64,000 nucleotides of DNA, taken from a virus. The position numbers were made by a program, and so were the translations under genes. Under the pieces are notes generated by a model. The model ran no database searches. It was given only the letters and a program-made list of their open reading frames with translations, and had not been told where the DNA came from. Position 1 is the stretch's first letter, and each line of letters opens with the position of its first letter. Below are positions 1-64,000 of the stretch, one piece after another. The DNA lies in IMG/VR virus record IMGVR_UViG_3300028844_007948, positions 1-64,000 of that record, one strand, 5' to 3'.

Positions 1-405
1 GCAAAGAAAACAAACAACCCTTACGGAAAGATTCTAAAGAAAACAAAGCTATTAGCAAACATTGGTTTTCATTACAAGAATTCTTTAAACAACCAAGCAA
101 AAAGAGAAGGTAAGGAAATTGACTTTGACATTAAGCCGCGCCGTTGGGGGGTAAGATTGCCTAATACTCCTTTAGTAGAACATAAAGGAAAACATTATTT
201 AGAATACAAAGCGGAAAACGTTCAAAGTGTAGAATACTATACAGAACAAGGGGAAGAATTGACAAAAGAACAAGTACAAGAATTCTTACCTAAGAAAAGC
301 ACGTCTTCCACCCAAAGAGAATTGACAAAGAAAATCATCTTGCGAGACGTTGCGATTGAAAACATTCTTTCTTTAAGGATAAGTAAAAAGGTTTTCCTTG
401 GTTAA
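1..405 (+). CDS. C-terminal part of a conserved phage protein of unknown function (5' partial)
   Basis: Frame 1 is open from the first base, so this is the last 134 residues of a longer protein. A TTG start at 157 is possible but not needed, because the reading frame upstream looks coding. Lys-rich N-terminal part, then a segment RRWGVRLPNTPLVEHKGKHY that looks like a conserved core. I recall similar segments in uncharacterised marine phage proteins but cannot name a family. A strong terminator follows directly, so it is the last gene of its transcript. Confidence 0.7.
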   Translation, partial: AKKTNNPYGKILKKTKLLANIGFHYKNSLNNQAKREGKEIDFDIKPRRWGVRLPNTPLVEHKGKHYLEYKAENVQSVEYYTEQGEELTKEQVQEFLPKKSTSSTQRELTKKIILRDVAIENILSLRISKKVFLG

Positions 406-412
406 TGTTAGC

Positions 413-437
413 GCCCCCCGAAAGGGGGGCTTTTTTT
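413..437 (+). terminator. Rho-independent terminator
   Basis: A perfect 7-bp G/C stem (413-419 with 424-430) closes a GAAA tetraloop and is followed by seven T. It sits 8 bases after the stop of the preceding gene. Confidence 0.93.
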
Positions 438-518
438 ATGCCTACAAATAGAAAAGAAAACAAATAGAACAAAATAGGAAATAAACTAAATAGAAGGAAA
501 TAGAAAGAGAGAGAAAGA

Positions 519-683
519 ATGATTCATACTTACTTTAAACTATACAAAAGAAAAACCAACGTCCTCGCTTTTGTTTTGGGAGCTTGCCTAGGCTTGGCTA
601 TTGCTTGGGGTTTGCTCGCTTTCCTAGGCTCTCCTTGGATTGCCTTGTTTGACTTGGTTTGCCTTGCTCTTTCTTGCTCTTGA
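519..683 (+). CDS. Small two-helix membrane protein (54 aa)
   Basis: ATG at 519 after a purine-rich tract (GAGAGAAAGA). A basic N-terminus (YKRKTN) is followed by two hydrophobic stretches, about residues 16-38 and 40-53, separated by a short turn (GSPW). A cytoplasmic N-terminus and a hairpin in the inner membrane are likely from the positive-inside rule. The size and topology would fit a holin-like or membrane-modifying early protein, but nothing specific supports this. Codon use (CTC, GCT, GGC) matches the neighbouring 963 gene rather than the ATA/AGA-rich genes further right. Confidence 0.5.
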   Translation: MIHTYFKLYKRKTNVLAFVLGACLGLAIAWGLLAFLGSPWIALFDLVCLALSCS

Positions 684-786
684 AAGGTTGCTTTCTTTCA
701 ATCAATTTGAACTCTTTTTAAACTAGACAAAGAAAAAGTTGCTATGCTCTTGACGTTTTAAAACAATTAGTTTATTCTTTGTTTAT

Positions 787-939
787 ATGATTAAGAAATT
801 GACTTCCAAACTTCACGACCTTTACCACGTAGGTTTTGCCTCAACTTGTTTAGTGTTCAACCTAGACTCAAACATTTGGTTCTTTGCGAGCCTTGTTTAT
901 TTGATCATAAGCCTTTTCGATCTCGTAACTAACAACTAA
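787..939 (+). CDS. Small hydrophobic protein (50 aa)
   Basis: ATG at 787, stop at 937-939, 23 bases before the next gene. The basic N-terminus (MIKKLTSKLH) precedes a mainly hydrophobic C-terminal half (residues 28-46), consistent with one membrane segment. No family recognised. It probably shares a transcript with the following gene, since no terminator lies between them. Confidence 0.45.
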   Translation: MIKKLTSKLHDLYHVGFASTCLVFNLDSNIWFFASLVYLIISLFDLVTNN

Positions 940-962
940 CCCAAAAAAAAGGAAAAAGTACC

Positions 963-1925
963 ATGTACATCATTAACAACAACAACGGAAAAACAGAAGT
1001 AGAAACCTCTCAAGTTGAGAGCATTGCCAATGCAGTAGAAACCTCAATGAGAGAGTTTAAACTGCATGACGTAAGCGAGCAAGCCGACGTCAATGGCATA
1101 CTTGAGCAACTCAATGTTGGAGAGTATTCAACTCGCTCTCTTGATCACGTCTGCCAAGGCTTCAAACTTATCAAGGATGATCGAGACGAGCCTTTGACAA
1201 TCGTAAGTTCAACCTATGATCTCTTGCAACCTCTTGAGGCTTTTGCTTTCCTCGATTGCCTCAAGGATGAATTGAGCTTTTCTTATGAGAAAGCGGGCTT
1301 TCTTCACAATGGACGTCAGCTTTTCATCCAAGGCTCTCTTGGTAACTTTGAAGTACCAACCTCAAGCCAAAGGAGAAAAGGAGATATTCTAAACAAAAGA
1401 ATTGTCGCCAAAACCTCTTTTGATGGTTCGATTGCGACAACCATTGCGATTGAGATTTTGAGAGTATGGTGCGACAATGGTTGCGCCTCTTGGGAGAGCG
1501 ACAATGCGATTGCTAAGGTAAAGCATACTCGCAACCAACGTCAGCTCATGAGATATGCTCTTGAGCAAGCAACGGGAGTCAAACAAGTAATTCAAAACCT
1601 TGAGAGCGACATTGCAACCTTGAGCAACGTTGAAGTCAATCAAGAGCAGTTCAATCGTATCAATGAGCTTGTTTTCAAGGGAGAGAGCAAGAGAGCTGAA
1701 AACGTGAGAGATCAAGTTGCTAGTCAATTCCACAATGAGCGCTTGGGAGCTTTTGGGGAAAGCGCTTGGGACGTACTCAATGCTTTTACAGCATATCAAA
1801 CTCATGATCGAGTTGTGAGAGAAACCAAGCAAACCTCAAGAGAGGAAAATGCTTTCCGCGCTCAAGGAGATCAAACCTTTTCAAGAAAGGTTCGCAAGGC
1901 AATCCAAGAGGTTCTTTCAGTATGA
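963..1925 (+). CDS. DUF932-like phage/plasmid protein
   Basis: 320 residues with the layout of the DUF932 family, which occurs in phages and plasmids and has no firmly established biochemical role. Visible family-like features are a central Y-D-LLQPLEAFAFLDCL stretch near residue 85, a G-F-HNGRQLFIQG strand, an FDGS segment and RVWCDNGC, which resembles the usual RVVCxNT segment. The start is supported by AAAAGGAAAAAGTACC just upstream. Codon use is unlike the rest of the window: Glu is mostly GAG and Leu CTT/CTC, as in the capsid genes, which suggests strong expression. A terminator follows 68 bases downstream. Confidence 0.75.
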   Translation: MYIINNNNGKTEVETSQVESIANAVETSMREFKLHDVSEQADVNGILEQLNVGEYSTRSLDHVCQGFKLIKDDRDEPLTIVSSTYDLLQPLEAFAFLDCLKDELSFSYEKAGFLHNGRQLFIQGSLGNFEVPTSSQRRKGDILNKRIVAKTSFDGSIATTIAIEILRVWCDNGCASWESDNAIAKVKHTRNQRQLMRYALEQATGVKQVIQNLESDIATLSNVEVNQEQFNRINELVFKGESKRAENVRDQVASQFHNERLGAFGESAWDVLNAFTAYQTHDRVVRETKQTSREENAFRAQGDQTFSRKVRKAIQEVLSV

Positions 1926-1993
1926 TGCTCATTGTCTTGATCGGAGTTGCTTGCTTATTAGCTAGTCAATTCAATTAGATCATAAAAACCTCA

Positions 1994-2021
1994 AGCTCTC
2001 CGAAAGGAGAGCTTTTTTTTT
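1994..2021 (+). terminator. Rho-independent terminator
   Basis: Eight-bp stem AGCTCTCC/GGAGAGCT with a GAAA tetraloop (2002-2005) and a run of nine T. It has the same loop and architecture as the terminator at 413-437. Confidence 0.93.
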
Positions 2022-2259
2022 GCCTTGATTTCTACCCCCCCCATTTTACCAAAAAATTGACCGATCCGACTTTACGAGATGCGCGCGGGGGCCCTATTTT
2101 CAGTATCGAACACAAAAAACTGAATTTCAATATATATGTTGGGGCTGGGCCCCAATACCCCCCCCTATTAAACAAAAACTAACAAAAAAGAACAAGAGTA
2201 GTACAAAAACAAAAACAAAAAAAATACAAGGACGATAAATTTAGATAACGCGCGATTTA
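2022..2259. other. Non-coding stretch with G/C runs and a hairpin
   Basis: No convincing gene. The stretch holds unusual C runs, a GCGCGCGGGGGCCC block near 2080-2095, and a 7-bp hairpin TTGGGGC/GCCCCAA (2139-2155, loop TGG) followed by a C tract. This composition contrasts with the AT-rich flanks. The region separates the left plus-strand block from minus-strand genes that end at 2260. Confidence 0.5.
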
Positions 2260-2820
2260 TTAATCGAATGTATACCCGAATTTATCTATCTCCCATTGGG
2301 AGCAAGATGCTACAGCATCAATAAGCATGTCATCATACATATGTTGATATTCTCTATTAGGCCTAATAGATTCAAGAGTTCTATTTTCTATTTTTGGACT
2401 TTTCACTCCAAGTTTATCGCATATAACTTTCATGTCTTTTTCCACATGTTCTTGTCTAACAAAGTGGTCTATAATACATGTCGAACAAAAATGAAATTTG
2501 CAATATAAGGAAACTATAGGGCTTGAAATTTTACCAGATAAAACAAAATCTTTAAAATTTAATTGTTTTAATTCCTTGTGGTGAGTTTTTGCATGATAAT
2601 AATAAGATACGGCTCTGTCCCAAGGATTACGAACCGAACCTATTTTAAAATAAGAATCAAAATCATTCCCTATTTCTCTTTTCCATTCATATGCATTCCA
2701 ATGAGCAGAACTTTTTGGTATGATATAATCTGGGCAATGTTTTTTGAGTAACATCTTTATTGATCCTCCAGCACATTTCTGTGCATGAAGAAATAATATC
2801 TTCGAATCAGGTATATACAT
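2260..2820 (-). CDS. Sulfotransferase family 2-like protein
   Basis: 186 residues. PAPS-dependent sulfotransferases of this type carry a 5'-phosphosulfate loop near the N-terminus and a 3'-phosphate site with R-N-P-W. Here the first is LHAQKCAGGSIK (residues 11-22), with Gln where Pro is usual, and the second is VRNPWDRAVSYYYH (63-76). The product would transfer sulfate from PAPS to an acceptor, probably a sugar hydroxyl, but no acceptor can be read from the sequence. The protein is short for the family, so it is a minimal domain. No signal peptide, so it is cytoplasmic. It follows a second sulfotransferase-like gene by 7 bases and is probably co-transcribed. Confidence 0.8.
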   Translation of the reverse strand: MYIPDSKILFLHAQKCAGGSIKMLLKKHCPDYIIPKSSAHWNAYEWKREIGNDFDSYFKIGSVRNPWDRAVSYYYHAKTHHKELKQLNFKDFVLSGKISSPIVSLYCKFHFCSTCIIDHFVRQEHVEKDMKVICDKLGVKSPKIENRTLESIRPNREYQHMYDDMLIDAVASCSQWEIDKFGYTFD

Positions 2821-2827
2821 AAATGTA

Positions 2828-3532
2828 TTACTTAAAAGTATAATTCTTAATTTTTATAGTTTGATGGTCTTTAGCTGAAACCATATCAATCAATTCTTGA
2901 GTATAAAATTTATAATAATCAAGACCTAAAGAATTATAATTAAAATCATTATCATGTCTTAACTTTGATTGAGCATCAATGTTTAATTTACCACAAACAT
3001 AAGAAAAATCTTTCTCAAAGCTATCAAAATCCATCAAATAATCTAAAATAACACTTCCGTATTCATCTGTATAATAATCAGATTGAGGTTCATGATCGTA
3101 AACGATTTTTTTGAAAGCTGCTTCATATGACCCCCAATTATCAAAAAAGCCCGCGATATTCTCCATATTTCTCTCTGTCTGTATTCGCCAATCGAGAAAA
3201 TGATCTTCTGGTTTTCCCTCCGCCCTCATCGACTTTTGAGTTTTATTAAAAAATTGCTCTCTTCTGTGAGGGTCAAGAAAAGTTTCTAATCTTTGCACTC
3301 GCATACAAAAATTACTCCAGATTCTTTCCCAAGGATTTCTTACGACTGTAAACTTAAAGTATTCCGTCCACTCTTCATCAGAAAATATTTTTTTTGCTTG
3401 GAGTGCTGTTTTTTGACTGGCACTTGTGCCGTTTATAAGTTGACCCCTGAATAATTGAAATGTTTTTTTAATAGAAACAGATCCTGTCTTAGGGATGGAT
3501 ATGTAGATGAATTTAGTTTGAATAGATCTCAT
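2828..3532 (-). CDS. Sulfotransferase family 2-like protein
   Basis: 234 residues. The phosphosulfate-binding loop is ISIPKTGSVSIKK (residues 11-23) and the 3'-phosphate motif is VVRNPWERIWSNF (63-75). Both are in the expected order and spacing for PAPS-dependent sulfotransferases. The start codon at 3532 lies directly beside a 13-bp tandem repeat that may form its promoter. It is the first gene of a two-gene minus-strand unit with the sulfotransferase-like gene at 2260. The two proteins share only the cofactor motifs, so they may use different acceptors. Confidence 0.82.
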   Translation of the reverse strand: MRSIQTKFIYISIPKTGSVSIKKTFQLFRGQLINGTSASQKTALQAKKIFSDEEWTEYFKFTVVRNPWERIWSNFCMRVQRLETFLDPHRREQFFNKTQKSMRAEGKPEDHFLDWRIQTERNMENIAGFFDNWGSYEAAFKKIVYDHEPQSDYYTDEYGSVILDYLMDFDSFEKDFSYVCGKLNIDAQSKLRHDNDFNYNSLGLDYYKFYTQELIDMVSAKDHQTIKIKNYTFK

Positions 3533-3558
3533 TATGATATAATATTATGATATAATAT
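3533..3558 (-). repeat. Perfect 13-bp tandem repeat upstream of a sulfotransferase gene
   Basis: TATGATATAATAT occurs twice head to tail (3533-3545, 3546-3558), directly upstream of the minus-strand start codon at 3532. Each unit contains a TATAAT-like hexamer on the plus strand and a close equivalent on the minus strand. A promoter or operator role is inferred from position only. Confidence 0.6.
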
Positions 3559-3806
3559 TTCTTTTAAATTTACTTTCAACATATTTTTCCTTCATATTTG
3601 TATTTATAGGCTAAACTTGACATTTTTATTATAATTCCACGCATTTTGTTATTGCAGTGAGCCTATTTTAGAATTGCCATATATAACATATAATAACGAA
3701 AAAAAAAAATTTTAAAAAGCTCGATATAAATTTATAGCGGCGGCGAAGACGGAACAAAAATGACAGGACGAAAGCCCTAAAAAACTTAAAAAGTGAAGGG
3801 TTTTAA

Positions 3807-3816
3807 GTGTAACCAT
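3807..3816 (+). promoter_or_regulatory. GTGTAA-type promoter-like element
   Basis: GTGTAACCAT lies 14 bases before the ATG at 3821 and resembles the element found before several structural genes. This copy has C instead of T at position 7. The rest of the gap (3559-3806) is AT-rich, between divergently transcribed genes, and holds nothing else I recognise. Confidence 0.35.
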
Positions 3817-3820
3817 TATT

Positions 3821-4123
3821 ATGGTAATAATAGATGCAGAATTATCTGCTCCACCTAGTGAGGTCTGCCTGTTTAGGGATATAACATTGTATTCAAATTT
3901 TTTTTTAAACAAAGAGACGGTCCTAGAGTGTCCCAAGGAAGAAAGGGATTATTACTATAAATGGCTTAAGAATATGTCGGCATGGGATTATGTGATTGAT
4001 TTCGTCAACCCCAAAACTGAAATAGGGATAACTATAAGACCAAGTGAAGCGAATATTCTTATAGATAAAATTGATTATGGTAATTTCAATTTGGTTATAC
4101 ATAAACTACAAACCTTAACTTAA
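3821..4123 (+). CDS. Hypothetical protein (100 aa)
   Basis: A soluble 100-residue protein with no recognised motif. Acidic and aromatic residues are common in the middle (ERDYYYKWLKNMSAWDYV), and the C-terminal half alternates hydrophobic and charged residues as in a small alpha/beta fold. It stands alone between a divergent sulfotransferase gene and the glycosyltransferase pair, preceded by a GTGTAA-type element. Confidence 0.5.
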   Translation: MVIIDAELSAPPSEVCLFRDITLYSNFFLNKETVLECPKEERDYYYKWLKNMSAWDYVIDFVNPKTEIGITIRPSEANILIDKIDYGNFNLVIHKLQTLT

Positions 4124-4164
4124 TTTTAAATAGATTTTTAAAAGAAAAAAAATACCATAAGGTT

Positions 4165-5250
4165 ATGGGCAAATTAGAAATCATAAGCCAAGACCAAGAA
4201 GAAGTCGATGCACTTGGAAGTGTTTACTCTGAAGCTAAATTTGATAGATCAAGACTGGAAGGCACGCTAAGTTTTGCAAACAAAGAGTGGTTGACATTAC
4301 TGTCGGCTCAAGATACTGCAAGCGGACGCATTAAGGAGGGCACGGTGGGAATAGGGAGGGCTACGAGAAAATTAGAAAGGTTATCAAAAGGAGCATTAAA
4401 AAGGGTTAGAAATTTCGGGGAATTTGATTGCATCAAAATTGTAAGCTTTTTTTCTTATGGAGTTTATTGTCATAACATAATAGACACAATACCCGTATTA
4501 ATGGGAATGGATGAGATGGAAGATTGTGAATTAGTTTTAGTTAAATCAGAACCTTCTGTAATAAAGATGATCAAAGGTTTAAATATAAAATTTAAAAAAG
4601 TAAAATTCGTATCAGGAGCAAAAGATAATTATATAAAAGCAAGAAAAGTGATTCTTTATCATCATCATAATGCTCACACAAGAAGAAAGGAAGACATAAT
4701 AAAATTTAAAGAAAAAATCGATTACGAAACGATAAAACTAAGAGGAGAGCATCGAAAAAAATTAATATACTGCACTAGGAATGTAGGGGGGGGAGCCCTC
4801 CACGGGAGGCAAATTGAAGAAAAATGCGAGACAAGGATAATATCAATACTTAAAGCTCATGCAAGAGTAAATGATTTAGATTTTGTTTTGTTTACAGGAT
4901 GGAAAGATATAGAAAAGCAGGAGAGACTCTCTTTCCTTGAGCAAATGACTTTATTCAGCAAGGCAAAAATAGTAGTTGGGCCTCATGGTGGAGCAATGGT
5001 GAATATAATTGGATGCTTAGAATCTAACGATTGTTACATTGCAGAATTTAGCAGTGGCAAAATACCATGCCAAGGAAAAAGGTCTAAGCTTTTTGGTAAA
5101 AATTACAGTAAATTATTATCTTTTCACCCTGAAGAGATCATGAATTACTATTTGATACCTTTTTCGGAGGGGTCAGGACAAAGCAAGACTTTGATAGATT
5201 TGAAGCATTTAAGACAATTTCTCAAATATGCAAGAGATAGTAAGCCATAA
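4165..5250 (+). CDS. GT61-like (DUF563) glycosyltransferase
   Basis: 361 residues. The C-terminal half has the GT61/DUF563 pattern: an IYCTRN strand near residue 199, then GGGALHGRQIEE, LSFLEQMTLFSKAKIVVGPHGG (about 250-272) and a following hydrophobic helix. EQM-lf-A-iVvGpHGa is the hallmark of this family, which moves sugars such as xylose or GlcNAc onto glycans and proteins. No signal peptide or membrane anchor, so it would act in the host cytoplasm. It is a clear paralogue of the next gene and overlaps it by 23 bases, so the two are translationally linked. Donor and acceptor cannot be told. Confidence 0.78.
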   Translation: MGKLEIISQDQEEVDALGSVYSEAKFDRSRLEGTLSFANKEWLTLLSAQDTASGRIKEGTVGIGRATRKLERLSKGALKRVRNFGEFDCIKIVSFFSYGVYCHNIIDTIPVLMGMDEMEDCELVLVKSEPSVIKMIKGLNIKFKKVKFVSGAKDNYIKARKVILYHHHNAHTRRKEDIIKFKEKIDYETIKLRGEHRKKLIYCTRNVGGGALHGRQIEEKCETRIISILKAHARVNDLDFVLFTGWKDIEKQERLSFLEQMTLFSKAKIVVGPHGGAMVNIIGCLESNDCYIAEFSSGKIPCQGKRSKLFGKNYSKLLSFHPEEIMNYYLIPFSEGSGQSKTLIDLKHLRQFLKYARDSKP

Positions 5251-6268
5251 CCCAAAAGAATATACATCTATATTATACCCTCCTCCCCCACACCAGGAAA
5301 TAAAAGATTTTAGGGAATATGATAACGACGATAGATACAGATACTACGGCGTGGTAAACCAAAGCATAGACAGAAGGCAAAGGCTTTTTGTTACAGAATA
5401 TTGGGATGAGGAGTACAGTAAGTTGAAGTGGCAAGGTCCTGATGTACCAAAATATAATTCAGTATTAATATTGAACATGCCTTATGACAAATCTTATTGT
5501 CATAATATGCTAGATACTCTACCTCTAATATTTAATTTAGAACTTAAAAGTCATTATGATTTAATAATCATACCAAATACAAACTTTTTAGAAAAATTTT
5601 ATTTGGAATTAAATTTAGTCCTAAAAAAAACAATAATATTAAAAACTCATACGAGTTTTCAAGCTAAAAATGTTAGAACAGAAAACTACTGCATAAAAGC
5701 TAGAGATGTTAAAAACTTAATTCAGTTCAAAGGTTTTGTAGAAAAATACAAAAGTAAAACAAAAATAAAAGAATCAAAAAATCAAAAAAAATTCATATAT
5801 TGCACCAGGAATTCTGGAGGGGGAGCATTTAATAATAGAAGGGTGGACGATTTAAATGAAGGCGAATTGATATTATTATCAGAAAAATACTGCAAAGAAA
5901 AAGGTCTAGATTTTGTTTATTTTAACTGTAAGAATGCGAGTGGAACAAGAAACTTAAAGATAATTGAGCAGATGAGTCTTTTTCATGATGCAAAAATAGT
6001 AGTTGGGCCTCATGGCGGAGCGTTGTCAAACTTAATATTTCTTGATCCCAGAAATAAATGCAAAGTGGCAGAGTTTGTGTCTGGGGAAATGAGTAAAGGT
6101 GTTCATGGAGTCAAGCCTTATGTTAAAAATTACAATAGGCTTTACTGTAACATAATAGATCAGTTTTGTGATTATTATTTCATTCCATTTTCTAAAGGAT
6201 CAACAAATATGACGACCAAAATAGACCCTGAGGATTTTAAACTTTTTTTAAAAAAAATAGGAAATTAA
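5228..6268 (+). CDS. GT61-like (DUF563) glycosyltransferase, paralogue of the upstream gene
   Basis: 346 residues. It repeats the layout of the preceding gene: IYCTRNSGGGAFNNRRVDD, then IEQMSLFHDAKIVVGPHGGA, then YYFIPFSKGS near the C-terminus. The two are alignable through most of the C-terminal half and share a histidine-rich segment (SYCHNMLDTLP here, VYCHNIIDTIP in the paralogue). They probably arose by tandem duplication and have diverged in the N-terminal acceptor or donor half. Start at 5228, inside the end of the previous gene, is the longest open start and gives an ordinary length for the family. Confidence 0.78.
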   Translation: MQEIVSHNPKEYTSILYPPPPHQEIKDFREYDNDDRYRYYGVVNQSIDRRQRLFVTEYWDEEYSKLKWQGPDVPKYNSVLILNMPYDKSYCHNMLDTLPLIFNLELKSHYDLIIIPNTNFLEKFYLELNLVLKKTIILKTHTSFQAKNVRTENYCIKARDVKNLIQFKGFVEKYKSKTKIKESKNQKKFIYCTRNSGGGAFNNRRVDDLNEGELILLSEKYCKEKGLDFVYFNCKNASGTRNLKIIEQMSLFHDAKIVVGPHGGALSNLIFLDPRNKCKVAEFVSGEMSKGVHGVKPYVKNYNRLYCNIIDQFCDYYFIPFSKGSTNMTTKIDPEDFKLFLKKIGN

Positions 6269-6294
6269 AAAAAAATAAAAAATTTAAAAAAACA

Positions 6295-6304
6295 GTGTAA
6301 TGTA
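6295..6304 (+). promoter_or_regulatory. GTGTAAT-type promoter-like element
   Basis: GTGTAATGTA lies 28 bases before the ATG at 6323, after an A/T tract. It is the same element as at 32778, 39339 and 43261, and at 17742-17733 on the minus strand. Confidence 0.55.
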
Positions 6305-6322
6305 CAACATAGTCTAATTGCA

Positions 6323-7183
6323 ATGAAATACAAAAAACTAGAAATTGATTTAACAGATGAAATTAAAGCAGCCCTCTCTGAAGAAGAGGGAAACCAAGAA
6401 GAAATCCCTCAAGAAGCTTGGGCAGAAGAGAAGAATAAAGGTAAAACATTAAATAAACCATTTAGAACATCAGGTGGGCCTAAGAAATTTTCTGTTTATG
6501 TTAAGAACGAAAAAGGAAACATAATTAAAGTTAACTTTGGAGATCCAAACATGGAGATTAAAAGAGACAGCCCAGAAAGAAGAAAGTCTTTCAGAGCTAG
6601 GCATAACTGTGAAAATCCTGGACCAAAAACAAAAGCAAGATATTGGTCTTGCAAAATGTGGAGCAAGAAAAGTGTCACAAATGTAACTAAAGGCTCAGAA
6701 GAGGAGCTGTTGAAAGATTTAGATGAGTCCGAAGCAGAACTTACTGAAAAACAAAAAAAACTCCCACCTGAAGTCCAAAAGAAAATCTTAAAAAAACAAG
6801 GTAAGGACACTAAAAGCGTAGACAAAAAAGATTCGGAAAAAAAAGACGCTAAAGAAAGCTCAGAAGCCAAACAGGGGCTCTGGGAAAATATCCATAGAAA
6901 AAGACAAAGAATCAAAGATGGATCTGGAGAAAAGATGAGGAAAAAAGGTGACAAAGGAGCTCCAACAGAAAAGCAAATAAAACAAGCTCAAAAGAAAAAA
7001 GAAGAGTCTAAGGCTGAAGAAGAATTTAAACCTCATAAAATGTACGACAAAGATGGAAAAGCATATGACGCTAAAACCAAAGAGGATCATCTCCGTATGA
7101 AGAAAATGGGTTATACTCACGAAGATCCAAAAATGAAGTCTAAAAGCGGTTATAAAACAAAAAGCGGATACAATAAAAAATAA
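6323..7183 (+). CDS. Lys/Glu-rich phage protein with a conserved Cys/Arg core
   Basis: 286 residues, almost all charged. Residues about 50-115 form the only ordered-looking part: FSVYVKNEKGNIIKVNFGDP, then a core around RRKSFRARHNCENPGP and KARYWSCKMW. I recall a closely similar core in uncharacterised proteins of marine myoviruses, where it sits with structural or packaging genes, but I cannot name its function. The remaining C-terminal part is low-complexity Lys/Glu/Ser (residues 140-286), likely disordered and able to bind nucleic acid. The two Cys (in RARHNC and YWSC) and His could bind a metal. A GTGTAAT-type element precedes it. Confidence 0.6.
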   Translation: MKYKKLEIDLTDEIKAALSEEEGNQEEIPQEAWAEEKNKGKTLNKPFRTSGGPKKFSVYVKNEKGNIIKVNFGDPNMEIKRDSPERRKSFRARHNCENPGPKTKARYWSCKMWSKKSVTNVTKGSEEELLKDLDESEAELTEKQKKLPPEVQKKILKKQGKDTKSVDKKDSEKKDAKESSEAKQGLWENIHRKRQRIKDGSGEKMRKKGDKGAPTEKQIKQAQKKKEESKAEEEFKPHKMYDKDGKAYDAKTKEDHLRMKKMGYTHEDPKMKSKSGYKTKSGYNKK

Positions 7184-7244
7184 CTAAAAAAACTTTAAAA
7201 ACAGTTTTATTGATTTATAATAAGATTTTACATATTCAATAAAA

Positions 7245-7781
7245 ATGATTAGTTATACTAAAAAATTCTTATTCCAGCACCACGGCAAGTGCGCTGGAAC
7301 TTCAGTCAAAAATGCAATTAAAAAGGCTTTGCCTGAACTTAGATCGGAGCTCAGGGAAACTGGCAAAGGGCATCTCTCATTGGATGATATGTATGATCTA
7401 ATTAGAGAGCGAGGAGAACTACCTAATAAGTATTTTAAGTTTACTATTGTAAGGAATCCCTGGGACAGACTCGTTTCCTGGTATTACCATTGGATTAAGA
7501 TCAATGGTTCAGACATGAAGTTTGAAGATTTTGCTATTCAAAGAAGAATGCCATATAAAAATCTAGAAAAAATGAATTTCATATTACAATTTGAGAATCT
7601 GAAAAAAGATTGGACCAAACTTTGTGCGAGGTTAGACATGCCAAGGATTGGACTTCCTCATATTCAGTATAATACAAATAGGCCGAAAAAAGCCTATCAA
7701 GAATATTATACTGATGAGATTAGAGATCTTGTAGCTACTAGACAAAAAGAGGTTATCGAAAAATTTGACTATAAGTTCTAA
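7245..7781 (+). CDS. Sulfotransferase family 2-like protein
   Basis: 178 residues. The phosphosulfate loop is FQHHGKCAGTSVKNA (residues 10-24), with Gly in place of the usual Pro before Lys, and the 3'-phosphate motif is IVRNPWDRLVSWYYHW (68-83). Spacing of about 50 residues between the two is normal. It is one of the smallest members here and may be close to the minimal fold. The gene ends in a 4-base convergent overlap with the minus-strand gene at 7778. Confidence 0.82.
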   Translation: MISYTKKFLFQHHGKCAGTSVKNAIKKALPELRSELRETGKGHLSLDDMYDLIRERGELPNKYFKFTIVRNPWDRLVSWYYHWIKINGSDMKFEDFAIQRRMPYKNLEKMNFILQFENLKKDWTKLCARLDMPRIGLPHIQYNTNRPKKAYQEYYTDEIRDLVATRQKEVIEKFDYKF

Positions 7782-8425
7782 AAAAAAGGCTCGTATATTA
7801 TACTGTCCCAAGGCAAGCATTTGACAATTAAGTCTCCGAGGGGAGTTATGCCTTTTACGAAATGTTTGCTATGAGCTAAATAGCATAAGTCTTGATCTAT
7901 ATTTTCATGTGAATAAATATTTAAATCATACCCCTTTTCCTCACATTGATTAGATAAGCTTTTTACTATTTTAAAACTATCCTCTACAGCTTTCTCGCTG
8001 TAGGAATACTTACCATTAATTTCATTATCCCCAAAGTGCAGAGCGGTCACAGCTGTTACTTTATTAATAGAAAGCTCTGAAATATCTATATGAGAAAAAA
8101 AATCTGAATAAAAATATATAGATTTCTTTTTGGCGAATTCATAGTCCAGCGAGTCCATTATGTCTCCTAATCGAAGTTGTATTACTAACTCGTCATGATC
8201 TGGGGTTTTATATTTTTTTTCTTCAGCATGCTTTCTTAAAATATTTTTAAAAAGTGAATAATCCAACTCTTGCTCTTTTTTTGATAAATATTCAAAGAGT
8301 ATTGTATCCTTATACTTTGGGTTATTCAAAATTTCGGACCTGTCTTTCCGCCACCTTATACCCCAGCCAAAGAATAAGTCGTTCACTCTGTAGTGCTTGT
8401 TAGATTTAAGTTTTTTTATTTTCAT
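7778..8425 (-). CDS. Possible glycosyltransferase (fucosyltransferase-like)
   Basis: 215 residues. VIQLRLGDIMD near residue 86 resembles the H/xRxGD motif of GT11-type and O-fucosyltransferase-like enzymes, which contacts the GDP-sugar phosphate. The C-terminal AHSKHFVKGITPLGDLIVKC resembles the late loop in which these enzymes detect a misplaced or stored sequence, but the match is weak. No membrane segment. Its position between two sulfotransferase-like genes supports a role in glycan chemistry. Otherwise it should be treated as unknown. Confidence 0.5.
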   Translation of the reverse strand: MKIKKLKSNKHYRVNDLFFGWGIRWRKDRSEILNNPKYKDTILFEYLSKKEQELDYSLFKNILRKHAEEKKYKTPDHDELVIQLRLGDIMDSLDYEFAKKKSIYFYSDFFSHIDISELSINKVTAVTALHFGDNEINGKYSYSEKAVEDSFKIVKSLSNQCEEKGYDLNIYSHENIDQDLCYLAHSKHFVKGITPLGDLIVKCLPWDSIIYEPFF

Positions 8426-8430
8426 TTTGC

Positions 8431-8457
8431 TTGACAGTTCTTACTGTACACTATAAA
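8431..8457 (+). promoter_or_regulatory. Possible sigma70-like promoter for the small lipoprotein
   Basis: TTGACA at 8431-8436 and TATAAA at 8452-8457 with a 15-base spacer, which is shorter than the usual 17. An inverted repeat ACAGT-TCTT-ACTGT lies between them. Read on the other strand, the same stretch gives GTGTACAGT upstream of the minus gene that starts at 8425. Confidence 0.3.
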
Positions 8458-8465
8458 TTAAAGAT

Positions 8466-8642
8466 ATGAGAATTTCAATAGTATTGCTTTTTATATTAGC
8501 CTTATCCTCTTGCAAAAATAAAAAAAATTATAAATGGGAAGATAAATTGCACAGAACTCAATATCTTGACAGATGGGGGGAATTAGAAAGGATGAGGGAT
8601 CTAGAGAGATACCCCTACAGAAAATCAGAATTATTTTTTTAG
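8466..8642 (+). CDS. Small lipoprotein (58 aa)
   Basis: The reading frame starts at ATG 8466 and stops at TAG 8640-8642. It begins MRISIVLLFILALSSCKNKK, a classic lipoprotein signal with LSSC as the lipobox and Cys16 as the lipidation site. The mature part is 43 residues, very charged and helical (WGELERMRDLERYP). It could be an outer-membrane immunity or lysis component such as an Rz1-like outer spanin, but it lacks the Pro-rich character of many Rz1 proteins. It ends in the last codon of the convergent sulfotransferase gene. Confidence 0.6.
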   Translation: MRISIVLLFILALSSCKNKKNYKWEDKLHRTQYLDRWGELERMRDLERYPYRKSELFF

Positions 8643-9241
8643 ATAAAATCGTAATTGTATTTATCTATGTCTACACTGTAGATTTTCGACACTATGTCAA
8701 CAGTTTTAACATTATAAAAACTTTTATATTTAGAATATACGCTCACATCAAAACTTCTTAAATTTGGATTGTCTCCAAAAATATTAGACAGAAGTAGTGA
8801 GTCTTTTTTTAAGTTTTCTATTTTGCCGACATAGTCGATATCACGATCTAAAAAATAAGATTGATCTAAAAAATGCAATTGCATTAAATTAGCTCTTTCA
8901 AGACCGCCTTCTTTTACGAAACTATCAAAAGAAGAATACTTCATTAAATAGTTCTCCCTAGATTTCAAATCGTATTCGCTGTTATTACCTCCTTTGAGTA
9001 GATAATTGTATGCACTAACAACTCTAGACCAAGGGTTCCTTACAAATGAAAAGCAAAAAAAAGAGCTTAAAATTTTATCTGGAAAATCAGAGCATTTCGA
9101 ATGAGAGTCTCCAGAAAACCCGCCTACAACTCTTTTAACAAAATTACCCCCACATTTGGGAACGTGTATGAATAAAAGTTTTTTTTTGAAGTTTATATTC
9201 TTAGAGTAAATCTTTTTAAGTTCTATCTCATATGGGTTCAT
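8639..9241 (-). CDS. Sulfotransferase family 2-like protein
   Basis: 200 residues. LLFIHVPKCGGNFVKRVV (residues 22-39) is the best match in this window to the canonical phosphosulfate loop, and SFVRNPWSRVVSAYNYL (65-81) is the 3'-phosphate motif. The start codon overlaps the stop of the large terminase gene (ATGA-type overlap), so it is the last gene of the long minus-strand operon. That puts a sulfotransferase under the same transcript as packaging genes. Confidence 0.85.
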   Translation of the reverse strand: MNPYEIELKKIYSKNINFKKKLLFIHVPKCGGNFVKRVVGGFSGDSHSKCSDFPDKILSSFFCFSFVRNPWSRVVSAYNYLLKGGNNSEYDLKSRENYLMKYSSFDSFVKEGGLERANLMQLHFLDQSYFLDRDIDYVGKIENLKKDSLLLSNIFGDNPNLRSFDVSVYSKYKSFYNVKTVDIVSKIYSVDIDKYNYDFI

Positions 9242-11112
9242 TTTATGAACATAGGGGTAAAAGAGCTTATTGCCTGAGAAGAAGCTTTGTAGTTTTGGAA
9301 GTCATAATATATCTTTACCATCCAATTGCCTAAAACAAGGGAAGAATAGCTATCTTTACGGGCTTTATTTGGACCTGTCGTCCTTTTCAATGTGTCTGGC
9401 AAATCAAATGTTTGTGTTCCTTGTGCTGTTGTTTTTATCTGTATTAATGCGCACTCTGATTTTGTTAAGTTAATCATGTCATGTTGATGTTCTACAAAAT
9501 CGATCATTTTTGCACCACTACTATTTGTAACTTCTGAATCTGAAGTATTTAAATATTTTATAGAATCGATGGGTATTTTTTTCTTTATTTGTTCGTGGTA
9601 AGAATCGTCCATTGCTCTTGAGGCAAACCATATTCTTTTATGATCAAAGTTAGCTTGCAGTAATTCGTTTGCATTTCTTATCCAGTTGCTAGTAGGCTTT
9701 CTTAATATACAATACCTTCTTTCATTTAAATCATATTCAGCCTTCGCATTCTTAAGATCGTCTTGATAGTTTTCTGGCTTTTCAAAATCGCTTGTTAGGG
9801 TTTTTATCTTTATTTTTGAATCTTTAAATAAAGAGCTTTCGTTGCAAGCATTTACGAACTGGACTCCGCCATTATAGTCACCTACGATAGCAACTATATT
9901 AAAACTTTTTAAAAGATAGTGAAAGTATTTTATATGATGTTTGAGGTTGGTTCCAGAAAGAGCATAACCATGAACAACAGTTCCCTGCATCGTATCATCG
10001 TTTATCTTAATAATATGCATTGCGAAATTATCAGAACTTTCAGATTCGGCCCAGCTCGGATCAAAAGAAAGTATATATTTAGAAGATGAGTCTCCAGCAA
10101 CCTCAACAGAGGGAGATTCTCCATCTGGAGTCGTACATTGGGCCATTCTTGAAGTTTTAAAGTAACCAGAACTATCATCTGTGAATATAGCTCCAAACTC
10201 TCGATCAAATTGAGACTGGCTCATTGTGGCTTTTGATTGTAGGATCAAATTTTCATCGTAGAGCTTTTTAGGGGCACAATCATAACTGAACTGCATTATG
10301 CACCTGGTTGCATCTCCTTCCTCTTCTATTTTTCCGTTTATTAGAAATTCAAATTGTTCATACAACTTGTATAAATATTCAAATTTATAAGATGCAGAAG
10401 ATAGCGCTATAAGCTTATTGTTGGGCCATTTGTATCTTTCTTCCTCCTTCATTTTTCCCTGTTCTATAAGGGTAGTTTCAGCTTGATGCATTTTCTCTCT
10501 TTCTACTGGGTTTTCCACAACCGAAAGAAATGGAACTATAACTTCGTTATAAATTCTTTCTGGCATAAGTAAGAACTCATCTATTATAATCCTATGGAAT
10601 CTAAAACCTCTCAGTTTAGAACCGTCCCCAAGAGGCAAAGCTCTTATTCTAGATCTGCCAATTTCCATCAGCCATTCATCATTGTTTTTTGATTTATGTG
10701 TAATGCATTGAGCTAATAATCTTGCTTCGGGTTTAGCGGCAATATCTTCAATCTTTTTGAATATCATTTTAGACTGTCTAAAAGATTTAGATAATATTCC
10801 TATCTCAACTCCTTGATTTAATATTGCATCAAGAAAGGCGTATATTCCAGTTGTAAAAGATTTAGACATACCTCTGGACCAAACCCCAAGTGTGTAGTCG
10901 GTTTCAAACATGGCCTTGATAGCCATGTGCTGAAAAGGAAAAAGATCAACCCCTGATAATAAGCTAGTTGAAAATGTTATATTTTCTCTCAAAAATTTAT
11001 AAAGGAGGATTTTAGCCTCTTCTTCATCTTCTATATACCCATCAATGCTAGATAAAAAATCATTAAAATCTTCTTTATCTTTTCTTTTCTGAGAACCTTT
11101 ATCCCAAGCCAT
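9238..11112 (-). CDS. terL: Terminase large subunit
   Basis: 624 residues, normal for the family. The N-terminal ATPase has an altered Walker A, WSRGMSKSF (residues 78-86), and a Walker B RIIIDEF (174-180). The C-terminal RNase H-like nuclease has ILSFDPSWAESESSDN near 345-360, IVGDYNGG near 415, and a late acidic FVEHQHDMINL. The protein pumps DNA into the prohead through the portal and cuts the concatemer. It is encoded on the strand opposite to portal and capsid, about 20 kb away, within a nuclease and regulator operon. No obvious small terminase lies next to it; the HTH-like gene at 12784 is the nearest candidate. Confidence 0.92.
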   Translation of the reverse strand: MAWDKGSQKRKDKEDFNDFLSSIDGYIEDEEEAKILLYKFLRENITFSTSLLSGVDLFPFQHMAIKAMFETDYTLGVWSRGMSKSFTTGIYAFLDAILNQGVEIGILSKSFRQSKMIFKKIEDIAAKPEARLLAQCITHKSKNNDEWLMEIGRSRIRALPLGDGSKLRGFRFHRIIIDEFLLMPERIYNEVIVPFLSVVENPVEREKMHQAETTLIEQGKMKEEERYKWPNNKLIALSSASYKFEYLYKLYEQFEFLINGKIEEEGDATRCIMQFSYDCAPKKLYDENLILQSKATMSQSQFDREFGAIFTDDSSGYFKTSRMAQCTTPDGESPSVEVAGDSSSKYILSFDPSWAESESSDNFAMHIIKINDDTMQGTVVHGYALSGTNLKHHIKYFHYLLKSFNIVAIVGDYNGGVQFVNACNESSLFKDSKIKIKTLTSDFEKPENYQDDLKNAKAEYDLNERRYCILRKPTSNWIRNANELLQANFDHKRIWFASRAMDDSYHEQIKKKIPIDSIKYLNTSDSEVTNSSGAKMIDFVEHQHDMINLTKSECALIQIKTTAQGTQTFDLPDTLKRTTGPNKARKDSYSSLVLGNWMVKIYYDFQNYKASSQAISSFTPMFIK

Positions 11113-11116
11113 ATTA

Positions 11117-11482
11117 CTATTCTCTAAAAACTTTCTGGCAAGAATAGTTCTCAGGATCTAATTCCTTAATTGCTAAATCCATAGCCTCACTTGGTCTATA
11201 GCCTCTACAGGAGTGAATATTAATAAAGCAATTTTTATTATTTGATAAAAAATGCCCAGTGATTAAACAGTTTTGAGTCTCATGAACTAGCCTGAAGCCG
11301 CTCATGTTTTCGTCGTGCTTACCAAATTCACTAACCACTCCAACTATCTCGCTTTTTGGGTCTATTTTTTCGCCTAAAGTTTGGCCGATTTTTTTTAAAA
11401 AAGATTCCTCTAGCTGCAACTTCTTGCAATTATGAAAGTTTAACATTAAATCAAGGGACCATATTATTTTTTCTGTTTTCAT
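11117..11482 (-). CDS. S-adenosylmethionine decarboxylase-like protein, Cys at the pyruvoyl site
   Basis: 121 residues. The layout follows the small AdoMetDC (SpeD) fold: IIWSLDLMLNFHNC at the N-terminus, FGKHDENMSGFRLVHET, then CLITGHFL, CFINIHSCRGYRPSEAMDLA and a C-terminal KVFRE. AdoMetDC enzymes cleave themselves at a Ser that becomes the pyruvoyl cofactor. In my hand alignment that position is Cys72 (NCLITGH against the usual xSxIxxH), so activity is uncertain. The expected His (77) and Cys (92) are present. It could be a decarboxylase-related enzyme or a binding relic. Phage AdoMetDC-like proteins are known from metagenomes. It lies directly upstream of terL with a 4-base gap. Confidence 0.55.
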   Translation of the reverse strand: MKTEKIIWSLDLMLNFHNCKKLQLEESFLKKIGQTLGEKIDPKSEIVGVVSEFGKHDENMSGFRLVHETQNCLITGHFLSNNKNCFINIHSCRGYRPSEAMDLAIKELDPENYSCQKVFRE

Positions 11483-12425
11483 ATATTTTTTTATTTATAA
11501 AATACTGCATGTCTACATCCCACAACTTTTTTCCATATAATAATATTTGAGGGATTATTTTTTTCAACCCATTTCTATTTCCAGCAAAAACAAACTGGCA
11601 ACAATCTTTGTAGTCTTGAGATATTGATTTTAAATTATGCCATATGTAAGGGAGTTTTGATTTATGAGGCGAGAAGATGTTATTCTTTTTTATTTTGTCA
11701 ATATCGCTTTCCACTAAAACAAAAATATATGAATTAAACTTTCTAGCCCTATCAAGCTCTCTCCTAAACCTTTCATAATTATTACCAGACAATGTTGACT
11801 TCAAGTCACCTTCGCTCTTACGGTCTATATATGTATAATCATAATATGGAGAGGCTGCCGTGTAATCTCCAAAGTCTAACTTCATTAGTTCTGAGTTTAT
11901 AAAATTTATAGGCTTTTGCTCTCTAGTATCAACAAAAATTTTCATCTCTTCTGGGTTGAGATGTGGATTATCTTCAAAATTAAAAAAATCGGAAGGGATG
12001 TTTTTATTTAGACAGTTTTCTAAACCTATTTCTTTGCATAGATCGGAGTAGCTTCCGAAAATATTTTTATAACAATCTATAGTTGGAAAATCGCACAGTT
12101 CTAATTCTATTTCGCTTAGAGCATATTTTATTTTCTTTTCTTCTTTTCTATCAACTAAGAGTTTTTTTATATATACTGAAGTTGTGTCTTTTTTTTCTTG
12201 CTCGCACCAAAGTAATAATTCTTTTCTGTTCAAAAAATCAGAGCTCATATACTGCTTAAAGTTTTTAAAAGGTATATTTTTTTTGAGCAGCAAGCTTTTT
12301 CTGGGATAATGTTTTGTGTAGTATTTTTTTAGAGAAATGTTGTGAGCTTTTTTAATGTGCAAATGAAGGCCTCTGTTTGTGCTAAATGATTTGCCGCACT
12401 CTTTGCATGTAGTCAAGTCAATCAT
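11451..12425 (-). CDS. C2H2 zinc finger-ERCC4-type nuclease
   Basis: 324 residues. An N-terminal C2H2 finger (Cys7, Cys10, His23, His28) is followed by a linker rich in aromatic and Lys residues and a C-terminal ERCC4/XPF-like nuclease core: FVDTREQKP (Asp166), LDFGDYT (186-188), and DRKSEGDL (201-208), which is the ERKxxxDL motif with Asp for Glu. It then has RFRRELDRARKFNSYIFVLVE. Such enzymes cut branched or structured DNA. The zinc finger probably provides DNA binding. It overlaps the AdoMetDC-like gene by 32 bases and the SNase gene by 4. It may resolve replication or packaging intermediates. Confidence 0.8.
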   Translation of the reverse strand: MIDLTTCKECGKSFSTNRGLHLHIKKAHNISLKKYYTKHYPRKSLLLKKNIPFKNFKQYMSSDFLNRKELLLWCEQEKKDTTSVYIKKLLVDRKEEKKIKYALSEIELELCDFPTIDCYKNIFGSYSDLCKEIGLENCLNKNIPSDFFNFEDNPHLNPEEMKIFVDTREQKPINFINSELMKLDFGDYTAASPYYDYTYIDRKSEGDLKSTLSGNNYERFRRELDRARKFNSYIFVLVESDIDKIKKNNIFSPHKSKLPYIWHNLKSISQDYKDCCQFVFAGNRNGLKKIIPQILLYGKKLWDVDMQYFINKKIYENRKNNMVP

Positions 12426-12784
12426 CTCTTACCTCCAAAATATTCTTTTGCATGCCCTTCTGAAACTAATATCTCAGAAAGATTTTGAAATTTAGATTTT
12501 TTATTTTTTGCGAATAGTATTTCAGCTATAATTCTTCCAAATTTTCCTTTTCCATGAGATTTTATCTTTATCTCATTAGAATTTTCTAACAAATCTTTAA
12601 CCCTTTCTTTAGCTTTAATGCCAAGCTGTTTTTCTTTTTTATCTCTAGTTCTTGTTTCTGGGGTATTAATACCAAAAACTCTTATCCTTTTTTTTGTAAA
12701 AACATCAAAGCCCAAATCAATAACAACATCAATAGTATCACCATCAACAACTTTAACAAGGTCTTTTATTTTATACTCGTACAT
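12422..12784 (-). CDS. Staphylococcal nuclease-like (SNase) protein
   Basis: 120 residues forming a bare SNase domain. VVDGDTIDVVIDLGF holds the Ca-binding Asp (Asp16), KKRIRVFGINTPET holds Arg35 and Glu43, and GKGKFGRIIAEI holds Arg84. These match the catalytic Arg, Glu and Arg of the family. The second Ca ligand is Asn rather than Asp (GINTPE). No signal peptide, so unlike secreted thermonucleases it would stay in the cytoplasm. Host DNA degradation or processing of phage DNA are both possible. It is translationally coupled to neighbours on both sides. Confidence 0.85.
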   Translation of the reverse strand: MYEYKIKDLVKVVDGDTIDVVIDLGFDVFTKKRIRVFGINTPETRTRDKKEKQLGIKAKERVKDLLENSNEIKIKSHGKGKFGRIIAEILFAKNKKSKFQNLSEILVSEGHAKEYFGGKR

Positions 12785-13845
12785 TACAAGACGTCATCCT
12801 TTCTCAAGCCAAGGATCCTTGATTTCCATGAATCCATGGATTCTAAACGATCAACCTCATCCGAAACTGCCATTTTTTGTTTTTCAGCAATTTCAATCAT
12901 TCTATCTCTCTCTTCTTTTTGTTGGAAAGACTGAACTAAATTCAGCACTGACGCAAAGTTACCTTCTCTATTTTTCATTCTTACAGATCTATCCCCATTG
13001 AGTTTTTTAATTAAAGACTCTTGTCTCTGCTCACATTGATGATACTCAGAACTTTTAGCTTTTAATATCTCAGCGAGCTTTACGGACATTTCAGTTTGAT
13101 CCTCGCAATCATCAAACATCCTGTTAAGCTTTTCCATATTTCTTTGTATAGTCTTGAGGTTTACATAATCAACGCAAACATTTATGTAAAGATTTAGTTC
13201 ATCTGAAGTTAGGTCAGGTTTGTCCCATACTGCCCTAACAAATTCAGCCTCAAAAAGGTAAGAGTCTTCTTGAGAATATGTATTTAATATCTGAATAAAT
13301 CTAGGAGATTGTAAACTTTTAATTATATTTTGAATACATTCTTTATCTGCTCTTTTAAGTTTTGAGAAGTCTTCATCCAGATTGCTTTGAGTTAATTCAT
13401 TAACCTTTAATATAGCTTCGTTGTTTGCTTGGGGTGGAATGTAACTTGGGACTGCAACATCTTCTTTTGGTTTAACATAATTGCTTGAATTAGTTTTAAT
13501 AAAATCAGAGACTATCCTCTGCTCCTTACTTAAATTTTTAATCTCTTTTTCTTGGAAAATTAATTGTGCTATTTGAAGGCTATTGAGGTGATCTTCATCA
13601 TTATACTCTATGATTAGTTTTTTTTGCTCTTCCGTTAATTTTATTTTACTGGCTTTCTTATGAACTCTGGTTTTATATTTGTAGCCCCTCTCTAACATAT
13701 AGGCCGCAACCAGTTTACCTTCTTTATTTCTGCCATCTAAGTTGTCATTCTTGAATAGTGACTTAGTTAGCTGATCAACGTCTGGTATTTGAAGATAGTT
13801 TTTATCAATAAATTTTTTCTGTTCTTCTGTTAATGATTTAATCAT
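12784..13845 (-). CDS. Helix-rich protein with repeated LTEEQKK-type units, possible DNA-binding
   Basis: 353 residues. Two N-terminal repeats begin SLTEEQKKFIDKNY (residue 4) and KLTEEQKKLIIEYN (residue 69). Each is followed by a helical segment containing DQLTKSLF or LQIAQLIF, which reads like a short helix-turn-helix. The rest is helical and charged, with coiled-coil-like stretches after residue 250. No family recognised. Its place upstream of nucleases and terL makes a small-terminase or DNA-recognition role possible, but this is inference from context. Confidence 0.5.
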   Translation of the reverse strand: MIKSLTEEQKKFIDKNYLQIPDVDQLTKSLFKNDNLDGRNKEGKLVAAYMLERGYKYKTRVHKKASKIKLTEEQKKLIIEYNDEDHLNSLQIAQLIFQEKEIKNLSKEQRIVSDFIKTNSSNYVKPKEDVAVPSYIPPQANNEAILKVNELTQSNLDEDFSKLKRADKECIQNIIKSLQSPRFIQILNTYSQEDSYLFEAEFVRAVWDKPDLTSDELNLYINVCVDYVNLKTIQRNMEKLNRMFDDCEDQTEMSVKLAEILKAKSSEYHQCEQRQESLIKKLNGDRSVRMKNREGNFASVLNLVQSFQQKEERDRMIEIAEKQKMAVSDEVDRLESMDSWKSRILGLRKDDVL

Positions 13846-14564
13846 GTCAAGATGTCTTTATTTTCCAAAATTTTTAAAACTATTTTTTTAAATTTTAATT
13901 TCAAGTTTTTTATTTGTTTATATCCAGCTGTCCTACCTTTCTCATTAGTCTTGTACCCAAGTTCTATGGCGACCTCTTCCTCAGGTCTTTTTTCCAAAAA
14001 AAGCATTTTGTATATTTTATACTGTTTCTCTGATAAAGTCTTTTCTAACTCCTTATGAAGCTTCTCTATTGTTTTATTTAAATTGGTAGATTGAGCTTGA
14101 TGATCTTCGATATTTAATCTAGGTAAAACTTCTATGGATACTGGTATTTTAATTCCATAAGCATGTTTTTTAGACTTATTCCATTTTTTGTACAAAGGGC
14201 AAGTGCAATCTTGTTTTTTAGATTTAGTGAAGTCGCAATAATTATCAGTATCAGATGTACTTGTATTAAATGGGCATCCCACGCAAGGCTTGACAAAACT
14301 ATGATAATGGTTTCTTACTAGATTTTTGAGTTGATTAGTTATAATTTTATTAACCCAAGGAAGTAATGATCTAGACTGATCCCACTGATCCCATTTTTTA
14401 AAAATATGAAACCTTATTATTTGGGAAATATCATCGTAATCAAGCCATTGTAGGGATGTCAATCTCCACTTCCCCTTTCTTTTTCTGATTTCGTTATCTA
14501 TTTCGTCAGAATAAAAAGAGTAGCTTTTATTTCCTCCTTCTTCTGACTTTTCTTTTTTCACCAC
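13842..14564 (-). CDS. RNA polymerase sigma-factor-like protein with Cys-rich insertion
   Basis: 240 residues. Residues 39-88 resemble sigma region 2 (WLDYDDISQIIRFHIFKKW, then LLPWVNKIITNQLKNLVRNH). Residues about 175-230 resemble region 4, with LSEKQYKIYKMLFLEKRPEEE and a following helix-turn-helix-like segment. Between them lies a Cys cluster (Cys94, 97, 110, 120, 122) that could bind zinc and is not found in ordinary ECF sigma factors. It would direct host polymerase to phage promoters, perhaps to the GTGTAAT-type elements here. It overlaps its neighbours by 4 and 38 bases. Confidence 0.65.
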   Translation of the reverse strand: MVKKEKSEEGGNKSYSFYSDEIDNEIRKRKGKWRLTSLQWLDYDDISQIIRFHIFKKWDQWDQSRSLLPWVNKIITNQLKNLVRNHYHSFVKPCVGCPFNTSTSDTDNYCDFTKSKKQDCTCPLYKKWNKSKKHAYGIKIPVSIEVLPRLNIEDHQAQSTNLNKTIEKLHKELEKTLSEKQYKIYKMLFLEKRPEEEVAIELGYKTNEKGRTAGYKQIKNLKLKFKKIVLKILENKDILT

Positions 14565-14853
14565 TTTGTTTTATATTTTTCTGCGACTCTTCCTTTGGGG
14601 GTTCATTAATAAAATCTGAACCTTTATGTTTAACGCCCATTCCTTCGTAAGAAACTGAAACATCTAAATTACGAATGTCTGGGATTTCGAATACATCGGT
14701 GCCATCTTCGTCTAAGTCTTCATTGGTAGGCATTTTATTTGTTTTTATTTTTGCATTCGCATTGAATGGCTCTCCACATGAGGAGCAAAAATTTGGCCTA
14801 GACAAAGAGTACGCATTTTTATAACCGCAAGAAGGGCAATAAATATTCCCCAT
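14527..14853 (-). CDS. Small zinc-ribbon protein
   Basis: 108 residues. The N-terminus is a zinc ribbon with CPSC (Cys6, Cys9) and CSSC (Cys23, Cys26). The middle is acidic and the C-terminus ends in a basic KRKVRRRRK tail. Such a layout fits a nucleic-acid or polymerase-binding adaptor. It overlaps the sigma-like gene by 38 bases, which suggests the two may act together in transcription, although this is only inferred from gene order. Confidence 0.6.
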   Translation of the reverse strand: MGNIYCPSCGYKNAYSLSRPNFCSSCGEPFNANAKIKTNKMPTNEDLDEDGTDVFEIPDIRNLDVSVSYEGMGVKHKGSDFINEPPKEESQKNIKQSGEKRKVRRRRK

Positions 14854-14854
14854 A

Positions 14855-15202
14855 TTATTTACCCCCCTTATCTATTTTAAAGTATTTTATAATTTTTTTC
14901 ATTTCTTCTTGTGTCAAAGTCTCTCCATCCTTTAATACAACATCTAGATTAATTGATTCTGAAGACAAAGATCTTACCTGAGAAAAACCTTCTGAGGTGT
15001 ACTCAAATTGACTTTTAGTTTTTTCTTCTTCTTTATCTCTACCAATGTAAAGCTTAAAGTATTTTATTTTTTCTTTAGATATTAAATCTAAAAAATCTAT
15101 CGAAGTTTTTGCTTTAGAATATCTTTGTTTTATGTAAAAACATACTATGGTTACGATACAGGTAAACACACAGCTTATTAAAGATATAATTATTTCATTC
15201 AT
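14855..15202 (-). CDS. Single-pass membrane protein of unknown function
   Basis: 115 residues. One strongly hydrophobic N-terminal segment (IISLISCVFTCIVTIVCFYI, residues 4-23) is followed by a positively charged stop (KQRYSKAK), so the soluble part is probably cytoplasmic. That part is acidic and Lys-rich with no recognised motif. It sits between the zinc ribbon (1-base gap) and the membrane-anchored subtilisin gene, and might be a partner of that protease. Confidence 0.5.
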   Translation of the reverse strand: MNEIIISLISCVFTCIVTIVCFYIKQRYSKAKTSIDFLDLISKEKIKYFKLYIGRDKEEEKTKSQFEYTSEGFSQVRSLSSESINLDVVLKDGETLTQEEMKKIIKYFKIDKGGK

Positions 15203-15248
15203 AGATGCTGATATATTCTATACTAGAATGAAAAATATTCTACAATTT

Positions 15249-16457
15249 TTAATTAGGTGTATTATTTTCGTACTCGAATTTCTTATTCCAATCTACATTT
15301 CCATTTTCATCTATATATGGGGGGGGAGGTAAATCTGGCGATTTCTGAAGTCTATAAATTAAAAAAAATGTCAAAGAAAAAACCAAAACTACAATTCCGA
15401 CAGCAACCCATCCTAGAACCAATCCTAAATTCTTTAATATCCAAGGCTCTGGTTTGGGCTTAGGCTTTGGCTCTGGTTTGGGCTCTGGCTTCGGTTGGGG
15501 CTTGGGCTCTGGCTTCGGTTGGGGCTTGGGCTCTGGTTCTGGTTTGGGGTTAGTAGGATCAGGTTCCCCTAAAAGCATTGAGTCTGCATCAATGATTCCA
15601 TAACCCCAATCAGAGTCTTTGCCTGCTGAGCCCATGTCATCAGCATGACTTCTTAGTAGCTCTCTAATTTCATCCACAGTATGTATTTTTCCATCTTTTT
15701 TGCCTTTAGAAATTAGCAAGGCTACAACTCCAGCTACAAAAGGGCATGCCATGGAAGTGCCACTTAATCTAGCGTAACCCTTATCTTTATATGTGCTAAA
15801 TATATTGACTCCAGGAGCCGCAATTTCAACCTGTTTTCCACGAGAAGAAAACCTAGCAATCTTGTCGTCTTTAGAGTATGCAGCCACAGCTATACACTCT
15901 TCAAATGCAGCAGGATAGTTAACACCTGAAAATCCACTATTTCCAGCCGCACAAATGACTGGAATATTTTTTATATAAGCTTTTCTAACTGCAGATTGAA
16001 TTTCTGGACTGGGTGATCTTCCTCCTAGCGACATACTTATTAAATCTACATTTTTGCTTATACAATATTCTATAGATTTAGCTATACCTGAGTTAGATCC
16101 GCTACCGCTATTACTTAGTCCTTTGACACAAAGGCACTTTGCATCTGGGGCGACCCCAACCATACCTTGGTTATTATCTTTTGCAGAGATAATTCCAACG
16201 CAATGGGTTTGATGGCCATGCTTATCTTCTATTGATTCATTCGTTATAAAACTTTTTCCTTTAATTGCATTATCGCTAATATCAGGGTGATCAGGATACC
16301 CAGTATCTATAACACCTATTATGACATTTTGGCCAGTAGACTCCTTCCAAATTTTAGGAATATTAAGTTTGGATAAGCCCCAGTCAGTAGTTTGAGAAAA
16401 AGATGTATAAACTTCTTCTACTTTATATTCGGGTAGTCTAATTTCTTCCTTTTTCAT
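15249..16457 (-). CDS. Subtilisin-like (S8) serine protease with Pro-rich stalk and C-terminal membrane anchor
   Basis: 402 residues. The catalytic triad is visible: Asp51 in VIDTGYPDHPD, His82 in GHQTHCVG, Ser235 in SGTSMACP, with Asn173 in CAAGNSG for the oxyanion hole. There is no signal peptide and no long propeptide, so the catalytic domain starts at the cytoplasmic side. Residues about 300-336 are a Pro/Lys/Glu stalk encoded by short DNA repeats. A membrane segment follows (about 342-366), then a short polar tail. The predicted product is a tail-anchored protease facing the host cytoplasm, or exported by an unknown route. It may process phage proteins or attack host ones. Confidence 0.85.
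   Translation of the reverse strand: MKKEEIRLPEYKVEEVYTSFSQTTDWGLSKLNIPKIWKESTGQNVIIGVIDTGYPDHPDISDNAIKGKSFITNESIEDKHGHQTHCVGIISAKDNNQGMVGVAPDAKCLCVKGLSNSGSGSNSGIAKSIEYCISKNVDLISMSLGGRSPSPEIQSAVRKAYIKNIPVICAAGNSGFSGVNYPAAFEECIAVAAYSKDDKIARFSSRGKQVEIAAPGVNIFSTYKDKGYARLSGTSMACPFVAGVVALLISKGKKDGKIHTVDEIRELLRSHADDMGSAGKDSDWGYGIIDADSMLLGEPDPTNPKPEPEPKPQPKPEPKPQPKPEPKPEPKPKPKPEPWILKNLGLVLGWVAVGIVVLVFSLTFFLIYRLQKSPDLPPPPYIDENGNVDWNKKFEYENNTPN
15452..15547 (-). repeat. Tandem repeats coding a Pro-Lys-Glu stalk
   Basis: Two perfect 24-bp units (15481-15504 and 15505-15528) sit within a longer imperfect repeat. They encode alternating PKPEP and PKPQP. The repeat is G-rich on the plus strand and lies in frame inside the protease gene, so copy-number change would alter stalk length without breaking the frame. 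Confidence 0.8.
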
Positions 16458-17169
16458 TTTTACTATTTTTTGTTAATTTTCTTATTATAAATTTAAGTAC
16501 CTCGCTGCGTTTTATATCCGAGGCATTGAACGAAAAAGTCTCTATCCCATTTTTCGAGCTCTCTTCGTCGTTGAAGATTTTAATCATGCCACCGAAGCCA
16601 CTTTTACCATTTATATCGCTTTGCATCAAATCGCCGCAAATAAATAATTTACAGTTCTCGCCAATTCTAGTGATTAAGGTTGTCAATTCTTTAAAGGAAG
16701 CATTTTGAGCTTCGTCCATAATTACTATTTTATCTTTCCAACTACAGCCTCTAAGGAAATTAATCGGCATAGCATCTATCCGACCTTCTTTTATTAAATC
16801 AGTTTTAATCGTAGACCCTGATGGCATAACTTCCTCAAGTTTCTCCATGAGCGGGATCATGTAAGGATTAAACTTTTCATTCAAATCTCCTGGCAGAGCT
16901 CCAAGCCCCTTATCTGCACTTTCTATTATAGTCCTAATATATATTAGATCTAAATCTGGATTTTTAGACAATAACAAAAGCGAGGTATATACCGAAATAA
17001 ATGTTTTAGAGCTTCCAGCTGGTCCAGATACGAAAACTATTTTAGTTTTTTCGTCTGAGCTCATGGAGAAAAAAGCTTTTTGCTTTTCTGTGAACTTAAC
17101 ATTATTTAATTTAATTTTATTTAAATTAGACGTTATTAGGTCGTTTTGATTTTGTTTTTTTCTAGACAT
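16438..17169 (-). CDS. phoH: PhoH-like ATPase
   Basis: 243 residues. Walker A is SGPAGSSKT (residues 48-56), followed by the PhoH pattern YIRTIIESADKGLGALPGD, then IVIMDEAQN for Walker B and TRIGENCKLFICGDLMQSD. PhoH-like proteins are frequent in marine phages. A helicase or RNA-related role has been suggested but is not settled. It is cytoplasmic. The gene overlaps the J-domain gene by 8 bases and the protease gene by 20, so it is an early member of the operon. Confidence 0.9.
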   Translation of the reverse strand: MSRKKQNQNDLITSNLNKIKLNNVKFTEKQKAFFSMSSDEKTKIVFVSGPAGSSKTFISVYTSLLLLSKNPDLDLIYIRTIIESADKGLGALPGDLNEKFNPYMIPLMEKLEEVMPSGSTIKTDLIKEGRIDAMPINFLRGCSWKDKIVIMDEAQNASFKELTTLITRIGENCKLFICGDLMQSDINGKSGFGGMIKIFNDEESSKNGIETFSFNASDIKRSEVLKFIIRKLTKNSKNEKGRN

Positions 17170-17707
17170 TTTTAATATTATTAATAATGGAATTTAAAAT
17201 TTCTTCTCGCCGTTCGGGTCCTGAATAAAACCACTTCAAATAAAAACAATCGTTCATTTGGTTGAGTTCTTTTTTCAAGTCTTTTATTTCTTTTTCAAGT
17301 TTATCTATTTCAATAAAAGATATTTCCCCCAGATCTATTTTTGAACTTCTTACTTCGTCATAAAATTTATTAAGACTCCCTTCTTTTTTTGCTTTTGATA
17401 TATTTTTAAAAGAATCTAAATTATTGACGCCTTTTCTATCTGGATGGGTAAGTTTTGCAGCATCCCTGTATTTAGATTTAATTTCATCCTCATTGAAAAA
17501 AGAATTATTTTTTTCGTCTTCTTTTTTTATTTCCTTGGAGAAAGGGTCATCTATATTTTTAGATTCTATTTTTCTTAAAAATGTTGGATAAAAAGACTGC
17601 CATGCCATTTCAAGAAGAGATTCTAATTGTCTTTTTTCTTCATTAAGCTCTCTCCACTCAGACCTTAATTTATAAAAATATTTTTTTGAAATTGAGTTTA
17701 TTGACAT
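17162..17707 (-). CDS. J-domain protein
   Basis: 181 residues. A J-domain-like segment runs from about residue 70 to 115. It has KYRDAAKLTHPDRKG, with the essential His-Pro-Asp at 88-90, and a following helix with KNISKAKKEGSLNKFYDEV. Such a domain stimulates the ATPase of DnaK/Hsp70, so the phage may recruit the host chaperone. Both flanks are helical with coiled-coil character. It is the first gene of the minus-strand operon. Its start codon overlaps the start of the plus-strand gene at 17706 within the palindrome CATG. Confidence 0.72.
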   Translation of the reverse strand: MSINSISKKYFYKLRSEWRELNEEKRQLESLLEMAWQSFYPTFLRKIESKNIDDPFSKEIKKEDEKNNSFFNEDEIKSKYRDAAKLTHPDRKGVNNLDSFKNISKAKKEGSLNKFYDEVRSSKIDLGEISFIEIDKLEKEIKDLKKELNQMNDCFYLKWFYSGPERREEILNSIINNIKNV

Positions 17708-17951
17708 GAATTCTCAAAAGGTGGGTGTAAAAAACATTACACCTATGAAAGACGCTATTGAAATAAAAGATATATGCGATGAATATTGCGAAGACTTTGT
17801 TTTGCACTGCGAGAGCGAATTCACAGTCTTACTGAATTCAAAATTTCTAGAAGACTTGAAAAAAAGATTATCTTGCCACGGATGGGTCATCAGGAAAACA
17901 AAAAAGAAGTATTTTTTAGTGTTAGCTACTTTTTTTAATCCTATTCTTTGA
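17706..17951 (+). CDS. Small hypothetical protein (81 aa, or 68 aa from 17745)
   Basis: The longest reading starts at 17706 and would overlap the divergent J-domain start by 2 bases. A second ATG in frame at 17745 directly follows the inverted GTGTAA repeat and may be the true start. The protein is acidic in the first half with four Cys (ICDEYCEDFVLHC, RLSCHGW) and has a basic and hydrophobic C-terminus. It could bind a metal. No family recognised. The 3' end overlaps the convergent gene at 17922 by 30 bases, so one of the two boundaries may be wrong. Confidence 0.4.
   Translation: MNSQKVGVKNITPMKDAIEIKDICDEYCEDFVLHCESEFTVLLNSKFLEDLKKRLSCHGWVIRKTKKKYFLVLATFFNPIL
17724..17743 (-). promoter_or_regulatory. 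Inverted GTGTAA repeat, candidate operon promoter/operator
   Basis: GGTGTAA (17724-17730) and TTACACC (17737-17743) form a perfect inverted repeat with a 6-base spacer. On the minus strand it reads GTGTAATG, the shared promoter-like element, about 28 bases upstream of the first gene of the minus operon. The other arm faces the plus-strand gene. Confidence 0.5.
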
Positions 17952-18179
17952 TTTTATAAAAGAAAAACCAATACAGACTAGAAAGGATGCGGCTATAATC
18001 AATAAAAAAGTCTTATGAGCTTCTGTTTCTTGATCATGAGGAACGGTAATGTTATTATCAAGGATAAGTTGGTTGGCCGTACTTTCCTGAAGTTCAGGCT
18101 TACGCTTTTCTTTAATAAAATGCGATTTACAAGAGAACTGAGTTAAGATGGTTAAAAAAAATATTGTAAAAAATTTCAT
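17922..18179 (-). CDS. Small envelope protein with N-terminal lipobox-like signal and C-terminal membrane segment (u-spanin-like)
   Basis: 85 residues. It begins MKFFTIFFLTILTQFSCKSH, a signal-like stretch ending in a possible lipidation Cys17, although the residues before Cys (QFS) are a poor lipobox. Residues 57-76 are a strong membrane segment (FLLIIAASFLVCIGFSFI), with a basic tail. A lipoprotein N-terminus with a C-terminal transmembrane helix is the layout of unimolecular spanins, which join outer and inner membranes in lysis. The link of about 38 residues is short for this. No holin or endolysin is seen nearby, so the call is tentative. Confidence 0.45.
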   Translation of the reverse strand: MKFFTIFFLTILTQFSCKSHFIKEKRKPELQESTANQLILDNNITVPHDQETEAHKTFLLIIAASFLVCIGFSFIKSKNRIKKSS

Positions 18180-18215
18180 ATATATTATTATAATTGGTTT
18201 GTTAAAAAATTAAAC

Positions 18216-20849
18216 ATGGGACATTTAAAGAAACAGGAAGATCTTTGTATTTTCTTCGTTATAACCGAAAGGGAAATAGATGACGGAGAGTTTGAATCTT
18301 GCATATTCAAGTATTTAGATAATATCCCATCGAGGAATATAATGTCGGATTTTTATGTTTTTATAAATAAACTCACATCAAGATCTAAAGTTGAAAACAT
18401 AGGCAAACTAGTTGAGACAAATAGATTCGTAAGATCTATAACTTTTATAAACTTAGACCTATCTCAAGAATTGGACTGCTTTTGGTACCCATGGTCTTTC
18501 AGCCAGAAAATAAAACCAAAAAATAAACCCGAACTAGGCTATACATCAGGTGCAAATATACTATTTTACATCGCAATAGAAGCTATGTTTGAAACCAAGT
18601 ATAAAAACTTTCTAATGCTAGAATGTGATACGAAGCCCTTACGTAGAAATTGGTTTGATGTTGCTTATAGATATTGCGAAAACAATAAATTCGATATAGC
18701 TGGTAGTACATATAAAGGAATAGCAGAGTGGCATAGTGACTCTGAATACAAAGACCACATAAATGGGGTTGCAATTTATGCAAATAGCGCGAGCAATAAA
18801 TCTTTAATCAAAGCTAGTAAAAAAATCGTAGCAAGAGAGTGTCAAAAAGTTGACTATTTAAACTTTGATGTAGCAAATTTAATAGCGAAAGAAGAGAGTG
18901 AAAGAAAAAAACCTTTCTTGTTAAAAGACACTGATTTTATTGTAAATATAAGCGATCCACTAGATCAACATCAGACAGAAAAAGAAATTCTTGAAAAATA
19001 TCCAAGAGCCACAATAGTTCACCAAAAACAAAAAAAGACCCCTCCAATTCTAGACATCTCTATTTTTGAAAAAAATTATAACGACAGCCTTCCAGTATTT
19101 TTCTGCATGCCAAAATGTGCTTCGGAGTATGTGCTTGGGGCTAATATTGAATTATTAAAAGTATCAGCAAAAAAAGATAGAAAAAAACCTTTAGTCCTAA
19201 AACTGCACACAAAATCAAATTCTGGATTAACATTTTATTGTAAATGCGATTTAGATTTCTTTTTGCTACCTAGGAGCCTATTTAAGGATGTAAACGGAAT
19301 CAGCTATACGACAGAAATAAAAACATTCAATGACTTAGTTTTAAATAACTATATAGATATATTTTCTATGGCGATAGATTTCAGACATTCGCCTGCAGAT
19401 ATAGATGAAGCAGCATTTTACCTGCTTAAAAGTATATTTGAAACTATAGAAAAAAGTCCAGAAATATACACTTTCCTTCGGCATCCTTTTGAGATATTAA
19501 AATCTTCTTTTCCTACTTGGGAGAATGTTAACTTCAGAGGGGTAGAGCCAGACTCCCAGGAGAGAAGGAGGAGATTTAATTTTTTCTCGACTTTACACCC
19601 AAATATGTTTATGCAGAAAAGGCTTCTTGGTGCAAATTATGATGGATCTATCGAACAAAAAAATCATCTTTATGCTATACTTGAAAATTTTTATATTTAT
19701 GATGTGTCTGCTATAGAAGATGTTTTAAGCTCTTTATTTAAGCATTTCTGCGGTGTATCCATGCCCGAAATAGAACCAATAAAAGACATAAACCCAACAA
19801 AAAATATTTACAATATAGACCTTGGGGTTTTTATGAAAGCTAAGGTGGCTAAAGACATTTGGGCTCAGAAATCTCAAGAAGATATACAAATTTACAAAGA
19901 GTTTGCAATTCAAAGATTTGAATCAAATGTAGGAGAAATTATGAAGAAAAATGCAGAATTTAGTTTTAGCCAGTCAAACATACCAGTATTTTTCCATATA
20001 CCAAAAAATGCTGGGACATTCATTATAGCAACAATGAATAAGTTTTTCGTAAGGGTTCTCAAGGTGACCCCAGAAGATATGAACTTCCAAAGATTAAGTA
20101 TAAAAACTAAAAGCGGCCATGAAATTAAAGCTTTTGTGTATTTTACAGATGAAAATTGGAAGTCTGATAAAAATATAAAAGTTTTACCAAATTATGGGCC
20201 AAAGGTAAGAGCAAGACTGACAGACTTAAAAACATTAGAAAAATACCTTTCCATGAAGCAGATTAAATTATTAACGATGATAATCGAGCCTGCTGGAGAA
20301 ATTTTAGACTTAAGGAATTCTTTTTATGAAGTATGGAATATATTAGAGAGCTGCGATAAAACCCCAGTTAACTTCTCCATAGTAAGAAATTCTTACGATA
20401 GAGCATCCTCTATATATAATTATCTTAAATCAGATGAGTCTATGCACGAAAGAACCCATGGGGCTTTTGATCACTTAAAAACATTTCCAGATTATATAAA
20501 ATCAAACATGCTTGAAGATAGTTGGACTATACGAGCTGTAACTGGAGCTCCAAATAACATACCTCTTAATAAAAAATGGAAAGATCAAGCTCTTGCCTTT
20601 TTTGATAAACATAAATTTATAATTAGAGATATTAAAGAATCACAAAGCTTACTTCAACAGATTCTTACATATTGTTTTGAAGAAAACCTTTCCGACCTAG
20701 ATACTAGAAACATAAACGACAACAGGAGTAAGTATAAAACAAAAAAAGTTAAATTCGCAGAATTATCAATGGAAGAGCGCGATATTTTTAACGATAGGTC
20801 AAAGTGGGATATAGACTTATATCAAGAAATTTTAGAAAAAAAATATTGA
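18216..20849 (+). CDS. Three-domain glycosyltransferase-sulfotransferase-sulfotransferase fusion
   Basis: 877 residues. Residues 1-255 look like a GT-A glycosyltransferase with FLMLECDTKPLRRNW near 130-144 as the metal/nucleotide-sugar region. A first sulfotransferase-like domain begins with PVFFCMPKCASEYVLG near 293 and has TFLRHPFEILKSSF near 418 in the place of the RNP motif. A second begins with PVFFHIPKNAGTFII near 590 and has FSIVRNSYDRASSIYNYL near 720. Both lack the usual Trp, and the first has His for Asn. The enzyme could add a sugar and sulfate it in one pass. One domain may be inactive. It is followed by two more glycosyltransferase-like genes. Confidence 0.72.
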   Translation: MGHLKKQEDLCIFFVITEREIDDGEFESCIFKYLDNIPSRNIMSDFYVFINKLTSRSKVENIGKLVETNRFVRSITFINLDLSQELDCFWYPWSFSQKIKPKNKPELGYTSGANILFYIAIEAMFETKYKNFLMLECDTKPLRRNWFDVAYRYCENNKFDIAGSTYKGIAEWHSDSEYKDHINGVAIYANSASNKSLIKASKKIVARECQKVDYLNFDVANLIAKEESERKKPFLLKDTDFIVNISDPLDQHQTEKEILEKYPRATIVHQKQKKTPPILDISIFEKNYNDSLPVFFCMPKCASEYVLGANIELLKVSAKKDRKKPLVLKLHTKSNSGLTFYCKCDLDFFLLPRSLFKDVNGISYTTEIKTFNDLVLNNYIDIFSMAIDFRHSPADIDEAAFYLLKSIFETIEKSPEIYTFLRHPFEILKSSFPTWENVNFRGVEPDSQERRRRFNFFSTLHPNMFMQKRLLGANYDGSIEQKNHLYAILENFYIYDVSAIEDVLSSLFKHFCGVSMPEIEPIKDINPTKNIYNIDLGVFMKAKVAKDIWAQKSQEDIQIYKEFAIQRFESNVGEIMKKNAEFSFSQSNIPVFFHIPKNAGTFIIATMNKFFVRVLKVTPEDMNFQRLSIKTKSGHEIKAFVYFTDENWKSDKNIKVLPNYGPKVRARLTDLKTLEKYLSMKQIKLLTMIIEPAGEILDLRNSFYEVWNILESCDKTPVNFSIVRNSYDRASSIYNYLKSDESMHERTHGAFDHLKTFPDYIKSNMLEDSWTIRAVTGAPNNIPLNKKWKDQALAFFDKHKFIIRDIKESQSLLQQILTYCFEENLSDLDTRNINDNRSKYKTKKVKFAELSMEERDIFNDRSKWDIDLYQEILEKKY

Positions 20850-20882
20850 TTTCTTAAAAGAGAAGATTATAATAAAAAAAAT

Positions 20883-21545
20883 ATGAAAGTAATACATTAT
20901 TATCCGCCAATATATTCAATGTTTAAGCAAATGGCTGAAAGGAATTTTGAAAATTCCAGTTTTATATTGGAATCGAGAGAGCTAGACGATTTTAAGAAAA
21001 AGAAGCTAGAGAAGGTCGAGCTAAATGGGGGATACAAAGTAAAAAAGCTGTGCGAAGATATAGAAGCTAATCTAGGAAATAATATTTTGTATCTTGATCC
21101 AGCTGTATATGTAAACCCAACTAAAGTTAGAGATCTATATAAATACCTTCTTAATTTTAAAGATGTTGATTTGTGTTTGCCGAAGCATACTAAAAGAAGC
21201 GGATATTCGCCCTGTGTAATGAAAATAAAATGTACAAAGAAAATGTTGGCCTTTTTTGAGCACATCAGAGATAGGGTAAAGAAAAGCAAGCAGTACACTG
21301 AAGAGCCAGTAATCAATAATGTAATAAAAGAATGGAAGGAAAGGATATCCTTTGAAGAGTTAAATGCTAAAATATTATGCACCCCTTTTATATCTAGCGA
21401 GGCTGTTAGGCAGAGTTATTACCTATGGAATGTCTGGACAAAAGCGGAAGGTCTGACTTCCTCTGAGGTTTATGACAATAAAGTTAAAATAGTATTTGAT
21501 CATAGATTTATTAACAGAGAAGACTACAACTACTTTAAGTTGTAA
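20883..21545 (+). CDS. Possible GT-A-fold glycosyltransferase
   Basis: 220 residues. NNILYLDPAVYVNP (residues 66-79) sits where GT-A enzymes carry the DxD metal site. Here it reads DPA, so the second Asp is missing. The C-terminal half has helical and aromatic stretches ending in FDHRFINREDYNYF. It follows the three-domain fusion by 33 bases and abuts the next glycosyltransferase-like gene, so context supports glycan work. It could be an inactive or a metal-independent member, or a protein with a similar fold only. Confidence 0.45.
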   Translation: MKVIHYYPPIYSMFKQMAERNFENSSFILESRELDDFKKKKLEKVELNGGYKVKKLCEDIEANLGNNILYLDPAVYVNPTKVRDLYKYLLNFKDVDLCLPKHTKRSGYSPCVMKIKCTKKMLAFFEHIRDRVKKSKQYTEEPVINNVIKEWKERISFEELNAKILCTPFISSEAVRQSYYLWNVWTKAEGLTSSEVYDNKVKIVFDHRFINREDYNYFKL

Positions 21546-22334
21546 ATGAAAATTTATACTTTTTTTGAGCCCGTAGAGGACTCTCATGATAAACAGACCC
21601 AGGAAGGCTTACTAAAATCATGGAAAGATAATTGGATTGCTCATGGGTGGGAACCAGTAGTAATTAACAATGACCATGCAAAAAGTCATCATATGTACGA
21701 TGAAATGGTCGAAAAAATGAGAAATTTCCACGTGTTATTTACGGGGAATAAAATTAAGCTATATGGAATTTACTGTTATACGAGATGGCTAGCATATTCC
21801 GCCTTAGAATCTGAAGAGCAAATTTTTACTTGCGACTACGATTTAGTAAATAATGGACTGAAACCTGGAGCTATAAAACTCAAAGAGGGAATCAATCTCT
21901 ATTCAGATTTTTGCCCATGTTTTGTTTCGGGAAAGTCTAAAGATTTTGAAAGATTTTCTAGGTTTATGATTTCCATAAGCGAACTTAGGTTCAACAGATT
22001 AAAAGGCAATATAAGAAACCTTTCTGGTACAAGGTCTGATATCTATCATGATCAAGATGTATTAGTTAATAATTTGTCTAATAAAAATTCTAGATATGGA
22101 ATAGAGTTATGCTCTGATTTAAATTTTAATCTATCTACTAAATATGTCGGACAAATGGCGGCAAAACAAACTTTCGATTCGTATATGTTTAAAAAACCAA
22201 TTCCCCAAACTTTACATTTCTCAAGAAGTAGCATGTTGAGATTCAGAAAAGATGCGGGATTAAATGAAAAATATAAAGATATTGACAACGATACATTAAG
22301 ATTAAAAATTGTACAAGAAAAGTTTGGTAGCTAA
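21546..22334 (+). CDS. Possible GT-A-fold glycosyltransferase
   Basis: 262 residues. The N-terminus MKIYTFFEPV and a segment SWKDNWIAHGWEPVVIN resemble the first Rossmann unit of sugar transferases. EEQIFTCDYDLVNNG (residues 91-104) holds a DxD-like Asp97-Tyr-Asp99. A later YHDQDVLVNNL is similar to the acceptor loop with a second Asp pair. The start codon follows the previous stop with no gap, which implies coupled translation. No membrane segment. Confidence 0.55.
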   Translation: MKIYTFFEPVEDSHDKQTQEGLLKSWKDNWIAHGWEPVVINNDHAKSHHMYDEMVEKMRNFHVLFTGNKIKLYGIYCYTRWLAYSALESEEQIFTCDYDLVNNGLKPGAIKLKEGINLYSDFCPCFVSGKSKDFERFSRFMISISELRFNRLKGNIRNLSGTRSDIYHDQDVLVNNLSNKNSRYGIELCSDLNFNLSTKYVGQMAAKQTFDSYMFKKPIPQTLHFSRSSMLRFRKDAGLNEKYKDIDNDTLRLKIVQEKFGS

Positions 22335-22366
22335 AAAAAACACAACAAAACCCCGTTTAGTTGTGT
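22333..22366 (-). terminator. Terminator-like hairpin facing the minus strand
   Basis: ACACAAC (22340-22346) pairs with GTTGTGT (22360-22366). Inside, AAAC pairs with GTTT around a CCC loop, with one A-A mismatch between the two stems. On the minus strand it is followed by a run of T (22340-22333), giving a Rho-independent terminator shape. No minus-strand gene precedes it, so it may stop antisense transcription or act as a plus-strand RNA structure. Confidence 0.5.
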
Positions 22367-22381
22367 ATATCTATTATATAT

Positions 22382-24916
22382 ATGGCAGAAACAGCACCTT
22401 ACTCACGAATAATAATTAAAACAGTAGATAATACTGATTATATATCAATCCCATTTGGTAAGCCAGAATATTTTGGTTCGTCGAAAAAGTTTAACTTCAG
22501 GATAACCTGGGGAGATGGAAAAATAACCAATTTAAAAAACAATTACAATTACAAGGATGTATCTTGGGATAGAAACTACGATAGTAGCGGCAGACCTCAA
22601 AACCCAGCCCCTCAAAGCGATACCGCTTTAACTATAACACATAAATACGAAACAGCAGGTCAATACGATATAGAAGTCAGAGGTGGCTTTGATAACAGTA
22701 TGGATGATCAAGGAAACTCTCTTAATAACAATGATAACCAATTAACTTTGAAGCTATGTTTTGCCAAGTCATCAGATAGAATGTCATGCAGAGGAACGCC
22801 AGAGGTAATAGAAGAAATAAATGGGATAGGCGGAGCTCACAGAGGGGAAATATATGTACATGGACAAGGAGATTTTGAAGATTTTATCAACTTAAAAGAG
22901 ATTAATTGTGGTATTAGATTATTAACCTCAGCAAATCCTAAATCAAATTTACTTTACGATGGAGGGGCTGGAAAAGTCGCTTTTATAAATACTTTTAAAA
23001 ATTGTGAAAAAATAGGATTAGGAAAGAAAAACAGAATAAGAACGTTACCCCAAGGAGATGCCAAAATAATAGACATGGAGGGATGTTTTGACAATTGTGG
23101 GTACAATGGATTTTTACCATGGGACACATCTTTAGTTACGAACTGGAAAAGAGCATTCAGGAAGAGTAAAAACCACGCGAAAATCGCCTTTGACTTTTCT
23201 GCCGCTGAAAATTTAGATTATGCATTAGAAGACTCTTATGCAGGTAGAGCTTATAGATTGCCAGTTACCGTAAACAAAGGCGGTTCAGGAATTGTTGATG
23301 CAAAATGGAAATTTGTACTTGCAAAACAAACAGATAACATTGCAATATGGTCTAATGATGGGTCCACGTTACCAGGAGATCCTGGAGGAAAACAGCCACA
23401 GGGAAGCATCGTCGGGAAGACGAACGATAGCGGTAATTTCAATGTTAACTTAGGTGATATTAATTTAATGGAGTGCATAGATCCTGATTCATATTTAGAC
23501 CAAGAGACCGAAAATGATTTTATTAATTTAAGATTGCACTCTTGGTGCTCAACGGATGGTGGGTCGTCTTTTCAAAAAATTTCGAATAAAAATTTAAATT
23601 TAAATGTAATAGGGACTCTAAAATTAGAGTCTGATTTTCTATTTGGAGATTTGCGGAATGTAGTTTCTATGGTTGGGACTTTTAAAGACCACAAGAAGTT
23701 TGATGCGAATTTATTGAGAAGATGTTTTACATCAAATGTGGTTTACAAACTAGAAGATATGGAAGCGTGTTTTGAGGGGGTAGATTTCCTTAAACTAAGA
23801 AATTCTAACGATAACGGTACTAGATTTAGATTAAGATTGACTAATGCAAAACCAATATCAATTAAATCATATATCAGGAACTCAAAAAATGCATTTGATA
23901 TAAGATACATGGATGGATCTAGGATAACAAATATATCGCATTTCGTTCAAAATACAGATTACAACCAAACAATAAGTTTTGACATGCAAAAAGTAACAGA
24001 TACTTCTTATGCATTTGCTGGTTGTACTGGAAATCCATACATAAGAACTCTATGGCTTCTAAGAAGTGGAGATGGGAAAAATTTTGCAAATATAAATTGC
24101 GAAGGAATGTTTGAAGGAAGTTCAAACTGGGATACAGATTTACCATGGAAACACTTAAAGCCAACATCTACAGAGAGAATGTTTAATAATTGCTCTAGTG
24201 ATTTTAAATCTTCCATGGGTTTTGGCACTTTTGATAATTGTACTACAATACGAGCTATGTTCAGAAACTCAGGCGTGAAAGCGATAGGAAACTTAGCGGC
24301 ACTTAGTTTAAAGAATGTGGTAGATGCAAGTTATGCATTCAAAGGAACTCAAAATGATGTATCTGTAAATAGATGGTTTTCTAACCCAAATATAGAACAT
24401 AAGATTGAAAATATAGATGGTATGTTCGAAGGATCAGTAAATACAACAATAACGAACTTATGGGCTGAAGTTATAAGTAAAACAGTGAAATCGGCAAGAG
24501 CTGTTTTCAAGAACAATCGAGCTGTACCTTTAGACAATATAGTTAAAACATTTAGAAATACATCACAAGACAATGTTGTAGAACAGATAGACGAATTTTT
24601 CAGAGGCATCTTGCTAAAAACAGGGGAATTCAACACTGATCAAAGAAGATTTATTAGACAATGGCATGTAAACAATAAATGCGAAAATCAATTTAATGTT
24701 CTCAAAGCCGTGTCCTTTGGAGGGCCTGCAACATATTCAAGCTGTAGATATAAAAATTATGAATCTGACGATCAAATTGTTATAGAGCCAGAATATGAAG
24801 AAGTAAACCTATATCAAAAATCAGAAGTAACATACGATCACATTTGTGAAGACCAATTAATAGATGAAGTGTCAATTCCAGAAGGATTAGATACAGTATT
24901 CATGGCAATATACTAA
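22382..24916 (+). CDS. Large BspA/DUF285-like surface or fibre protein with PKD-like N-terminus
   Basis: 844 residues from ATG 22382. I chose this over a TTG at 22361, which lies inside a hairpin and a GTGTAT element. FNFRITWGDGKITNLKNN with ITHKYETAGQYDIEVRGG (to about residue 105) is a PKD-like beta-sandwich. The remainder has degenerate DUF285 (BspA-type) repeats, such as MEGCFDNCGYNGFLPWDTS, MFEGSSNWDTDLPW and IDGMFEGSV. DUF285 repeats occur in bacterial surface proteins that bind ligands. In a phage they suggest a fibre or head decoration that touches the host. No signal peptide. It lies with a trypsin-like protease and a second protein of the same type, so the three may form one complex. 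Confidence 0.65.
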   Translation: MAETAPYSRIIIKTVDNTDYISIPFGKPEYFGSSKKFNFRITWGDGKITNLKNNYNYKDVSWDRNYDSSGRPQNPAPQSDTALTITHKYETAGQYDIEVRGGFDNSMDDQGNSLNNNDNQLTLKLCFAKSSDRMSCRGTPEVIEEINGIGGAHRGEIYVHGQGDFEDFINLKEINCGIRLLTSANPKSNLLYDGGAGKVAFINTFKNCEKIGLGKKNRIRTLPQGDAKIIDMEGCFDNCGYNGFLPWDTSLVTNWKRAFRKSKNHAKIAFDFSAAENLDYALEDSYAGRAYRLPVTVNKGGSGIVDAKWKFVLAKQTDNIAIWSNDGSTLPGDPGGKQPQGSIVGKTNDSGNFNVNLGDINLMECIDPDSYLDQETENDFINLRLHSWCSTDGGSSFQKISNKNLNLNVIGTLKLESDFLFGDLRNVVSMVGTFKDHKKFDANLLRRCFTSNVVYKLEDMEACFEGVDFLKLRNSNDNGTRFRLRLTNAKPISIKSYIRNSKNAFDIRYMDGSRITNISHFVQNTDYNQTISFDMQKVTDTSYAFAGCTGNPYIRTLWLLRSGDGKNFANINCEGMFEGSSNWDTDLPWKHLKPTSTERMFNNCSSDFKSSMGFGTFDNCTTIRAMFRNSGVKAIGNLAALSLKNVVDASYAFKGTQNDVSVNRWFSNPNIEHKIENIDGMFEGSVNTTITNLWAEVISKTVKSARAVFKNNRAVPLDNIVKTFRNTSQDNVVEQIDEFFRGILLKTGEFNTDQRRFIRQWHVNNKCENQFNVLKAVSFGGPATYSSCRYKNYESDDQIVIEPEYEEVNLYQKSEVTYDHICEDQLIDEVSIPEGLDTVFMAIY

Positions 24917-24918
24917 TC

Positions 24919-27231
24919 ATGAGCGATAAAGAAAAAATACTAGAAGAAGCGGAAAGACTTCTTGAAAATTTTAAAATAACATCAATCTCTTTTGGTCCGA
25001 TGGTAAAACCTGGGACAAAAGATTTAGTTGAAGCGGTAAAAGTAGGAGTTAAGGAAATGCTTGAAGATTTGCCGAACTATTTAGAAATAGAAGGTCAAAG
25101 ATATGATGTCTATCAGTCATGCGAAAGAGTAATCCTTTGTGACGAAACTGAATTATCTGTTCCTACTAATAAGGCCGAAGGAGAGAAATTGCAGTCTTGG
25201 TATAAAGTCGGAACGCAAACTGCAGATGGAAGTATATTAAGTTCAGTAATCCACGAAAATGATTGTGGAGTAGCCTCCCCGCTAGAAAACAAAAAAAAGA
25301 TAAGACCTTTAAAGAGTGGAGCTGCAATAAGTGCGGACAAAAAAAGCATCGGAACGTTAGGGTGTTTCGCTATCGATAATGAAGATGGAAAACTTGTAGC
25401 CTTAACCAATGCTCATGTAGTAAATGGAGGGGTAATACCTTTGTTAACATCAAAACAAGAAGGAATAGGAAGGGACTACAGTATACTAGGAAAAAAAGTA
25501 TATCAAGGCGATTTTACTAAAGATGACGGAACAGTTTACGAAACATCTTATTCAAAAATTACAGAAGATGATGTTGTAGGAATAGTAAAAAGATATCTTC
25601 CTGCTGGAATCGCATACACCTTTCAGGGAAAATATTGGAAGCAACATATAAAAGAAGATCAATTTCAAATTGACGCTGCATTAATAGCGGTAAAAAAAGG
25701 TACAGTAGATGCTGAGTCATGGAAACTAGTAGGAGTGGACAATGCTGATTTCAATGACGGTGGACCTCCTACATTTTGTGGTGAAGTAGAATTTCGTGAA
25801 TGGCTAAGAGATAGCTATTGGTCGGGGTATACCCAGGATGTGGGCGGAGGAGTAGATGAATTTAATACTCCTAATGAGCCTGACATGATCATTTCTGGAG
25901 CTGCAACGGGAGCAAAAGACGGAACAAAAACTGGACCCGATGATTACAGGTGGAGAATATCTGGACCCCTTAAGTTCCAGGAAATGGAAATAGATGGAGG
26001 TGGAAAGCTTGTGTCTATAAATGCCAGAGATAATGTAGCCTTAGTAAGACAACAAAACAAAGATAGATATAGGCCGAATGCAGATGATACCTTGTTCGTC
26101 GATACTGTACCTAGAGGAGATTGGAATTGTGCAGATAATATACTGCCTGGAGATTCTGGGTCTGTTGTATATTCAAAAATAAACGGATCATGGAAAGCGG
26201 TTTGCTTGGTTTACGCAACCAAATCTAGTATAGGCGGAACCCAACAAGATCCTGTTACAATATATACAGAAGGTCTTGTGATTCCTTTTTATATAGTTGC
26301 AAAACTCATGAATATATCAGAATGGGATGGAATAGTAAATGATTCTATATTCTCAGAAAATAGCGAGAGCGGTTTCAGGGTTGACACCAGACATGTAAAG
26401 GGGTTAAGCGGCATATACAAACATAGAGTCGGCGGTAAATCATATTTTCAGGCTGGTTTAGTTCCAAGAGAGCCAAGGCCATACCCCCCAATGAAAGAAT
26501 CCTTCCAAGCCGAAGAAGAACTTAAACCGATTCCACAGTCTTCGCTAATAGAGCAATTTGTTAAATATGACAGTGTTACTGTTGACACTCCTGCAGGCAG
26601 ATCGTGGAATGATAACGAAAAAGGCTACTATTCAGACCCTGTATGGTTTAAGATTACAAATCTTAATATTTCTGAATCAAATATACCTGCTATAATCAAA
26701 GGAAGTGGGCTGGATTATGGAGTATTATCGCTAGACTTAGCTATAGTACATAACGACCAAATAAATAATTTAGAAGATATTTACTTTTCTCCAGAGAGTA
26801 GAAAAACAGCGATTTATGGATCAGTCCCCATATTAGAAATTTTTGGAAACAGTATAAAGTCTAGTTTAAGCGGAGGATTAGATAATATACTGCCAAGATT
26901 AAAAAGTTTATTAGATGGAGGACAATCAGATGCTGATAATGGATTAAGATCTCCGAACCTTTATAGATTAAGATTTAAAAATGGAGCTAGAACAGGAAAA
27001 CTTCAAAGCTCTTCAAGCATCAATATAACCAACACTACATGCTATAAAGAATATGTGCCATGGGAATTCGGTTCTGATAAAAAATTAAAAGGTGCAGCTA
27101 AGGCCGAACCTGCCGCACTTGAAGATTGGGTGGACCGAGGAGCAAGTATAGTTTTAGTACTTTCTTATGTAGGAAAAGATTTGAACTATGTTGTGGATCA
27201 AGTAACTGTGACATCTTTAAAGAATAAATAA
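24919..27231 (+). CDS. Large phage protein with trypsin-like serine protease domain
   Basis: 770 residues. The triad of a chymotrypsin fold is visible: His166 in ALTNAHVVNGG, Asp252 in FQIDAALIAV and Ser413 in ILPGDSGSVVY. Residues 1-130 precede the protease domain. After Ser413 comes about 350 residues of beta-rich sequence without a known motif. No signal peptide. It starts two bases after the previous gene and is followed 20 bases later by another fibre-like gene. It could be a virion protease that matures the neighbouring fibres or clears host surface proteins. The size is far above that of a bare trypsin domain. Confidence 0.72.
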   Translation: MSDKEKILEEAERLLENFKITSISFGPMVKPGTKDLVEAVKVGVKEMLEDLPNYLEIEGQRYDVYQSCERVILCDETELSVPTNKAEGEKLQSWYKVGTQTADGSILSSVIHENDCGVASPLENKKKIRPLKSGAAISADKKSIGTLGCFAIDNEDGKLVALTNAHVVNGGVIPLLTSKQEGIGRDYSILGKKVYQGDFTKDDGTVYETSYSKITEDDVVGIVKRYLPAGIAYTFQGKYWKQHIKEDQFQIDAALIAVKKGTVDAESWKLVGVDNADFNDGGPPTFCGEVEFREWLRDSYWSGYTQDVGGGVDEFNTPNEPDMIISGAATGAKDGTKTGPDDYRWRISGPLKFQEMEIDGGGKLVSINARDNVALVRQQNKDRYRPNADDTLFVDTVPRGDWNCADNILPGDSGSVVYSKINGSWKAVCLVYATKSSIGGTQQDPVTIYTEGLVIPFYIVAKLMNISEWDGIVNDSIFSENSESGFRVDTRHVKGLSGIYKHRVGGKSYFQAGLVPREPRPYPPMKESFQAEEELKPIPQSSLIEQFVKYDSVTVDTPAGRSWNDNEKGYYSDPVWFKITNLNISESNIPAIIKGSGLDYGVLSLDLAIVHNDQINNLEDIYFSPESRKTAIYGSVPILEIFGNSIKSSLSGGLDNILPRLKSLLDGGQSDADNGLRSPNLYRLRFKNGARTGKLQSSSSINITNTTCYKEYVPWEFGSDKKLKGAAKAEPAALEDWVDRGASIVLVLSYVGKDLNYVVDQVTVTSLKNK

Positions 27232-27251
27232 AAACCAAGAGATTTAATTAA

Positions 27252-29792
27252 ATGGCAACTACAATAGGAACGTTTCCCCAAGCATCGAGCAATACTAACA
27301 ATATAGGCGGCGATGAAAAAGTAATGGTGTTAACCATTAACACATCTGGATACGAAGACACCCATCAATGGCAACCAGGAAAACACAACGTTACAGTTGA
27401 ACACCCATTTGAGTATGGAACAGCGGGCCAGTGGGAGGGTGATAAATACTCAAACACCATAGTAATACCAATCTGGAGAGTTGGAGCAGCAGGAGTAACA
27501 ATAAATTGGGGAGATGGTCACTCAACAAATTTACCTGCAAATTGGGAGTGGACTGGAAGCAGTAATCATAATAATTTTTTTACAATTTGGAGAAATGCTG
27601 CAACAGGTGCAAACAATACTCAACAAATTATAGATGGTGGATATGAAAATTTAGTCCACAAATATTCAACTTCTGGCCAACATACAATTACAATAACTGG
27701 AGACGTTGAAAGATTTGGGGCATGGTTTGAACTCCACAATGAAGAACAGTTTCAACACTGGGGCAGTATTGGACCTGGAAGTTACAATGGAATTTATACG
27801 CGAAATTTATATAAGTATTCATGTTGCTTTTCATCAAGAGTAACTTCTATAGGGGAATTTCCTTTCTGGAATGATTGCGAATGGATATATCCTTTTATAT
27901 TATCAAATATCACGAGCTGGAATAAAAATTCAATTTTTAAAGGCTTTAAATGTATAGGTGGATTCGTTTCTCATATTGAAGACAGAGATAATGCTGGCAC
28001 TTATAAGTCTGCTGGTTTTGATGCAAGCTTTACATCTCAAGCTCCTGGCCCTTTTGATAATTGGACAGCGAGTAGTGATTATACTGAGCAAGTTTCAAAC
28101 GGACTTAAGCTTAGGACATGGTCTGGAGGTAGTTATGAATACTCTTATCTCGTCAAGTCTTTAGATTATGCACTTAGAGGTAGAAATAATTTCGCTTCAG
28201 AAGTTTATGACACCAATGGGCCGAATTTTCAGAATATAAGCACAGACCAGTGTGGGAGAATAAAATTTAATGGAGATTTATACTTAAAAAATTTGAGTAT
28301 ACCATCTGATGGATTTTATGGGAGGCTCGTCAGGGAAGTAAGTAACAATGATAAAAAAATTCAAATTGGAAAATTAGGCTTTACTCAATTTTACGAGTCT
28401 GATGATGCTATTCCTTATTCATGGATGAAATACGGTATAGATAATGCTTTATTCTCATTTGACGACGATTCTAGTTTAAATTTATCAGCGGGAGTTGTGC
28501 CGACTTGGCCTATCTTAGAAGCATTTAAGTCGGAGTTAGGATCAGTTAAATCAACAGAAGGCATAGATTCTTTTGATGAATTTTTCAAAGATGAAGTGGT
28601 TACTCAGGGAGATATAAATGCTTTAGCTGAGCTTTGTAAATTCAATCCTAACGCAAGTTTTAAAAGTATGTTTGAGAACGCTACATTTAGAACTGATATA
28701 GATATAGAGTCATGGGTTTTAAATGGTTCAGATTTAACAAACATGTTTAAGGGGGCTACGTTTGAAGCAGGAATAAAACTCCCCAAAATAGAAAATCCAG
28801 CGTCATTAGTAAGCTTTTTCGAGAATGCCACTGTAGCTGGAACGATAGAAGGTTTAGAAGGGTTAGTTTTAAGCGAAGCGACTAAAATAGAAAACATATT
28901 TAAAAATACAACTCTTTCTGGGGGTGGAATATCTAACATAGGAAACTGGAAAGGTATTGGTGAAGGCCAACTATTCAATCTTATTATAGAGCATCTGGAC
29001 AATATTAAAGATGGAAATCCCGACAATAAACTAGAGAGTTTTAGTACAGTGACAAATGATATTGTGTTACCAGGAGAATTAGATTTTATTTCAGAAATAA
29101 AAGATTGGTATAGAATAATGCCAAAACAGAGTGGAGATAATAAGAATGCGAATGGGGGTTATAGTTATAACCCAGCAAATATTAGTAAAATATATGAAGC
29201 CTATGGTTCGGGTGGAGCTAGAAATAGTTCAAATAATATAATCCCTAATTTTACTGAAGCTGGAAAATACGCATTTATTGTTGATACACAACTTTCTAAT
29301 AACTATACTACTCCTACTAGTGTGCAGGATGACAAAGATAGCCTTTTTGCTGGGTCTTACCCCTCTGTTTATGATTTAGCTCTATATAACACAGATGAAG
29401 AGTTGGATTTTAATAAAGACGAATCACTTTTAGTAAACGTAGATATTAATGATGCAAAAAAAATATCTAAATACTCGGCGGACGATGTAATTTCATACAG
29501 CTCATATCTTGCAAAAAATGTAGTATCAGACAGTTTTACAGCAGGAACTATAGCAAAGGACATAGGAAGAAGATCTTATATTGCTGTCATTGATGTAGAT
29601 AAATCTTTATATACAAAAACTAAGCTTTACTTGAGATTCAAAAGCGAAAATACCTGGTCATCAGGTGGGGTAGAAAATGCACAGGTTGATCTTGGTGAAG
29701 ATGTAAGAGTACAACTATACAATCCTCAGTGGAATGGGGCTTATAACGATTTACTCACCGCCCAAAAAGAAGCTGAAGATTCAGGAGTTTAA
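27252..29792 (+). CDS. Second PKD/DUF285-like surface or fibre protein
   Basis: 846 residues. AAGVTINWGDGHSTNLPANW and LVHKYSTSGQHTITITGD repeat the PKD-like N-terminus of the 22382 protein. The middle and later parts hold DUF285-like units (ASFKSMFENATF, LTNMFKGATF, LVSFFENATV, IENIFKNTTL). It is a paralogue with similar length but diverged sequence, which fits host-range evolution by duplication. No membrane segment or signal. A collar, head or tail-fibre location is possible; there is no direct sign of which. Confidence 0.65.
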   Translation: MATTIGTFPQASSNTNNIGGDEKVMVLTINTSGYEDTHQWQPGKHNVTVEHPFEYGTAGQWEGDKYSNTIVIPIWRVGAAGVTINWGDGHSTNLPANWEWTGSSNHNNFFTIWRNAATGANNTQQIIDGGYENLVHKYSTSGQHTITITGDVERFGAWFELHNEEQFQHWGSIGPGSYNGIYTRNLYKYSCCFSSRVTSIGEFPFWNDCEWIYPFILSNITSWNKNSIFKGFKCIGGFVSHIEDRDNAGTYKSAGFDASFTSQAPGPFDNWTASSDYTEQVSNGLKLRTWSGGSYEYSYLVKSLDYALRGRNNFASEVYDTNGPNFQNISTDQCGRIKFNGDLYLKNLSIPSDGFYGRLVREVSNNDKKIQIGKLGFTQFYESDDAIPYSWMKYGIDNALFSFDDDSSLNLSAGVVPTWPILEAFKSELGSVKSTEGIDSFDEFFKDEVVTQGDINALAELCKFNPNASFKSMFENATFRTDIDIESWVLNGSDLTNMFKGATFEAGIKLPKIENPASLVSFFENATVAGTIEGLEGLVLSEATKIENIFKNTTLSGGGISNIGNWKGIGEGQLFNLIIEHLDNIKDGNPDNKLESFSTVTNDIVLPGELDFISEIKDWYRIMPKQSGDNKNANGGYSYNPANISKIYEAYGSGGARNSSNNIIPNFTEAGKYAFIVDTQLSNNYTTPTSVQDDKDSLFAGSYPSVYDLALYNTDEELDFNKDESLLVNVDINDAKKISKYSADDVISYSSYLAKNVVSDSFTAGTIAKDIGRRSYIAVIDVDKSLYTKTKLYLRFKSENTWSSGGVENAQVDLGEDVRVQLYNPQWNGAYNDLLTAQKEAEDSGV

Positions 29793-29830
29793 TTAGAAAA
29801 ACATTCATTAGTTAATATAATATTCTACTA

Positions 29831-30670
29831 ATGAATGGATCAGGAAAAAGAGTCAAAGACTACCCTTTTATAGAAAAATCAGGGGTTAAGGTTTTAATGG
29901 ATATCTATTATCCTGAAAGTGATTTGGACGACAAGAAGCCGATATTAATATATTACCACGGCGGAGGCTGGGACAAGGGCGATAAAAATAAAATAGAAAT
30001 AGGCTTGTTTAAAAGAGTTTCTCGAAATTTGTTAAGTAAAGGTTTCGCTATTTGCTCAGTAGGATACAGGAAGGGAGATAAATATGCCATAAGAGATTGT
30101 GTGAGTGATTGTCAAGATGCGGTAAAATTTTTAGTTTCAAAAAAAGAGGTTATAGGTATAGACGAAAACAAAATATTTTTATTTGGAGACTCTGCGGGAG
30201 GTCAAATAGCAAAACTCATATCAATGATAAAATGTCCTGATTTCGATGAAGCAAAAAACTTCAAGGATGTAAAATATAGAATAAAAGCTTGTGCATGCTG
30301 GTATAGCCCAGTTGACTTTGGAAATATATCTTTAGACAGAAACCGCAGTAAAGACAGATTTGAACTAAGAATAATGAATAATTCAGACCCCAAGGATAAA
30401 GAGATTCGTTATAAAGAAATTAGTCCTATAAGACATATAAGCAAAGATGATCCAGAACTACTATTAGTACACGGAGAAAAGGATGCCGTTATATCATTTG
30501 CCCATTCAGAAATGATAAGAAATCATTATAAAAAAATAGGAAAAGAAGTAGAGCTATTAAAAATCAAGAATGCTGGGCATAACTTCAGGGAAGTCGAAGG
30601 TGATATATCCCCAAATAAAGATGATATAGTAAAAAAGACCGTTGACTTTTTTTTAAAAAACAAAAGTTAA
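29831..30670 (+). CDS. Alpha/beta-hydrolase (esterase/lipase, HGGGW type)
   Basis: 279 residues. The oxyanion motif YYHGGGWDKGD (residues 41-51), nucleophile elbow GDSAGGQ (Ser121), acid in HGEKDAVIS (Asp218) and base in NAGHNF (His250) are in the expected order for hormone-sensitive lipase-type and kynurenine-formamidase-like esterases. It has no signal peptide. Phage carriage next to fibre genes suggests removal of acyl or acetyl groups from a surface glycan, as with phage-borne esterases. A metabolic role is an alternative. It lies just upstream of the portal promoter region. Confidence 0.8.
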   Translation: MNGSGKRVKDYPFIEKSGVKVLMDIYYPESDLDDKKPILIYYHGGGWDKGDKNKIEIGLFKRVSRNLLSKGFAICSVGYRKGDKYAIRDCVSDCQDAVKFLVSKKEVIGIDENKIFLFGDSAGGQIAKLISMIKCPDFDEAKNFKDVKYRIKACACWYSPVDFGNISLDRNRSKDRFELRIMNNSDPKDKEIRYKEISPIRHISKDDPELLLVHGEKDAVISFAHSEMIRNHYKKIGKEVELLKIKNAGHNFREVEGDISPNKDDIVKKTVDFFLKNKS

Positions 30671-30721
30671 AAGTAACTTTAAAAGTTAACTTTAGACTTT
30701 TGTTATAAAACGTGTATTATA
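30663..30721 (+). promoter_or_regulatory. Promoter/operator-like region before the portal gene
   Basis: AAAGTTA and TAACTTT form an inverted repeat (30663-30680), followed by the palindrome AAAGTTAACTTT (30682-30693) and then the promoter-like GTGTATTATA (30712-30721), four bases before the portal ATG. The repeated half-sites suggest an operator. The first repeat overlaps the end of the esterase gene. Confidence 0.45.
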
Positions 30722-30724
30722 CAT

Positions 30725-32761
30725 ATGATGAGTAAGAGAAAATACACAAAGAAGTCTGCCTACTGGAATAAGTTTTCAGTAGGCTCAAATTCTAACAAAG
30801 ATGGGGTGGAGTCCTTACTTCAAAATTCGGACATTAAACCTGTACTTGCTGGAGAGAATTATTATATATCAAATGCTTCTGCGTTTAGTGGTGGTTCGGG
30901 ATCTACATCTAGAAGAAAAAATTTCATATCATCATCTTCAAAAAATAATAGGTTTTCTAATATAAGACAGGGGACGCTACCTTATACTCCAAGCTCAGAT
31001 GGGGTTAATGTAAGAGATGCTATAGAATTATGCCAAAAAGCATATGCAAATGTTCCTATATTCAGGAATGCTATAGATATAATGGCCGAATTAGCTAACT
31101 CCAATATATGTGTTGAAGGCGGAAATGAAGCTTCAAAAAAGTTTGTTGAAAAATGGTTTTCGAAAATAAACTTATGGTCACTAAAAGATCAATTTTTCAG
31201 GGAATACTATAGGAGTGGAAATGTTTTCATGTATAGACTAGATGGTAAATTTTCAGCAGAAGACTTTGCTAAACTAAATAAAATTTATGGATCAAATCAT
31301 TTAAAAGAAGGAGAGATACCAATAAGATATGTATTACTGAACCCTTATGATATTGTGGCGAACAGAGCTACATCATTTAGAGGTAATGCGTATAAAAAGA
31401 TATTATCAGAATACGAGTTGGAAAAACTTCAAAACCCAAAGACTGAAGAGGATAAAGAAATATTCGATTCACTACCCGAAGATGTTAGAAAAAAGATAAA
31501 AACAGGGGGTTGGAGCGGAGATGGAGTTTCTATGGATCTTGATTCTTCAAAATTAATACATGCATTTTATAAAAAACAAGACTACGAACCATTTGCCATA
31601 CCTTTCGGTTTTCCTGTGCTAGATGACATAAACTGGAAGATGGAACTTAAAAAGGTTGACCAAGCGATAAGTAGGACTATAGAAAATGTAATTCTATTAA
31701 TAACCATGGGTACTGATCCCGATAAAGGAGGCATCAATCCTAATAACTTAAATGCAATGCAGTCTCTTTTTCAAAATGAAAGTGTTGGTAGAGTTTTAGT
31801 TTCTGATTATACAACCAAAGCAGAATTTATATTACCAGACATAAGCAAAGTAATTGGCCCAGAAAAATATAAGATAGTAAACGAAGATATAACTCAAGGC
31901 TTGCAAAATGTTATTGTCGGAGATGAAAAATACAAAAACACCCAAGTTAAAGCTGAAATTTTCTTAGAAAGATTAAAAGAAGCTAGACAGTCTTTTATGC
32001 ATAATTTTCTTCAGCCTCAAATTAAAATGGTTTGCAAGGCAATGGGTTTTAAAGTTTTCCCAACAGCAAAATTTGAAGAAATAGATATTAAAGATGAAGT
32101 TCAGCTGCAGAGAGTAGTCACTAGATTAATTGAAATGGGGATATTGACTCCAGAACAAGGAGTTAAAGCTATTAAAACAGGAATATACCCAGAAGAATCT
32201 GAAATCGAAAAAGCTCAAACTCATTATATAGAGAAAAGAAAAGAGGGAATGTATAATCCATTAGTTGGAGGGCTCCCTATGGTTGATGTAGATGGAGATG
32301 GCCAGGTAGATACTATACCCAGCTCTAGCGAAGAAACTAACTCTCCTGGTCCTTCTTCAAAAACCCCAACGCCAAAAGGATCAGGGAGACCAGTGGGAAG
32401 ACCTAGGGGAACCAAAGGTATACCAAGAACAGTAAATGCGGCGGAAGAGGAAATATATTCAAGAAAAGATATACAAGAAATTATATATAAAACTCAAGAC
32501 CTGGAAGATCATATAAAAAAATCTTTTGCAAAAAAAATGAATAAAGATTTAAGCGATGATCATTTAGAAATGTGCAAAGAGTTAACTAAAAGTATAGTTT
32601 TGGCGAAAGAGTCGAACCAATGGAAAAGATGCGCCAACTCTTGTATTAAAGATTATTCGAAGATAGAAAGTTTACCTGTATTAAAAAATATTTTAGACAT
32701 TTCTGAAGAAAAAGAGTTAGAGGTTTATGCAGCATCGTTACTTTATCACAGTAAAAAATAA
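30725..32761 (+). CDS. Portal protein
   Basis: 678 residues. It is placed first in the head operon. A phage-portal pattern is visible in YTPSSDGVNVRDAIELCQKA, FRNAIDIMAELANSNI and WSLKDQFFREYYRSGNVFMY, with the crown/wing beta segments around residues 200-330. The C-terminal part holds Asp/Pro-rich linkers (GLPMVDVDGDGQVD and GRPVGRPRG) near 515-560, which look flexible. A dodecameric ring at the capsid vertex is the expected role. The two C-terminal helices with CANSCIKDYS are unassigned. Confidence 0.85.
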   Translation: MMSKRKYTKKSAYWNKFSVGSNSNKDGVESLLQNSDIKPVLAGENYYISNASAFSGGSGSTSRRKNFISSSSKNNRFSNIRQGTLPYTPSSDGVNVRDAIELCQKAYANVPIFRNAIDIMAELANSNICVEGGNEASKKFVEKWFSKINLWSLKDQFFREYYRSGNVFMYRLDGKFSAEDFAKLNKIYGSNHLKEGEIPIRYVLLNPYDIVANRATSFRGNAYKKILSEYELEKLQNPKTEEDKEIFDSLPEDVRKKIKTGGWSGDGVSMDLDSSKLIHAFYKKQDYEPFAIPFGFPVLDDINWKMELKKVDQAISRTIENVILLITMGTDPDKGGINPNNLNAMQSLFQNESVGRVLVSDYTTKAEFILPDISKVIGPEKYKIVNEDITQGLQNVIVGDEKYKNTQVKAEIFLERLKEARQSFMHNFLQPQIKMVCKAMGFKVFPTAKFEEIDIKDEVQLQRVVTRLIEMGILTPEQGVKAIKTGIYPEESEIEKAQTHYIEKRKEGMYNPLVGGLPMVDVDGDGQVDTIPSSSEETNSPGPSSKTPTPKGSGRPVGRPRGTKGIPRTVNAAEEEIYSRKDIQEIIYKTQDLEDHIKKSFAKKMNKDLSDDHLEMCKELTKSIVLAKESNQWKRCANSCIKDYSKIESLPVLKNILDISEEKELEVYAASLLYHSKK

Positions 32762-32777
32762 CGTTTAACTTTTTTTT

Positions 32778-32787
32778 GTGTAATATG
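32778..32787 (+). promoter_or_regulatory. GTGTAAT-type promoter-like element
   Basis: GTGTAATATG lies 39 bases before the ATG at 32817, after a T-rich run. It is an exact match to the first seven bases of the shared element. Confidence 0.55.
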
Positions 32788-32816
32788 CTTTGTACCAGTT
32801 CCTTCAATAAATAACT

Positions 32817-34436
32817 ATGTATAAATATAAAACATTTTTTTCAAGCGAAATACAGGCTTCTACTTTTTCAAAGGATCAGGGGGATAACATATCTAAAGCT
32901 TCCTTGGAGTCTCTGAAATCTTTAATGCCTAATAATATAGATTTAGAAGGTAATATAGATTTACTAGCTGTAGCATTTAATGCTGCGGTCGTAAATGTGT
33001 TCAATAAAAATCATGATGGAATAAATACCGAAACAGCCAAAGCGGTTTCTAAATATTTTATTCACAAGCCTACTAATATAGAACACAAGAAGCAAAAAGT
33101 AGTAGGGCATATTATATCTTCTGGTTATTCAAAATTTGGGACAAATGAAATAATTAAAGCTGAAGATATAGAAGATTCTTACGAACCTTTCAATATAGCA
33201 CTATCTGCATTAGTTTATAAAACAGTCAATTCAGACTTCGCAGATCTTATAGAGAAATCATCGAATCCAGAAGATGGAATGTATAATACAATTTCAGCGA
33301 GCTGGGAAATAGGATTCAATGATTATGCAATAGCAGTAGGGAGCAAAAATTTAAAAGAGGCTGAAATTATAACTGATAAAGTTCATAAAGAAGAATTAAA
33401 AAAATATTTAAAAGCTTTTGATGGAGAGGGATTAATGGATGATGGTACTGAAATTTATAGGCTAGTAGCTGGCGATGTATACCCTTTAGGGATTGGATTT
33501 ACCACCAATCCCGCAGCAAATGTAAAGGGCTTAGTGAATATAGATAAAAAAAAAGAAGAGGTAATACAAGACTCGGAAGCTCAGGAAAAACCAGAAAAAA
33601 TAGAAATTAATTTTAATGATTTTTTAAAAAAAATAATAAATATTAAAAAAAATTCTTCACATACGGAAAAAACGCATGTAATTTCAGACAAACCGAATTT
33701 AATTAAAACCGTTCAAAAAATGGAAACTAAAGAACTAATCGATCAACTCAAGGATACAATCTTAGCATCTAGCTCTGATAAGTTTTCTGAAGAAGCCGTC
33801 GCTAACATCGTTAAAGTAGTATCTGATGCTATCAGAGAAAAGAGCGATGTCTACGTACAAGAAAAGGCTGAATTAGAAAATGAAAAACAAGAAGCTGAAG
33901 CCGCTAAGTTGGAATCTGAAAATAAGATTAAAGAACTTGAGGAAAAATTAACAGCATCTGAAGGAATACTTTCGAAGATTCAAGCAGAGCAAGAAGAAGC
34001 AAAAAGACTTCAAATTTTCAATGATAGAATGAGCTCTATCGATGAGAGTTATGAGTTATCTGATGAAGATAGGAAAATCTTAGCTTCTGAAATTAAAGAT
34101 TTATCGAATGAAGATGAAGCTTTTGCAACATATAATGACAAGTTGCAAGTCATCTACAAGCACAAAAGCAAATCCTTTCTTGAAGAACAAGAAAAAGCTT
34201 TTAATGAAAAAGTTCTAGCAGAAGTAGAAAAAAGAATATCTTCAACTACTGAAGCATCTGAAGCAACCGAATCAGCAGAAGAAGTTGTAGAAGATCAAGT
34301 AGAAGAAGTTCTTGAAAACGTTGAATCAAGCGAGGACATTTCCTCAAACAACGGAGAGTCTACAGAAAAAGAACTATCTTTAGCCGATAAATTTAAATCA
34401 GCTTTCACCAAAGAATCCATAACAATTAAATACTAA
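32817..34436 (+). CDS. Prohead protease-scaffold fusion
   Basis: 539 residues. Residues 1-245 look like a prohead protease, with NIEHKKQKVVGHI (His90) and TISASWEIGF (Ser160/162) as the candidate catalytic pair. Residues 300-480 are a charged coiled coil with strong helical heptads (ENEKQEAEAAKLESENKIKE), typical of a scaffold, and the end is rich in Ser and Glu. An internal ATG (codon 302, base 33720) starts exactly at the scaffold half, where codon use changes from ATA-rich to ATC-rich. A separate scaffold product from this start is likely, as in other phages with nested scaffold genes. Confidence 0.78.
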   Translation: MYKYKTFFSSEIQASTFSKDQGDNISKASLESLKSLMPNNIDLEGNIDLLAVAFNAAVVNVFNKNHDGINTETAKAVSKYFIHKPTNIEHKKQKVVGHIISSGYSKFGTNEIIKAEDIEDSYEPFNIALSALVYKTVNSDFADLIEKSSNPEDGMYNTISASWEIGFNDYAIAVGSKNLKEAEIITDKVHKEELKKYLKAFDGEGLMDDGTEIYRLVAGDVYPLGIGFTTNPAANVKGLVNIDKKKEEVIQDSEAQEKPEKIEINFNDFLKKIINIKKNSSHTEKTHVISDKPNLIKTVQKMETKELIDQLKDTILASSSDKFSEEAVANIVKVVSDAIREKSDVYVQEKAELENEKQEAEAAKLESENKIKELEEKLTASEGILSKIQAEQEEAKRLQIFNDRMSSIDESYELSDEDRKILASEIKDLSNEDEAFATYNDKLQVIYKHKSKSFLEEQEKAFNEKVLAEVEKRISSTTEASEATESAEEVVEDQVEEVLENVESSEDISSNNGESTEKELSLADKFKSAFTKESITIKY

Positions 34437-34442
34437 TAAACC

Positions 34443-35120
34443 ATGGCACACAGACTATTACCTTTTAGACAGTACGACGAGAATGACGTAGTCAATCTCT
34501 TCTCCCTGGACGCTAAGACCTTGAGTTCAGACCTCAAGCTCATGAAGCCAGGCGACGATGATATTAACGCAGACGGAGTTCTTGTTTCCGTAACCAACGG
34601 AAACATGACTGAGAACGATGTTATTGAACTTGGCGAAGACAGCAGATTCGCAAACAACTATAGTTCTCCAGTAGGTCGCAATCCTTATCCTACCAATCCT
34701 CTCAAAGTTGCTCCTGCAGCTTCTGGAGTTAATCCTCTTGGTGTTACTCTTAATCAAACTCTTGCAGTTGACGAGAATGGAGAAAGCTTGCTTTTCAATC
34801 CAATCAAGAAAGACGAGCTTCAAGCTGTTCTTTCTGGTCAAACCGTTCCAGTTTTAGGAAAGGGCATTATTACTGTGCATGAAAATGCCACACATGTAGG
34901 CGCAATTGGAGCTGAAGAAGCAATAATTGGATCAAATGTAATCTGCGGAGGAGAAGGTAAATTCGCATTCTTGGCGGCTCAAGCTGCTGGTGCCAGAACT
35001 CAGAGGATCGGAAAATTGATAGCTACTGGTCACAGAGGCGGAGGACAAGCGAACAGATCTCCAGGGGTCAACGCTGACTTCCAGAGCGGTACCTACTATG
35101 TAATTAATCTAGATTGCTAA
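34443..35120 (+). CDS. Head decoration (capsid cement) protein
   Basis: 225 residues. It lies between protease-scaffold and capsid gene, the usual place for decoration proteins. The middle contains a beta-rich stretch with Gly-rich turns (AHVGAIGAEEAIIGSNVICGG). Codon use is biased toward GAG, AAG, CTC and TTC, as in the capsid gene, which indicates high expression. It starts four bases after the previous stop. Its function is assigned mainly by gene order and composition. Confidence 0.65.
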   Translation: MAHRLLPFRQYDENDVVNLFSLDAKTLSSDLKLMKPGDDDINADGVLVSVTNGNMTENDVIELGEDSRFANNYSSPVGRNPYPTNPLKVAPAASGVNPLGVTLNQTLAVDENGESLLFNPIKKDELQAVLSGQTVPVLGKGIITVHENATHVGAIGAEEAIIGSNVICGGEGKFAFLAAQAAGARTQRIGKLIATGHRGGGQANRSPGVNADFQSGTYYVINLDC

Positions 35121-35150
35121 AATATTAACATTTAACATATAAGTTTTAAA

Positions 35151-36197
35151 ATGAATATTACACTAAAGAGAACCGACGAGCAAATCGAACTAGTCAAGGC
35201 TATGGCCTCCAAGGACAGAGCTGTTTCTTATGAAGCACAACAAGCTCTCGCTGCCTTTATCGGGCCTGTATTGGCTGAGGTAGTAGATAACGCTCCCACT
35301 TTAAGTAACCTGTTTTCCGCTTTTCAATTCGCTGCTGATGACAATCCAAGTATCCCTTTGGATCTTTATCATGATGTAACTGACGACGAGTATATCAAGG
35401 TTTACACTTCTAACACTGCTGGTGGTCTTCCTTCCAGTCATGTTACTCCCACCCATAGTGAGTTAAAGCTCGCTACTTACAGGTTGGAAAGTGCCATTGA
35501 CTTTGATAAGCGTTATGCATCACGTTCAAGACTTGATGTCGTGAGTAAGAGCATGTCTAGACTTGCTCAGGAAATTATGCTTCAACAAGAAGCTGCTTCC
35601 GCAAGCTTGATCATGGGCACCATCTCTGACAACGAGAACAAGTGCTATACCACGACTGAGGTTGGCGCCACTCTTGATATGGACGACTTTAATGCCCTTC
35701 TTACCAAGGCCAAAAGAAACAATCCTGCATGGAATGCTGGTACTCCTGAGCGTAGCCGTGGAATTACCGATCTTATTGTTTCTCCAGAGGTTGTTCAACA
35801 ATTGAGATCTTTTGCTTACAATCCAATTTCAACCACGGGTGATTTTATTCCTGCTAGCGATGCTACAAGAAACACCTTGTTCTCACAAGCTGGAATGACT
35901 GAGTTCTTTGGAATTTCCATCATGGAGATTTACGAGCTAGGACCAAACCAAAAATACCAACAAGTAGCTAAAAAGCTAATTGGCGGTCATGCTACAAATG
36001 ATTTCGCTCTTGCTCTTGACAGAAGTCGTGAGTCTATGCTTCGTGCAGTTGCTGTTGATGCTGAGTCAGGAACTTCCTTGACTGTTAATGCTGACGATCA
36101 GTACGTTACCAGACAAAAGAAGATCGGTTACTATACCGAACTTGAAGAAGGTCGTACTATCATCAACGATAGCGCAATCATCGGTTTGGGTATCTAA
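35151..36197 (+). CDS. Major capsid protein
   Basis: 348 residues. The first 60 residues are helical, followed by FQFAADDNPSIPLDLYHDV and alternating beta strands as in an HK97-type capsid. The gene has the strongest codon bias of the window (GAG, CTT, GGT, CGT), as expected for an abundant protein. It is followed by a strong terminator. The protein has no obvious scaffold-like N-terminus, which fits with a separate scaffold in the previous fusion gene. Confidence 0.82.
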   Translation: MNITLKRTDEQIELVKAMASKDRAVSYEAQQALAAFIGPVLAEVVDNAPTLSNLFSAFQFAADDNPSIPLDLYHDVTDDEYIKVYTSNTAGGLPSSHVTPTHSELKLATYRLESAIDFDKRYASRSRLDVVSKSMSRLAQEIMLQQEAASASLIMGTISDNENKCYTTTEVGATLDMDDFNALLTKAKRNNPAWNAGTPERSRGITDLIVSPEVVQQLRSFAYNPISTTGDFIPASDATRNTLFSQAGMTEFFGISIMEIYELGPNQKYQQVAKKLIGGHATNDFALALDRSRESMLRAVAVDAESGTSLTVNADDQYVTRQKKIGYYTELEEGRTIINDSAIIGLGI

Positions 36198-36220
36198 AAA
36201 TACTCAATTGAGTTTAGAAA

Positions 36221-36254
36221 ACGCGGTAGCTTTCGAGTTACCGCGTTTTTTTTT
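36221..36254 (+). terminator. Rho-independent terminator after the capsid gene
   Basis: An 11-bp stem (36221-36231 with 36236-36246, one G-T pair) with a TTCG tetraloop is followed by nine T. It would isolate the head genes from the connector genes. A 12-bp palindrome ACTCAATTGAGT lies just before it. Confidence 0.94.
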
Positions 36255-36274
36255 GGATTTTTTTTGATGAAAAA

Positions 36275-36284
36275 GTATAATATA
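36275..36284 (+). promoter_or_regulatory. GTATAAT-type promoter-like element
   Basis: GTATAATATA lies 42 bases upstream of the ATG at 36326, directly after the terminator. It has A for G at the third position relative to the shared element, and also resembles an ordinary -10 TATAAT box. Confidence 0.45.
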
Positions 36285-36325
36285 TTGTGTAGATATATTG
36301 TACACATGCCAACCATTTAAATATC

Positions 36326-36718
36326 ATGCCTAGAAAAAAAACAACCACCACAAAGAAAAGAGTAAAGAAGGAAATAGAATTTGCAGACGGCAAAGTTGAA
36401 GACGAAAAACACGCTCTATCTAAAGACATAGAAGAAATTTTAATGCCATCGAAAAATCCTTTCGGAACAAACTCTCAGGAAGAATTAGATGAAAGCCTGG
36501 AGGGAATGAACCTCAGGCAAATGCAAGAACTTGCGGTAAAGGCTAGTGTATTTCCTTCTGGGAACAAAACCACTCTTAAGAGAAAAATTAAAAAAGAATT
36601 TTCAGTAAAATTTGGAACTAAAGATGGGTCTAGGAAGTACAACTTCCCAACAGAATCCCCGCTGGTAAAAGACGAACAAGTTGCAAAAAGCGTACTAGAA
36701 ATATTAAATAAAAGATGA
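36326..36718 (+). CDS. Small basic protein with SAP-like domain
   Basis: 130 residues. A basic N-terminus (MPRKKTTTTKKRVKK) is followed by a SAP- or Rho-N-like helical motif around residues 56-92 (LEGMNLRQMQELAVKAS, then NKTTLKRKIKKEF), a fold that binds nucleic acid. The end (KSVLEILNKR) is helical. It may contact DNA in or at the head. Its stop overlaps the next start by 4 bases (ATGA). The family cannot be confirmed without a search. Confidence 0.55.
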   Translation: MPRKKTTTTKKRVKKEIEFADGKVEDEKHALSKDIEEILMPSKNPFGTNSQEELDESLEGMNLRQMQELAVKASVFPSGNKTTLKRKIKKEFSVKFGTKDGSRKYNFPTESPLVKDEQVAKSVLEILNKR

Positions 36719-37233
36719 GCTATAGCTTTGACCATTCGGTCAATGAAATCGGCAACTTAGCATCAGGAATATACAAATTTGATTTCGACGAAAATAGTCA
36801 ATTTGTAAACCCTAGTTATCTTTCTGGTTGGTTGCAGAATAATATTGGCGAACTAAATGTTCTTACCCACACTAATTATAGTGGGGTGAATCCTGGCATG
36901 GGAAGCCAAGAACAAAGTATATATAGGCATATCTTTTTACGCGATTACTACAAGAAGTTGGGAAGAAAAGCTTTATTAGGGGTGAGTTATATTCCTTCAT
37001 CTCAATCAGGATCAGGAGAAGTTGTAACATCAGATTGGACAGAACTAAGAGAAGGAGATAGTGTAATTAAGAGGAAGGCTATGCTAGCAAGTCCTTCAGA
37101 AAAAATCACCACATCAAGGCAATACACCCAGCTTTCTAATGAATCAGCAAATGAATTAGAAAAATTATTATACAAGTATAATATATCAAAAGGCGGGCCA
37201 AGGCAGGTAGCAGGAAAAGACTCTCCTGCTTAA
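36715..37233 (+). CDS. Hypothetical head-tail connector candidate
   Basis: 172 residues. It begins MSYSFDHSVNEIGNLASGIY and carries aromatic, helix-forming stretches such as YRHIFLRDYYKKLGRKAL. The tail TTSRQYTQLSNESANELEKL is helical. No family recognised. Its place between a capsid gene and the tail set suggests a connector or adaptor. It ends convergently with the minus-strand gene at 37230, with a 4-base overlap. Confidence 0.55.
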   Translation: MSYSFDHSVNEIGNLASGIYKFDFDENSQFVNPSYLSGWLQNNIGELNVLTHTNYSGVNPGMGSQEQSIYRHIFLRDYYKKLGRKALLGVSYIPSSQSGSGEVVTSDWTELREGDSVIKRKAMLASPSEKITTSRQYTQLSNESANELEKLLYKYNISKGGPRQVAGKDSPA

Positions 37234-38219
37234 GAAAGATCCATAAGATCTTTCATGTTAAGGCTACCCCCTTTTTTTCTCGCAGCTTCAGAAAGTGAGC
37301 TTCCAGATTTAATGGAAGTTTTTTCGACTCCCATGTATTCGTAATCTTCTGCGGTTGCGCCAAAAACAGTAGAGGCTCCATCTTTATTTAAATGCTCTTT
37401 CATTTTCTCTCTACTTTTAGAGTTGCTTGAAAAATCTAATAATGCCGCTGGATCTTTTCTTATTTTTTCGGGGATATCTTGGTTGTTATCGAATATATTT
37501 TTAAAAACTCTACTGTAAGTTAGTATAGATAACTGGTTATTAGTTAAATCAATTGCAGACTTACCAAAAAAACTATGTGGGCCGTCAGCCATATACATAA
37601 ATGGAAAAAAGAATTCCTCTAAAATTATTTTTTGTATATTTTCCTCGCTGACAGATTTTACAACAGAATTATTTATTTCTGTTAGCTCTTTTATTTCACT
37701 GTAAGATAAGCTTGCAAAAAAATCATCAGACAAATATTTAGTTTTAAGATCTTTATCTTTGTAAAAACAATTTATGATAAAGTAATCATTTATTTGTTTG
37801 GAAGAATAACTTTCTGCAGTATTTCCAAGTATAGATTGCCTCTCAGACAATTTATTATTTAATTTTCCCTGCTCTTCATCGATTATTTTTTGATGAGCAT
37901 CTCTTTCTGATTTTAAATTTAAATTAGATTTTGTTTTTAATAAGTTATCTATAAAAATTTCTTGACCATCTATAAATGACTCATCTTTTTCTGACCAAAT
38001 ATCATTTTCTATAGCTTCCTCTAAGCATTTTTTCTCAGTTTGCAGACCTCTTCCTATAGCTTTCTTTAAGAAAAGGTCTTGCTTTTCATTGATGTCTATG
38101 TAATCGTTTGCATGGAGGTGCTTTACATAAACTTCCTCTTTTTTGTAATAAGATTTGCTATACCCTAGGCAAACATCTCTAAATATTTTTCTGTAGAAGT
38201 AATCGTCTTTCTCATACAT
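37230..38219 (-). CDS. Hypothetical protein (329 aa) in the reversed trio
   Basis: 329 residues, helix-rich and charged, with several KKAIGRGLQTEKKC-like and KSRSKE-like stretches. The C-terminus ends ARKKGGSLNMKDLMDLS. No domain recognised. The start overlaps the upstream stop by 8 bases (ATGTATGA), so it is translationally coupled. A tail assembly chaperone-like or measuring role is possible because it lies beside tail genes. Confidence 0.5.
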   Translation of the reverse strand: MYEKDDYFYRKIFRDVCLGYSKSYYKKEEVYVKHLHANDYIDINEKQDLFLKKAIGRGLQTEKKCLEEAIENDIWSEKDESFIDGQEIFIDNLLKTKSNLNLKSERDAHQKIIDEEQGKLNNKLSERQSILGNTAESYSSKQINDYFIINCFYKDKDLKTKYLSDDFFASLSYSEIKELTEINNSVVKSVSEENIQKIILEEFFFPFMYMADGPHSFFGKSAIDLTNNQLSILTYSRVFKNIFDNNQDIPEKIRKDPAALLDFSSNSKSREKMKEHLNKDGASTVFGATAEDYEYMGVEKTSIKSGSSLSEAARKKGGSLNMKDLMDLS

Positions 38220-38973
38220 TTCCAGAGTCTATATCGTCATTCAAACTATCGAAATCTTCTTTTGACGCGTTAGCACTGAAATACCAAAAACTTAATACAG
38301 ATAAAAGTTTATCTTTAACAAGGTCAAAGATTTCATGGCCGTTTTCATCAATATCATAATATTGTTCTATTTTATCTTGAACTTCTTCTCCGTTAAAGAA
38401 TGGCTTAGCATCAAGATCTTCGTCTTCTTGATAAAAAGACAAATGGACTAAATACCACAATATAACTTTATTTTGAGCTTTGCTGTCTGCGGTATGATTA
38501 AAAAGCGAAGAGTAAGATGTTTCCATGTCTACTATATCCCTCCTCTTTTCTGCCATTTCACCTAAGAGGTTACTTAACTTTTTTTCATCCTTATCATCCT
38601 TTTTTGGCTTGGAGGAAAGCCTGCTGTATCTATTTTGGAGATCTCCAAGTTCGCTATACCTTCGAGTTAGAAGTTTGGCATCATCTTCTGTTAGAAGGCC
38701 TCCTGTGTCACTATATTTTTTAGCTAGCATTGCTTTTGTAAGAATGCCCCTCTTAATGCATTTACTCATCTCAATGCTATATTCAATGTCAGCTTCTTCT
38801 AAATCTCTTCTATTTGGCTCTTTCAATATAATTTTAACTGGTACTGGCTTCTTTTTGGTTTCCTCAACGGAGTATTCTTCCATCTTGCCAGTTTCTTTAT
38901 TCTTTCTTTTCTTTGTTACTGATTCTGTGACGTCTCTTTCGACATCAACACTGAAGCTATATATTTCTTTCAT
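38212..38973 (-). CDS. Possible tail assembly chaperone-like protein
   Basis: 253 residues. It has the helical and charged style of phage tail assembly chaperones: KIILKEPNRRDLEEADIEYS, then KCIKRGILTKAMLAKKYSD and a long charged helix around residues 110-160, ending with FSFWYFSANASKEDF-like segments. I recall similarly organised marine phage proteins annotated as tail chaperones. No slippery heptamer is seen at the overlap with the next gene, so a classic frameshift pair is not supported. Reversed orientation relative to the tail genes is unusual. Confidence 0.45.
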   Translation of the reverse strand: MKEIYSFSVDVERDVTESVTKKRKNKETGKMEEYSVEETKKKPVPVKIILKEPNRRDLEEADIEYSIEMSKCIKRGILTKAMLAKKYSDTGGLLTEDDAKLLTRRYSELGDLQNRYSRLSSKPKKDDKDEKKLSNLLGEMAEKRRDIVDMETSYSSLFNHTADSKAQNKVILWYLVHLSFYQEDEDLDAKPFFNGEEVQDKIEQYYDIDENGHEIFDLVKDKLLSVLSFWYFSANASKEDFDSLNDDIDSGNV

Positions 38974-38984
38974 ATTGATAGATG

Positions 38985-39290
38985 TTACTCGTAATAATTA
39001 TTGAATTTAAAATGCACTATGAATTTGTCAAGATCTTCATTTTGATTCCTTAAGGAATCGTTCCCCATATCTAATACTCTTTTTCTTAAGTATTGCATTT
39101 TCTTGAAATCAAAATAATTAGCTTGGTCAATCAGTGCGTGATATTTTTCAGGTAAAGAGATTTTTAATTTAGTAAAATGTATATTATGGTCTTCGTTCAA
39201 ATCTTCAAGTAGATGAAGGAAGCTTTTAAATAAACCTTTAACATGCTTTTCATATCTATCCTGAAGTATTTCCTTGTCTTTATCACTCAT
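38985..39290 (-). CDS. Hypothetical small protein (101 aa) in the reversed trio
   Basis: 101 residues, charged and helical, with an acidic N-terminal region (MSDKDKEILQDRYEKHVK). No motif recognised. It is first in the minus-strand trio, 11 bases ahead of the 253-residue gene. Its start faces the plus-strand promoter-like element at 39339 across a short AT-rich gap. Confidence 0.45.
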   Translation of the reverse strand: MSDKDKEILQDRYEKHVKGLFKSFLHLLEDLNEDHNIHFTKLKISLPEKYHALIDQANYFDFKKMQYLRKRVLDMGNDSLRNQNEDLDKFIVHFKFNNYYE

Positions 39291-39338
39291 GATACAATTA
39301 AGATATTATATTTTAATAAATATTTTTTTCTATAAAAA

Positions 39339-39348
39339 GTGTAATTTA
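39339..39348 (+). promoter_or_regulatory. GTGTAAT-type promoter-like element
   Basis: GTGTAATTTA lies 20 bases before the start of the ATG at 39359, after an AT-rich stretch. It is one of the exact copies of the shared seven-base core. Confidence 0.55.
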
Positions 39349-39358
39349 TATTTAAGAC

Positions 39359-39817
39359 ATGCCTAATTTGATACCAGATTCCGAGAAACAGGCTTTACAG
39401 CAGGCTTTCAATGATATACATGATACCTTTTCTAGGCCAGTCTACTACATAAAAGAAGCTAAAACTGTAGTACTACAAACAAGCCCTTCGTTCAATTCTA
39501 TTTATAGCCAAGGAGCGTCGTTAAAAAAATCAATTAAAAAAACAATTAATTCTGGCCAGTTCAATGCTAGAATAACATATGACACAGATAAAGCTAATTC
39601 TTACTTGAATGACCCTGAGATAGATTCTCAATTAAAATTAAGACTCCCCGACGGATATGTTAGAATAAAAGTTGACTCCAGTGGATATAATATAATTAAG
39701 GAAACAAAGAGGGTTTTATTTGATGAAAGAACTTTTTCTATAGAAAGCGATGTCCGCCCTCACGGTCTTTTTTCACCCAGCTATTATACTTTCTTTTTAC
39801 TACCTACCGAAAAATAA
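39359..39817 (+). CDS. Head-closure/neck candidate
   Basis: 152 residues. The N-terminal helix and FNDIHDTFSRPVYYIKEAKTV resemble head-closure proteins by position, then the rest is beta-rich, with RLPDGYVRIKVDSSGYNI. Gene order (after capsid, before tail tube) supports a neck role, but I see no decisive motif. It ends one base before the next start. Confidence 0.5.
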   Translation: MPNLIPDSEKQALQQAFNDIHDTFSRPVYYIKEAKTVVLQTSPSFNSIYSQGASLKKSIKKTINSGQFNARITYDTDKANSYLNDPEIDSQLKLRLPDGYVRIKVDSSGYNIIKETKRVLFDERTFSIESDVRPHGLFSPSYYTFFLLPTEK

Positions 39818-39818
39818 G

Positions 39819-40466
39819 ATGATATCTAGCAGTGTAATTAGATCTATAAATTCTCAACTACAAAGAGAGATAGGAGCCAAAGTAGAAGCTATAGTAATAA
39901 AAGAATTTGAAGCAATTAAGCGACAAATGATAGATGAATTTGAAAATCATTTAATAACAAGAGAAATAGAAGCGGGAGAATCCTCTAGTAATATTAGCGG
40001 CACTCTTAGTGGTTATGGAAATTTATTTACATTTATAGGTTTTCAAGAAGGGGATAGTCCATTATCGGAAGTGAGAAGAAGATTGGAGGCAACATCTATA
40101 AGGAAGACTTCTTATCGAGCAGGTAAATGGGAATTCATAACAACAGAGCCGACTAAAGAGGAGTTATTCTCAATGACACCATTGCCTTGGGCAAGCGGAA
40201 GAAGCTGGATAGACGGAATAGAAACTGGCTTATCTGGACTAGGTTATTATTTATACATAAGAGGTAAAGATTTAAAAGGATCGAGGTCTGGACCTGCAAT
40301 ACAGCTAAAAGGCGGAAAGAAATCAGATTCAGCTTTTGGTGGAGATTCTACAGGTGGAGCAATTAAAAACCAGAGATCCAGGTACAAGAGAGTCTCTTAT
40401 ATGTCAAAGATTTTAAGAAATTTCAATGCGAAAACTTTAGCTTTAACAAAAAGGGCTATAACATGA
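39819..40466 (+). CDS. Neck or tail-completion candidate
   Basis: 215 residues from ATG 39819. I prefer this start over an upstream alternative at 39750, because it follows the previous stop by one base and avoids a long overlap. The first 60 residues are a strong helix (SINSQLQREIGAKVEAIVIK) and the middle is Gly/Ser-rich. The C-terminus is basic. No family recognised; it sits where HK97 gp10-type and tail-completion proteins are usually encoded. It overlaps the next gene by 4 bases. Confidence 0.55.
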   Translation: MISSSVIRSINSQLQREIGAKVEAIVIKEFEAIKRQMIDEFENHLITREIEAGESSSNISGTLSGYGNLFTFIGFQEGDSPLSEVRRRLEATSIRKTSYRAGKWEFITTEPTKEELFSMTPLPWASGRSWIDGIETGLSGLGYYLYIRGKDLKGSRSGPAIQLKGGKKSDSAFGGDSTGGAIKNQRSRYKRVSYMSKILRNFNAKTLALTKRAIT

Positions 40467-41323
40467 AGCCTAATTTCGCGCATGAAGCTACGACCAGTTT
40501 CTCGATGTGGTTTGAACATCACCTAGTGGAGCATGGAGAAGCATTCGAAAACAAAACTGGAATTTTGTATTATGTTGAGGACGAAAGGCTTCCCGATGGT
40601 TTCTTTAGGTACAGTAGTCCATACAAACAATGGGTAACAGAAAGCGGTGCAGGGGGAGCATTTGTACCAACTGGAATATCTGGATCTAACGGAATAATAG
40701 AGAAAAACAATAAAAGCGATGGATATTTTATAGACTTTAATAACGGAGGAATTGTTGTAACAGGAGATTCCGCATCAGACTCAATGAATCTAAGTGGAGC
40801 ATTCTCCGTTAAAGAGTTTAATATTTATAATACTAATGAGACAGAAGAATCTTTAGTAATCGAAAATAAGTTTGTAGCAAATAGTAGATTCTCTATACCA
40901 GAAAGTGGGATCGCTCCATATGACATGGTCACCCCTGCTGTTTTTATAAATAATGAATATATGGAAAACACTCCTTATGCATTTGGGGGTGAAGATAAAA
41001 CCACAGTAAGTTTCAAGTCAGTAGTTCTTGCGGAGAATTTATACCAATTAGATGGAATACTATCTTTGTTTTCTGATACAAGGAATGTATGCTTTCCTAA
41101 AATGAATTTTGAAGACTATCCTATAAACGAATATGGAGACCTGAAGACTGGAAAATACTCATACAAGGAATTGGTTTTACAGAAAGGAAGTAACCTTTTT
41201 AATATAGAAAGAGCTGTTACATCTAAGATAAGTGAGAACGTTAGAACTAAGATATCGCCTTCACTTTATGTAGGATTTATTGATTTTGAAATATCTCAAC
41301 CCAGATTTCCTAGGATTTATTAA
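40463..41323 (+). CDS. Virion protein of unknown function (tail completion or adaptor candidate)
   Basis: 286 residues, beta-rich, starting MKPNFAHEATTSFSMWFEHH. Features include Gly-rich stretches such as ESGAGGAFVPTGISGS and a final SLYVGFIDFEISQPRFPR. It lies between the neck and tail-tube genes and is followed by a 104-base AT-rich gap. No motif allows a firmer call. Confidence 0.55.
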   Translation: MKPNFAHEATTSFSMWFEHHLVEHGEAFENKTGILYYVEDERLPDGFFRYSSPYKQWVTESGAGGAFVPTGISGSNGIIEKNNKSDGYFIDFNNGGIVVTGDSASDSMNLSGAFSVKEFNIYNTNETEESLVIENKFVANSRFSIPESGIAPYDMVTPAVFINNEYMENTPYAFGGEDKTTVSFKSVVLAENLYQLDGILSLFSDTRNVCFPKMNFEDYPINEYGDLKTGKYSYKELVLQKGSNLFNIERAVTSKISENVRTKISPSLYVGFIDFEISQPRFPRIY

Positions 41324-41427
41324 TTTTAATAAAAATAAAAAAATTTTCACATTATATTATATTTAATGTAATTTAGAATGAACCCAATTTGTCAAAATAT
41401 CAACATTAATTAACAACTTTAAAAATC

Positions 41428-43176
41428 ATGGCCAGAAATAGAGTAATTTATCAAAGTGAAGCGCTTTTCGTTAGCCCTAATGCTACTGGCGCACACTTTA
41501 CATGTACAGCTGTCATAACAGGAATGGGACCAACTGGAGTGGCGGGTGTCGGACCTAACCTCGGAGGTCTAGGAGGACCTTCACTAGAAAGTGGAAATGC
41601 TTTAGGATTGCATACCCTAACAAACCCTATCGGTTTGTCAGAGGACCCAATTATATTAAAAAATAGAAGCAATGACAACTTTAGTAATGCAAGATTGGCA
41701 AGGGCAAGAAGTGTTGGTATAAAAATTGGTGACCCAGGGCTTTTAGACATCATTAACATTAGTGGTGCCGCTGAAGCTTCAATAAATGAAGAATTACGTT
41801 CAAAATTTGGCTGGGAGCCAGTAGGATCACCAAGTATAAATGGAGCTTCAAATCAAAATCTAGCTAGAGCTTTAATGGCTGGCGGGCAGACTGGACAATT
41901 AGCATTCTTCTCTAGAAAAGATAATTGGGATAATGCTACTGGTGCATATTATAATGAAATCCCTGGGCCAGCTGTTAGAGATGTAATACCTGACAAAAAC
42001 CACACACCTATAGGTGTGTTTTTACAACCATGGTCTGGATCATATGAAAATATGATTTCACAGGTTCATAGAGTTCAAAGTGCTAACTATAGTTTCACTA
42101 TTAATAGAACAGATGTTAATACATTTGGACAATTGGCTAGAATAGATGCTATTGCTCTTGAGCCGCCCACAGTTAACTTAGATTTTACATATTATCCTAC
42201 GGACGGCTTCAACGAAAGAAACCTTGGGTTTTATGTTCAAGGAGAAGATGGTTTAGGAAAAGGAATGGGATCCGAAGGAAAGAATGCTGCTGCAGATCAC
42301 CTTAAGGCAGATAATGCTGGCAAGAACTTCTTCATCCTTACAACTCCTGAATCTACTGATGCATTCAATACAACAGATGCGGTTTCAGAAAGAAGTGTTA
42401 TAGGTCTCGGAAATGGATTCTTGAGTGATTACACAATCGAAGCATCTGTTGGATCAATACCTACCGCAAATACTACCATTGAGTTGTACAATGCCAAGTC
42501 AGATATCGGAACTACAGGAGTAACTATCCCTGGAATTGGCCTCAAGGATGGTGTACCTTCTAGCGGAATTAACTTCAGTCTTGGTCATCCTGAGGCATTA
42601 AGAGGTGACTACAAAGGAGCATCTCCAAGTACGGGGCTTTTTGGAACTTCCTCAATCACAGCATTGAGGCCTGGAGATATCCAACTTGAGATTCCAAATG
42701 GACTATCTATGATAGCTAAGGTTTCTGGAGAAGGATCTATACATATTCAAAACTTCAGCCTCAGTATGCCATTGAGCAGAAGCCCAATCGATAGATTAGG
42801 TACTAGGTTCGCATTTTCTAGAGTTGTAGATCTTCCTGTTACAGCATCCTTGAGTGTAAGTGCTCTAATGTCTGATGTCGGAACTGGAAACCTTGCATCC
42901 CTGCTTGATGATTGTAAAGAGCATGACATCAAAGTTAAGATGATGGGGCAAGTAGGCTGTGAATTTGGTAATCCAAAAATAGAAGCTTTAACTATAGACT
43001 TCAAAGGTGCACGTGTTGATAGTGAATCGATATCATCTGATATAGGAAGTAATAAGAGTATTGATCTTACTTTTACTACCCAAATCGGTGGGCCAGAAGA
43101 TCTTATCCATGGAGTATTTATTTCTGGAGCTAACAGGAATAAAATTCCTGAGTATGCTAATGTTCCAAACAGATAA
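41428..43176 (+). CDS. Major tail tube-like protein
   Basis: 582 residues. It lies directly before the tape measure and is followed by a terminator, as expected for a separately and strongly expressed tube protein. The middle has RVQSANYSFTINRTDVNTFG and PPTVNLDFTYYPTDGFNERN, and the end has PVTASLSVSALMSDVGTGNL, an arrangement of beta strands that recurs in the genes at 54020 and 54847. The length is large for a tube subunit, and the first 150 residues (Gly/Pro-rich, VGPNLGGLGGPS) may be an added domain. The C-terminal third has GC-richer, expression-biased codons. Confidence 0.68.
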   Translation: MARNRVIYQSEALFVSPNATGAHFTCTAVITGMGPTGVAGVGPNLGGLGGPSLESGNALGLHTLTNPIGLSEDPIILKNRSNDNFSNARLARARSVGIKIGDPGLLDIINISGAAEASINEELRSKFGWEPVGSPSINGASNQNLARALMAGGQTGQLAFFSRKDNWDNATGAYYNEIPGPAVRDVIPDKNHTPIGVFLQPWSGSYENMISQVHRVQSANYSFTINRTDVNTFGQLARIDAIALEPPTVNLDFTYYPTDGFNERNLGFYVQGEDGLGKGMGSEGKNAAADHLKADNAGKNFFILTTPESTDAFNTTDAVSERSVIGLGNGFLSDYTIEASVGSIPTANTTIELYNAKSDIGTTGVTIPGIGLKDGVPSSGINFSLGHPEALRGDYKGASPSTGLFGTSSITALRPGDIQLEIPNGLSMIAKVSGEGSIHIQNFSLSMPLSRSPIDRLGTRFAFSRVVDLPVTASLSVSALMSDVGTGNLASLLDDCKEHDIKVKMMGQVGCEFGNPKIEALTIDFKGARVDSESISSDIGSNKSIDLTFTTQIGGPEDLIHGVFISGANRNKIPEYANVPNR

Positions 43177-43199
43177 CACAGGATAACTAAAAATTTAAA

Positions 43200-43228
43200 A
43201 ACCCGCCAATTAGGCGGGTTTTTTTTTG
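43200..43228 (+). terminator. Rho-independent terminator after the tail-tube gene
   Basis: AACCCGCC/GGCGGGTT stem with AATTA loop followed by a T run, 24 bases after the tail-tube stop. It separates the tube gene from the tape-measure gene. Confidence 0.94.
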
Positions 43229-43260
43229 GATATTTTACAGATGTTTTAATTCCTTTTTAT

Positions 43261-43270
43261 GTGTAATATT
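43261..43270 (+). promoter_or_regulatory. GTGTAAT-type promoter-like element
   Basis: GTGTAATATT lies 27 bases before the tape-measure ATG at 43288, directly after a terminator, which supports a new start of transcription here. An AAGGA ribosome site follows. Confidence 0.6.
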
Positions 43271-43287
43271 AGTTAAGGAATAAGGAA

Positions 43288-46200
43288 ATGCCTCTAAAAA
43301 TACCAACAATACAGGTCGGACTAGAAAAGTCTATACAAAAGGCTGTAAAAAATGTCAGCGCTAGAGGGGGCTTATATTTAAGCTTAAATGATAAAAATTT
43401 CACAAGACCACTAGGCAAAATAACTGGGTCTGTAAGTGAATTTAATAGATCCTTAGAGGCTTCAAATGCTAGAGTATTAGCTTTCGGAGCTTCTGTCGGA
43501 ATGATACAAGGTGTGCAAACTGCATTTAAGGCCTTGTTGCAAACCACCATACAGGTAGAAAAGCAATTAACGGAAATTAATATCGTCATGGGACTGACGA
43601 ATAGCCAATTAGATGATTTCTCAAAAGGATTATTTAAAGTAGCAAAAAATACTGCTCAATCTTTCTCTACTGTAGCTACTGCAGCCACAGAACTAGCAAG
43701 ACAAGGTTTAACAATGGAAGAAACCTTGAAAAGGACAAATGATGCTCTCATACTGACTAGGCTGACTGGATTAGACGCAGCTAGTGCGGTGAATGGTTTA
43801 ACTGCCGCATTAAATACATTTAATAAAGCTGGTCTAGATTCTACTCAAATTTTAAGTAAAATGGCTGCCGTAGACGTGCAGTTTGCTGTTAGCACAGAAG
43901 ATTTAATAGATGCTGTTTCTAGAGCTGGTGCTGTAGCTCAAGATGCAGGAGTTAGTTTTGATGAATTACTAGGTGCTGTTACTGCAGCTCAACAAATGAC
44001 AGCTAGAGGTGGTAAGGTTATCGGTAATAGTTTTAAAACTATTTTCACCCGTGTACAAAGATCTACCACGATTAGTAGGCTTGAGGAGCTTGGAATAGCC
44101 GTAAGAGATGTAGCGGGTAACACACTCCCAGCAATTAGAGTATTAGAAAACTTATCAGCCACTTATGATAAGCTAGCAGATACTACAAAAGCTGCTGTAG
44201 CTGAACAAGTTGGTGGAGTTTTCCAAATAAACATTTTAAAAGCTGCTATAAATGACCTTTCTTCATCAAATAGCATTCTAGCTAGAGCAACTCAAATATC
44301 TGCAAGTGCAAGTGATGAAGCATACAAAAAGAATGAAATATTAAATAGATCATTATCTGCATTATCATCACAAGCAGCAACGAGTATAACTGAATTATCT
44401 AATATAATTGGAGAGATTGGATTCTCGAATCAAATAAGAGATTATCTTACATTTATAAGAGATCAGGTATCAAGCATAAATGATTTTCTCGGTCAAAAAG
44501 AAGGGGAATCTGCTGGAGCTGATTTTGCCAAAGGGCTCATTAAAGGCATAGGTAATGTTATTAGTGGTCCAGGTTTACTATTAGCGGCTGGTGTTTTAAT
44601 AAAATTATTCGCAAAAACTTCTACATTTTTAGTGGGAAGTGCTAAAGAATTGATGGGTGTTGTTAGCGCTAGCCAAAGGCAAAAACAAGTTCAAGAATCA
44701 ATAGTAGCTGTATTAGGGGAAAATAGTAGTCTTCAAAAAAGAATATTAGCCCAAGAGGGAAACAGGGCGGCACAAGAGAAGACCATATTAACATTACTTC
44801 AGGCTCAGTCTAGAGAGCAGCAAAGAATAGCTGCTACAGCAAAAGCTGTTGGACCAGCTATACTAAGAGCTGGATTTAACACCTCTTTACAAAGAGGAGG
44901 GAAGATAGCTAGTAGCGGCTTAATCCCAAACTATGTCACCCCGAAAGAAAAAGAAATGGAAAAACAGGGAGCCAGGGACGGTGGATACACTCCTGGCACC
45001 GTTAAATCCATGGACATAAAAGGAAAAGGAAGAATAATATATAATACAGCGGAAAAAGTTAAAAAATTTTCAGGAATGTCTGAGCCAGCAATATTACCAC
45101 CTTGGAGAAGTAAGGCAGGAAGAAAGTACAAAAACACATTTGAAGAAACTCACGGATTCAACCCTTATGCTAATAAAGGAATGATTCCTAATTATTCAAA
45201 ATCTAGATCTAATATTACTTTTAAGGAGATGGGGGGAGGTCAAATTGGGGGCCCCCCAAGGCAGGTCTTATTTAAATCTACGGTTGGAGGGGAGAAGTTC
45301 ACAGATGCTCAAACAATGGAGATCGTAGACCCCAAAAACGGTGGCAAAATGGGACTGCAAGTTATTTTCACTGGAGACTCTCCCTCCGAAATGAGAGGAA
45401 AAGGATACGGAAGAGAGTTGTACGAATACATGGCGAAGTATGCCAAGAGGAATGGCTACGGAGGCTTATATGGAGATATGGGGACTTCCATATCAGCAAT
45501 GAGAGTTGTAGATAGCATAGCAAAAAGAAAAAGCTTTAAAGTTGAAAAAAATCCAGACTTGAAGTTCATAAAAGATGACTTCGAAGAAGAAGGAATCTGG
45601 GGGAGCGACGACTGGACATATAGATTGTCAAACAAAGGCTTAATCCCGAATTACGGAGCATTTTCTCATGATAAAAATTTATTAGGAAGCTTACTCGCTA
45701 ATGATTTCGCCAAAGATGGAAGGATAAAATATCTTGACGCTCTTAGTTATGTTGACGAAAAAGGTTTAACATCTATATTAAAAAGCTTCAATAAATATGG
45801 AGAGCATGATGGCTGGAAGGCTTCTTGGCCTGGAATGCCCGTCAATCAGTTAATGAAGAATTTCCCCAAATACAGTACTGGCGGAAAACCTTACGATAGT
45901 GGAGCCAAAGGGCTTTACAGTGGATTAACCCCAACAAGAATAAAAGAAATATTAGAGAAGCCTGAAATAACAAGGCAATTTTATAAATATATAACTGGAA
46001 AAACATCCTCAATAGATGTGGAGTCTGGCTTGACACCTCAAGAAAAAGATTATTTTAAATCTAATTTTGGGATGGTTCCTAAATTAAAACACATAGAGGA
46101 CGGTTTCGTTTCCAGTGGGGCGAATCAAAAAAAGAAAAATCTTAATGCACTAAGATATGACTTTCTTAAAGCAGGGCCTAAAGGTGGCAGCTCCACCATG

Positions 46201-49200
46201 AGCAAAATTAAAACTCAGTTCAGGGGAACTCTATTTAAAGACCCTAAAAGAAGAGCTAATCTTTTTAGGCAAAATAATGAATTAGCACCAGATCCTATAC
46301 TGCAATTACCTTATGACCCAGGCAGGAGGCATATTGACCCCAATATAAGAATGGCGCAGCCTGGTGACTACTTAAAAGCCCAGCAATTAAAGCTTGAACA
46401 AGAAATGATGGGGTCTCAATCTGGAATTCTAAGAGGATCCTCTTTTAGAGCTAGTGATATGGGTAGAATGAGGTCAGCACTGTCATTTAATACATCAGCC
46501 AGAGATTATCAAAATAAATTTTTAGTAAACGAATTCGAAGAGTTAATGAAAGGCCAAGAAGGAAAAAGAGATCCAATGTCTTTTTCTAAAGCCGAAAGAA
46601 GAATAAGCGGAAGATTAAAAGTAAATCCAAGAATTAGGAGTTTTTACGAAAATATGACAAGAGCCACTCGATCAAAATGGGGCTTTTCTGGAGGAATGAT
46701 TCCTAATTTTGGATTAAAAATAAATGCTGGAGCCATGAAAAGCATTGGACTTCAGTCTACATTAGGTCAAGCTAAAAGTAGGCAAGAAGGAGTTATAGGC
46801 ATGTCAGAGCTGGATAAAATCCTGCAAAGTAATTTATTTAAATCAATTAAATACCTCCCGCTAAAAAGCGACACTCCAATCATGATAAAAAATGCAAGGT
46901 ATGGAGTTCATAGCTTAAAGAAAGGAGCTCCCCCACCAAAAGGATTCAAAAGTTGGAAAGATTTTGACGAGAATAGCCCACTTGGTAGAACCAGAGTGGT
47001 TTATGCTAAGCCAAAAACTGAATCTGAAAAACCTTTTAAGAGGCTTAAGCTTGAAAGAATAGAAAGTATAAACCATCAAGGAAAAACCCTTACAGTTGAC
47101 CCTAATTTAGCTAACAACGGTTTAATTCCGAACTTTATTTTTAAGAAATTAAAAACTGTATCTCAGGCCGTAAAAACATTTAAAGAGGATACTGGGGCAT
47201 TTTCAGCTGGAACCAGAAATAACATTTGGAGTACTACTCAAAATAAAATCAAGCTGAGATCTAGTAATTACGATGATGTCAGGCAATTTGTTAATAGCAA
47301 GAGTTTTAGACTATTAGATCCAGCAGAACAAAAAAGAATAAAATCCGATCTGAAAGCTCAATCCGAATCATTGAACATGAATGATGTTACCAGGCCTTAT
47401 TTTCAGTATGATGATCCTGATTACCAAGGAGCAATTCATGCAAATAAAGGTTTGATACCAAATTACTCAAAGCTTTTTTCAGAAGGAGCGAAAAATGTTT
47501 TATCTAAAAACCCTCAGTATACTGGAGCTGTTCAAGAAGCAATTCAAAGAGAGGCTTCTTTTGGATTAACCCCCAAGGTCGTGGAAGCTCACTCATTAAA
47601 GAGCTCTAAGAATCCTGGTCTTGCCGTAGTAAACCAAGAGCAGGAATCTGGAAGTTTACAAAAAGCCAGAATTCTTCATGGAGGGTTGAACCCTAATCAA
47701 AAAACTTCAGCCGTTCCCAACTATGCAAAAACACAAGTTGATGTAACCAAAGTACTACAATTAAGAAAAGAATCTGTAAGAAACATAAATGATGTAGGTT
47801 TAAATTCAGTATCTAAATCTTTTGATAGAGCGGCTAATGTGATAGATAAGTTTTCAACAAGCGTCAAAAGCGCTCAATCTTACCTCGGCCAACAAGGTAC
47901 TGAATACGCAAAATCATCAGAGTTAATTAAAGAAGCTAATCTAAGAGAAAAAGCGAGGCTCGGAACTTTAGAAAAAGAGACTTCGGCTAGAAAAAAATAC
48001 ATGAGAGAGGTTCTTAGAAAGGACTCCCTAGCGAAACTTTCTTCACGATCTGGACCAGTAGGAGAATTGGCAACACAATTTATGGGCTCTAGTAATTTTG
48101 AAAAAGATTTAAAATTCAGAATGGGGGTAGCCAAGGAAGCTAATGACTTTGAAACATTAAAAGGTCTGAAAAAGTTTGACAAGGCAATAGACGAAAGTGC
48201 CAGAGGCATGTTTAATAATGCAACCACAAAAGCTAGTATATTAAATAGCCAACTCAGAGAGAGTACAAAAGACGGAAATAAACTAAAAAGATTTCAAGGG
48301 GCAGAAGGTTTTGGCAAAAGAGAAATGAGGAAATTTTTTAGTCAAAGCTTTCTTCAAGAAAGAGGCATCCAAACACTTGACAGTAAAGAGTCCATGAATG
48401 TTATGGCTTCAATGGGAGAAAGGGGAGAAAAAGCATTTCAAGATTATGTAAAATCCCAAGGCGTAATGTCTAGCAATAAAACTTTAGCAAGAGCAGGTCT
48501 TAGAACTGGAGATTTCTCATCATTGCTTGGAGGAAATGATGGAAAAAACTTCATAAAACAATTAGAAAAGTACCAAAGAATGGTTGACGGCGGTGCTAAG
48601 GGCAAGGGCACAGCCAGAAGAGAGCTTATGAGAGAGGCTGCCAGAATTGGTGCAGATTCAGCTTCTTCAGAGAAACTCCAAAGCATGGTGCTTTCAACTC
48701 AAAAACAAGTTAAAGATGATGCTCCTAAAGGAGCACCGCAATCAGCAAGAGATAGAATATCAGGAGGAAGAATTTCTGGAGCTCTTGGATCCTTCCAGTC
48801 TGGAATGTCTGGATCTGGATTAAGATCTCAAGGGTTTATGGGACTCGTTGGGAATAGAGCAGGGCAAGGAATCAATAGATTTGGAACTGGAGCGAAAAAC
48901 TTTATGAAGGGTGGGTTTGGTGCAGCTGGTGGGCAAATGGGATTAGGCCTCTCTATAGCCGCCCCAATGTTAGCGGGCATGGTGGCAAATAAAACCCCAA
49001 GGGAAGATAGAGCCGTATTACAAAATGGACAATTTAATGTTCAGGGAACTGGAGCAGATACGGCATCTAGTACATTGATGGGTGTTGGTATGGGAGCTAT
49101 ATTTGGTGCTCCAGGCGCTATTGTAGGAGGTGTTATAGGATTTGTACAGTCTCTTACGAAGGCAACTCTAACTATAGATGAACAAATAAGAGTAAGAGAA

Positions 49201-52200
49201 AAAGAAATAGCCATCATAGGTCAAAATGTTCAAGCAGCCCAATCTCTTCAGAATTTATCATCAGCTAGGGCTGAAGCTTTTGCCGTAGGAGACTCTGATA
49301 GAATCGCAGAAATTGATACAGCAATGAATAGAGCTTTGGCTGGGGTCAATGATAAAAAAACATTAACAGCTTTAGCTGCATCAGGGGGAGATTCAGATGC
49401 TTTGTCAAAAATACAAAGACAACTACAAGATCAAATGACAAACGCTGTTAGTGTTCAGAATTTTGGAGTAGCTCTAAAGAATTCCGACCAACAAAAAGCA
49501 GCAAAAAATGCTGGAGTTGCAATGGGAGGAATGATAGCCCAAGCAATAAGAAATGAAAATGTAGATGAATCTACTGCACTAGATATATTGAGAAATATAC
49601 AGACTAGTACGGCTCAAAAAGAAAAAAGTGGAATGCTTGACACTAAAAGCCTAAATGCTTTAAGGAAAAAAGCCTCAGGAGGTCAAGAGTTAACCAGTGG
49701 ACTAGGTATGGCAGGAGGTCTTGCTGGAGGACTGATGGCTGGAGGAGCTGCCTTGAGTATGTCTGGAGTAGGCATGCCGCTTGGGTTGGCAATGGCGGCT
49801 GCAGGAGCAGGAATAGGCATATTAAGCGGAAGAGCTATTGAAAGTGGAGCAGCTAAAAGTGATTTAGAAAAACAACAAAAATTAGGATTAGATGAAATTA
49901 ACGAACTATCAAAACTAGTAGATGCTGGAGCGATGACAGAGACTGCAATGAATCAATTAGTTGCAGCTTTTAGGGAGGGAGAAATAAGCATGGGAGATAT
50001 AGCTAAAGAAGCAGAATCTGCCGTTGTAGAGTTTCAAAAAATTAAAAAAGCATCTGATAGAGCAAGCTCTGCGTTATTTAATATAGATCAATCATTCAAA
50101 AGAACTATTGGCAAAATGGTTGTTGATTTAGAAGTTAACAAGATAAGATCAGCAGCTGAATCTAACGCAAGAAAATCGAATGTTAATTTCACATCTCAAT
50201 TCATGTCGCCAATTAGTGCTAGTGATTTCTTAGCAAGAGAACAATCTAAAATATTAGCTTCGGATGCTCAAGGCAGAGTAGGACAATTTCAAAGAGAAAC
50301 AGATATTAATTTCCTTAGAGGAGTTCAATCAAAATCAAAAAGTTTAAATTTCGGCGGGCCACAAATGGAGTTCGTAAGAAAGACGGTCGAAGATCAAGGA
50401 GTTGGCTCGATAGAGTCAATGATCAGAAGAAGGGAAATGTCTGGAGTAATGAATTTAAACCTAAATACAAAAAATCTTGACGATATATTTGAAAAAGTAG
50501 GAGTAAAAGGTGGGGTCGATGCTTTCAATAAAGATAGCAAAATAACAATGCCAGAAAACTTGAACGAACTGAAAGACCTTCTTGGCACTGGAGATAAAGA
50601 TGAACAAAAAAGAATAATGGATGAGCTTGTCGCAAACCTACCTAAGGCAAGACAAGAAGGATCCATGCAAACTAAATTTACAAGAGCTCTTGAAGGAGCA
50701 GATGTTCAAACTTTAACAGAAATAATAGATTTAAGGAAAGAGCAGTTTAGAATTGTTCAGGAGCAAATACTGGCTGAAAGAAAAAATTTAAGCATACAAA
50801 TAGCTCAACAAAAAATACAAACACAAATACAGGCGAAGCTTGAAAGCTTAAGGCAGGAATCTTCAAATAGAAGTATGGCCTTAGACACTAATATGATAGG
50901 TGTGAGAGGGAGGGCTGATACAAACAGATCACTCACTGGTTTTGAAGCTCAATCTCCTATTTTTAGAGGAATGTCTTCTGACGCGGAAGAGTCAAAAAGA
51001 CAGACTGGTCTAAGAAAAAGAGTTTTTGATGAAGATATAAAAGTTAGAAAAGCTGAAGCTTTAAATATGTTAAAAAAAGAGGCTGTCAGACTTTTATCTG
51101 AGAAAAATTTAGTTGATGCATTAAATGATTTAAAATCATCAATAGAAAAAGAAACTGATTTTGCAGCTACAGAAGGAAATCAAGTAGGCTCACAAAAAGG
51201 GCAACAGATTCCAGTAAAGACTGAGCCGTCATCCGCAGCCAGTTCGGCATCTGGAGCGGGAGCTGGAAAAAGTCCAGCTGTAAAAATGGGAAAACAAATG
51301 TCTTCGTTTAAAACGAGCGGAAACAATGAGGAAGGCTCAAAGAGGATAAAGGAAATAGGAAAAAAGATAGATCAAAATAATATAGAAATAAAAACTCAAG
51401 AGAGTAAGCTGAACACTGAAAGTAGTGTAGAAGACACACTAGCAACAAAACTTAAAAAATATAAAGGTGTATTAAAACAACTTGAAAACTTAAATAACTT
51501 GCCTGAAAACAAAACCTCTTTCAGTAAGCCTGGCAATCTATTCAAACGTAACGAACGAGATGATTCAAGAGAAAGCGCAAAAAGAAAACTTCAAGATTTG
51601 GATCTTAATCAATTTTCAAAAGTTACAGGAACTCGCCTTGATGTTTTTGATGGATTTGATTCAGGAGATTCTGGGGGGAGCTATGTACAAACTAGCAGGG
51701 ATGCAACTGATGCCGAAATGATCAAATCAATGACAGATCTTGTTGAAAAAACAGAATCCCAACTACAAGAGACTAGAAGTAAAAAAGGATCTACAGAGAG
51801 TGCTATAGAAAAAGCTAAATCAGAAATCCAAGAACAAAAAAAGCAGATCGAAGAAATAGAAAAGCAAATGGCAGAAGGTGTTGTTGAGCTTTCTGACACT
51901 CTTAAAGGCCAAAATATAAGTTTAAAAAACATCAATGTAGAAAAGACAGCAAATTTAACTAAAGATTTATTTAAGGCTGATTCAATAGAAGGACTTACCG
52001 AAACTCTAAATAAGAATTTAGAAGATATTAAGGCTAATGACCCTTCTGGACAAATAGCTCTTCAGCTTCAAGGATGGGGAGAGTTGGTTAACAATGTTGG
52101 AGCTAGTCTAGATGATGCCGTTCGAGCATTTAACGTAGAAGAGGCTAAGAGAGCTCAAGAAGAATTTAATAGAAATTTGACATTTTCAAATTATTCAAGC

Positions 52201-54018
52201 GGAGCATTTGAGCAGCTTAATGCCATTAATCAAGGACAGAAAACCATTCGCGCTGGTGTTGGAGTAGGAATTATGGATAAAGTTGTTGACCAGGAAAGAA
52301 GGCAACTAAATTTTGACACAATAAACCAAGATCCAACATCAACACCACTAGAAAGAGCAAGAGGAAAAGCAGAACTACAATCATTCACCATAGGAACAAA
52401 AGATCAAAGAGTTCAAATGGGGAGCCTCAGGGACGAACAAGCCCTTCAAAATAGAGATTTAATTGATGCTGAAAGAGACAGATTAAATGCAGTATCCGCA
52501 GGAAAAGCAGCTAAGACTGACGAAGCAAAGTTTGCCGCAAAAAGTGTGGAAGAATCAGCTGTTGCTAGAATAGCAGAATTAAAAGGTACAATAGAAAACC
52601 TTGACAAAAGTATGCTAGACTTAGCTCATCAAATGGAGAGAACTACCCCAAGAGATAAAGGGTTCGTCTCTGAATTTAAACAAAATACATCGATGGGGCT
52701 TGAGTTAGGTTTTGCTGAAATAGAAGCTCAATCTGAGCAAATATATACAAGACTAGGACAAGACTTGCCAATGGTTTTCAGAGATGGTCTTGTAGACGCA
52801 ATGCAAGCAGCCTTAGACGGAAGTCAAAAATTAGGAGATTCCTTTGAGCAAATAGGAATGTCTTTATTACAAAACATACAGAAAGCATTCCTGACAAGTG
52901 CTTCAAACAGAATAACTGGTGCCGTAGGATCTGTGTTTGGGCTAGACGGTTATAATACTGGGGGATATGTAAATGGTGGAAGTGGAATAAAAGATGATGT
53001 CCCAGCGATGTTAATGGGGGGAGAGTATGTAATCAAAAGGAGTGCTGTACAAAAATACGGAGTAAACTTTTTAGAAAACTTAAATCAAGGAAGTATACAA
53101 GGGTTTGCTGGAGGAGGAGCCGTTCTTAATGTAGGATCTCCAATGGCAGCAGAAAGAGAGTCTTATGTAGACAAAAGTAAATATGGAAATGTAACTAGAT
53201 ATAAAACAAAACAAGCTGGTATAGGAATCAATAGTCAGCTTACTGGATATGCAATAGCAAATGATAGAAGTATACAGAAATACTTTAGAGATCAAGAGAC
53301 TCAATTTAATCAGAATTTAAATACAAAAAAACAAGAAGAAGCAAGACAGAAAAATAAAGATTACGAGAAGAAGGCAAAGAAAAGAAGCTTTTGGAATATG
53401 GTTATAGGAATAGCTGGATCCGCTTTATTGGGGAAAGCTGTTCAATGGGGTACTGATAAGTTCAAGCAAACCGATTTTTACAAAAATAGAGCTGCAGCTA
53501 AGGCTGAAAGGTCTATGGCGGATAATGGATATGTTCAAGTAAGAGGTAAAAGCATTCAGCGATTATACCCAAAACCTTCAGACCAATCTGGTGTCAGGAA
53601 AATGATTAGCAATGCCCACAGGGATGGAGGCTGGAAAGCTGCATCTACAATAATGCGGGATAATAATATAAGAGGTACTGTTGACGAAACTGGGGTACAA
53701 CTAAATAAAGGCGGCGCAGTACCAGCAAGGCTTACTGGAGGGGAATATGTAATGAGTCCAGGAGCTGTTAAAACTTATGGCTCTTCATTGATGCAGAATT
53801 TAAACAATGGCTCCATACAAACTGGCGGTCAATCTGGTCAATCTGGTCAAGTAAGTAATGTTTCCCATGGAGATGTGAATATAAGTATAAATGTAGACAA
53901 TTCTGGAGGAGCTTCTTCTGGAGGAGGTTTAAATTCACCAGAGTTTGCGTCAAAAGTCAAGAGTGCAGTAATGAATATAATTTCACAAGAAAAAAGAGTT
54001 GGAGGGAGTTTGAGGTAA
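43288..54018 (+). CDS. Tape measure protein with modular insert
   Basis: 3,576 residues, one of the longer tape measures and implying a long tail. The N-terminus has the TP901-like pattern (TEINIVMGLTNSQLDDFSKG, then ELARQGLTMEETLK). Residues about 540-1480 are made of short modules divided by G-(L/M)-I-P-N-(Y/F) motifs, including a GNAT-like domain near 650-780. Hydrophobic, Gly/Ala-rich segments at about 1875-1950 and 2130-2200 are potential membrane-spanning pieces. The rest is coiled coil. The C-terminal end has repeats such as DDVPAMLMGGEYVIKRSAV and ARLTGGEYVMSPGAV, typical of tape measures. The start follows AAGGAATAAGGAA. Confidence 0.92.
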   Translation: MPLKIPTIQVGLEKSIQKAVKNVSARGGLYLSLNDKNFTRPLGKITGSVSEFNRSLEASNARVLAFGASVGMIQGVQTAFKALLQTTIQVEKQLTEINIVMGLTNSQLDDFSKGLFKVAKNTAQSFSTVATAATELARQGLTMEETLKRTNDALILTRLTGLDAASAVNGLTAALNTFNKAGLDSTQILSKMAAVDVQFAVSTEDLIDAVSRAGAVAQDAGVSFDELLGAVTAAQQMTARGGKVIGNSFKTIFTRVQRSTTISRLEELGIAVRDVAGNTLPAIRVLENLSATYDKLADTTKAAVAEQVGGVFQINILKAAINDLSSSNSILARATQISASASDEAYKKNEILNRSLSALSSQAATSITELSNIIGEIGFSNQIRDYLTFIRDQVSSINDFLGQKEGESAGADFAKGLIKGIGNVISGPGLLLAAGVLIKLFAKTSTFLVGSAKELMGVVSASQRQKQVQESIVAVLGENSSLQKRILAQEGNRAAQEKTILTLLQAQSREQQRIAATAKAVGPAILRAGFNTSLQRGGKIASSGLIPNYVTPKEKEMEKQGARDGGYTPGTVKSMDIKGKGRIIYNTAEKVKKFSGMSEPAILPPWRSKAGRKYKNTFEETHGFNPYANKGMIPNYSKSRSNITFKEMGGGQIGGPPRQVLFKSTVGGEKFTDAQTMEIVDPKNGGKMGLQVIFTGDSPSEMRGKGYGRELYEYMAKYAKRNGYGGLYGDMGTSISAMRVVDSIAKRKSFKVEKNPDLKFIKDDFEEEGIWGSDDWTYRLSNKGLIPNYGAFSHDKNLLGSLLANDFAKDGRIKYLDALSYVDEKGLTSILKSFNKYGEHDGWKASWPGMPVNQLMKNFPKYSTGGKPYDSGAKGLYSGLTPTRIKEILEKPEITRQFYKYITGKTSSIDVESGLTPQEKDYFKSNFGMVPKLKHIEDGFVSSGANQKKKNLNALRYDFLKAGPKGGSSTMSKIKTQFRGTLFKDPKRRANLFRQNNELAPDPILQLPYDPGRRHIDPNIRMAQPGDYLKAQQLKLEQEMMGSQSGILRGSSFRASDMGRMRSALSFNTSARDYQNKFLVNEFEELMKGQEGKRDPMSFSKAERRISGRLKVNPRIRSFYENMTRATRSKWGFSGGMIPNFGLKINAGAMKSIGLQSTLGQAKSRQEGVIGMSELDKILQSNLFKSIKYLPLKSDTPIMIKNARYGVHSLKKGAPPPKGFKSWKDFDENSPLGRTRVVYAKPKTESEKPFKRLKLERIESINHQGKTLTVDPNLANNGLIPNFIFKKLKTVSQAVKTFKEDTGAFSAGTRNNIWSTTQNKIKLRSSNYDDVRQFVNSKSFRLLDPAEQKRIKSDLKAQSESLNMNDVTRPYFQYDDPDYQGAIHANKGLIPNYSKLFSEGAKNVLSKNPQYTGAVQEAIQREASFGLTPKVVEAHSLKSSKNPGLAVVNQEQESGSLQKARILHGGLNPNQKTSAVPNYAKTQVDVTKVLQLRKESVRNINDVGLNSVSKSFDRAANVIDKFSTSVKSAQSYLGQQGTEYAKSSELIKEANLREKARLGTLEKETSARKKYMREVLRKDSLAKLSSRSGPVGELATQFMGSSNFEKDLKFRMGVAKEANDFETLKGLKKFDKAIDESARGMFNNATTKASILNSQLRESTKDGNKLKRFQGAEGFGKREMRKFFSQSFLQERGIQTLDSKESMNVMASMGERGEKAFQDYVKSQGVMSSNKTLARAGLRTGDFSSLLGGNDGKNFIKQLEKYQRMVDGGAKGKGTARRELMREAARIGADSASSEKLQSMVLSTQKQVKDDAPKGAPQSARDRISGGRISGALGSFQSGMSGSGLRSQGFMGLVGNRAGQGINRFGTGAKNFMKGGFGAAGGQMGLGLSIAAPMLAGMVANKTPREDRAVLQNGQFNVQGTGADTASSTLMGVGMGAIFGAPGAIVGGVIGFVQSLTKATLTIDEQIRVREKEIAIIGQNVQAAQSLQNLSSARAEAFAVGDSDRIAEIDTAMNRALAGVNDKKTLTALAASGGDSDALSKIQRQLQDQMTNAVSVQNFGVALKNSDQQKAAKNAGVAMGGMIAQAIRNENVDESTALDILRNIQTSTAQKEKSGMLDTKSLNALRKKASGGQELTSGLGMAGGLAGGLMAGGAALSMSGVGMPLGLAMAAAGAGIGILSGRAIESGAAKSDLEKQQKLGLDEINELSKLVDAGAMTETAMNQLVAAFREGEISMGDIAKEAESAVVEFQKIKKASDRASSALFNIDQSFKRTIGKMVVDLEVNKIRSAAESNARKSNVNFTSQFMSPISASDFLAREQSKILASDAQGRVGQFQRETDINFLRGVQSKSKSLNFGGPQMEFVRKTVEDQGVGSIESMIRRREMSGVMNLNLNTKNLDDIFEKVGVKGGVDAFNKDSKITMPENLNELKDLLGTGDKDEQKRIMDELVANLPKARQEGSMQTKFTRALEGADVQTLTEIIDLRKEQFRIVQEQILAERKNLSIQIAQQKIQTQIQAKLESLRQESSNRSMALDTNMIGVRGRADTNRSLTGFEAQSPIFRGMSSDAEESKRQTGLRKRVFDEDIKVRKAEALNMLKKEAVRLLSEKNLVDALNDLKSSIEKETDFAATEGNQVGSQKGQQIPVKTEPSSAASSASGAGAGKSPAVKMGKQMSSFKTSGNNEEGSKRIKEIGKKIDQNNIEIKTQESKLNTESSVEDTLATKLKKYKGVLKQLENLNNLPENKTSFSKPGNLFKRNERDDSRESAKRKLQDLDLNQFSKVTGTRLDVFDGFDSGDSGGSYVQTSRDATDAEMIKSMTDLVEKTESQLQETRSKKGSTESAIEKAKSEIQEQKKQIEEIEKQMAEGVVELSDTLKGQNISLKNINVEKTANLTKDLFKADSIEGLTETLNKNLEDIKANDPSGQIALQLQGWGELVNNVGASLDDAVRAFNVEEAKRAQEEFNRNLTFSNYSSGAFEQLNAINQGQKTIRAGVGVGIMDKVVDQERRQLNFDTINQDPTSTPLERARGKAELQSFTIGTKDQRVQMGSLRDEQALQNRDLIDAERDRLNAVSAGKAAKTDEAKFAAKSVEESAVARIAELKGTIENLDKSMLDLAHQMERTTPRDKGFVSEFKQNTSMGLELGFAEIEAQSEQIYTRLGQDLPMVFRDGLVDAMQAALDGSQKLGDSFEQIGMSLLQNIQKAFLTSASNRITGAVGSVFGLDGYNTGGYVNGGSGIKDDVPAMLMGGEYVIKRSAVQKYGVNFLENLNQGSIQGFAGGGAVLNVGSPMAAERESYVDKSKYGNVTRYKTKQAGIGINSQLTGYAIANDRSIQKYFRDQETQFNQNLNTKKQEEARQKNKDYEKKAKKRSFWNMVIGIAGSALLGKAVQWGTDKFKQTDFYKNRAAAKAERSMADNGYVQVRGKSIQRLYPKPSDQSGVRKMISNAHRDGGWKAASTIMRDNNIRGTVDETGVQLNKGGAVPARLTGGEYVMSPGAVKTYGSSLMQNLNNGSIQTGGQSGQSGQVSNVSHGDVNISINVDNSGGASSGGGLNSPEFASKVKSAVMNIISQEKRVGGSLR
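44917..47724 (+). repeat. Dispersed G-(L/M)-I-P-N-(Y/F) motif array within the tape measure
   Basis: Copies start at bases 44917, 45178, 45637, 46069 (degenerate, GMVPKL), 46693, 47119, 47449 and 47707 (degenerate, SAVPNY). Protein positions are about 544, 631, 784, 928, 1136, 1278, 1388 and 1474. The gaps are 87 to 208 residues and each holds a different sequence. Similar motifs are something I remember from other marine phage proteins, where they divide unrelated small domains. Confidence 0.75.
45202..45636 (+). other. GNAT acetyltransferase-like domain embedded in the tape measure
   Basis: The module between motifs 2 and 3. The acetyl-CoA-binding signature R-G-K-G-Y-G (residues 703-708) starts a helix ELYEYMAKYAKRNGYGGLYG, preceded by a beta strand GLQVIFTGDSPSE. 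GNAT enzymes show R/Q-x-x-G-x-G/A followed by such a helix. A later SAMRVVDSIAKRKSFKVEKN fits the last helix-strand unit. No enzymatic activity is proven. Confidence 0.65.
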
Positions 54019-54019
54019 A

Positions 54020-54850
54020 ATGGGCGGTTATGTACATAATGCGGATCAATCATTCTATATAAATGGACTGCAAATTTCTGGTGTAAGATCTGTATCTGCA
54101 AATTATCAAATACCATCAGAAGATAATGATTTTTTAGGTTATGTCGGGGCTGCAGATTTTATGCAAAACGCTCCAGGAGTGGCAAACTTTTCTGTAGAAA
54201 GGTCTATGATAACAATGGATCAACCAATAACAGAATTATTAGTTACTAATTCTGGGTTTGATGGAGGACTTACCTTCAACAATAAAAATTTTAACTTTCA
54301 GAGTGGATATATAAATTCATATCAATGCTCGTTTTCTGTAGATAGTGTTGCGGAATCATCTTTAAGTTTAACAGCATTTGGTGAAGTTGGTCCAAATGTA
54401 GAAATAAAAAAAAACACTCAGGAGCAAAAAGAATTATTTATTCCTACAAACAGCGGTATAAAAGTAGAATGCGACGGAAGGGAAAGTAATAGGGTTCTAA
54501 GTTTTTCGTTTTCTACTAACATTAAAAATGATCCAGTATATAAAATAGGTTCAATATATCCCTGTGAAATAGTTCAGTCCTTGCCTATAAGGCAAACATT
54601 TAATATTGAAATGGAAATAGATGATTTTGATTCAAAAAATGTATATGATTATATGAGGACTGGAATACATTTTGAAACGATAAGGGTTAAGTTACAAAAT
54701 CAATGCGGAGAAAAAAGAGAAGTTGAGTACTTATTTAAAGATGCTCATTTGCTGTCTCAAAACCTAAGCACAGACGCTGAAAACAATACAAAAGTTGAGC
54801 TTTCATATTCTACGGTTTCTAGATATAAACCCGATATTTTTTATAAATGA
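54020..54850 (+). CDS. Tail tube-fold protein, distal tail candidate (first paralogue)
   Basis: 276 residues. SVSANYQIPSEDNDFLGYVG and GVANFSVERSMITMDQPITE, then YKIGSIYPCEIVQSLPIRQTF, match the general pattern of the tail-tube protein and of the next gene. It starts one base after the tape-measure stop. Being next to the tape measure and ahead of lambda gpM/gpL-like genes suggests a distal tail or tail-terminator place. Function is inferred from gene order and paralogy. Confidence 0.58.
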   Translation: MGGYVHNADQSFYINGLQISGVRSVSANYQIPSEDNDFLGYVGAADFMQNAPGVANFSVERSMITMDQPITELLVTNSGFDGGLTFNNKNFNFQSGYINSYQCSFSVDSVAESSLSLTAFGEVGPNVEIKKNTQEQKELFIPTNSGIKVECDGRESNRVLSFSFSTNIKNDPVYKIGSIYPCEIVQSLPIRQTFNIEMEIDDFDSKNVYDYMRTGIHFETIRVKLQNQCGEKREVEYLFKDAHLLSQNLSTDAENNTKVELSYSTVSRYKPDIFYK

Positions 54851-55608
54851 AATATATAAGACATCAAGAATGCGAAATACAGATAAATGGAGAAAAATTT
54901 TTTGCAAAAGATGCTTCTTTGTCAACATCAACTTCTATTGAGGCAAAACGGGTATACGGAGGAGAATTAAGAAATTATCTGGCAAGCTCTGCTGAAAGTG
55001 CAAATGTACAGTTTAGTTATTATTTAACTGGGAAAGAAGACTCCATAGGATTTTTAACTGGAAATAATTCTTGCTCTGGAAGTTTTTGTGGAATAAATTT
55101 TTCTGGAGCATATTTAACTAACTATGGAATAGAGATAGCTCCATATAAGCCTGTGCAATTCAGTGCATCATTTGATATTTATAGTGGGTTTGAGAGTGAA
55201 ACTAAAACTGGATCCTTCACTACAGACCCAGTGAAATTCGCAAACGGAGCATATACTGAACTTTTAAATTTTAATAAAAATAATATAGGCTTAGATTTTC
55301 CAACAAATATATCATACTCAGTAGAATGCGAAAGAAAACCTAGCTATGTAATAGGACAACAATATCCTCAGGATGTGGTCCAGGGAAAGGTATCGAGAAT
55401 GATTTCTATAAATGGAGAAAACATTGGAAAGGTCATCGATTATTCAGGTAGGGATTTTGCAAAAGTATCCATATCTCCCAAAACAATGGATTATGCAGCA
55501 AGAGGTAGAACTATAGAATGTGAGGGAATAATAACAAGTCAAAATTTAAGCATATCAACTAAAGGCTTAATGAATGGTAGTATAGAAGTAATGGAGAGTA
55601 TGAGATGA
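54847..55608 (+). CDS. Tail tube-fold protein, distal tail candidate (second paralogue)
   Basis: 253 residues. It repeats the pattern of the preceding gene: SSAESANVQFSYYLTGKED, then GIEIAPYKPVQFSASFDIY and YVIGQQYPQDVVQGKVSRM. The last segment matches YKIGSIYPCEIVQSLPIRQ of its neighbour. The genes overlap by 4 bases. A tandem duplication followed by specialisation is likely. Confidence 0.58.
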   Translation: MKYIRHQECEIQINGEKFFAKDASLSTSTSIEAKRVYGGELRNYLASSAESANVQFSYYLTGKEDSIGFLTGNNSCSGSFCGINFSGAYLTNYGIEIAPYKPVQFSASFDIYSGFESETKTGSFTTDPVKFANGAYTELLNFNKNNIGLDFPTNISYSVECERKPSYVIGQQYPQDVVQGKVSRMISINGENIGKVIDYSGRDFAKVSISPKTMDYAARGRTIECEGIITSQNLSISTKGLMNGSIEVMESMR

Positions 55609-56579
55609 ATACTTTAAACAAAACAAGATTCTGGAATTTAGAAAAAGATTATTATGTAGACTCTGAAAATGTGGGGTCTGATTTTTATAATAATTACGAA
55701 AGTTTTATAAAAGGATCAAAAATAGATTCAAACCTTAAAAATTTTAAATACAATAACCCCTTTTCTTTTATTCCTTCTTATAATTCATCTGTATCTATAA
55801 CTTTTTTAAATAAAGTATCTTCCTATGGAGATAATTATATATCAATAGAACCACGGTCATTGAATAGAATAATTTTTGAAGCTAACTTAAGTTTTGATAA
55901 TAGAAATGACGATGAATCTTCTAATATAGTTGAATACATTAATTCCAAAAAAGGGGCTGATTATTTTCCGCTTCAAATGATAGATAGGAATGGATTAAGT
56001 AATGAAAATGCATATAAATCCCTATTTTCGATAAAACCTTATTTTGTGCAAGAATTTAGTTGCAATAAGATTACTTCCAGTTCAACCTACAAAGGAGATA
56101 ATAATATTCAATTAATTTTTCTGAATGATTTAATAACACAAACAACTGTTAGAAATATAATTTATGTAAATTCTATGCCTGAAGACAAAAAACAGATAGT
56201 AAATGAATATTGGCATAAAGAAAAACTAGATATAAGACCTTCTTACCCACTTTCAAGAGAAGAAGATTTTAAAGTCTCTAATGTTAATTTAGGAAGTTCA
56301 AAAACATACATAGAAAAAGATGGAGTTAACCCAAAATTAGCTACAATAAACTTAAATTTTAATGGCATAGACGACGATACTTTGTTAAAACTTTTAGCAT
56401 TTTTTCTATCAAAACAAGGGTATGAAAGTTTTGAATTTGAACTAGAAAAGCCAGAAAAGAAAGTTATAAATGTAACAGCTTCGAAAATACAGCATACTTT
56501 TCTTTACATGAACTCTCATAATGTAAGCATTAGTATTTCAGAAGTCCCCGTGAGGAGAAAATTTTTCTTCAAACCTTAG
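55605..56579 (+). CDS. Tail tip protein, lambda gpM-like
   Basis: 324 residues. The C-terminal third (ATINLNFNGIDDDTLLKLLA, then YESFEFELEKPEKKVINVTA, SHNVSISISEVPVRRKF) resembles the end of lambda gpM. In gpM, a helix lies before a beta pair that includes a F-x-W/F-P segment. The N-terminal 200 residues are additional and not recognised. Gene order M, L, K, I, J follows strictly. It has a 4-base overlap upstream. Confidence 0.65.
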   Translation: MNTLNKTRFWNLEKDYYVDSENVGSDFYNNYESFIKGSKIDSNLKNFKYNNPFSFIPSYNSSVSITFLNKVSSYGDNYISIEPRSLNRIIFEANLSFDNRNDDESSNIVEYINSKKGADYFPLQMIDRNGLSNENAYKSLFSIKPYFVQEFSCNKITSSSTYKGDNNIQLIFLNDLITQTTVRNIIYVNSMPEDKKQIVNEYWHKEKLDIRPSYPLSREEDFKVSNVNLGSSKTYIEKDGVNPKLATINLNFNGIDDDTLLKLLAFFLSKQGYESFEFELEKPEKKVINVTASKIQHTFLYMNSHNVSISISEVPVRRKFFFKP

Positions 56580-56612
56580 TCGAAAAAACTTGAATAAAAA
56601 ATATTATATATA

Positions 56613-57518
56613 ATGGCATTTCTAAAAAAAGAAGAGGTAAACGCGGAACTATTTAATCATAGCAAAAATTCCTGTATAGAATTTTTAGAAATATCAGAGA
56701 TTCCAAACTCCAGCGATGTTATAAGATTCCACGGGGGTTTAAATTCGATACATGAATCTGTTTACTTTGATAGTAAAGAATATTTTTACATACCATATGA
56801 GGGTAGTGATTTCGGGACCAGATCTGACGGAAGAGTTTCAAGGCCGACTATAAAGATCATAAACTTTAGCGGTTTTCTTTCTAAATTTATGATGGGCAAA
56901 GATGATCTACTAAAATCAAGGGTTAAGAGAATTAGAACTTTCTTTAGATTCCTGGATAAAGAAAACTTTTTAAATTATGATTCAGAGAAGCAATTCTGGG
57001 ACTCAATGGGAATAAACCCTGATCCAGAAGCTGTACTCAGGCCTGATATTTGGTATATAAATCAAAAAATAGAAGAAAATAAATTCTTTGTCGAGTTTGA
57101 GCTTTCTAATGCATTAGATTTAGAGGGGTCAACTCTACCAAGAAGACAAATAATAAACAATTATTGCTATTGGAAATACAGAGGGAAGGGATGCAGGTAT
57201 TCAGGGGGAGTCGTTGCAGATTCTAATAATGTTAAATTTGACAAAACGAGCTTAACACCAAAAGGTGAGTGGGCCGAAGGCATTGATTATGTTTTAGGAA
57301 ATGTAGTTTATTTATGGACTAGAGAGGGGCACGGGCAAAGAGCTTTAATGTATGTTTGCACTGAACCTCACACATCTTCAGATGAAACCAGACCTTCAAT
57401 AAATTCTAAAAATTGGGCAATGGATGCATGCTCGAAAACATTAAAAGGATGCAGAATGAGATTTGGTGAGAAATCCGTACTTCCTTATGGCGGATTCCCG
57501 TCAAGTAGACTTTACTAA
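56613..57518 (+). CDS. Tail tip protein, lambda gpL-like, with Fe-S-type cysteines
   Basis: 301 residues. The family signature is clear: NNYCYWKYRGKGCRYSGG near residues 185-200, then DACSKTLKGCRMRFGE and LPYGGFPSSRLY at the C-terminus. In lambda gpL the four Cys bind an iron-sulfur cluster, and the same four-Cys arrangement is present here. It functions in the tail tip ring. The N-terminal 150 residues hold the beta-rich gpL domain. Confidence 0.88.
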   Translation: MAFLKKEEVNAELFNHSKNSCIEFLEISEIPNSSDVIRFHGGLNSIHESVYFDSKEYFYIPYEGSDFGTRSDGRVSRPTIKIINFSGFLSKFMMGKDDLLKSRVKRIRTFFRFLDKENFLNYDSEKQFWDSMGINPDPEAVLRPDIWYINQKIEENKFFVEFELSNALDLEGSTLPRRQIINNYCYWKYRGKGCRYSGGVVADSNNVKFDKTSLTPKGEWAEGIDYVLGNVVYLWTREGHGQRALMYVCTEPHTSSDETRPSINSKNWAMDACSKTLKGCRMRFGEKSVLPYGGFPSSRLY

Positions 57519-57520
57519 AA

Positions 57521-57901
57521 ATGCAAGAAGAAATTTTAAATAATATAAAAAAAATATCGGAAGCTAATCCTGAAGAGGAAGTGTGCGGCTTCTGGGTCTC
57601 TTGCAAGAAGCAACCAATAATTCAATGCAAAAATGTAGCACTAGATCGGGAAAACAACTTTGAAATATCTGCGGAAGAATATATAAACACATTTAATACA
57701 AAAAATATAATTCTACTATTTCATTCTCACCCAAAAGACACCGAAAGATTTTCAAAAGAAGATTTGTATATAAGTCAGCAATTAGAGATGCCAATATTAG
57801 TATACAGTAATGCAACAAAAAAATTTAATTTTTATAAGCCAGATTCAATAAAAAAAAATAAAACACTAAATACTATAGAAAAAAGTGTAGTTACATACTA
57901 A
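57521..57901 (+). CDS. JAB/MPN (JAMM) metalloprotease-like tail protein, lambda gpK-like
   Basis: 126 residues. The JAMM zinc motif is complete: LLFHSHPKDTERFSKEDL reads H-S-H-P, then seven residues to Ser, then x-x-Asp, with upstream Glu in PEEEVCGFW. Lambda gpK carries this JAB domain plus an NlpC/P60 domain. The NlpC part is missing, so only the metal-binding peptidase or binding domain remains. It starts 2 bases after the gpL-like stop. Confidence 0.85.
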   Translation: MQEEILNNIKKISEANPEEEVCGFWVSCKKQPIIQCKNVALDRENNFEISAEEYINTFNTKNIILLFHSHPKDTERFSKEDLYISQQLEMPILVYSNATKKFNFYKPDSIKKNKTLNTIEKSVVTY

Positions 57902-57911
57902 GGAAAAGGAA

Positions 57912-58625
57912 ATGAAAATTATTCTGCACGGACATATAGGAACAAAATTTGGCAAAGAATGGGATTTAAGTGTAAAGTCTCCAAATGAAGGTCTCAGGGC
58001 TATAGATGCTAATACGGGTGGATTCTTTTCTTATTTGGGGAGTAAAGAGAATGAAAATTTATATTTTAGGATATACAGGGATAAGAATTCTATAGGAAAT
58101 CATGAAGAACTCGGACTTGAGTCGAGCAATACAAATACTGTACATTTTTTTCCTATAATTAAAGGGTCCTCCGAAAGGTCAAGAGAGGCCAATAGAATGA
58201 TGGGATATGGAGCACTTGGCCTGGGTGTATCTTGGGGTCTGGATTACTTAGGAGCACAAATAGGCGGAACATTTGGTGCAATTCTGGGTTGGGTTGCTGA
58301 TATAGGTTATGAAATAAGTGCCTCCATGATGATACAAGGAGCAATGATGCATTTAACAAAAGATCCTCCCGACCCTCCTAATCATGAAGATGCTCAAATA
58401 GCATCAAAATCAACTACATCTTATACTTTTTCTAGACCTCTAAATAATACTACCCAGGGTGCTGTTGTTCCAGTTGGTTATGGGAGATTAAGAATAGGTA
58501 GTCATGTAATATCTTCTCATTTGATGAACAGTAGACTAGCAGCATTTAATCAAGTAAGAAATTCGACAGAAGATGATAATGGAAATTTAGTAGGAGCTGT
58601 CAATGTTGATCACTATACACTATAA
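57912..58625 (+). CDS. Tail assembly protein, lambda gpI-like
   Basis: 237 residues. The N-terminus (MKIILHGHIGTKFGKEWDLS, then EGLRAIDANTGGFFSYL) matches gpI, which has an N-terminal ubiquitin-like domain. A Gly/Ala-rich hydrophobic segment follows (residues about 100-150), then PLNNTTQGAVVPVGYGRLRI, typical of the C-terminal gpI part. gpI is needed for assembly of tail tips but absent from mature tails. A strong ribosome site (AAGGAAAAGGAA) lies directly upstream. Confidence 0.82.
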   Translation: MKIILHGHIGTKFGKEWDLSVKSPNEGLRAIDANTGGFFSYLGSKENENLYFRIYRDKNSIGNHEELGLESSNTNTVHFFPIIKGSSERSREANRMMGYGALGLGVSWGLDYLGAQIGGTFGAILGWVADIGYEISASMMIQGAMMHLTKDPPDPPNHEDAQIASKSTTSYTFSRPLNNTTQGAVVPVGYGRLRIGSHVISSHLMNSRLAAFNQVRNSTEDDNGNLVGAVNVDHYTL

Positions 58626-58628
58626 GTC

Positions 58629-61600
58629 ATGCCTTTTAACTTATACTGTAATGCTTCTGATACTACCCCAAGATTATTTAGGAGGGAAATAAGGGGAAGT
58701 TTTCAACCATCCGAAGAAGATAAAGAAAAATTACAATCAACAGCATTTATAAAGGCAATGGACCTTTTGTGTGAAGGTCCGATAGAAGGAATAGTAGATG
58801 CAACTGGAAAATTGGCAAAGGGGTCTGATATATTCAAGGGTATATATTTAAACGAAGTCCCTGTACAATTAACAAAAAAAGGCGCTCCGCTTTATAATTT
58901 TAGAAATGTTTCAATAGCTTACAAAAAAGGAACTGAGAGTCAAACCCCTTTTTATACAGAACAAGATGACGATTTTTATTGGTTAAAAGATTTTTCTTAT
59001 ACATCAAAAACCGTACCCGTCGGAGTAAGCTTAGATAACCAAACAATATTAGAGGCAACATCTCAAGCAAAAAAATTAAATGCACAAGCTTCTTATTCTA
59101 TAGTAGATCAAGATGTTGACTATGTAGGTTTAACAATTGGCATAAGCGAATGTTACACAATAGATGAGGACGGACAACATCAAATAAATGAAGGCGGATT
59201 CCAGATATATGGAGACATAACTGGTGTTGTTCACAGAAGCCTTGGAGAAGAGGAAGTGGCAAGAATAGTAGATGATGGAGTTGATGAACAAAATGTAGTC
59301 GTGCATGTAAAAGGGCTATCTTTAAATGCTTACAAAGAAGATATATTTTTTAAACTAAAAGACTCTAAAGATATTGGATCTAGTAGGCCTAGACACATAC
59401 ATATCAAAAACACAACAACTCAATCTTTAAATTTTAGAAATAAATTTTCTGCATCTCTTGATACTGTTACTGAAATAGTAGATGTAAATTTAAGTAATCC
59501 AAATTCAGCAGTTGTAGCCGCAGTCGTAAGTGCAGAGAATTTTTCTGGGCCACCAACGAGATCATACGATGTAAAGTTAAAAAAAGTAAAAGTTCCTAAA
59601 AATTATGTAGACAAACTTGAAGGTCCAGATGGACCAACAAAAATTAGAGCTTATGGCTCTGAATATGGCGCAGCTGGATCAGAAGCTGATAGTGAAAATA
59701 GGCATGAGGGTATTTGGGACGGAACATTTAAAGAAGAATTAGAATGGACCGATAATCCTGCATGGGTACTTTACGATTTAATAACAAACGATAGGTATGG
59801 ATTAGGCGACTACATAAGAGAAGAAGATGTAGATAAATGGGAATTGTATAAGATAGCAAAATATTGTGACGACCTTGTTCCTACATCAAGGCCAGCTAAA
59901 GGCGATGGGTTTATTCAGGAAAGAAGGTTTACATGTAATCTTCTTCTAACCAATGCATCCGATGCATATCAAACTCTAAATGAAATATGCTCTATATTCA
60001 GGGGAATAGCATACTTTAACAATTTAGAGATTTTTGTAGCTATGAATTCCCTAAAGGTGCCTATGGCAACCTTTACCAATGATAATGTAGCAGATGGAAT
60101 ATTTAGATATGGAGGAGCTCCAGAGCATACAAAGTTTACAGCGGTAAAGGTCGCTTATAAAGATAAGACTGATTCATTTTTACCAAAATATGCATACATA
60201 GAAGATGCAGAGGGAATAATAAGATATGGTTTAAGATTAAAATCTTTAGCTGCGGCGGGCTGCACTTCAAGAGACCAAGCTCTAAGAATGGGAAGGTGGA
60301 CATTGCTAACATCTAATTTAGAGGAAGAGACGGTAAGTTTTGCTACAGATAGGCAGGCTGAATACATACAACCTGGACAGGTCTTCACTGTATATGATGA
60401 ATTAAGGCAATCTTTTAGAATAGGCGGAAGGGTAAAAGCTATACAAAGATCAACCGATTCTGTGGAAGGGAATTTTCTTCTGTTAGACCAGCAAATTGAT
60501 ACAGATAAATATGACATGACGTCAATATCTTTTCTTATTCCAAGCAAAGATTATCAGGGAGATGGAAACACCCATCAATTTAAAGAATTTATACATAGGA
60601 ATGGTTATAATATTGGAGCTCAAGACAATGGAGAAAGAAATTTTGAAGTTATACCCCTTCATTCAGAATCCTCAAATAACACTTCTTTACATAATTATAT
60701 AGAAAACACCCCTTCTGGGGCAAAAATCTTAACTGATGAAAATCAGGACTTGTTATTAAAAAGGACAGTATCTGGATCTCATATAAGCAATGAAGCTAGA
60801 TATAAAACTTTTAATGATTACTTACTATCTAGCGATGTTCTTAAGGATCTAAGGAATGGAGAAGATAGAGCTGAAATAACAGATAAGATAAGAGAAGGAG
60901 CTTTATATTTAATACATGGAGTGTCTAAAGACGGAACCGTTTCAGATTTTAAAGGGAAGAATTATCAGTTAATATCCAAACAAGAAAATTCAGATGGAAC
61001 ATTTGCAATTTCAGCATTAGAGTATGATTCTGGAAAATTTGATAAGACAGATGCATTATCAACAATATACACAGAGACAACATATAATTATGACCCTTCA
61101 GAAGGAGGAGATAGCGGGGGTCCAGGCGAAGATGAAGAACCCCCAGAGCAACCTCCCGTGCCTCCACCAACGGAGCCGCCAGTAGTAAACCTTGGATATC
61201 CAAAAATAAATACGGTAGATTTAATAGTTCAAAGTAGTGGGGTTATAAACTCCCAAGGAGAAACAAAGTCAAGAGTATCTTATTATTTTCATAACACACA
61301 AGAGAACAAACCTTACTATAGAAATAATTTATCTGCAGGGTACTATGGTTTTAGAGTTTCTATGATATCTGATAAATATTATGGAAGACTACTCACAGCT
61401 AGAGATAATGGAGAAAAGGTTCTGCAACATGGCCAATATATAGTGTCTGGAGAACAAGACTGCGGTGACTATAGAGTTCTATACGATAACACACAAACAG
61501 CATCGGAATACTACCTTACTCCGAGCGGAAAAGCTGTTCTTGGAGGTCAAGATAATAATTCTGTAGCTATAGCAGAATTTAAATCATCTGAATTTAATCC

Positions 61601-64000
61601 ATTTTTAACTGTTGAAAGACCTAGAGCTGTATATGAATTTGCAGACTTAAAAGCAGAAGGTTGTAACGTTTTTCAAGAAGAATACGAAGACAAAATACTT
61701 ACCGATGTTCTTTCTGGGGAATTTGACCTTCCCGACCCAGAAGCTTATTATGAATTAAGATGGTTTGAGGGAAATTCATTCGGAAAAAGCCCTGAGAAAG
61801 TAATGATATTTAAGGGGGTTAAAGATGTTACACCTCCCGCTGTTCCCACCAACTTCAACGTTTCAATAAATCAACTTTTCCCCAATCAGTTGAATTTTGA
61901 ATGGGATCACCAAGAAGGCAAAGACAGCGATTTAATAGGATTTAGGATATATACTGGGCACGAAGGGGGTGAAGACCCAAATATAAAATTCAGTAAATAC
62001 TCCGATGATATAAATCCAAGAAACTCTTTCCATACTCCCAAACAAGGGTCATCTTTCGCTGAAGTAGTAGGAAAAAATGCAAGATATTTCACTTATGAGG
62101 CTGATACTTCTGACGGAACTCTAAGAAACAATAAAGGGGAGCCTATAGGATTTGGAGATAAAGCAGCTTTTCACATAAGAGCTTTTGACTATTCTGAAAA
62201 TTTAAGCGATGGAGCGAATAGTAATACACTTTCCTTAACTAATGTATCAGCAGCGCCAGATATTTATTTATCTGGAGAAATAGTAGAGGAAGCCGTAGGG
62301 ACAGACAGTTATAGATGGAGCCCAATACTGCATGTTTTTTATTCTGGATCCTATCACACTTTTAAGTCATTCAAAAATTATCATTTAAAAATAAATGACG
62401 AAACATACGGGTTTGGATCTCCTAATTCTTATGTAATACCATTACAGGATGTCAAGCCAGCCCCTGAAAGCTTTGGAGTTCAAGGCTCTGGCTATTACGA
62501 AATAAGATCAGTTCTTCCTGGTGCCACTTATTACGGAGAAATATATGCCGTAATGAATGACGGAAGAGAATCAAGAGAAGGTAATCATACTGCAACTATA
62601 CCACAGGATACATTCCCCCCAGCAAAACTAAACGACTTTAGGGTTTCAAAACAGTTTTCAAATTTTAGATTTTCATGGGATGAACCTGAAGAAAGAGATG
62701 TTGCCAAAATTCTTTTATATACAGGAAGTGGGCATTCTAATTGGGGAGTGCAGTTAAATAAAGAAAGCGAGACAAGTAACTTAACTAACCCTGAGTTCAA
62801 ACCTCAAACAGAACACTTCTTAGTTTCAGATCCTACAGATTTCCCAGCAGCACCGATAGACAAATTCAGAGAAATAGGATCAGAGTCTTGGGAGAAAACC
62901 AAATTCCCATTTCACGCGGTTCCAGTTGACACATCTAACAATACAGGTATGTATAGCAATTATACATATAGATATGTAAATCTAGCTGGACCCGAAGTTC
63001 ATACAAGTGGAGAGGCTCACCCAGACGGTCGTTCATTAATTCATGTTTTTTACTCTGGAATAGGTCAAAATGATGAATCATTTAAATATTACGAAACAGA
63101 GTATCAAGATGTAACATCCAACGACTCTTTCTTAATAAACTCTTATTCTGATTCAAAAAAATCTAGCCTAGATCATTCTTTGATCGGAAAAGGTTCGGGG
63201 CATTTTAGCTTTGAGGCTTTAGGCACTCATTTATATGAAGTAAGAACTAGAGTTATATTCGACTCTTTTGAATCAAATTTTTCTGATGATGTTAGATTAA
63301 GCAATTATGAATATGGAATAACCTCTGATTTTATATATGCTCCGCCAGATAGAATACCTCCTGGAAGACCAGAATGGATAGCGGCTCAAAAAAATGGACC
63401 TAATGTATTTTTATCTTGGGATAATCCGCCAGACAGAGATTTAAAATCAATACTTCTTTATACTGGATATCAAAACTTTACAGGCGAAAAAGATGGAACA
63501 TATTTACATCAGAATACATTGACTAATGTCGATTTAATAGCTTTAAAAAACTTTAGAAAAAATTCAGAAAATGATTTATATTTTTGGTTAAGAGCTGTAG
63601 ACACCTCAAATAATACTGGAGAATGGAGCATAGGGAACACAGCCATAGGAAATCCAGATCAAATAGATCCTTTTGGAAAACCTTATAATAGTGGGCAAAG
63701 AATTGGAATCGGTTTACCAGAACCTCTTCATAGAGAGCATATAATAGCTACTACAGGAATAGAAACAGATGAAAAGGGAGATGGTACATCAAAACCTTTT
63801 ATATCTTATATGATAACTGGTCATCTTGATTACCAAAGAGCTTATTATAAAGTAGACCTATCAAGAAAAAATAATTATTCAATACTAAAAGGAACACAGA
63901 ATATTGATATAGAACACGGCCCAAGAACTAATACAATGACGGGCAGTGGAATATTTACAGATTTAATAGCTAACGAAGACTATTATTTAAGAGCTAGATT
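58629..64000 (+). CDS. Tip attachment protein, lambda gpJ-like (3' partial)
   Basis: Open from ATG 58629 to the end of the window, at least 1,790 residues, so it is longer than lambda gpJ (1,132). The N-terminus holds the family hallmark AFIKAMDLLCEGPIEGIVDA. A Pro-rich linker (DEEPPEQPPVPPPTEPP) lies near 830. Three fibronectin type III-like units follow at about 1067, 1330 and 1575. They share WDxPxxxD and ILLYTG patterns and alternate with HVFYSG strands. The start is two bases after the gpI-like stop. The distal end contacts the host receptor and its sequence is cut off here. Confidence 0.9.
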   Translation, partial: MPFNLYCNASDTTPRLFRREIRGSFQPSEEDKEKLQSTAFIKAMDLLCEGPIEGIVDATGKLAKGSDIFKGIYLNEVPVQLTKKGAPLYNFRNVSIAYKKGTESQTPFYTEQDDDFYWLKDFSYTSKTVPVGVSLDNQTILEATSQAKKLNAQASYSIVDQDVDYVGLTIGISECYTIDEDGQHQINEGGFQIYGDITGVVHRSLGEEEVARIVDDGVDEQNVVVHVKGLSLNAYKEDIFFKLKDSKDIGSSRPRHIHIKNTTTQSLNFRNKFSASLDTVTEIVDVNLSNPNSAVVAAVVSAENFSGPPTRSYDVKLKKVKVPKNYVDKLEGPDGPTKIRAYGSEYGAAGSEADSENRHEGIWDGTFKEELEWTDNPAWVLYDLITNDRYGLGDYIREEDVDKWELYKIAKYCDDLVPTSRPAKGDGFIQERRFTCNLLLTNASDAYQTLNEICSIFRGIAYFNNLEIFVAMNSLKVPMATFTNDNVADGIFRYGGAPEHTKFTAVKVAYKDKTDSFLPKYAYIEDAEGIIRYGLRLKSLAAAGCTSRDQALRMGRWTLLTSNLEEETVSFATDRQAEYIQPGQVFTVYDELRQSFRIGGRVKAIQRSTDSVEGNFLLLDQQIDTDKYDMTSISFLIPSKDYQGDGNTHQFKEFIHRNGYNIGAQDNGERNFEVIPLHSESSNNTSLHNYIENTPSGAKILTDENQDLLLKRTVSGSHISNEARYKTFNDYLLSSDVLKDLRNGEDRAEITDKIREGALYLIHGVSKDGTVSDFKGKNYQLISKQENSDGTFAISALEYDSGKFDKTDALSTIYTETTYNYDPSEGGDSGGPGEDEEPPEQPPVPPPTEPPVVNLGYPKINTVDLIVQSSGVINSQGETKSRVSYYFHNTQENKPYYRNNLSAGYYGFRVSMISDKYYGRLLTARDNGEKVLQHGQYIVSGEQDCGDYRVLYDNTQTASEYYLTPSGKAVLGGQDNNSVAIAEFKSSEFNPFLTVERPRAVYEFADLKAEGCNVFQEEYEDKILTDVLSGEFDLPDPEAYYELRWFEGNSFGKSPEKVMIFKGVKDVTPPAVPTNFNVSINQLFPNQLNFEWDHQEGKDSDLIGFRIYTGHEGGEDPNIKFSKYSDDINPRNSFHTPKQGSSFAEVVGKNARYFTYEADTSDGTLRNNKGEPIGFGDKAAFHIRAFDYSENLSDGANSNTLSLTNVSAAPDIYLSGEIVEEAVGTDSYRWSPILHVFYSGSYHTFKSFKNYHLKINDETYGFGSPNSYVIPLQDVKPAPESFGVQGSGYYEIRSVLPGATYYGEIYAVMNDGRESREGNHTATIPQDTFPPAKLNDFRVSKQFSNFRFSWDEPEERDVAKILLYTGSGHSNWGVQLNKESETSNLTNPEFKPQTEHFLVSDPTDFPAAPIDKFREIGSESWEKTKFPFHAVPVDTSNNTGMYSNYTYRYVNLAGPEVHTSGEAHPDGRSLIHVFYSGIGQNDESFKYYETEYQDVTSNDSFLINSYSDSKKSSLDHSLIGKGSGHFSFEALGTHLYEVRTRVIFDSFESNFSDDVRLSNYEYGITSDFIYAPPDRIPPGRPEWIAAQKNGPNVFLSWDNPPDRDLKSILLYTGYQNFTGEKDGTYLHQNTLTNVDLIALKNFRKNSENDLYFWLRAVDTSNNTGEWSIGNTAIGNPDQIDPFGKPYNSGQRIGIGLPEPLHREHIIATTGIETDEKGDGTSKPFISYMITGHLDYQRAYYKVDLSRKNNYSILKGTQNIDIEHGPRTNTMTGSGIFTDLIANEDYYLRAR

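Follow-up and report, generated by a model that had tools for sequence, protein, structure and literature searches.

Introduction

Sugar-modifying and sulfating activities are joined in one polypeptide chain in N-deacetylase/N-sulfotransferase (NDST) and in other multi-domain sulfotransferases. Among phages, remodelling of the host envelope is a common task of glycosyltransferases (GTs). Sulfotransferases (STs) are also carried by marine phage genomes, and a paper of 2023 states that their function in the phage remains unclear (PMC10580990).

Here, we analyse a gene of an uncultured phage located in a window of 64,000 nucleotides taken from a virus record of 163,424 bases. A preliminary description of the window had read this gene as a fusion of a GT-A-like domain with two sulfotransferase-like domains, had proposed that sugar transfer and sulfation are paired in its product, and had suspected that one of the sulfotransferase domains is inactive or repurposed.

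Results

The fusion gene and its orthologs

The fusion ORF (P0001, positions 18216-20849, + strand) starts with ATG and encodes 877 residues with no internal stop, just as had been described, and the strand opposite to it is full of stops. It opens a closely spaced series of + strand genes, in which the genes of GTa, GTb, a DUF285/WGDG protein, a protein of 770 aa and another WGDG protein follow at successive gaps of 33, 0, 26, 2 and 20 bp. The phage core block (from the terminase to a PhoH-like gene) lies on the - strand, and the fusion ORF is transcribed away from it. The core block also holds a subtilase gene (15249-16457, - strand), the product of which has a long repeat of Pro, Lys and Glu and a hydrophobic segment at its C-terminus, and elsewhere in the window positions 43288-54018 (+) form one single ORF of 3576 aa.

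No usable match came from single-sequence searches with the fusion against Pfam, PHROGs, NCBIfam, PADLOC, GenBank phages or the sequences of the PDB. A match in the large phage LR756500 (E 0.1) fell inside a small Sulfotransfer_2 gene and was rejected as a relative of the whole fusion. The sole match in direct scans with P0001 was a second contig of the same phage (57 kb; 100% identical DNA over the 6,365 bp compared), which carries the last 121 residues of the fusion. Since direct searches gave almost nothing, orthologs were reached via relatives of the terminase, followed by a search of the related records with P0001. Full-length orthologs, alignable end to end, were found in two other phage lineages at 56% and 31% identity. 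Downstream of the former (record G002, 876 aa), the gene order of the window is retained, with GTa, GTb, the WGDG protein and the gene after it; the latter (819 aa), found in G003 and G004, two contigs near-identical at the locus, occupies the equivalent position, with the core block on one side and other enzyme genes on the other. Because intact orthologs exist, we rejected a gene-call artefact as an explanation of the 877-aa ORF.

Beside the 819-aa ortholog, three consecutive genes were observed (L096:10459-12740), two of them matching a 2OG-Fe(II) oxygenase model, followed by Fringe-like and FUT8-like GTs. This gene set suggests hydroxylation before glycosylation.

The N-terminal domain

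The N domain (residues 1-285; 18216..19070, + strand) is a predicted GT-A glycosyltransferase. The motif LECDTKP noted earlier near residue 130 was found at residues 135-141, and the motif residues comprise E136-x-D138, H181-x-x-G184, Y188, D218 and H269. The ExD, HxxG and late His are common to the N domains of the window fusion and its orthologs, and across 24 rows (three N domains and 21 rows of other GTs) the invariant positions are G112, N114, E136, D138, W146, G168, G184, Y188, D218 and H269. When a DxD-type metal motif was looked for, E136-x-D138 and the C-terminal H269 were found, invariant over the 24 rows; the putative metal motif is thus ExD, not DxD.

An AF2 model of the N domain together with the middle domain, built from the 24-row alignment, had a mean pLDDT of 70, with N mostly at 70-90. 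Foldseek against the PDB gave 180 matches at E<=1e-3, and the best 50 of the 180 were all GT-A-type glycosyltransferases, XXYLT1, LARGE1, glycogenin, ABO and COLGALT1 among them, with XXYLT1 as the top match (E down to 1e-7, probability 1.00). Against BFVD, mainly viral GTs were retrieved. A profile of stand-alone GTs of the N type matched the N domain with 27.8 bits (E 9e-6), compared with at most 5.8 bits for shuffled N, and no significant match to any named GT family was found in Pfam, NCBIfam or PHROG. The predicted fold and the invariant ExD bear out the GT-A reading of the preliminary description.

The sulfotransferase domains and their active sites

The middle domain M (residues 286-588; 19071..19979, + strand) and the C-terminal domain C (residues 589-877; 19980..20846, + strand) belong to one family, which we name "long sulfotransferases" (LST). 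When a profile was built from the stand-alone LSTs of other phages, with all rows of fusion proteins left out, it matched M with 59.2 bits (E 2.5e-15) and C with 183.7 bits (E 3e-53), and about 1000 shuffles of each domain gave at most 9.2 bits. M and C can be aligned end to end (blastp 8e-4; hhalign of M against the C family 96.5% over 262 columns); hhalign gave 98.7% for M against the stand-alone LSTs and 97.3% for C against small phage Sulfotransfer_2 proteins. Neither P0001 nor its domains matched PF03567 at the gathering score, and one long ST (L112) reached 17.8 bits, below the cut-off of 22. A full-length AF2 model of the fusion had low confidence (pLDDT 54); Foldseek with it retrieved heparan sulfate 6-O-sulfotransferase (probability 0.99) and 2-O-sulfotransferase (0.93) with weak E-values. 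The middle domain, whose fold the preliminary description had marked for checking, is thus placed in the ST family by its sequence, and the backing for its fold comes from this low-confidence full-length model only. Taken together with the GT-A prediction for N, the LST scores bear out the proposed order of GT-A, ST and ST.

In a tree of the LSTs, whose deep order is unresolved and which has several long branches, the three M domains grouped together (100/99), as did the C domains of the window and G002 (100/100); therefore, the separation of the two ST domains predates the split of the window and G002 lineages. Identity between these two fusions is about 61% for each of N and C vs. 47% for M; M thus evolves faster.

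The invariants of the LST family (alignment A10, 17 rows) include PxF-H-x-PK-x-x-G, the 3'-phosphate Arg and Ser, and the Glu of S-x-H-E-x-T-H. C of the window and C of G002 keep every invariant of the intact family. The family residues of the window C are PKNAGT 596-601, R724, S732, H744-E745, T747-H748, W770 and N836: the PKxxGT 5'-phosphosulfate loop is present, with its P, K and G invariant in A10, and so are the 3'-phosphate Arg and the Ser eight residues later, which are invariant over the 17 rows. Most small STs of this study have a His between the P-loop and the 3'-phosphate motif (e.g., GDSH), and no conserved His or Glu was found between them in A10; because of this, the naming of H744/E745 as catalytic residues is a guess.

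Both P-loops and the two variant motifs, LRHPFEI (421-427, in M) and VRNSYDR (723-729, in C), lie where they had been reported. VRNSYDR, which had been read as a sign of a divergent domain, keeps R724 and S732, and other residues replace the Pro of VRNPYDR in relatives with intact sites (L122 has V, L126 has A), so this change looks harmless. The suspicion of an inactive domain probably holds for M instead. M keeps R422 and S430, and its phosphate loop reads PKCASE, PKCATE and PKSGSE in the three orthologs, i.e., a Glu is present and the G-T is lost; the SxHExTH loop is absent from M in 3/3 orthologs. The Glu should oppose PAPS binding. Because of this Glu and the loss of SxHExTH in all three orthologs, M is probably a pseudo-sulfotransferase. 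Since the chain would then hold a single intact ST, the fusion would have the architecture GT / pseudo-ST / ST and would not be a double sulfation enzyme.

Degeneration is seen elsewhere as well. C of the 819-aa ortholog is degenerate too, although an intact LST is encoded separately in the same genome, next to the terminase. Among LST domains that follow a GT in a fused chain, SxHExTH has been lost in the M group of the window, L153, L156 and L157. L156 and L157 group with a separate gene, L155, which has also lost SxHExTH; therefore, there were perhaps three independent losses in all.

The downstream operon and other genes of this phage

The preliminary description had pointed to two GT-like genes directly after the fusion. 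They do start 33 and 0 bp downstream, respectively. GTa (220 aa; 20883..21545, + strand) has no match in Pfam, PHROG or NCBIfam, and its conservation is limited to one close relative (62%, same order, G002/L089). GTb (262 aa; 21546..22334, + strand) likewise lacks a family match; its family recurs beside or fused to the N-type GT and LST in other phages (profile matches in L113, L117, L131, L138, L151, L153, L155, L156, L158 and L169) and is often a member of the GT/LST cassette described below. Both are probable glycosyltransferases, as read by eye and from their gene company.

The next gene (22361..24916, + strand) encodes a DUF285 (BspA-like)/PKD-like protein with WGDG (PF03382, 1.3e-7), which is 38% identical and in the same order in G002. 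It is a candidate fibre or adhesin and a possible acceptor. It is followed by the 770-aa protein (24919..27231, +; 42% identical in G002, without a family) and by the second WGDG protein of the operon (27252..29792, +), which has the WGDG motif and a homolog in G002.

Apart from the fusion, positions 2260-9241 of the window hold a cluster of four small Sulfotransfer_2 genes and two GT61 genes, which makes five sulfotransferase-type genes in this one phage. The small stand-alone STs lie at 2260..2820 (-; PF03567, 7e-8), 2828..3532 (-; 6e-10), 7245..7781 (+; 3e-13) and 8639..9241 (-; 6e-11); the last is beside the terminase gene and is kept in G002-G004 and G038. The GT61 genes lie at 4165..5250 (+; PF04577, 2.7e-13), a homolog of which is directly upstream of the fusion in G002, and at 5228..6268 (+; 1.5e-13). 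When 45 records were scanned with the Sulfotransfer_2 model, the model matched nothing beyond the record that holds the window, the closely related G002, G003, G004 and G038, and LR756500; the 53-78 kb records from more distant terminase relatives, all of them fragments, gave none.

Further along the record (G000:84438-103339, L005), there is a nucleotide-sugar/glycan cluster with NeuB, a NeuA-like (CMP-sugar synthase-like) protein, GDP-mannose dehydratase (GMD), a GDP-fucose-synthase-like protein, epimerases, a DegT aminotransferase, a UDP-sugar dehydrogenase, an FkbM methyltransferase and a GT2; therefore, the phage may supply unusual sugars. At G000:134677-135480 (L007:10677-11480), a short APS-kinase-like domain is joined to a nucleotidyltransferase-like domain (GRYQPFHIGH), for which a role of PAPS or NAD type is possible. 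As a phage source of PAPS this gene at 134.7 kb was not supported, its kinase-like domain being short and joined to the nucleotidyltransferase-like one.

A recurring GT/LST cassette in other phages

Sequence collections were scanned with short conserved peptide patterns, so the family sizes obtained, 26 loci with the C family (mostly separate genes of about 270-310 aa in other uncultured phages) and 33 loci with the stand-alone GTs, are lower bounds biased to close relatives. Clustering at 90% identity over both scans yielded 25 GT lineages. In 12 of these (four found via the LST scan and eight by GT-only ascertainment), an LST is the next gene downstream or part of the same chain. Where the two genes are adjacent, their spacing ranges from a 25 nt overlap to a 194 nt gap, with overlaps often of 19-25 nt. 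The other 13/25 lineages, some of them short fragments, have no LST within about 3 kb, and therefore the GT can work without an LST.

The fusions vary in order: GT-LST (L157), GT-LST-GTb (L156), GT-GTb followed by LST (L155, L158) and GT followed by GTb-LST (L153). In L118, L121, L127 and L128, the LST is joined to another GT-like domain; these proteins, at about 7980-9710, have 573-576 aa and a C-terminal domain with HFRLGDQ, which has no Pfam match and is possibly fucosyltransferase-like. In L169, a phage-like contig in a Bacteroidetes MAG, the genes of the GT, the LST and GTb follow one another with overlapping ends, and tail-fibre-like genes flank them on both sides. This was the only LST match in 84,980 genomes (one pattern used), and its filing in this MAG is possibly a host hint or a binning error. 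One LST (L113) and one GT (L138) used as queries gave no match in 50,697 GenBank phages. Small Sulfotransfer_2 genes are close to many LSTs, and in L113, L169, L115 and L142 the neighbouring genes include matches to PHROGs of tail or tail-fibre type.

The repeated fusion and adjacency of the two families provide strong evidence that GT and LST act on the same product, and the partnership of sugar transfer and sulfation suggested earlier for a single chain is well supported by the 12 of 25 lineages.

Discussion

We propose, with a probability of roughly 0.6, that the fusion is an enzyme of a phage module making a sulfated glycan, for which a co-encoded fibre or adhesin protein is the most likely acceptor. 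The N domain, with its predicted GT-A fold, would add a sugar from a nucleotide sugar to the acceptor. The C domain, an LST with intact sites, would move sulfate from PAPS onto the added sugar or its neighbour. M would be an ST copy without PAPS binding, which probably holds the acceptor or positions N and C. GTb, and probably GTa, would extend the glycan. Judging from gene order, the acceptor would most likely be a phage fibre or adhesin of the same operon; the reasons are the tail and tail-fibre PHROG neighbours and the conserved WGDG operon. A wider proposal is tentative: the cassette of several uncultured-phage lineages (GT-A, LST, a second GT and often a small ST, in varying fusions) might decorate their own tail fibres with sulfated glycans, partly from phage-made sugars, and in G003/G004 the 2OG-Fe(II) oxygenases may first hydroxylate the attachment sites in the protein.

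The same chemistry could instead be directed at the host, with LPS, capsule or a lipid-linked glycan being remodelled, e.g., to block superinfection or help release. This is what phage GTs commonly do; the large nucleotide-sugar gene set in the genome would fit it, and PHROG places the phage sulfotransferase family 3347 under moron/host takeover. However, the cassette lies in the tail-fibre region of several phages and shares an operon with genes of fibre-like proteins in two, and no membrane-anchored partner for O-antigen modification was recognised in a non-exhaustive search, so we consider a host target rather unlikely.

It is less probable still that both ST domains are catalytically dead, which would leave a GT carrying two accessory glycan- or nucleotide-binding domains. 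The degenerate M, the degenerate C of the most distant ortholog and the tendency of LSTs fused behind a GT to lose SxHExTH would agree with this, whereas the retention of all family invariants in C of the window and of G002, and the conservation of C at the level of N, argue for an active C domain. Highly improbable is DNA or nucleotide hypermodification, in which the GT would glycosylate phage DNA bases and the ST sulfate them: base modification by glycosyltransferases and sulfotransferases in phages is mentioned in a metagenome paper by way of the earlier reports it cites (PMC10829341), but the genes here accompany those of fibres and not those of replication, the GT finds its best fold matches among GT-A enzymes acting on proteins or glycans, and no gene recognised next to the cassette was a partner for base modification. 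A defence function was set aside, with no match in PADLOC.

If the sulfated glycan is indeed placed on the virion, these phages would carry self-made sulfated sugars, which would bear on host recognition. The GT/LST cassette ties phage sulfotransferases to glycan building through family adjacency and fusion, and offers a defined enzyme, a partner set and a candidate acceptor. In addition, an unnamed sulfotransferase family is added, together with a repeated route from an active enzyme to a pseudo-enzyme after fusion.

Comparison with known systems

Among the open papers searched for phage virion glycosylation and phage galactose-3-O-sulfotransferase, none on a GT/LST module was found. The folds are known; the families, the architecture and the recurring cassette appear, from the sequences compared, to be new. 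With XXYLT1, LARGE1, glycogenin and COLGALT1, the N domain has in common the predicted fold, the ExD motif and the late His, yet its identity to GT-A enzymes such as XXYLT1 and LARGE1 in structural alignments is 7-16%, and it matches no Pfam family.

The C domain shares the PKxxGT loop and the Arg/Ser 3'-phosphate motif with Sulfotransfer_2 (PF03567), the solved relatives of which are the heparan sulfate 2-O/6-O sulfotransferases. The LSTs differ from this family in their length, which is greater by about 80-100 residues, in scoring below the Pfam threshold or falling outside it, in lacking a conserved His between the two motifs and in having their own SxHExTHG loop; nearly all of those seen come from uncultured phages. 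PHROG 3347, 'Galactose-3-O-sulfotransferase', is matched by a small sulfotransferase beside the cassette (1.6e-13) and weakly by one LST (4e-7), whereas the fusion and most LSTs are outside its coverage. NDST resembles the predicted fusion in joining sugar-modifying and sulfating activities in one chain, but there it is a deacetylase, not a glycosyltransferase, that is joined, and to one sulfotransferase domain.

Follow-up and report, generated by a model that had tools for sequence, protein, structure and literature searches.

A motif-bordered array of exchangeable modules, candidate virion-borne cargo, in the tape measure proteins of uncultured phages

Results

The tape measure gene and its module array

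The window, by which we mean the whole stretch of DNA that was analysed, comprises 64,000 nucleotides (positions 1 to 64,000) of the virus record IMGVR_UViG_3300028844_007948, the full length of which is 163,424 bp. A single open reading frame at 43288 to 54018 encodes a protein of 3,576 amino acids that matches Pfam family PF10145 (E=1.9e-25) and five tape-measure PHROGs, including phrog_4211 (5.5e-54). The protein has a PhageMin_Tail domain, is long and adjoins tail genes, and includes a ruler part whose length is conserved; by these sequence-based tests of membership it is a tape measure protein (TMP). The phage has a siphophage-type tail, since a homologue of the lambda-type minor tail protein L is encoded downstream of the TMP (56613 to 57518). 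A contractile injection system locus was not found in the record, which contains terminase-like and lambda-type tail genes instead.

The TMP gene and all of its parts described here lie on the forward (+) strand. The N-terminal part, which contains the PhageMin_Tail domain (aa 1-543; 43288 to 44916), is followed by an array of modules, and the remainder of the protein (aa 1474-3576; 47707 to 54018) extends over 2,103 aa. The preliminary description of this DNA had placed the array in the correct reading frame and at the correct coordinates, and had reported eight copies of a short motif, six of them exact, which divided it into seven segments. The six exact copies of G-[LM]-I-P-N-[YF] are indeed present, at aa 544, 631, 784, 1136, 1278 and 1388 (DNA starts 44917, 45178, 45637, 46693, 47119 and 47449), but the two inexact copies, GLNPNQ (aa 1466) and SAVPNY (aa 1474), differ in kind. 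The first is internal to the last module and is not a border, while the second (aa 1474-1479; 47707 to 47724) is the true, degenerate last border, because relatives have AAVPNY, SGVPNY, GEVPNF or GFIPNY at this place. Read in this way from the sequence, the array consists of seven borders and six segments and runs from aa 544 to aa 1479.

The order of the modules in the window is M1-GNAT-m2-m1-m11-M0, where GNAT, M1 and M0 correspond to the labels m4, m0 and m5 in the cluster table of the window's family. The entry module M1 (with GLIPNY; aa 544-630; 44917 to 45177) is a conserved first module, recognized by alignment and by a compact AlphaFold fold. It is followed by an acetyltransferase-like GNAT module (GMIPNY; aa 631-783; 45178 to 45636), identified by the sequence RGxGYG, AlphaFold and Foldseek; by m2 (GLIPNY; aa 784-1135; 45637 to 46692), which is helical in a low-confidence model and is the fastest diverging module; by m1 (GMIPNF; aa 1136-1277; 46693 to 47118), a predicted alpha/beta domain supported by alignment and AlphaFold; by m11 (GLIPNF; aa 1278-1387; 47119 to 47448), which has homologues in the related loci L008, L004 and L182; and by the exit module M0 (GLIPNY; aa 1388-1473; 47449 to 47706), the last module, which belongs to a cluster of 94 listed members. 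The six segments fall into six different clusters, in agreement with the earlier claim that they are unlike one another.

The array in relatives and across IMG/VR

A search of IMG/VR with aa 1-543 of the TMP yielded 19 loci, one of which is identical to the window over these residues and one of which stops short of the array site. An array of the same kind occupies the same site of the TMP in all 17 of the remaining relatives. Their first motif lies at aa 538-541 (506 where the contig begins inside the gene) and the second nearly always 87 aa after the first, and the spacing is variable thereafter.

IMG/VR was also scanned for DNA encoding GFIPNFA, without reference to TMPs, and at least 120 loci were obtained. 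Two or more copies of the motif occur in one frame in 104 of the 120 loci among the matches listed, which is the recurrence beyond this phage that the preliminary description had sought. A TMP N-terminus could be recognized in at least 73 of the 104 listed multi-copy loci, and most of the others are cut by the end of the contig or locus; among the loci listed, the first motifs group at aa about 540-570 or 625-650. The prevalence of motif arrays obtained from these sequences is a lower bound: more than 100 other viral contigs contain them, mostly in recognizable TMPs. The 410 segments of this broad set, again among the matches listed, fall into 91 clusters. The arrays share a first module, M1 (47 members), and a last module, M0 (94 members), and the cassettes that stand between these two vary.

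Such arrays were also found on contigs of metagenome-assembled genomes (MAGs), namely two of Flavobacteriales, one of Neomarinimicrobiota and one further bacterial MAG, and these may reflect the binning of phage contigs; the association hints weakly at marine Flavobacteriia. An assembly artefact was considered and rejected, given independent contigs from many metagenomes and the four MAG contigs. GenBank phages match the N-terminal part of the TMP only, and no match to the GNAT module, to m2+m1, to most of an array, to M0 or to M1 was found in the INPHARED phage collection. Scans for the GNAT and m1 modules outside TMPs led mainly to the same array contigs again.

Conservation of the border motif

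The pattern G[LM]IPN[YF] was generated in none of 2,000 shuffles of the TMP sequence, and the broader pattern G-x-[IVL]-P-N-[YF] occurs neither in the other frames of the window nor in frames over 60 aa in the rest of the 163,424-bp record. Among 462 distinct instances in the matches listed, position 2 is F, Y, H or L, position 3 is I or V in 96%, position 6 is F or Y in 98%, the motif is followed by A in 67%, and A, S, K and G are abundant before it. Because the pattern used in the scan fixes G, P and N, part of this conservation is due to the selection of the matches; the same core is found, however, in the window's family, which was gathered without the motif. Two borders that lack the full motif keep its core (QIPNFS and GVPNFA). 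These sequences show that the borders carry [IV]PN[FY], usually in the form G-x-[IV]-P-N-[FY].

The codons of the six exact copies in the window differ synonymously, and the conservation therefore acts at the level of the protein. A DNA element such as a repeat or recombination site is ruled out on the same ground as the sole cause of the motif, although recombination nevertheless breaks there, as the DNA comparisons described below show. A site for a head protease or a general phage maturation protease was likewise rejected, since the motif is absent from the other proteins of the phage. In the AlphaFold models the motif lies in low-confidence linkers between domains.

Exchange of modules with breakpoints at the motif

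The order of the modules differs among relatives: it is M1-m2-m1-GNAT-M0 in L003, M1-m1-GNAT-m2(+m11)-M0 in L004 and M1-m6-m1-m2-GNAT-m10-M0 in L017, and in L016 both m7 and m1 are present twice. When uncut arrays were compared by BLAST, 58% of the homology ends lay no more than 10 aa from a motif, compared with 14% of random points, and when the motifs of the window's family were masked, 67% of the ends lay within 5 aa of a masked block, compared with 13%; both figures are given because masking itself attracts alignment ends to some extent.

The same breakpoints are visible in DNA. The GNAT modules of L005 and L016 are 92% identical in DNA over a block that opens with the first base of their own motif and closes exactly with the final base of the following one, which reads GHVPNYA and beyond which there is no DNA match, and the m1 modules of these two loci behave as a motif-to-motif block in the same way. 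The identity of a module exceeds that of the backbone in several pairs: the GNAT and N-terminal protein sequences are 87.8% and 76.3% identical between L005 and L016, and 94.7% and 81.1% identical between L003 and L014. L005 and L007, which are 92.6% identical in the N-terminal region, differ by the presence of two cassettes in place of one, and their matching DNA halts at motifs. L182 has the module order of the window and an N-terminus that is 90% identical to it, while its m2 is only 25% identical.

These sequence comparisons show that cassettes have been swapped, reordered, duplicated, acquired and lost, and that the breakpoints fall at the motif. Recombination at the motif is to be expected, because it is the stretch that all cassettes have in common and because a swap at this place keeps the domains whole. 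The motif thus marks the borders of modules in general, as had been suggested earlier, since homology starts and stops at it in both protein and DNA and it recurs in more than 100 other viral contigs.

Length and composition of the array

In a comparison of nine distinct TMPs, the portion that precedes the array measures 540 +/- 1.6 aa (CV 0.3%; the value for L008, one of the nine, is an assumption, as the gene is cut by the start of its contig), and it spans 537-543 aa in all relatives. The part after the array measures 2,112 +/- 53 aa (CV 2.5%; 2,029-2,193 aa in relatives) despite an identity to the window of only 34-60%. The array itself measures 1,041 +/- 277 aa, with a range of 678 to 1,525 aa and a CV of 27%. 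Judged by these sequence lengths, the constraint that keeps the remaining TMP at a constant size does not extend to the array, which is not part of the ruler. It also differs in composition: glycine and proline together make up 15.1% of the array, compared with 9-14% of the rest of the TMP, and aromatic residues plus histidine make up 10.5%, compared with 4.4-7.2%, and the array is more basic than every other part of the TMP except the extreme C-terminal part.

Predicted folds of the cassettes

AlphaFold was run on co-linear pieces of the array, because the aligner stacks the shuffled fragments of a whole array wrongly. The model of M1 and the GNAT module has a mean pLDDT of 83, with both domains mostly at 84-96 and the motifs in weaker linkers; m1 is modelled as an alpha/beta domain with a pLDDT of about 70-88 over most of its length; and m2 is helical and poorly predicted, with values below 50 for the motif between m2 and m1. 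The compact modules that the preliminary description had proposed, and for which it had suggested structure prediction, are thus obtained in three cases, segments 1 and 2 over most of their length and segment 4 over the greater part of it; segment 3 yields a low-confidence model in which compactness is not upheld. Disorder across all segments and restriction of the motif to this phage, the combination that would have spoken against the initial proposal, are both contradicted.

The Foldseek matches of the second module in PDB and BFVD are nearly all GNATs; residues R73, G74, G76, Y77 and G78 (RGxGYG) are invariant across nine GNAT homologues, and the module contains the acetyl-CoA binding motif [QR]-x-x-G-x-[GA]. 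Its Pfam sequence score is below the cut-off (18.3 vs 20.7 bits). On the basis of the predicted structure, the second module folds as a GNAT acetyltransferase. Fold searches with the m2+m1 model gave no match, and nothing of relevance came out of PDB profile searches with the GNAT, m1, PD-(D/E)XK-like and kinase-like modules.

In relatives, Pfam matches above the cut-off include an SNase in a cassette of L119 (2e-9), the nucleotidyltransferase-related PF16581 in L067 (3e-8) and a second GNAT in L117; PGDYG in L009 and HATPase in L058 are just under the cut-off, and a P-loop NTPase cassette was identified by PDB profile (2e-6). Going by these matches, at least some of the cassettes are enzyme-like domains (GNAT in the window; SNase, P-loop and nucleotidyltransferase-related elsewhere). 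Several distinct domains of the effector type occur within one polypeptide, with the GNAT plus further modules in the window and other enzyme types in relatives. A frequent cassette type (M2, M3, M8, M18) has the pattern G-x-[IV]FE...FDF...[DE]AK and by eye looks like PD-(D/E)XK nucleases, and M9 (GVKKF, DLHGSN, DPG) looks kinase-like by eye; profile searches did not confirm either resemblance. Hydrophobic stretches can be read off the sequence of some modules (m8). Neither peptidase families, among the 107 representative modules scanned, nor recognized muralytic folds, among the array cassettes, were found. Pfam scans of the TMP and its segments gave no intein or other self-splicing family, and an intein reading was rejected for this reason.

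Discussion

Solved structures of phage tails show a trimeric TMP in the lumen of the tube, with its N-terminus at the head and its C-terminus at the tip, and the TMP exits the tail together with the DNA (PMC11661146, PMC10713586); the TMP of lambda is near an inner-membrane complex during injection (PMC13190303). We consider it reasonably probable that the array is a cassette array of virion-borne proteins which is delivered with the TMP; carriage in the tail and delivery had already been proposed in the preliminary description. Exchangeable small domains would be flanked by a conserved entry module, M1, and a conserved exit module, M0, and the array, being a part of the TMP, would ride in the virion and precede the DNA on the way to the host. 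With about 540 residues between it and the head-proximal end, it would lie in the upper tail, from which it would exit late and close to the DNA. The cassettes would then take effect in the host as infection begins, before the expression of any phage gene, with host proteins, nucleic acids or defences as candidate targets, and the turnover of the cassettes would follow from this early action on the host. What speaks against such cargo is that three copies of the folded domains would have to get through a narrow tube; the domains may be unfolded, or removed before assembly.

The motif would be recognized by a partner that all cassettes have in common and, as it lies within a flexible linker, would also be a safe place for recombination. 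It is conserved at the protein level even where its neighbours are unrelated, it lies in flexible linkers, and no other protein of the phage contains it; recognition, be it for docking, for packing or for processing by a dedicated factor, would suit this evidence better than the role of a passive linker. If the cargo reading holds, a docking or packing signal is a credible role at somewhat less than an even chance, and a processing site and a passive hinge are each rather unlikely.

Part of the same evidence would be compatible with a polyprotein, in which a protease of the phage or the host cleaves the TMP at every border, either while the virion is assembled or on entry, and frees the cassettes. 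The motif is short and strict, lies in flexible linkers and is found at every border, even where the flanking modules are unrelated, and there is precedent for TMP cleavage in the proteolysis near the C-terminus in T5-like phages (PMC10713586) and in the frequent fragmentation of the 80alpha TMP on gels (PMC11661146). Against it, the motif is absent from the phage's other proteins, the scan of 107 representative cassettes revealed no peptidase family, and no protease was linked to the motif; moreover, once the borders were cut, the 540 residues on the head side would be detached from the ruler, unless the pieces remained associated. We regard a polyprotein as unlikely. It is more doubtful still that the modules are parts of the tail or injection machinery, such as envelope-crossing parts or receptor-side adaptors, which vary with the envelope of the host. 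TMPs of other phages do contact host membrane proteins and bear muralytic domains (PMC13190303, PMC1796659), and some modules (m8) have hydrophobic stretches, but the GNAT, SNase, P-loop and nucleotidyltransferase-related cassettes are enzyme types of the cell interior, and the order and number of the modules vary freely. That a single site of the TMP merely tolerates junk domains acquired by illegitimate recombination, with the motif as a surviving junction, would agree with insertions at one position only and with an array that diverges faster than the N-terminus, but is very improbable given a motif peptide that is constant while its codons vary, entry and exit modules conserved over very diverse TMPs, and cassettes that stay open, with a GNAT that retains its cofactor motif.

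Several known systems share features with the proposed cassette array. Polyvalent proteins (PMC5512222), known from phages and conjugative elements, are likewise multi-domain proteins with predicted co-delivery with DNA and exchangeable enzyme domains that include GNATs; in the array, unlike in these proteins, the carrier is the TMP and the cassettes share one short border motif at which they are swapped. An internal peptidase is pervasive in polyvalent proteins, while none was found among the 107 representative modules, and tape measure proteins are not mentioned by Iyer et al. 2017 in their work on polyvalent proteins (PMC5512222). The effectors Sle1 (PMC13277306) and Tme (PMC11126660) of contractile injection systems also combine a TMP-like coiled coil with variable domains and travel as cargo of the tube; they belong, however, to bacterial nanomachines and have a C-terminal functional domain, whereas here several internal motif-bordered cassettes are carried by a phage TMP. 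Muralytic TMPs (TM4, PMC1796659; SPbeta YomI) resemble the array-bearing TMP in having additional enzyme domains inside the TMP, but these are one or two peptidoglycan hydrolases for entry, whereas the array is a series of different folds that can be exchanged.

Searches of the open literature on tape measure cargo and domains brought up no account of the motif or the array, and the cassette array in the TMP is not seen in the cultured-phage records searched either. Polymorphic toxin systems combine a conserved carrier with exchangeable domains, and the exchange takes place at a conserved border. The array shares this logic of carrier and exchange and differs in having several cassettes in series at an internal site.

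If the cargo reading is true, then the ruler of the tail, which gauges length and pilots the entry of the DNA, would double as a cassette system for virion-borne proteins, and this would be a trait of a widespread group of uncultured phages. The array would show domain shuffling with unusual clarity, its breakpoints being visible, and the way in which folded domains are fitted into the narrow tail tube, or kept out of it, would become testable. It would also be a rich source of early-acting phage proteins, possibly with counter-defence domains among them, for which a search with a signature of six residues suffices, and this signature would be a candidate signal for the carriage of cargo in phage tails. 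A bolder form of the idea is offered tentatively: the TMPs of this large uncultured group may be delivery racks in which G-x-[IV]-P-N-[FY] marks cassettes for loading into the tube or release from it, and in which dozens of effector domains are shuffled through this one site by recombination at the signature. Such racks, if real, would be a phage counterpart of the loading of effectors in contractile injection systems.

Variant arrays and unusual cassettes

In tape measure proteins with their first full border motif at about residue 630, represented by L074 (in the ORF around residues 570-640) and L084, the conserved entry module M1 is replaced by an alternative entry segment with the pattern VxIPNFxFGxGKKGxxVAxTxEYxVPN..., which itself contains IPNF and VPN[FY] cores. 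In three further loci (L034, L096 and L106), whose frames are partial, a single GFIPNFA occurs late in a tape-measure-like ORF, at about residues 569-1044 and outside the usual array, and is followed by a stretch that resembles the conserved exit module M0.

Among the cassettes, module type m15 (L009, segment 13676-14233) looks by eye like an ADP-ribosyltransferase sequence; a Pfam scan of this segment gave no match. The tape measure protein on the contig of L067 (L148, a reading frame of 5,143 residues) holds a P-loop-like cassette and an NTase-related cassette within a single long segment.

An alpha/beta hydrolase gene of the BD-FAE esterase family (E=8e-41) lies at 29831-30670 in the window, upstream of the gene for the tape measure protein by approximately 13 kb. 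A further sequence pattern, DDxPAML..GEYV, is present in 14 of the 104 ORFs with at least two motif copies in one frame, among the matches listed.
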